Assembly (NCBI GenBank): GCA_023382535.1
Contig: JAHDWA010000123.1
Coordinates: 1 to 18,615, forward strand
Origin: Anaerolineae bacterium
GTDB taxonomy: Bacteria; Chloroflexota; Anaerolineae; 4572-78; J111
DNA: 18,615 nt
Reading direction: 5' to 3'
The notes under the pieces: model-generated
Seen by the model: only the letters and a program-made list of their open reading frames with translations
The model's database searches: none
What the model was told of the DNA's origin: nothing
Program-made: the position numbers and the translations under genes
Part shown: piece by piece, positions 1 through 18,615 of the stretch
Position numbering within the stretch: position 1 is the stretch's first letter
Layout: each line of letters begins with the position of its first letter

Positions 1-3
1 ACA

Positions 4-134
4 TGGTTAGGGAGTAGCCACCCATTTTTGTGGGCCGGCCAGTCGTCAATACAGAGTCAAAAACTCTCGGCTGGTCGTAAGTGCGACAACACTACTGGCG
101 AGACTACCACGACATAAGTTGCCGTGGGAGTCTC
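4..134 (+). ncRNA. yybP-ykoY family Mn2+ riboswitch
   Basis: The leader of the TerC gene carries both conserved internal-loop segments of the yybP-ykoY family: GGGAGTAGCC at 10-19 (first loop) and CTGGCGAGAC at 95-104 (third loop). They are separated by hairpin-forming arms around 17-36 and 36-90. A closing P1 helix can form between TGGTTAG (4-10) and CTACCA (104-109). Family knowledge: this aptamer binds Mn2+ between the two loops and controls Mn exporters, TerC/Alx and MntP-type proteins. The 3' conserved segment (100-104) is also the start of the terminator 5' arm, so aptamer folding and termination exclude each other. This implies an ON switch: Mn2+ stabilises the aptamer and lets transcription continue. 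The promoter lies outside the window. Confidence 0.92.
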
Positions 135-142
135 GTTTTTTT
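100..142 (+). terminator. Riboswitch expression platform: intrinsic terminator
   Basis: A 12-bp hairpin pairs GAGACTACCACG (100-111) with CGTGGGAGTCTC (123-134), with one A-G mismatch, followed by a seven-T run (136-142). The 5' arm reuses the last conserved bases of the aptamer and its P1 strand, so it can form only when the aptamer is open. It sits about 38 bp before the TerC start codon. Confidence 0.9.
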
Positions 143-179
143 ATCCCTACGGCCAAATTCAAAACACGGAGGGTATACT

Positions 180-1145
180 ATGGATACAATTTGGCTTTGG
201 GTCGGCTTTAACCTGTTTGTGCTGGCGCTGCTGGCCCTGGACCTGGGAGTCTTTCACCGCCACGCCCACGCGGTTTCGGTGAAAGAAGCCACAATCTGGA
301 GTGTGGTCTGGATAGCTTTATCCCTGGCTTTTAATGTCCTGCTCTACTTCTTTTGGGATGTCATCTCCCCGGCGAGCGAGTACTCCAACAGCGAAGCGGC
401 TCTGGCCTTTTTTACCGGCTACCTGATCGAGAAGTCGCTCAGTGTAGACAACATCTTTGTCTTTGTCCTCATCTTCACCTATTTTGCCGTACCGGCCTTA
501 TACCAGCACCGCGTCCTTTTCTGGGGCATCATCGGCGCGCTGGTGATGCGCGGCATCCTTATCGCCGTTGGGGCAGCCCTGCTGCACGAGTTCCACTGGA
601 TTATCTACATTTTCGGCGGTTTCCTGATTTTCACCGGGATTAAGATGGCCTTCCATCGCGACGAAGAAATCCATCCTGACGAAAACCCGCTGGTCAAACT
701 TTTCCGGCGTTTTATGCCGGTCGCCCGCAACTACGCCGGCGAAAAATTTTTTATTCGGCAAGCCGGGGTGTTAATGGCGACCCCGCTCTTCCTGGTGCTG
801 CTCATTGTTGAAAGTACCGATTTGGTTTTTGCGCTCGACTCTATTCCGGCCATCTTTGCCATTACCGACGATCCTTTTATTATCTACACCTCCAATGTCT
901 TTGCGATTTTGGGGCTACGGGCGCTCTACTTTGTCCTGGCCGGGGTCATTGATAAATTCCACTATTTGAAGCTGGGCCTGTCAGTTGTCCTCACCTTTGT
1001 CGGTGTGAAAATGGTGATTGCGGAGTTCTACAAAATCCCCATCGGTGTCTCGCTGGGAGTAATTGCTGGCATTTTGACCATTGCCGTCATCGCTTCGGTG
1101 GTGCGCACGCAACGGCTGACCCAACAGGGAGCGCCTGTTGAGTAA
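180..1145 (+). CDS. terC: TerC/Alx family integral membrane protein, probable Mn2+ exporter
   Basis: A 321-residue polytopic membrane protein of the TerC family. The chosen ATG at 180 has GGAGGG at 168-173; an upstream in-frame ATG at 81 would lie inside the riboswitch and is rejected. The family signatures are visible: an acidic-hydrophobic helix with ...IEKSLSVDNIFVFVLIF..., a second copy with ...ESTDLVFALDSIPAIFAIT..., and several hydrophobic segments of about 20 residues along the whole length. In the family the aspartates of these paired segments are thought to form the metal path. The upstream Mn2+ riboswitch supports a role in exporting excess manganese (or metalating exported proteins) at the cytoplasmic membrane. 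The old 'tellurite resistance' name does not describe the likely function. Confidence 0.93.
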   Translation: MDTIWLWVGFNLFVLALLALDLGVFHRHAHAVSVKEATIWSVVWIALSLAFNVLLYFFWDVISPASEYSNSEAALAFFTGYLIEKSLSVDNIFVFVLIFTYFAVPALYQHRVLFWGIIGALVMRGILIAVGAALLHEFHWIIYIFGGFLIFTGIKMAFHRDEEIHPDENPLVKLFRRFMPVARNYAGEKFFIRQAGVLMATPLFLVLLIVESTDLVFALDSIPAIFAITDDPFIIYTSNVFAILGLRALYFVLAGVIDKFHYLKLGLSVVLTFVGVKMVIAEFYKIPIGVSLGVIAGILTIAVIASVVRTQRLTQQGAPVE

Positions 1146-1179
1146 CCCTCCCCTCTAAACCGGCACGTTCCTTAATTAT

Positions 1180-1209
1180 TTGGCTGAATCACATAGATTG
1201 TGCTAAACT
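1180..1209 (+). promoter_or_regulatory. Candidate extended -10 promoter for leuC
   Basis: TTGGCT (1180-1185), an 18-bp spacer, then TAAACT (1204-1209) preceded by TGC (1201-1203), which matches an extended -10. The spacer contains a GAATC site (1186-1190), a possible target of the CcrM-like methylase encoded at 7415-8506. It lies about 120 bp upstream of leuC with a repeat element between. Confidence 0.45.
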
Positions 1210-1221
1210 ATAAGTATAAAA

Positions 1222-1281
1222 CGTGAAACGTGAGGCGTGAAGATTATGGCAATTTTTACGCATCGCGTTTCACGTTTCCCG
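1222..1281. repeat. Heptamer inverted-repeat element A
   Basis: The left arm is three tandem 7-mers, CGTGAAA CGTGAGG CGTGAAG (1222-1242). After an 18-bp loop, the right arm read on the minus strand is CGGGAAA CGTGAAA CGCGATG (1281-1261). The arms pair with a few mismatches. No T run follows, so a simple intrinsic terminator is unlikely. It lies between the leuC promoter candidate and the leuC start, so it would be in the leuC 5' UTR. Confidence 0.8.
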
Positions 1282-1327
1282 CATTCTGAGGAGAGTCAAA
1301 TTTTTTGATTGAGGTCGAGATATCTCT

Positions 1328-2749
1328 ATGCCAACCAACGGACATCCCCCCAAAACTTTGTTTGAAAAAATCTGGGATAATCACGTCGTCACCGCCGAAG
1401 CCGGCAACCCAACGGTGCTTTATATTGACCTGCATCTGGTTCACGAAGTCACCTCGCCCCAGGCTTTTACCGGGCTGCGCGAGAAGGGCCTCAAAGTCCG
1501 CCGGCCCGATAAAACGGTAGCGACCATGGATCACGGCATTCCCACCACTCCGCCCCACATTCCCATCAGCGATGTCATGGTCATCAAGCAGATTAGCCAG
1601 CTTGAGAAGAACTGCGCCGAGTTTGGCATTCCCCTGCACGGGTTACACAGCCCCAATCGGGGCATTGTGCATGTCATCGGGCCGGAGCTGGGGTTGACTC
1701 AGCCGGGCATGACCATCGTCTGCGGCGACAGCCACACCAGCACTCACGGCGCTTTTGGGGCGCTGGCCTTTGGCATCGGCACCAGCGAGATCGAGCACGT
1801 GCTGGCGACCCAGTGCCTGCTGCAAAACAAGCCCAAAACCTACGCGGTGCGGGTCGAAGGGACGCTGGCCCCGGGCGTGTCGGCCAAAGATATCATCCTC
1901 AACCTGATTTCCCGCATCGGCATCGGCGGCGGCACCGGCCATGTCTTCGAATATATGGGCAGCGCCATTCGCGGCTTGAGCATGGAAGAACGGATGACTA
2001 TCTGTAACATGTCCATCGAGGGTGGGGCCAGGGCCGGCCTGGTTGCCCCTGACGATGCAACCTTTGAGTACATTGCCGGGCGGCCCTACACACCCAAAGG
2101 CCCTGCCTGGGACGCCGCCGTCGCTCACTGGCGCACCCTGCCCACCGACGAGGGCGCGACCTTTGACAAGGAAATCATTATTGACGCCGCTGCCCTGGAA
2201 CCGATGATTACCTACGGGACCAACCCCGGCATGGGCATGAAAATCACTGAGCCTGTGCCCGACCCGGCGGGGATCAAAGACATCAGCGAACGGCAAACGC
2301 TGGAGAAAGCCCTGACCTACATGGATTTGCGGCCCGGCCAGTCGCTGTTGGGCCAAAAAGTGGATGTGGTCTTTCTGGGTAGCTGCACCAACTCCCGTCT
2401 GAGCGACCTGCGGCTGGCAGCCAGCCTGATCAAAGGCCGCAAAGTCGCCGACGGCGTCTATATGATGGTTGTGCCGGGCAGCCAGCAGGTCAAAAAGCAG
2501 GCCGAGGCCGAAGGGCTGGACAAAATCTTTAAAGAGGCTGGGGCCGATTGGCGCGAGGCTGGCTGCTCCATGTGTATTGCCATGAACGGCGACCAGTTAG
2601 AGCCGGGCCAGTACGCCGTCAGCACTAGCAATCGCAATTTTGAGGGTCGCCAGGGCAAGGGCGGACGCACCTTCCTGGCCAGCCCGTTGACCGCAGCGGC
2701 AACGGCGATCACCGGGGTTATCACCGATGTGAGGACAATATTGAACTGA
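1328..2749 (+). CDS. leuC: 3-isopropylmalate dehydratase large subunit
   Basis: Large subunit (473 residues; E. coli LeuC is 466) of the aconitase-family isomerase converting 2- to 3-isopropylmalate. With CimA it also isomerises (R)-citramalate for isoleucine synthesis. The [4Fe-4S] ligands are visible as C353 in GSCTNSR and C413/C416 in GCSMC. Other family blocks are the N-terminal TMDHG and [23 protein letters not shown]. Start chosen at ATG 1328 because an in-frame TGA lies at 1310; GAGG at 1311-1314 is a modest Shine-Dalgarno. The partner LeuD is encoded downstream after a 70-residue gene. No LeuA or LeuB is in the window. Confidence 0.97.
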
Positions 2750-2789
2750 CCATACTGCATTTGCTTCAAGCTGAGGAAGTGAGGAAATA

Positions 2790-3002
2790 ATGGGTCAGAT
2801 AGTAGATGTACAGTACATATCCGATGAACAGGGCAATACCACTGGTGTCATTGTCCCTATCGAACTCTGGCAAGAAATCATGTCGGAAAGAGAGACAGCC
2901 TACCTCTTAAAGAGTAAAGGCATGAAAAAACGTTTATTAGAGGCTAAACAGCACTACGAAGGCATTCCTCTTGAGACAGCCCGAAAGAAACTTGGAATTT
3001 GA
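2790..3002 (+). CDS. Small antitoxin-like protein (Phd/RelB-type family resemblance)
   Basis: A 70-residue protein with a good Shine-Dalgarno (GAGGAAGTGAGGAAA, 2774-2788) and ATG at 2790. The N-terminal half, with ISDEQGNTTGVIVPIELWQEI, resembles the beta-strand part of small 'prevent-host-death'-type antitoxins. The charged helical second half (ETAYLLKSKGMKKRLLEAKQ, then GIPLETARKKLGI) resembles their toxin-binding tail. No toxin gene is adjacent: leuC ends 40 bp upstream and leuD starts 19 bp downstream, so it is embedded in the leuC-leuD transcription unit. It could be an orphan antitoxin or a domesticated regulator. Family assignment is by pattern memory only and is moderate; coding status is firmer. 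Confidence 0.75.
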   Translation: MGQIVDVQYISDEQGNTTGVIVPIELWQEIMSERETAYLLKSKGMKKRLLEAKQHYEGIPLETARKKLGI

Positions 3003-3021
3003 TAAGGAAACTCGAATTTCT

Positions 3022-3636
3022 ATGGAAAAATTTACTACTCTCACCGCTACGATGGTCTCCATCCCAACCGAAAATATTGACACCGACCAGATTATCCCGG
3101 CCCGCTTTTTGAAAGTGACCGATAAAAAAGGGTTGGGCGATAATTTGTTTTGCGATTGGCGTTACAACGCCGACGGCAGCCCCAGACCAGATTTTATTTT
3201 GAACACTGAGCAGGGCCAAAAAGCAAAAATTCTGGTTGCCGGCGACAACTTTGGCTGCGGCTCCAGCCGGGAACACGCCCCGTGGGCCATTATGGGCTAT
3301 GGTTTCCAGGCAGTCATCTCGACCAGCTTTGCCGACATTTTTCGCAACAACTCGCTCAAGCTGGGCTTGCTGCCGGTTGTGGTTGACAAAGAGACTCACC
3401 TGCAATTGATGAGCCTCATCGAGGAGGAGCCGGACACTCAGATTACCGTTGACCTGGCCAGCCAGACCGTGCAACTGCCCGACGGCCGCCGAGTTGAGTT
3501 CCCGATTGACAACTTCAGCAAGACTTGCATTCTCAACGGCATTGACCAGCTTGGTTACTTGCAACACCATACCAGCGCCGTAGAAGCCTATGAGTCGGCT
3601 CATTCCGACCGAGTCAATACGCTGGCGGCAGTTTAG
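3022..3636 (+). CDS. leuD: 3-isopropylmalate dehydratase small subunit
   Basis: Small swivelling-domain subunit (204 residues; family about 200) that completes the LeuCD isomerase. Typical blocks are NIDTDQIIPARFLK near the N terminus and NFGCGSSREHAPWAI in the middle, which carries substrate-contacting residues. ATG 3022 is preferred because AAGGAAA lies at 3004-3010. An upstream in-frame TTG at 2971 would add 17 residues overlapping the 70-residue gene and lacks a family match. Co-directional with leuC; the intervening antitoxin-like gene is unusual. Confidence 0.96.
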   Translation: MEKFTTLTATMVSIPTENIDTDQIIPARFLKVTDKKGLGDNLFCDWRYNADGSPRPDFILNTEQGQKAKILVAGDNFGCGSSREHAPWAIMGYGFQAVISTSFADIFRNNSLKLGLLPVVVDKETHLQLMSLIEEEPDTQITVDLASQTVQLPDGRRVEFPIDNFSKTCILNGIDQLGYLQHHTSAVEAYESAHSDRVNTLAAV

Positions 3637-3647
3637 GTCGCATTATG

Positions 3648-3663
3648 TGTGACATCTGTCACC
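3648..3663. promoter_or_regulatory. CRP-like palindromic operator candidate upstream of fbaB
   Basis: TGTGACATCTGTCACC matches nine of the ten fixed bases of the CRP consensus TGTGA-N6-TCACA. It contains a perfect 6-bp inverted repeat (GTGACA-TC-TGTCAC). It sits in the leuD-fbaB gap about 90 bp before the aldolase start. A second small hairpin (AAGTGG 3668-3673 / CCACTT 3681-3686) follows. No clear -10/-35 pair was found here, so the regulatory role is inferred. Confidence 0.45.
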
Positions 3664-3752
3664 CAATAAGTGGATATTTGCCACTTCTAAAGCTGACTTA
3701 AAAGTTTTAGGATAGTGAGGATTTTCAGTTTTTCTATTTTGAAAGGATATGG

Positions 3753-4808
3753 ATGATGTCAAACCAAATTATTGACCTGCTTGGCGAAAAAGCAGATGAT
3801 CTGTTAAGGTTCGTTTGTAAGGGTATTCCCAAAGAGTCGCTGCACCTGCCCGGCCCTGATTTTGTGGACCGCATCTGGCAGCCCTCGGATCGCAATCCGC
3901 AAGTGCTGCGCAGCCTGCAAAGCATGTACGATCACGGCCGCCTGGCCGGCACCGGCTATCTCTCTATTTTACCGGTGGACCAGGGCATTGAGCATACCGC
4001 CGGGGCTTCCTTTGCACCCAATCCGGCCTATTTTGACCCCGAAAACATCGTCAAGCTGGCGATGGAAGGCGGCTGCAATGCCGTAGCCTCAACCATGGGC
4101 GTCCTGGGGATAGTTGCCCGCAAGTATGCCCATAAGATCCCCTTCATTATGAAAATCAATCACAACGAGCTGTTGACCTATCCCGAAAAGTATGACCAGG
4201 TCATGTTCGGCGGGGTCAAGCAAGCCTGGGATATGGGCTGTACGGCGGTCGGAGCGACCATCTACTTCGGCTCGGCTGAGTCCAACCGCCAGATCGTCGA
4301 AGTCAGCGAAGCCTTTGCTTATGCGCATGAGCTGGGCATGGCCACGGTGCTGTGGTGCTACCTGCGCAACTCCGCCTTCAAGAAAGATGGGGTGGATTAT
4401 CACGTTGGCGCCGATACAACCGCCCAGGCCAACCACCTGGGGGTGACCATCGAAGCGGATATTATCAAGCAAAAGCTGCCCGAAAATAACGGCGGCTTCA
4501 AAGCCATCAGTTTTGGCAAAAGCAGCTCCAAGATGTACGGCGAACTCATGACCGACCATCCGATTGACTGGGTTCGCTGGCAGGTGGCCAACAATTACAT
4601 GGGCCGGGCCGGGCTGATCAACTCCGGCGGCGCTTCCGGCAAAAACGACTTTGCCGAGGCTGTTTATACCGCGGTGGTCAACAAACGGGGCGGCGGCATG
4701 GGCCTGATCTCCGGGCGCAAAGCCTTCCAGCGCCCTATGGCCGAAGGCGTCAAACTCCTCAATCACATCCAGGATGTTTATCTGGACAGCAGTATCACCG
4801 TAGCGTGA
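3753..4808 (+). CDS. fbaB: Class I fructose-bisphosphate aldolase (DhnA/FbaB type)
   Basis: A 351-residue cytoplasmic Schiff-base aldolase cleaving fructose-1,6-bisphosphate to DHAP and glyceraldehyde-3-phosphate in glycolysis and gluconeogenesis. It is collinear with E. coli FbaB (350 residues) over the whole length: [17 protein letters not shown] at 62-78, [16 protein letters not shown] at 203-218, and [16 protein letters not shown] near the C terminus. From the family pattern the Schiff-base lysine should be K239 in ADIIKQK. Shine-Dalgarno GAAAGGA at 3741-3747 allows either ATG 3753 or the next codon (3756). A CRP-like palindrome lies upstream, suggesting carbon-dependent control. Confidence 0.96.
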
Positions 4809-4812
4809 TAGA

Positions 4813-4877
4813 GACCGCCGACCGCGGACTAATGACCGCCGAAAATTCTGGCGGTCTGCCATCTGCGGTCGGCGGTC
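4813..4877. repeat. Heptamer inverted-repeat element B (4 + 4 units)
   Basis: The left arm is GACCGCC GACCGCG GACTAAT GACCGCC (4813-4840), then a 9-bp loop. The right arm on the minus strand is GACCGCC GACCGCA GATGGCA GACCGCC (4877-4850). Units 1, 2 and 4 are conserved between arms while unit 3 has drifted in both. It begins 4 bp after the fbaB stop. No T run follows. Confidence 0.88.
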
Positions 4878-4901
4878 AAAACCGGGCAAGGTTTACTCTA
4901 C

Positions 4902-5021
4902 ATGCCTTATCAACAAAAAGACAGTACCGTCAAACAAGGTGTCAACCGGGCGACAGCCGAATTTGTGGCCGTCGCCCGTGGCATTGGGTCCTCTCTTTTG
5001 AAGATAGAAGATAGAGAATAG
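4902..5021 (+). CDS. Possible 39-residue ORF, doubtful
   Basis: ATG 4902 opens a 39-codon frame whose middle (KQGVNRATAEFVAVARGIGSS) reads like ordinary protein with GC-rich third positions, unlike the repeats on either side. The last residues (KIEDRE) are encoded by element C, whose repeat supplies the TAG stop. There is only a weak Shine-Dalgarno (CAAGG, 4886-4890). It could be a real small protein, the remnant of a gene truncated by insertion of the repeat, or chance. Confidence 0.25.
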   Translation: MPYQQKDSTVKQGVNRATAEFVAVARGIGSSLLKIEDRE

Positions 5022-5074
5022 AGGATAGAGGACCGTCTCTCCTATCTTCTATCTACCATCCTCCATCTACTATC
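5003..5074. repeat. Heptamer inverted-repeat element C
   Basis: The left arm is GATAGAA GATAGAG AATAGAG GATAGAG (5003-5030). After about 9 bp, the right arm on the minus strand is GATAGTA GATGGAG GATGGTA GATAGAA GATAGGA (5074-5040), five units. The unit is quite unlike elements A and B but the layout is the same. It ends about 15 bp before the cimA -35 region. Confidence 0.88.
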
Positions 5075-5089
5075 TTCTACTCGCTCCTT

Positions 5090-5118
5090 TTGCTCTCCCT
5101 TTTCGAAAACCTTATAAT
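5090..5118 (+). promoter_or_regulatory. Sigma-70-type promoter for cimA
   Basis: TTGCTC (5090-5095), a 17-bp spacer, and a perfect TATAAT (5113-5118). Predicted transcription start is near 5125, giving a short leader with GGAGG at 5132-5136 and ATG at 5142. Confidence 0.65.
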
Positions 5119-5141
5119 CAACGGATACTTTGGAGGTTCCA

Positions 5142-6716
5142 ATGACACAGATATTTATCTACGATACCACCTTGCGTGACGGCACGCAGGGCGAAGGCGT
5201 CTCGCTATCCTGCAACGACAAACTGAAAATTGCCCAGAAACTGGATGAATTTGGGGCGCATTACATTGAAGGCGGCTGGCCTGGTTCCAACCCCAAGGAT
5301 GCCGAATTTTTTGCCCGGCAGCATGAGCTAAACCTCAAACATGCCAAGATTGCCGCCTTTGGCAGCACTCGTTATAAAAATACCACCTGCGACCAGGACG
5401 CTAACGTCCAAGCCCTGGTGGCAGCGAACACCCCGGTTGTTACCCTGGTCGGAAAAAGTTGGGATTTGCACGTCCACCACATTCTGGAAACAGACCCGGA
5501 AGAAAACCTAGAGATGATTTCCGAGAGCGTGGCCTATTTTAAGGAGCGCGGCAAAGAAGTCATCTACGATGCCGAGCATTTTTTTGATGGCTACAAGGCC
5601 AATCCCGAATATGCTCTGCTAACCTTGCAAGCGGCTGTTAAGAGTGGGGCCGACTGCGTAGTTTTGTGCGACACCAACGGCGGCTCAACCCCCTGGGAAG
5701 TGGAGGAAATCACCAAGCGAGTCGCGGCTCGATTTGAGGGCCAGCCAATCGGGATTCACCCGCATAATGATTGTGAGTTGGGTGTCGCCAATGCCCTGGC
5801 CGGGGTCCGGGGTGGGGCCAGACACGTCCAGGGCACGGTCAATGGCTACGGCGAACGGGTCGGCAACGCCAATTTGATCAGCATCATCCCCGATTTACAG
5901 CTAAAAATGGGCTATGAATGTGTCAATGAGCGGCAGTTGGCCAGTTTGACGGCTCTTTCCCGCTATGTGGACGAACTGGCCAATATGACCCCCAACCCCC
6001 ACCAGCCCTATGTCGGTTACAGCGCCTTTGCCCACAAAGGCGGTATTCATGTTGCCGCCATCCTCAAGGTCGAGGAGAGTTACCAGCATATGGACCCCAC
6101 CCTGGTCGGCAACCAGAAGCGCGCCGTCGTTTCGGAACTGTCTGGGCGAGGCAACATCCTTTATAAAGCCTCCGAATTCGGTTTGGATACCAGCCGCGAC
6201 GAAGCCAGGCGGGTGTTGGAACAGATCAAGGAACTGGAAAATCAGGGCTATACCTTTGAAGGGGCCGAAGCCTCGGTGGATATGATGCTGCGCCGGGCCA
6301 CGAATGGCTACCAACCGCCCTTTGAAATTGTTGACTTCATGGTTATCACCGAAAGCCGGCAGGGACGCGGCCTTTTTACCGAAGCGACGGTGAAGGTCAA
6401 AGTCGGCCATGAGATTCGCCATACCGTGGCCGAGGGCAACGGGCCGGTCAACGCGCTCAATGGGGCGCTGCGCCGGGCGCTCTATCAGGATTTTCCGCAG
6501 TTACGCAATATCCACCTGACCGATTACAAAGTCCGCATCCTGGACAGCGACGCCGGCACCGCCGCGACAACACGGGTCATGATTGACTTTCAAGAGGAAG
6601 GCACGACTCACTTCTGGACCACCGTCGGCGCGCATGCCAACATCATCGAAGCCAGTTGGCGGGCCTTGATTGATAGTATGGAGTATGCGTTGTTGAACGG
6701 GAGCCGAGGCAAGTAA
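5142..6716 (+). CDS. cimA: (R)-citramalate synthase
   Basis: A 524-residue enzyme condensing pyruvate and acetyl-CoA to (R)-citramalate, the first step of the threonine-independent isoleucine route. An N-terminal HMGL/DRE-TIM barrel starts with YDTTLRDGTQGEG (R12, D13) and includes EGGWPGSNPKD, typical of CimA rather than LeuA. The metal-binding HPHND has H206 and H208; GTVNGYGERVGNANL follows. A LeuA-type dimer/regulatory domain occupies about 385-520, where isoleucine feedback usually acts. ATG 5142 has GGAGG five bases upstream; an in-frame TTG at 5130 precedes that site and is rejected. LeuC and LeuD, which carry out the next isomerisation, lie just upstream. 2-isopropylmalate or homocitrate synthase is less likely from the motifs. 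Confidence 0.94.
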   Translation: MTQIFIYDTTLRDGTQGEGVSLSCNDKLKIAQKLDEFGAHYIEGGWPGSNPKDAEFFARQHELNLKHAKIAAFGSTRYKNTTCDQDANVQALVAANTPVVTLVGKSWDLHVHHILETDPEENLEMISESVAYFKERGKEVIYDAEHFFDGYKANPEYALLTLQAAVKSGADCVVLCDTNGGSTPWEVEEITKRVAARFEGQPIGIHPHNDCELGVANALAGVRGGARHVQGTVNGYGERVGNANLISIIPDLQLKMGYECVNERQLASLTALSRYVDELANMTPNPHQPYVGYSAFAHKGGIHVAAILKVEESYQHMDPTLVGNQKRAVVSELSGRGNILYKASEFGLDTSRDEARRVLEQIKELENQGYTFEGAEASVDMMLRRATNGYQPPFEIVDFMVITESRQGRGLFTEATVKVKVGHEIRHTVAEGNGPVNALNGALRRALYQDFPQLRNIHLTDYKVRILDSDAGTAATTRVMIDFQEEGTTHFWTTVGAHANIIEASWRALIDSMEYALLNGSRGK

Positions 6717-6781
6717 CAGGTAGCAGGGTAGCAAGGTAACAAAGCAGCAGTATGCTACCTTGCGACTTTGCTACCCTGCTA
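6713..6781. repeat. Octamer inverted-repeat element D
   Basis: The left arm is GTAACAG GTAGCAGG GTAGCAAG GTAACAAA GCAGCAG (6713-6750). The right arm on the minus strand reads ATAGCAGG GTAGCAAA GTCGCAAG GTAGCAT (about 6781-6752). The dominant period is 8 bp rather than 7. The first unit contains the TAA stop codon of cimA, so the array abuts or overlaps coding sequence. Confidence 0.86.
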
Positions 6782-6796
6782 TATAGTTAAATTTTC

Positions 6797-7288
6797 ATGG
6801 ACAGACACGGGATACACCCCACCGCCCAAAGAGTAGCCGGTGCCGCCCGCGAATTAGGGCTGGACATCACCATCAAGGAATTTGAAGAAACCACCCGCAC
6901 CGCCGAAGACGCGGCCAGGGCGATTGGCTGCACGGTCGCTCAAATCGTCAAGTCGCTGCTGTTTGTGGTTAACGGCCAGCCGGTGATGGCCCTGGTCAGC
7001 GGCCCCAACCGGCTGGATGAAGGCAAGCTGGCTGCGCTGTGCGGCGTTGGCAAGAACAAAGTCAAACGCGCCGACGCCGACACCGTGCGCGAAGCGACCG
7101 GTTTTGCCATTGGCGGCGTGCCGCCATTTGGCCATGTCACTCACTTACCGGTCTACATTGACCAGGATTTCTGGCAGTTTGAGGTCATCTGGGCGGCAGC
7201 CGGCACACCAAATGCCGTTTTTGCTGTTGCTCCCAACGAATTGAAACGAGTTACCGGGGGAGTAGCCGCCGAACTGAAAGTGGCATAG
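6797..7288 (+). CDS. YbaK/EbsC-family aminoacyl-tRNA deacylase
   Basis: A 163-residue single-domain protein of the YbaK/ProRS-editing superfamily, which hydrolyses mischarged aminoacyl-tRNA (in characterised members Cys- or Ala-tRNAPro). Visible family features are the conserved lysine K52 in QIVKSLLF, the loop TGFAIGGVPPFGH at 101-113, and the late-domain IWAAAGTPNAVF at 131-142. It is a free-standing editing domain, with no synthetase nearby. The start ATG 6797 lies 16 bp after element D and has no clear Shine-Dalgarno. Exact tRNA specificity cannot be read from the sequence. Confidence 0.88.
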   Translation: MDRHGIHPTAQRVAGAARELGLDITIKEFEETTRTAEDAARAIGCTVAQIVKSLLFVVNGQPVMALVSGPNRLDEGKLAALCGVGKNKVKRADADTVREATGFAIGGVPPFGHVTHLPVYIDQDFWQFEVIWAAAGTPNAVFAVAPNELKRVTGGVAAELKVA

Positions 7289-7298
7289 CCTTAGGCGG

Positions 7299-7316
7299 GT
7301 CAAAGTGTACTTTGAC
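7299..7316. promoter_or_regulatory. 18-bp palindrome, possible operator
   Basis: GTCAAAGT-GT-ACTTTGAC is a perfect 8-bp inverted repeat with a 2-bp centre, 10 bp after the YbaK-type gene and about 100 bp before the methyltransferase start. Its size suits a dimeric transcription factor. No T run follows, so it is not an intrinsic terminator. Confidence 0.45.
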
Positions 7317-7352
7317 ATTTCTGGGTCGTGATCTTCAAGTGAATCAACCTCA

Positions 7353-7381
7353 TGTGCAAATTATAGGGAGAGGAGTATAAT
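7353..7381 (+). promoter_or_regulatory. Candidate promoter for the CcrM-like gene
   Basis: A perfect TATAAT at 7376-7381 with only a weak -35 (TGTGCA, 7353-7358, 17-bp spacer). A GAATC site (7341-7345), possible substrate of the encoded methylase, lies just upstream. An isolated TTGACA at 7388-7393 has no usable -10. Confidence 0.4.
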
Positions 7382-7414
7382 TAAGTATTGACATAACGTT
7401 AGAAAGAGGTCTAA

Positions 7415-8506
7415 ATGCAGCGACAAGAACTGCCCCTCGATCAAATTATTCAGGGCAACTGCCTGGAAGTACTCGCTACACTCCCCGAAAAGAGTATTGA
7501 CTTAATTTTTGCCGACCCCCCCTATAATCTCCAACTGCAACAAGAACTGTGGCGGCCCAACATGACCAAAGTAGATGCGGTTAACGACGATTGGGATCGC
7601 TTTAACAGCCTGACCGAATATGACGAGTTTACCCGAGCCTGGCTTTATGCCTGCCGGCGGGTGCTCAAAGATACCGGCGCTCTTTGGGTCATCGGCTCCT
7701 ATCATAATATTTATCGCGTTGGCAGCATTTTAATGGATTTAGGCTACTGGATTCTCAACGACGTGGTCTGGGTCAAAGCCCAGCCGATGCCCAACTTTCG
7801 CGGGGTCCGCTTTACCAATGCCCACGAAACACTGCTGTGGGCGCAGAAAAATCGCGGGGCGCGTTACACCTTCAATTACCAGGCCATGAAGGCGCTCAAC
7901 GGCGACCTGCAAATGCGCAGCGATTGGGAGATTCCCCTGTGTACCGGCAAGGAAAGAATCAAGATTAACGGGGCCAAAGCTCATGCCACCCAGAAACCGG
8001 AGGCGCTACTCTACCGGGTCATTCTGGCCAGCTCCAATCCGGGTGATGTGGTGCTCGATCCATTTTTTGGGACCGGCACAACCGGCGCCGTCGCCAAAAA
8101 ACTTCACCGCCACTGGCTCGGTATTGAACGGGAGGCCGACTACGTGCGCCTGGCCCAGGAACGCCTTGATGCGATTCAGCCGCCGCCTTTTGCCGAGGAC
8201 ATCTTTAGCTTCAAAAGCAAGCGCGACCGCCCGCGTATCTCTTTCAGCACGTTGCTGGAGCGGGGTATGCTGCAACCGGGGCAAAAATTATATCTGGGTA
8301 AAAAGGGGGAAACAACGGCAACCATCCTGGCTAACGGCCACCTCAAGGTCAACGGGCACATCGGCTCGATTCACCAGGTGGGGAAGATGCTGCACAACGG
8401 CCCCTGCAATGGCTGGGAACACTGGCATTACCTCGACGAAGCCACCGGCGAGCGGGTCGCCATTGACGAGCTGCGCGAGCTGATTTGGGCGGAGCAGCAA
8501 AGATAG
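7415..8506 (+). CDS. ccrM: CcrM-like DNA adenine N6-methyltransferase (probable GANTC specificity)
   Basis: A 363-residue beta-class adenine methyltransferase. The catalytic DPPYN (D34-N38) precedes the SAM-binding FGTG motif (D215PFFGTG), the beta order. Strings shared with Caulobacter CcrM are extensive: WVIGSYHNI at 91-99, MPNFRG, AHETL, QMRSDW.IPLCTG and TQKPEALLYRVIL. The C-terminal ~95 residues (270-363, with GSIHQVG and CNGWEHWHY) correspond to the RAMA-like extension that CcrM needs for DNA binding. Specificity for GANTC is inferred from this similarity. AAAGAGG at 7403-7409 supports the ATG. No endonuclease gene flanks it, so it is probably an orphan regulatory methylase, possibly acquired by transfer. 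Confidence 0.92.
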   Translation: MQRQELPLDQIIQGNCLEVLATLPEKSIDLIFADPPYNLQLQQELWRPNMTKVDAVNDDWDRFNSLTEYDEFTRAWLYACRRVLKDTGALWVIGSYHNIYRVGSILMDLGYWILNDVVWVKAQPMPNFRGVRFTNAHETLLWAQKNRGARYTFNYQAMKALNGDLQMRSDWEIPLCTGKERIKINGAKAHATQKPEALLYRVILASSNPGDVVLDPFFGTGTTGAVAKKLHRHWLGIEREADYVRLAQERLDAIQPPPFAEDIFSFKSKRDRPRISFSTLLERGMLQPGQKLYLGKKGETTATILANGHLKVNGHIGSIHQVGKMLHNGPCNGWEHWHYLDEATGERVAIDELRELIWAEQQR

Positions 8507-8515
8507 TGGAATTTG

Positions 8516-8578
8516 TTGGAAGAATGGAAGGGTGGAAGATCAGTAAAATTCCGACCTTCCACCCTTCCATTCCTCCAA
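8516..8578. repeat. Octamer inverted-repeat element E
   Basis: The left arm is TTGGAAGA ATGGAAGG GTGGAAGA (8516-8539). The right arm on the minus strand is TTGGAGGA ATGGAAGG GTGGAAGG (8578-8555). Only two of 24 positions differ. The loop is 15 bp. It lies between the convergent ends of the methyltransferase gene and the SUMF1-fold gene, where a bidirectional transcript end is expected, although no T run is present. Confidence 0.9.
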
Positions 8579-8629
8579 AAGCTTGGTGTTATCTATCTCT
8601 TGAAACGGCCAAAAGCCTTGCGCCCCTTT

Positions 8630-9394
8630 CTACGTTTCTGGAGAGACCGCACAGCGGAAGCCGACATTATTGTAAAACTGGAAATCCCCATCCAGCCGGG
8701 AGAGGCAGTTGGCCACGCTGGCGTCATTAACCCACGAAGCCCCGCGCAGCACCCGAAAGCCTTCGGCCTGGCGGCTCTCGCGCCCATCATCGGGAATATA
8801 GGGGAAGGGGTAAAACAGGCTGTTAGTCCACTCCCAAACATTACCAACCATATCAATTACACCTTCCGGCGTATCGCCGGCCGGGGAGAAGGCGCCCACC
8901 GGGCTGGTTTCTTTTAAGCCGGCCTCTTTGCAATTGCAGTATTCCGCCGCAAAATCATCCCCCCAGGCATAACGCCGGCCCTTGAAGCCGCGCGCAGCCC
9001 GTTCCCACTCCGCTTCGGTCGGCAAACGTTTGCCCGCCCAGGCGGCATAAGCCATCGCGTCGGCCCAGGTGACCAGCACCACCGGATGGTCGGCCTTGCC
9101 CGCCGGGTACATGCGAGCGTGTGGGTCCCAATTGTATCCCCGAGTGTCACACCAACTAACTTCATAATTAGGCACAGTATAGCCAGTCGCATCCACAAAC
9201 TTCTTGTACTCGGCATTGGTGACCGGCCAGCGGTCCAGGTAAAAATCGGCCACTGAAACCCGGTGTTTGGGTTGGTGATTGGGGTGGCCATCGTCGCTGC
9301 CCATGATGAAAGTCCCACCAGAAATAAAGATCATTTCTTTGCCATCATTGGGCCAGACGATGATAGAGGAGGTGCTTTTAGGGTTTTGGGTCAT
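8630..9394 (-). CDS. SUMF1/FGE-fold protein lacking the FGE cysteine pair
   Basis: A 254-residue single-domain protein of the formylglycine-generating-enzyme/SUMF1 fold: GGTFIMGSDDG at 26-36, PVTNAEYKKF at 57-66, RLPTEAEWERAARG at 123-136, GNVWEWTN at 184-191, RGASW at 217-221, GFRCA at 245-249. In true FGEs two cysteines five residues apart follow the GGS(W/F) block; here the region reads WVNDASVANCLSR, with only one cysteine, so copper-dependent formylglycine formation is unlikely. It starts 18 bp after the FHA protein gene with AGAGG upstream, so the two are probably co-transcribed. SUMF1-fold proteins beside FHA proteins often belong to phospho-signalling systems; the function is otherwise unknown. 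No signal peptide is visible. Confidence 0.9.
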   Translation of the reverse strand: MTQNPKSTSSIIVWPNDGKEMIFISGGTFIMGSDDGHPNHQPKHRVSVADFYLDRWPVTNAEYKKFVDATGYTVPNYEVSWCDTRGYNWDPHARMYPAGKADHPVVLVTWADAMAYAAWAGKRLPTEAEWERAARGFKGRRYAWGDDFAAEYCNCKEAGLKETSPVGAFSPAGDTPEGVIDMVGNVWEWTNSLFYPFPYIPDDGRESRQAEGFRVLRGASWVNDASVANCLSRLDGDFQFYNNVGFRCAVSPET

Positions 9395-9412
9395 TGTTAT
9401 CTACCTCTTGGA

Positions 9413-10636
9413 TTAAATTGCCACATCATAAGCCAGCACACAGCCGCCCAGCCAGATATGATCCCCCGGTTTGAGGGGGACCGCCTGCCCCAGGAGCAGG
9501 ACTTCCCCATTGAGACGGGTCCCAAAACCGCTGCCCAGGTCCTCCACATAAGGACTGCCGTTCCGCCAGCTAATAACGGCATGCCGCCGCGAGACGCGGA
9601 CGGCGATGTCGCCAACGGCGCTCAGGTCAATATCGGGGACAAAGTCTACATAACGATCGGAGCGGCCGATGACGATTTCATCGGGGGGAGTAATGATCAC
9701 CTGTTCCCCAGTAGGGGCCATCAGGGTATGGCGAACCTGTGCCGTAGCCACGACGATCAAGCGATCAACCGGGACCATATCGTAGTAAAGCTTTAAATTA
9801 CCCAGGGTAATCTGATCGCCATGCTGAAGCTGGCGCGAGGGTCTAAATTTTATTGGTTCACCGTTAAGAAAGAGGCCGTGCCGGCTGCCCAGGTCCTCGA
9901 CTGTATGGCGTCCATCCAAACCGACGATTTTAGCATGGCGGCGCGAAATCGCTCTCGCCCCGGCATCTTCATAGGCCAGATCAACGTCGGGGGGCAGACC
10001 CAGGTTGGGATCAAATCGCCCCAGGACCAACTCGCCGGAAATTGGCAGAGCGATGTGCCGGCTGCTGGTATTAACGGTCAACCAATACGGTTTGGTCTGA
10101 CTGCTAGCCGCTTTCTGGGCTTTATTGGGTAAGTATTTTGGCAGCGCCTCCACTGCTCCGATAACGTCCGGGCGCGGTTCGCCGTTTGAGGCAGCCCAGG
10201 CCGGCGTTTCAGGCGACAGATGGCCCAGCGACGAAGTTTCCCAGCGTGATTCGGGCTTGGTTGGCGATTGCGGCGGGGTTTCCTTCTCCGTCGGGGTCGG
10301 GGGATCAGGCGGGGTCGAAGCAACGGGCTGAAGATAATCAGGACGTTTGGGGGGGGATTGGGCCGCCTGGGCTTGCTCAGCCGAGACATTTTCTTTGGAT
10401 TCGCGGATCTGGCGCAGGCGGCGAGCCAGCAGTGACTCTTCCTGGGGGTCTTTTCTGTTCCGTTCCTCATCCGCTTTAACCAGGAGACAATTGATTTGCA
10501 GCAGTCCCCAGGTGGAGCGAGTGTCGGTTCGCGCCGTAAAGGCATGGCGAATCATCGTCTTGATGCTGGGAGCGTTGTTGCTCTCGTCAATACAGCGGTT
10601 TCGGATGGGGCACTTACGGCAATCGTATTTGAACAT
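9413..10636 (-). CDS. Tandem FHA-domain protein with N-terminal Cys cluster
   Basis: A 407-residue protein. The N terminus has CRKCPIRNRC (C6, C9, C15), a possible metal-binding knuckle. It is followed by a charged helical stretch and a Pro/Thr-rich linker (about 90-145). Two forkhead-associated domains then follow at about 200-285 (GRF..., SRRHA, DLGSRHGLFLNG) and 318-402 (GRSD..., SRRHA, DLGSGFGTRLNG), both with the phosphothreonine-binding GR, SRRH and NG residues intact. Start 10636 is chosen because GAGGGGAAG lies 10-13 bases upstream. An in-frame ATG at 10657 has no ribosome site and would lie only about 15 bases from the predicted transcription start. It is probably a phosphothreonine-reading adaptor for a Ser/Thr kinase encoded elsewhere. 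Confidence 0.9.
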   Translation of the reverse strand: MFKYDCRKCPIRNRCIDESNNAPSIKTMIRHAFTARTDTRSTWGLLQINCLLVKADEERNRKDPQEESLLARRLRQIRESKENVSAEQAQAAQSPPKRPDYLQPVASTPPDPPTPTEKETPPQSPTKPESRWETSSLGHLSPETPAWAASNGEPRPDVIGAVEALPKYLPNKAQKAASSQTKPYWLTVNTSSRHIALPISGELVLGRFDPNLGLPPDVDLAYEDAGARAISRRHAKIVGLDGRHTVEDLGSRHGLFLNGEPIKFRPSRQLQHGDQITLGNLKLYYDMVPVDRLIVVATAQVRHTLMAPTGEQVIITPPDEIVIGRSDRYVDFVPDIDLSAVGDIAVRVSRRHAVISWRNGSPYVEDLGSGFGTRLNGEVLLLGQAVPLKPGDHIWLGGCVLAYDVAI

Positions 10637-10678
10637 TGACCGGCAACTTCCCCTCATTGGGTAATTGAGTCTACTTCA

Positions 10679-10707
10679 AGTATAGCATCAGGCAGGAGGG
10701 CTGTCAA
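10679..10707 (-). promoter_or_regulatory. Near-consensus promoter for the FHA/SUMF1 operon
   Basis: On the minus strand: TTGACA (10707-10702), a 17-bp spacer, TATACT (10684-10679). Transcription should start near 10672, about 36 bases before the chosen FHA-protein start. Confidence 0.8.
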
Positions 10708-10758
10708 CGGAATTTTGAAATATGGGAACATTTCAATTGGGGGCAGCTTTAGCCCCTT

Positions 10759-10814
10759 CTGGAAAACCTGGAAGATTGGAAGCTGGGAAAGCACGTTCAT
10801 TTCCAATCCTCCAA
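10759..10814. repeat. Octamer repeat element F (degenerate)
   Basis: The left array is CTGGAAAA CCTGGAAG ATTGGAAG CTGGGAAA (10759-10790). The right side has only two units, ATTGGAGG ATTGGAAA on the minus strand (about 10814-10799). The unit resembles that of element E (TGGAAG core). It is less symmetrical than the others and lies in the divergent promoter region. Confidence 0.65.
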
Positions 10815-10886
10815 TAGCAATACGTCAACTTTAATATGAAAAATTTCGCCCCAAAAGTGAAACACACTCGGCCTAATGCTTCCAAA

Positions 10887-10915
10887 TTGACAAAGTCCGG
10901 TCAAAAAACTATAGT
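10887..10915 (+). promoter_or_regulatory. Near-consensus promoter for the KdaD-like gene
   Basis: TTGACA (10887-10892), a 17-bp spacer, TATAGT (10910-10915); transcription should start about 50 bases before ATG 10972. The -35 is part of TTGAC-N8-GTCAA (10887-10904), a possible repressor site. Confidence 0.78.
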
Positions 10916-10971
10916 ACGGGCTGCCCTTCGATAGATATCCATAACACCAAAACTAACCCCCTGGAGGCCCC

Positions 10972-11868
10972 ATGCTACAAATTTGTCGCTTTTTTCAACC
11001 CGGCGCCGGCCCGCGTCTGGGAGTTGTATTTAACGAGCAGGTTTACGACTTGACCGCCACGGGCCAGGCTGCCTTTTCCTCGCTTACAACCTGGTTGAGC
11101 TGGGTCAGCCAGCAGGGGACGGCCCGGGCTGCCCAGCACCTGGCCGAGGTGAGCGCCGCCCTCACCCCGCTCTATGCCTGGGCCAACCTGCAACACCCGC
11201 CCGCTGCCAGCCGGCCGCACCTCCTGCCGCCCCTCGACGCCCAGGAGGTCTGGGCCGCCGGTGTGACGTACCGGCGCAGCCGCGAAGCCCGCGAGGAAGA
11301 GTCAAACAAGATTGGCGTTTATGACAAGGTTTACAGCGCCTCCCGGCCTGAACTTTTCCTCAAGGCAACGCCACACCGGGTCGTCGGTCCCCACGATTTT
11401 ATTCGTGTCCGCGCTGACGCCCATTGGACGGTCCCCGAACCGGAATTGACCGTGCTGGTCGCGCCGGATTTGCAGGTAGTGGGATATACCGCTGGTAACG
11501 ATGTCTCATCGCGGGACATCGAAGGAGAAAATCCGCTTTATTTGCCCCAGGCCAAAATCTACTCGCGCAGTTGCGCCCTCGGTCCGGCCATTACTCTGGC
11601 GGCCGACCTTAACGCTCCCGTGCAGATTAGTTTGACAATTGAACGGGCAGGGCAGGTCGTTTTTGCGGGAGAAGTCAGTACGGAGCAGATGAAACGCTCA
11701 ATTGACGAACTGGTTTCCTACCTGGGACGAGAGAACGAATTTCCTAACGGGGTTTTTCTGATGACCGGTACCGGCCTGGTACCGCCGGATGACTACACCT
11801 TACAAAGCGGCGACGTAGTCGAAATTGGCATCGAACGGGTTGGCCGCCTGGTCAATCCGGTTCAATAG
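10972..11868 (+). CDS. kdaD: 2-dehydro-3-deoxy-D-pentonate dehydratase (KdaD-like, FAH superfamily)
   Basis: A 298-residue fumarylacetoacetate-hydrolase-fold protein, the same length as Sulfolobus 2-keto-3-deoxy-D-arabinonate dehydratase. The metal triad is visible as E156 and E158 (VPEPEL) and D177 (GNDVSSRD), with the spacing of the archaeal enzyme (2 and 19 residues). GVTYRRSREAREEE (97-110) and SRDIEGENPLYLPQAKIY (180-197) are typical of this subgroup. The expected reaction is 2-keto-3-deoxy-D-pentonate to 2-oxoglutarate semialdehyde. GGAGG at 10963-10967 supports ATG 10972. The convergent cluster encodes a xylonate-type dehydratase that would supply its substrate. Another FAH-family hydrolase or isomerase activity cannot be excluded. 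Confidence 0.85.
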   Translation: MLQICRFFQPGAGPRLGVVFNEQVYDLTATGQAAFSSLTTWLSWVSQQGTARAAQHLAEVSAALTPLYAWANLQHPPAASRPHLLPPLDAQEVWAAGVTYRRSREAREEESNKIGVYDKVYSASRPELFLKATPHRVVGPHDFIRVRADAHWTVPEPELTVLVAPDLQVVGYTAGNDVSSRDIEGENPLYLPQAKIYSRSCALGPAITLAADLNAPVQISLTIERAGQVVFAGEVSTEQMKRSIDELVSYLGRENEFPNGVFLMTGTGLVPPDDYTLQSGDVVEIGIERVGRLVNPVQ

Positions 11869-11881
11869 TGGGTCAGCCATT

Positions 11882-12835
11882 CTAGAGAATACTCTTCAAA
11901 GTCTCCAGGCTGATGTTGGCCCCGCAGATAACAATAACCACGTTTTGAGCGGGGAACTGCTCGGCTGTTTTGAGATAGGCGGCCACAGCAACTCCTGCCG
12001 CCCCTTCGATAAGCATATGCTGGGTTTCGATGACCAGGCGCATGGCTGCTTTGATTTCTTCTTCGCTCACCAATACGTAGTCATCCACCCACTTCTGGCA
12101 CAATTCAAAGGTGATAGCCCCCGGCTCGATCCCCCCGGCGCTGCCGTCCGACAGGGTGGGGAGGGAGTCCATCTCGATAATCCGGCCTGCCTTGACCGAC
12201 TCGGCCATGACCGGTGAGTTCTCCGGCAAACAGCCGATGACCTTGATCCCCGGCCTGGCCGCTTTGAGATAGCCGGCAATCCCGCTAATCAGCCCCCCGC
12301 CGCCGATGGTCACAAAAACGGCGTCAATCGGGTCCAACTGCCGGGCCAGTTCCACCCCAATCGTGCCCTGGCCGGCGATAATTTGCTCGTCATTGTAAGG
12401 TGAGATGTAAACCATCCCATGTTGGTCCGCGTAGTCGCGGGCGTAAAGTTCGGTCAGGCCGCTGTCGTTACCGTGGCTGTGAACCTCTGCTCCAAAGCGC
12501 CGGATCATTTCGACTTTTACCGGCGAGGCATTTTCCGGCACAAAAATCTGCCCCTGTAATCCCAGGCGGCTCAGGCCGTAGGCCACTGCCGCGCCGTGGT
12601 TGCCGGAAGAGGCCGTCACAATTCCCTGGGCGCGCTGCTCCGGGGTCAACGTGAGTAGCTTATTCATCGCTCCGCGCAGTTTGAACGAGCCGGTCGGTTG
12701 GAGATTTTCCAGCTTGAGATAAACGTGGCCCTGCCCCCTTTGACTCAGCGCCAGGGCAGGCTCCAGGGGCGTTTCACGAACGTAGGGCCGAATTCGCTGT
12801 TCGGCTTGAGTTGCTTCGATTTCAGGCTCCATCAT
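11882..12835 (-). CDS. Threonine/serine dehydratase-like PLP enzyme, no ACT domain
   Basis: A 317-residue fold-type II PLP enzyme. The PLP lysine is K52 in GSFKLRGA; the phosphate/substrate loops are ASSGNHGAAVAYG (75-87) and the glycine loop GGGGLISG. The length and absence of a C-terminal ACT regulatory domain match catabolic (TdcB-type) dehydratases rather than biosynthetic IlvA. It could deaminate threonine to 2-oxobutyrate or serine to pyruvate; serine racemase or hydroxyaspartate dehydratase activities occur in the same family. It is the last gene of the minus-strand cluster and ends 13 bp from the convergent KdaD-like gene. Two adjacent ATG codons (12835, 12832) are possible starts; neither has a clear Shine-Dalgarno. 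Confidence 0.88.
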   Translation of the reverse strand: MMEPEIEATQAEQRIRPYVRETPLEPALALSQRGQGHVYLKLENLQPTGSFKLRGAMNKLLTLTPEQRAQGIVTASSGNHGAAVAYGLSRLGLQGQIFVPENASPVKVEMIRRFGAEVHSHGNDSGLTELYARDYADQHGMVYISPYNDEQIIAGQGTIGVELARQLDPIDAVFVTIGGGGLISGIAGYLKAARPGIKVIGCLPENSPVMAESVKAGRIIEMDSLPTLSDGSAGGIEPGAITFELCQKWVDDYVLVSEEEIKAAMRLVIETQHMLIEGAAGVAVAAYLKTAEQFPAQNVVIVICGANISLETLKSIL

Positions 12836-12895
12836 AGTTACAGCTAATACTCACTTGATAAACTTTGATTTCAATAGAGGCAACAGCCTGTCATC

Positions 12896-13636
12896 TCACT
12901 GCGCCGTGAATCCACCATCAATCAGCACCCCCGTGCCGGTAATATACGCGGCCTCATCCGAAGCCAGGAACAGGGCCAGATTGGCTACCTCTTCCGGCCG
13001 GCCAATCCGTTTCAAGGGCAGGCTGGCGATGAACTTCTCGTGGGCGGCGGCATCCCCGATAGTGGCGGCGGGGGTGTCAATCGCGCCGGGCAGAATAGCT
13101 ACCACGCGAATCTCCGGGGCGAGCTCCAGAGCCAGGGCGCGGGTAAGCGACATGACCCCGCCTTTGGCCGCTTGATAGGCGGCGTAACCGGGCACGCCGA
13201 CAACGCTGTGGATAGAAGCGGTGTTGAGGATAACGCCCCTTCCCCGCGCCCGCAGGTGAGGCGCAGCAATCTTGGCCGCCAACCACACCGGCCGCAGGGT
13301 CACGTCGAGCGTGTGCTGCCAGTTCTCCAGCGTGGTTTCCAGGGCTGGCCGGGCTTCGGTCCAATAAGCGTTGTTGTGCAAAATGTCCAGGCTGCCGTAG
13401 GTAGTCACAGCAAACTCGACCATCCTCGCTAAATCCGCTTCCCGTCCCACATCAGTTTCGATAAAGACCGCCTGCCCACCCTGGGGCGTGATCTGCTCAA
13501 CCGTGGCCTGGCCGCCTGCCTCGTTAATATCGGCGACCACCACCCGCGCCCCTTCCTGGGCAAAACGGATCGCTGTCGCCCGGCCAATCCCCGACGCTGC
13601 TCCGGTGATAATGGCCACTTTACCGGCTAGTCTCAT
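12896..13636 (-). CDS. SDR-family oxidoreductase
   Basis: A 246-residue classical short-chain dehydrogenase/reductase. The nucleotide-binding TGAASGIG is at 11-18, the catalytic Ser141, Tyr154 and Lys158 (NTAS, then YQAAK), and the C-terminal [12 protein letters not shown]. The usual NNAG motif reads NNAY. An acidic residue after the second strand (VVVADIN) suggests NAD(H). Start 13636 has GGAG eight bases upstream; a further in-frame ATG at 13693 lies in repeat element G and is rejected. The substrate is not evident. In this sugar-acid cluster it could oxidise a pentose/hexose or a keto-acid intermediate. Confidence 0.9.
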
Positions 13637-13650
13637 CTTCAAACTCCACT

Positions 13651-13698
13651 TTTGATTTGCGAAGCCAGATGTTAATCGTAAATCAAAAATCAAAAATC
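13651..13698. repeat. Heptamer repeat element G
   Basis: On the minus strand four tandem units, GATTTTT GATTTTT GATTTAC GATTAAC (13698-13671), then a short inverted partner TTTTGATTTGC on the plus strand (13651-13661). The array starts 2 bp after the stop codon of the zinc dehydrogenase gene and ends near the ribosome site of the next SDR gene. It is AT-rich, unlike elements A-E, and its second arm is incomplete. Confidence 0.7.
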
Positions 13699-13699
13699 G

Positions 13700-14743
13700 T
13701 CAGGCAAAGTTAATCATACATTTAATCGTTTCCGGCGAGGTCAAAAGCTGGTCGAACAGCGCCGGCCCTTCGCTCAGCGTGGCCCGCCGGTTGATGAGTT
13801 GTTCCGTTGGGATACAGCCGTCGGCCAGCATCCGCAGCGAGCGCTGGAAATCCTCACCGGTCATGCCGTAGGAACCGATGACCGCCAGCTCGCGTGTCAC
13901 CACCGCCTGCATGTCAATCTCGATTATGCGCTGGTTGTTGCCAATCCAGATGACCGTGCCTTTGTTGCGCGTCACTTCCAGGCTTTGCTGGGCGGTGGCG
14001 CTCAGGCCGACAGCCTCAAAGGCCAGGTCCACCCCGCTGCCGTTGGTAAATTCATTGACCACCTGGCGCGGATTTTGCCGGGTAGGGTTGATGGCCACCT
14101 GCGCGCCAATGGCCCGGGCCAGTTCCAGCCGGGCATCGCTGGCGTCGCTGACCGCGATCAGGCTGACTCCGGTCAACTTGAGCACCGCCAGCGTCAGCAG
14201 GCCAATCGGCCCCGCGCCGACAATCAAGGCGGTATCGTAAGGCCGGATGGGGGCCAGGCTGACCGCATGGACCGCCACGGCTAACGGCTCGGTCAGCGCC
14301 CCGTTTTCGTAGGACAGGTTTTCGGGCAAAGGAAAGAGGTTCGCCTCCGGCCAGATAACGTACTCGGCATAAGCGCCGGGCGCGTTCATGCCCATCAAGC
14401 GCCGGTTTTCGCACACATTCCGCCGCCCCGCCAGACACTGGGGGCAAACTCCGCAAAACTCGACCGGCTGGACGGCTACCCGGCTGCCAGGCAACAGGTT
14501 CTTTACGGCATTACCCACGGCCGCCACTTCGCCGGTGGCTTCGTGGCCCATAATCAGCGGCGGGATGCGCCGCCCGGTCTGGCCGGTGTAGCCGTGCAGG
14601 TCAGACCCGCACACCCCAACTGATTTGACTCTCAACAGCACTCCATCAGGCCGGTCAAGCGCGGGCACAGGCAGTTCGACCAGTTGGTGCTCCCTGATGG
14701 CAGTAAACATTAAGGCTTGCATAGAAGATTTAATGGTTGTCAT
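13700..14743 (-). CDS. Zinc-dependent medium-chain dehydrogenase (polyol/sugar type)
   Basis: A 347-residue MDR-family NAD(P)-dependent dehydrogenase. The catalytic zinc ligands are C45 (GVCGSDLHGY), H67-E68 (MGHEATG) and E152 (TEPLA). The structural zinc site is C97, C100, C103, C111. The Rossmann motif GAGPIG is at 176-181. An aspartate after the second strand (SDASDARL) points to NAD. The arrangement fits the sorbitol/threonine/galactitol dehydrogenase group acting on polyols or sugar derivatives. The upstream heptamer array supplies the Shine-Dalgarno (AAGGTGAAGG). It lies 24 bp downstream of the neighbouring SDR gene in the same operon. The exact substrate is unknown. Confidence 0.9.
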   Translation of the reverse strand: MTTIKSSMQALMFTAIREHQLVELPVPALDRPDGVLLRVKSVGVCGSDLHGYTGQTGRRIPPLIMGHEATGEVAAVGNAVKNLLPGSRVAVQPVEFCGVCPQCLAGRRNVCENRRLMGMNAPGAYAEYVIWPEANLFPLPENLSYENGALTEPLAVAVHAVSLAPIRPYDTALIVGAGPIGLLTLAVLKLTGVSLIAVSDASDARLELARAIGAQVAINPTRQNPRQVVNEFTNGSGVDLAFEAVGLSATAQQSLEVTRNKGTVIWIGNNQRIIEIDMQAVVTRELAVIGSYGMTGEDFQRSLRMLADGCIPTEQLINRRATLSEGPALFDQLLTSPETIKCMINFA

Positions 14744-14766
14744 TTTCGACCTTCACCTTTCACGTT
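14744..14766 (-). repeat. Heptamer run at the dehydrogenase ribosome site (element H)
   Basis: On the minus strand: CGTGAAA GGTGAAG GTCGAAA directly followed by ATG. The first unit is identical to that of element A. No inverted partner is seen. The middle unit is the best Shine-Dalgarno for the dehydrogenase gene. Confidence 0.5.
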
Positions 14767-14767
14767 T

Positions 14768-15583
14768 TTACCCTTTCACCCCACCCCCAACCAGCCAGCC
14801 GCCATCAATGACAATGGTTTGGCCGGTGATATAATCGGAAGCATCGGAAGCCAGCAGCACCGTCGCCCCAGCCAAATCGGCGGGGATGCCGGGCCGCCCC
14901 AGCGGAATGACGCTGACCGCGCTCTCGTAAAGTTCTTCTTTGGAAAAGACCGCGTCGGTCATCGCCGTCCAAAAACGCCCCGGCGCAATGGCGTTGACGC
15001 TGATTCGCTCTTTGGCCCACTCAATCGCCAGGGCGCGGGTCAACTGGCGCATCCCACCTTTGCTGATGGCATAGAGAGCAATATTCGGCACAACAATTTC
15101 AAAAGAGAGGGACCCCAGGTTAATGATCTTGCCCTTGCCCTGCAGCCGCATTACTTTGGCCGCTTCCTGGCAGGCAAAAAAGACACTTTTGAGGTTGACT
15201 GCCATCAGCCGGTCCCAGTCGGCTTCGGTAAAGGTGTCAACCGGCTGGCGCAGATTAATTCCCGCCCCGTTGACCAAAATATCCAGGCGGCCAAAATGAG
15301 CCGCCGTCTGCTGTACGGCGGCCCGGACCGCTGCCACATCGCTAACATCAGCCGGCACTATGAGCGCCTGCCGCCCTGTCTGCCGGACCCACCCGGCTGC
15401 CTGCTCGAGCTGCTCACGGGTGCGCGCCGCCAGGGCAATGTCGGCGCCGGCGTGAGCCAGGGCCAGGGCCATCCCCAGCCCCAGGCCACGGCTGCCGCCC
15501 GTCACCAGGGCCACCCGCCCATCGAGACGCAGGCTGGGCATTTCAAATTCATCATCACGGGGTCGTCGTCTTGGTTCGGTCAT
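14768..15583 (-). CDS. SDR-family oxidoreductase
   Basis: A 271-residue classical SDR. TGGSRGLG at 28-35, NGAG at 105-108, catalytic Ser158, Tyr171, Lys175 (INLGS, YAISK), and a C-terminal ITGQTIVIDGGW. Arg after the second strand (LAARTREQL) resembles NADP-preferring gluconate 5-dehydrogenase/FabG-type members. It has a 14-residue charged N-terminal extension if ATG 15583 is used; ATG 15541 would give a 257-residue protein of usual length. Neither start has a well-spaced Shine-Dalgarno (AAGGGG lies 14 bases before 15583). It is paralogous to the SDR upstream. Substrate not evident; sugar or sugar-acid oxidation is inferred from context. Confidence 0.9.
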   Translation of the reverse strand: MTEPRRRPRDDEFEMPSLRLDGRVALVTGGSRGLGLGMALALAHAGADIALAARTREQLEQAAGWVRQTGRQALIVPADVSDVAAVRAAVQQTAAHFGRLDILVNGAGINLRQPVDTFTEADWDRLMAVNLKSVFFACQEAAKVMRLQGKGKIINLGSLSFEIVVPNIALYAISKGGMRQLTRALAIEWAKERISVNAIAPGRFWTAMTDAVFSKEELYESAVSVIPLGRPGIPADLAGATVLLASDASDYITGQTIVIDGGWLVGGGVKG

Positions 15584-15675
15584 AATAATTAGCCACTATC
15601 CCCTTTCATATTAAGACAAACAGGCTAAGGGCACAAATAATAATCTGCTTTGTGACATCCAGGTCAAAGTGAGCA
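15584..15675 (-). promoter_or_regulatory. Possible internal promoter between two SDR genes
   Basis: On the minus strand TTGTGC, a 17-bp spacer and TAATAT lie in this 92-bp gap. They could start a transcript for the downstream SDR and dehydrogenase genes. The plus strand at 15651-15659 reads TGTGACATC, the same nine bases as the left half of the CRP-like site before fbaB. Both signals are weak. Confidence 0.25.
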
Positions 15676-16440
15676 TCAATGAGCTGTCCAGCCTCCATCC
15701 ACGCTGAGAACCGCGCCGGTCATAAAGCTGCTGGCGCGACTGGCTAGAAACAGGATGGGACCGCGGATTTCGTGCATTTCAGCCCAGCGACCCATGGGAA
15801 TCTCGGCCATGATTTGGGCGCTCGCTTCAGGACTCTCCAGGACGGGCCGGTTTATTTCGGTGGCAAAAGGTCCGGGGCAGAGCACGTTGACCGTTACCCC
15901 GGTTTTGGCCAATTCTACCGCCAGCGTCCGGCTGAGCTGCATGACCGCCCCCTTGGAGCTGCCATAACTTACCCGGTACGGCAGGCCCACCAGGCTCAAT
16001 GCTGAACCCAGATTGATAATCCGGCCATAGCCGGCCTTAACCATATGCGGCGTTACCGCCCGGCAGCAGTAGAACGTGCCGGTCACGTTGACCTGTTGGA
16101 CCTGCTGCCAATCTTCATCCCTGATTTCCTGAATCGGCGCCCGGATGTTAACGCCCGCGCTGTTAACCAAAATATCAATCCGGCCCAAACGAGCCAGCCC
16201 CAGCGTCACCATGGCTTCGACCGAGGCGTGGTCGGTCACATCTACGGCACAGCCAATCACCTGGCGTTGGTTGCTGGCAGCAATCTCGGCAGCCACCCGG
16301 CTAATCTCGTCAGCATTACGCGAGCCAAGCACCAGGTCAGCGCCCGCTTCGGCCAGGGTTCGAGCCATTTCCCGGCCCAACCCGCGGGAAGCCCCGGTGA
16401 TTAAGGCGACCTGCCCGGTCAGATCGAATAAGTCATTCAT
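15676..16440 (-). CDS. SDR-family oxidoreductase, translationally coupled to the dehydratase
   Basis: A 254-residue classical [11 protein letters not shown] at 15-22, NSAG at 93-96, catalytic Ser146, Tyr159 and Lys163 (INLGS, YGSSK), C-terminal [15 protein letters not shown] after the second strand suggests NADP(H). Similarity is to gluconate 5-dehydrogenase/3-oxoacyl reductase-like SDRs. Its ATG overlaps the stop codon of the YjhG-type gene by 4 bp (ATGA), a sign of translational coupling, so it is the enzyme most tightly tied to sugar-acid metabolism here. It could act as an aldose dehydrogenase or interconvert keto-acid epimers. Confidence 0.91.
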
Positions 16441-18437
16441 CGTCCTAAGGCTCTCCTTCCGGCTTCAAGCAGTTCAATGATGGTCTCCACATCGTAAACG
16501 CAGCCGCCCCAGGTGCCCCCGCTGGCATTTTGCAGCGCCGCCCACAGGCGGGTATCGGCGGGCAGATTCGGGTCGGCAGCCAGACCAGGATGGGCCGGCC
16601 GTGCGGCCAAAACCGCTGCTCCTTCCTCTGGACTGTAACGCTGCCCGCCGTGGCCGATCAGGTCAATCGTTCCGGTCAAGTTAACCCGGTCAATCATGAT
16701 TTGGAGCGTATCCCCTTCCTGCACCCGGCCAATCGGACCCCCGGCCAACGCCTCCGGACCGATGTGGCCGATACACGCACCGGTGCTGACCCCGCTAAAC
16801 CGGGCATCGGTGATCAAAGCGACCTCCTTGCCCCAGGGCAAGTATTTGAGAGCAATGGTAATTTGGGCCGTTTCTTCCATGCCGCAGCCCAGCGGCCCCC
16901 GTCCAATCAAGACCATCACATCGCCCGGCTGGAGGCTCTGCCCGCCCTGCCCTTTGACCGCGGTAATCGCCGCCCGCTCGCTGGTGAAGACCCGTGCCGG
17001 GCCGATTTTGCGGTAGACCCCATCGGCGTCCACCACGGTTGGGTCAATTGAAGTGCTTTTGACCACCGCTCCTTCAGGGGCCAGGTTCCCCGTGGGAAAG
17101 GTGACGGTGCTGGTCAGCCCGCGCTCCCTGGCCCGCCGGGGATTCATAATCACCTCGTCGGGATCAACTTTGTCCTCGCTATAAAGCCATTCGCGCAGCC
17201 GCTTCCGCCGCTCGCTCCGCTCCCATACGTCAAGCATTTCCCCCAGGGGCCGGCCGTGGGCGGTTAGCGCGTCCAGGCGGAGCAAGCCCAAACCCCGCAG
17301 ATGCAGCATGACTTCCGGCACGCCGCCGGCCAGAAAAACCTGGACTGTGGTATGGTTCACCGGGCCATTGGGTAGAACGTCCACCAGGCGCGGCGTCAGG
17401 CGGTTGATCCGCGTCCAGTCGGCCACAGTGGGGCGGGCCAAACCGGCGGCATGGGCAATGGCCGGGATGTGCAACAGCAAATTGGTGCTGCCGCCAAAAG
17501 CGGCGTGGGTGACCATGGCGTTGTGCAGGGCGTCTTCGGTCAGGATGTCGGCCAGGGTGATCCGGGCAGCTTCCAGCTCGAGCAAAGCCTCGGCCGAGCG
17601 CCGCGCCAGGTCGAGCCAGATGGGCTGGCCGGAGGGAGCCAGGGCCGAGTGCAGCAGTGATAAGCCCAGCGCCTCGCCGACCACCTGGCTGGTGGCCGCC
17701 GTACCCAAAAACTGGCAGCCACCGCCGGGCGTGCCGCAGGCTTTACAGCCCAGCTCAGCCGCCTCGTCCAGGCTGATTTCGCCCTGAGCAAAGCGTGCGC
17801 CGATGGTCTGTATTTTGCCCGCATCCTCCCCGTGGGTTGAGGGGAGAGTCACACCGCCGGGAATGAGAATACCGGGCAAGGTGGATTGGCCGGCCAGAGC
17901 AATCATCATCGCCGGCAGCCCCTTGTCACATGTGCCAATAGCCATTACTCCGTGGCGAGTCGGCAGCGAGCGGATCAAACGGCGCAAGACAACGGCGGCA
18001 TCGTTGCGGTAGGGCAGGCTGTCCATCATGCCCCGTGTGCCCTGGGTGCGGCCATCGCAGGGATCGCTGACAAAACCGGCAAACGGGATTGCACCCAACC
18101 GCTTGAATTCCTCCGCCGCGGCCTGGACCAACAGTCCCACTTCCCAGTGACCGGTATGATAACCCAGGGCCACCGGGCGGCCATCGGGCGCACGCACCCC
18201 ACCCTGGGTGCTCAGGATGAGAAACTCCTTGCGGCGCAGGAACTGCGGCTCCCAGCCCATGCCCACATTTTGGGTCAAGCCAAAGAGGTCGCCGCTGGGA
18301 GCGTGGAGCAGAAAATCAGGGTCGAGGGGTAAACGACCCTCTGGCCCTTCGGCGTGGGTTTGAATTTTATAAAGTGCGGGGTCGGTTGAATCAATTGAGG
18401 CGGGGCTTTTTTGAGGAGATATAGACTTGGCGGTCAT
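16437..18437 (-). CDS. yjhG: YjhG/YagF-type D-xylonate (sugar-acid) dehydratase
   Basis: A 666-residue IlvD/Edd-superfamily dehydratase, collinear with E. coli YjhG (655 residues) from [15 protein letters not shown] (24-38) to [11 protein letters not shown] near the C terminus. Candidate Fe-S ligands are C127 (SDPCDGR), C170 (GTCDKGLPA) and C241 (GGGCQFLG); C231 and C234 lie nearby as in YjhG. The expected reaction is D-xylonate to 2-keto-3-deoxy-D-xylonate. AAGGAG seven bases before ATG 18437 gives a strong start. First gene of the minus-strand cluster. The KdaD-like enzyme at 10972 would use its product. The true branched-chain enzyme IlvD is shorter (about 560-620) and less similar. Confidence 0.93.
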
Positions 18438-18465
18438 TGCCTGGCTCCTTATTTTTGGTTCAATT

Positions 18466-18493
18466 GAAAACGCCCTCAGCGGGGTGAGGGCGT
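18466..18493 (-). terminator. Intrinsic terminator after tRNA-Lys
   Basis: ACGCCCTCA (18470-18478) and TGAGGGCGT (18485-18493) form a perfect 9-bp stem with a 6-base loop. On the minus strand four T residues follow; on the plus strand a five-T run follows (18493-18497). It separates tRNA-Lys from the YjhG-type gene by structure. Confidence 0.75.
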
Positions 18494-18526
18494 TTTTGTT
18501 AAGCGGCTATTTGCTTCGCGAGCCAA

Positions 18527-18599
<73 letters not shown>

Positions 18600-18615
18600 A
18601 CGCGGAATTATACGC

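Follow-up and report, generated by a model that had tools for sequence, protein, structure and literature searches.

The window analysed here is a stretch of 18,615 nucleotides in which short inverted repeat elements sit between protein genes, including terC, leuC, a DeoC/LacD-type aldolase gene, cimA (identified by TIGR00977) and a DNA-methylase gene. A sequence-only reading had described seven such elements as variants of one architecture built from many different units. Using a detector that leaves the unit sequence free, we recovered five of the seven as inverted tandem arrays at all three thresholds tried (Table 1), with no further calls in the window and 0 calls in dinucleotide shuffles of it (20 shuffles at each of the three thresholds). 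The shared architecture is borne out for the five called elements; those at 10759 and 13651 are weak and were not called. In 10759..10814 only the left arm has period 8, and the fold (z -2.4) was equalled by 5 of 200 shuffles. In 13651..13698 one arm contains 2.7 copies of a period-7 unit (TRF, 13680-13698) and the other is not tandem; its DNA fold (z -3.4) was equalled by 0 of 200 shuffles.

Table 1. Inverted repeat elements in the window (positions of the whole stretch; z, DNA fold compared with shuffles)
Positions	Strand	Element	Setting and scores
1219..1281	.	inverted array, period 7, unit CGTGAAA	between terC and leuC; inverted score 13; z -6.5
4813..4877	.	inverted array, period 7, unit GACCGCC	called by detector; z -8.65
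5000..5079	.	inverted array, period 7, unit GATAGAG	upstream of cimA; detector score 19
6719..6781	.	inverted array, period 8, unit GGTAGCAA	directly past cimA stop codon; z -6.2
8517..8577	.	inverted array, period 8, unit TGGAAGGN	detector score 20; z -8.0
10759..10814	.	weak element with a left arm of period about 8 (CTGGAAGN)	between divergent genes
13651..13698	.	weak element, unit GATTTTT	adjoins stop codon of minus-strand gene 13700-14743

Folded as DNA, five of the seven elements beat every shuffle. The single-strand fold of 5000..5079 is unexceptional (z -1.65; 15 of 200 shuffles as good); its two arms have unequal unit numbers, as had been observed for the element then placed at 5003, yet the inverted arrays are clear by the detector. 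The element at 4813..4877 lies 4 bases past the stop codon of the aldolase gene, and that at 8517..8577 lies between convergent genes, 10 bases past the DNA-methylase stop codon. The window copies carry no ORF.

The sequence-only reading had called for a comparison of element density with that in shuffled DNA. In the relative G005 the density is far above that of shuffles, with 62 elements in 330 kb compared with 1 in five shuffles, or over a hundred elements per megabase. Periods 7-8 predominate, and many unrelated unit sequences occur in this one genome. The units had been taken to be private to each locus, a view that did not survive the survey: the same units recur at many G005 loci, and their polarity is fixed across recurring families (336 pairs to 5). 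Nor did local homogenisation of the two arms find support. Although an arm in G005 resembles its own partner more closely than it does most arms, it is not closer to it than to other family members, the partner ranking first in just 7 of 47 cases, with a median rank of 6.

Units of the window elements also recur elsewhere. That of 1219..1281 belongs to the same family, with the same polarity, as units in G005 (L087, L089). Four of the seven window units match arrays at loci of S23 genes (PF05635) with scores of 14-18, on a scale that has no null of its own. The 1219..1281 unit comes close to the array at S23 locus L242, GATAGAG matches loci L151 and L147, the latter in the syntenic relative G001, the 6719..6781 unit matches the period-8 locus L233 (score 14), and GATTTTT matches L236 and L134. 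The unit of 8517..8577 had no S23 array match at a score of at least 12. The polarity rule is broken by 4813..4877, which matches S23 locus L216 better in the opposite polarity (20 compared with 9).

In relatives, complete forms were seen in which an S23 ORF (PF05635/TIGR02436; Pfam was run on one protein) lies between inverted repeats. Free-standing S23 genes were framed by paired inverted arrays at 19 of 26 loci in a first set (30 of 62 matches taken, 4 too short) and at 20 of 26 in a second (29 of 117 taken, 3 too short). With ORFs placed by HMM, at the same loci as both sets plus a few, the proportion was 41/58, a count whose members are partly orthologous across species and hence not all independent (L139/L224, L128/L219/L230/L231/L235, L133/L232). 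Between 23 and 29% of S23 loci lack paired arrays. No framing was found at 21 control loci of Y1_Tnp genes (30 of 41 taken, 9 too short), in shuffled flanks of the loci, or around 112 ordinary G005 ORFs of 80-250 aa. S23 loci on named plasmid records were framed in 11 of 15 cases (15 of 37 records taken, 14 of them cyanobacterial). The 40 S23 loci searched for rRNA, which leave 19 loci of the second set outside the search, gave 0 matches. Genes for GxxExxY proteins were framed likewise at 14 of 21 loci, and the period goes with the protein: mostly 7 for S23 (33 of the 41 HMM-placed positives) and mostly 9 for GxxExxY (9 of 14 positives; the remainder 8, 10 or 11). An unbiased scan of 1.96 Mb for array pairs 230-1600 bp apart returned only four, namely one around a truncated S23 ORF, a period-9 opposite-polarity pair round an ilvC-like gene, and two around other short ORFs. 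Complete forms are rare, and the scan is no independent proof of the association.

We then compared the presence of ORF-less copies with that of S23. In sampled stretches or loci of each genome, ORF-less elements of period 7 or 8 occurred in 14 of 45 S23-positive genomes (26 elements) and in 0 of 34 S23-negative genomes (0 elements; Fisher's test on genomes, p 1.7e-4), two groups of unstated completeness that also differ in size and lineage. Within Chloroflexota alone the figures were 12/29 and 0/14 (p 0.004). G034 and G063 are S23-positive with 0 elements in their sampled stretches. G005 has eight HMM-placed S23 ORFs, six with paired arrays (L153 and L284 have none), and all six framed loci match ORF-less units of G005 with scores of 20-35. 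Against the ORF-less units of G005, these six loci reach a mean best score of 27.0, compared with 16.2 for 36 S23 loci from other genomes (p 7e-4). ORF-less copies in G005 thus share their ends with a coding element of the same genome, as MITEs do. This association with S23 comes from the genomes of relatives rather than from the window's own.

Gain, loss and turnover in orthologous gaps had also been proposed as a check. The corresponding gaps of related species carry other unit families or no element; the gap of 6719..6781, for example, holds a GGAGATTG array in L001 instead of GGTAGCAA. At one orthologous gap, G005 and G026 have the S23 form, and ORF-less arrays were called in G031, G039 and G038. 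At ~66-84% identity these genomes are too diverged for insertion boundaries to be placed; they yielded no target-site duplication, and no recent event was caught.

Several other origins can account for parts of these data. The arrays could form in place, through polymerase slippage and hairpin template switching, with S23 genes as separate elements that home into existing arrays. The wide variety of units, the unequal arms at 5000-5079, the lack of a defined insertion boundary and the single arrays of great length next to certain S23 genes (such as L145) are all in keeping with this; 7 nt has been cited as suited to polymerase slippage (PMC4679880), and the number of heptamers beside the Coxiella S23 ORF differs among strains (PMC4990558). 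We nevertheless consider it unlikely, given that the same units turn up at numerous loci in a constant polarity and without preference for the partner arm, that loci of the 34 S23-negative genomes contain no period-7/8 elements, and that orthologous gaps contain a different family or nothing. Alternatively, the elements could be functional RNA hairpins (3' ends, mRNA stabilisers or RNase III sites) under selection between operon genes. Of 43 gene ends that face an element, crude ORF calls put 29 no more than 20 bp away from it or overlapping with it, and in L005 an element begins at the stop codon of each of three consecutive same-strand genes. The strong DNA folds of five window elements fit as well, and RNase III acts on the S23 intervening sequences of 23S rRNA (PMC4990558). 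Survival of insertions would explain placement at stop codons equally well, however, and elements are missing or replaced in relatives. As to intrinsic terminators, 0 of 27 terminator-like sites in the window overlap elements (consensus scan, loops 3-8 only; shuffles 22.3), and T runs of 4-6 begin only some bases beyond the elements ending at 1281, 5079 and 6781. We regard selection for RNA hairpins as quite improbable.

A further possibility is that the elements bind a global regulator of the IHF/HU kind, the role put forward for the paired octamers of Geobacter metallireducens, which have the same opposite-strand layout of short tandem units (PMC2700814). Many unrelated units per genome and different families at one orthologous gap do not suit a single regulator, however, and the arrays round S23 would be left unexplained; we regard this as highly improbable. 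REP/BIME-type repeats moved by RAYT (Y1) transposases are likewise short, palindromic and intergenic, and Y1_Tnp genes occur in 8 of 10 element-bearing genomes. We give this origin almost no credence and have rejected it: the 21 Y1 loci are unframed, G006 and G008 carry elements with no Y1_Tnp (PF01797) match, and the many unit sequences show no single core, as the sequence-only reading had anticipated in setting the elements apart from any one REP/BIME family. That reading had named a transposase or slippage as conceivable sources; neither slippage alone nor a transposase proved informative, and what correlates with the arrays is the S23 gene or, with a longer period, GxxExxY. In the one framed S23 protein examined, Pfam found no transposase domain, and a transposase acting from elsewhere may mobilise the elements.

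The S23 fold is a four-helix bundle, for which two structures are solved; PDB 2gsc is the S23 relative named XCC0516, which we take to be from Xanthomonas campestris. PF22296 (bAvd) matches one S23 protein below cut-off, and homology between PF05635 and Avd, a protein of diversity-generating retroelements (DGRs), has been remarked on (PMC10053308). Avd acts beside a reverse transcriptase. RVT_1 correlates with S23, occurring in 26 of 31 S23-positive and 1 of 9 S23-negative relatives, but the 5 of 31 S23-positive relatives with no RVT_1 match, in genomes of unstated completeness, weaken the case for reverse transcriptase as a strict partner. We also considered whether S23 recognises the unit sequence. 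Across 41 S23 loci, protein and unit similarity were weakly related (Mantel r 0.095, p 0.025); the link is present only among close relatives (>60% identity) and is not significant below 60%. It is weaker than in two subsets (r 0.34 in the first, 24 proteins; r 0.28 in the second, 15), which were made by motif filters that dropped loci, so the full set is the one to be trusted.

The STRR arrays of filamentous cyanobacteria are described as intergenic direct arrays of period 7 that fall into several families and are not known to encode a protein. The suggested kinship of the window elements to them holds in that both are intergenic tandem heptamers in families, and S23 genes on cyanobacterial plasmids are framed by such arrays; the present arrays differ in being paired and inverted. 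The Beggiatoaceae TAACTGA heptamers are intergenic and near gene ends, with a mobile repeat-binding protein hypothesised, but they comprise a single unit, direct and mostly upstream of starts (PMC4679880). The sequence-only reading had suggested that an inverted, locus-private version may be undescribed, yet single-family inverted arrays are known. Xanthomonas tandem GGGAATC heptamers form close convergent pairs, 70 in Xcc and 75 in Xac, studied as G-quadruplex formers, for which a connection with mobile elements was in general not noted (PMC4692102). They represent one unit family compared with the many here, and we found no mention of S23 in that paper's text. Since 83% of array sites are common to two species (PMC4692102), turnover is not always fast. 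In G. metallireducens, paired opposite-strand sites comprise tandem octamers (24 pairs), three-unit arrays (21 paired sites) and five heptamers (8 pairs), few families that were interpreted as IHF/HU-type regulator sites (PMC2700814). The closest parallel to the complete forms is the 23S rRNA intervening sequence of Coxiella, in which an S23 ORF lies between stem-forming inverted repeats and is directly preceded by tandem heptamers of strain-variable number, with RNase III cutting at the first repeat; the sequence has been termed selfish and its mobility hypothesised (PMC4990558). It occupies a single site inside 23S rRNA, whereas the present elements are intergenic and multi-family, and the available portion of PMC4990558 mentions neither a far arm with inverted heptamers nor dispersed ORF-less copies. 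Against this background, what is new is that free-standing S23 genes are framed by inverted arrays like those of the dispersed intergenic elements. We found no literature joining S23 to dispersed intergenic arrays among open-licence PMC papers, and the accessible text of PMC8934634, PMC8700078, PMC5524665 and PMC10910872 links neither S23 nor GxxExxY to arrays.

We propose, with a probability of roughly 0.7, that the window elements are ORF-less, MITE-like members of a small insertion-element family whose complete form carries S23. The data show the architecture, the fixed polarity of shared units, the restriction of ORF-less elements to S23-carrying genomes and the family differences in the same gaps of related species; that the elements are mobile and require S23 is our inference. 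A complete element would have units of 7 bp (sometimes 8 bp) arrayed in tandem, then the S23 gene and then the array inverted; GxxExxY (PD-(D/E)XK-like) genes with units of ~9 bp would form a parallel lineage. The S23 protein is probably pentameric, as its crystallised relatives are, and appears to be distantly related to Avd; it would bind the repeats on the hairpin formed by the two arms, in RNA or single-stranded DNA and perhaps with one protomer per unit. Binding would let copies of the element enter intergenic gaps, in trans for ORF-less copies; slippage could then alter unit number, and insertions would survive in the gaps, often right at a stop codon. More tentatively, and with the odds tilting slightly against it, STRRs, the Xanthomonas and Geobacter pairs and the present hairpins may all be ORF-less forms of one class of mobile element that does not depend on encoding a transposase. 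Its small proteins, either S23 oligomers or GxxExxY, would read arrays of protein-set period and largely free sequence and copy array pairs in trans into intergenic gaps, and the 23S rRNA intervening sequences, with the Coxiella heptamers, would be a branch inserted in rRNA.

We know of no established function for S23 proteins (23S_rRNA_IVP), and short heptamer arrays in bacteria have, to our knowledge, been reported piecemeal with no agreed origin. Taken together, our results suggest that S23-linked arrays are a kind of mobile element that has escaped notice, and one from which repeat arrays that have been puzzling for decades may derive. If S23 spreads or maintains the arrays, both would acquire a testable role. 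This would add a dispersed element that reshapes intergenic gaps, at the density found in G005, and would place a protein related to Avd of DGRs in a new context, that of acting on repeats.

The detector accepted any unit of period 5–12, required two tandem arrays on opposite strands no more than 60 bp apart, and scored their inverted match. Applied to the window (18,615 bp; terC, leuC, leuD, an aldolase gene, cimA, an aminoacyl-tRNA editing-domain gene, a DNA methylase gene and others), it called five of the seven inverted-array elements claimed by the sequence-only reading, and no others, at each of three thresholds, while 20 dinucleotide shuffles per threshold yielded 0 elements. The claim stands for five; the remaining two are weak and went uncalled. 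Other features of the window and one from a fetched locus are collected in the table. Promoter-like sites in the window number 21 versus 8.1 in shuffles, counting consensus matches only. In L001, the G001 locus syntenic with the window, an AGGATT-type inverted repeat (by eye) lies in the leuC-leuD gap in place of the antitoxin-like ORF.

Positions of individual features in the window and in one fetched locus
Sequence	Position	Feature	Observation
Window	10-159	Manganese riboswitch candidate (yybP-ykoY, RF00080), upstream of terC	26.8 bits (gathering score, 45, not reached); E 9e-6 for a search of 300 bases
Window	1213-1241	Promoter-like consensus match	Overlaps an element
Window	2790-3002	Small ORF resembling a Phd/YefM or RelB antitoxin, in the leuC-leuD gap	Neither Pfam match reaches cut-off
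Window	5000-5079	Element	Arrays clear; single-strand DNA fold unexceptional (15/200 shuffles equally good)
Window	6760-6787	Promoter-like consensus match	Overlaps an element
Window	10759 (start)	Weaker element	Missed by detector
Window	13651 (start)	Weaker element	Missed by detector
Window	14744-14780	Apparent single-arm remnant, between two minus-strand genes	GTGAAAGG-type array, by eye
L057	16214-17368	Two period-9 CTCTGTG/CACAGAG arrays flanking an ilvC-like gene	Outward-facing; polarity reverse of usual

An excess over shuffled DNA, on which the sequence-only reading depended, was borne out in other genomes. In 330 kb of the relative G005 we found 62 elements (period 7, 47; period 8, 6; period 9, 5; others, 4), versus 1 in five shuffles. 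The best 80 of 589 cimA loci from genome collections (1.31 Mb) gave 35, of which 17 had period 7, 9 had period 8 and 9 had other periods, several of these last in GC-rich sequence; one shuffle gave 4, with 0 of period 7 or 8. Four were called in 67 kb of G001, including L001, which compares with the window at 83% in CimA; the cimA-ybaK gap holds a GGAGATTG array in L001 and a GGTAGCAA array in the window. Placement is largely intergenic: 44 of 58 midpoints of period-7/8/9 elements fall outside ORFs, although 83% of the sequence lies within crudely called ORFs.

The units had been described as private to each locus, and local homogenisation of the arms had been suggested; comparison within G005 contradicts the first and does not support the second. 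Units recur there as families (GAGACTG, GATTGAA, CCGTATT, GAGGGAT and CGTGAAA among them), and the strand of the unit in the 5′ arm is fixed, with clearly matching element pairs agreeing in 336 cases and disagreeing in 5 (pairs are non-independent). One exception to this polarity pairs the window element at 4813 with the S23 locus L216. Only 7 of 47 elements had their own partner arm as top match (median rank, 6 of 46), so the arms are closer than average and show no special within-locus homogenisation.

Our test of S23 (PF05635/TIGR02436) started from the idea that four-helix-bundle genes may be located within arrays of this kind. All 10 element-bearing genomes that were tried contained TIGR02436 matches, 62 in total, and a search of 14 control genomes gave 0. 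Arrays sharing one unit, in inverted orientation, lay on both sides of the ORF in 19 of the 26 loci with enough flank among the best 30 of these 62 matches, and in 20 of 26 scored in a second set, for which 29 new loci were retrieved from 117 matches among G005 relatives; the sets have no locus in common, yet some loci are orthologous between them. When S23 ORFs were placed by HMM, 41 of 58 had paired arrays, of period 7 (n=33), 8 (n=5), 9 (n=2) or 12 (n=1). Paired arrays were found at 0 of 21 Y1_Tnp control loci (30 of the 41 matches were retrieved, of which 9 had too little sequence), in 0 shuffled flanks of loci, and at 0 of 112 other ORFs of 80–250 aa in G005, where six of eight HMM-placed S23 ORFs had them (exceptions, L153 and L284) and two further S23 matches, L098 and L283, have arrays on either side by eye.

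One S23 query retrieved 37 PLSDB plasmid records, mostly from Nostoc and other cyanobacteria, and 0 of 50,697 phage records. Eleven of 15 fetched plasmid loci, which include two near-duplicate pairs, carry paired arrays. In Nostoc edaphicum an S23 gene with AGTAGGG arrays sits between two ribonucleotide reductase genes. On Pseudanabaena galeata plasmid pPg_01 (L327), an S23 gene with heptamer arrays separates cas6 from cas4 in a CRISPR locus. Elsewhere, a tRNA gene stands on each side of locus L148, and a group I intron is near L152. In two genomes titled Myxococcales (G087, G094; L040, L048), S23 matches form close opposite-strand pairs with ~18–36 bp between them, several such pairs per genome, which may represent another S23 layout. 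Genes for GxxExxY, a PD-(D/E)XK-like protein, have paired arrays at 14 of 21 loci (30 of the 62 matches were retrieved, of which 9 had too little sequence), of period 9 in nine and 8, 10 or 11 in the rest, frequently with a CAC(A/G)GA-like core. Two of these proteins tested match PF13366 PDDEXK_3, and one of three plasmid loci (out of 8 records) has paired arrays.

Elements lacking a gene between their arrays co-occur with S23. Across 79 of the 80 cimA-locus genomes (all but that of L044), the cimA loci of the 45 S23-positive genomes held 26 period-7/8 elements in 658 kb (14 genomes bearing), versus 0 in 628 kb of the 34 S23-negative genomes (Fisher on genomes, p 1.7e-4). Lineage is controlled only by a Chloroflexota subset defined by record title (12/29 versus 0/14 bearing, p 0.004) and by other stretches of G005 relatives, where seven S23-positive genomes gave 12 such elements in 200 kb (two with none) and six S23-negative genomes 0 in 193 kb; genome size and completeness are uncontrolled in all these comparisons. 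The arrays of six G005 S23 loci also match G005 ORF-less units better than do those of 36 loci from other genomes (mean best score, 27.0 versus 16.2; Mann-Whitney p 7e-4).

Occupancy of orthologous gaps differs between relatives. The detector was applied to gaps in L005, a same-strand gene run of G005, and in 12 relatives 68–84% identical there, leaving out at all three gaps loci with a missing flank or a spanned gap. Gap 1 holds GATTGAA in G005, ACTGATT (period 7) in G026, a CGCGGAGA-type array (period 10) in G035 and, by eye only, a looser array in G041; none is called in G039, G028, G045, G030 or G033 (gaps of 18–66 bp). At gap 2 the units are CCGT, GAGATTG, CGTGATG and GTGGCGAA (period 8) in G005, G026, G041 and G035, respectively, with none called in G039 (24 bp), G028, G045, G030 or G033. 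Gap 3 carries period-8 GGTGAAAA in G005 and no called element in G045, G030 or G033, counts that leave out seven loci where one alignment spans the gap. The L139 gap, between two same-strand genes, gives the clearest indication that the S23 form and ORF-less arrays can take each other's place at one type of site. There G005 and G026 (77% identical over 3.3 kb) share an orthologous S23 element of about 500 bp with GAGGGAT arrays. ORF-less arrays of other families are called in G031 (period 8) and in G039 and G038 (period 7), and a GGTAATT array is seen by eye in G041; the detector calls none in G028 or G035, and none is seen by eye in G042, G036 or G030.

We propose a working scheme in which S23 would act on the arrays, each protomer may meet one unit on the hairpin, and element copies may enter gaps through a host activity. 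Two solved S23 relatives, 2gsc and 2rld, have five chains each, consistent with a pentamer, and a connection between S23 and the DGR accessory protein is indicated by a bAvd match below cut-off. RVT_1 correlates with S23, yet 5 of 31 S23-positive genomes have no match. Units are shared in 63% of 19 S23 pairs above 60% identity and in about 8–24% of other pairs, varying with identity; because sharing is concentrated in close proteins, S23 could possibly recognize a short unit core.

Inverted arrays of heptamer or octamer units, as single families, have been published for Xanthomonas (PMC4692102) and G. metallireducens (PMC2700814). A Coxiella study places S23 between inverted repeats in an rRNA intervening sequence, with tandem heptamers of strain-variable number directly before the ORF (PMC4990558). 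Among open-licence papers, none was found that connects either S23 or GxxExxY with arrays scattered between genes. Relative to these descriptions, what is new here is an S23-type element that lies outside rRNA and has tandem arrays as arms, together with its ORF-less derivatives. The heptamers beside the Coxiella ORF support a broader reading, raising our odds from 0.40 to 0.45: somewhat short of an even chance, dispersed short-unit arrays and rRNA intervening sequences may constitute one class of mobile element.
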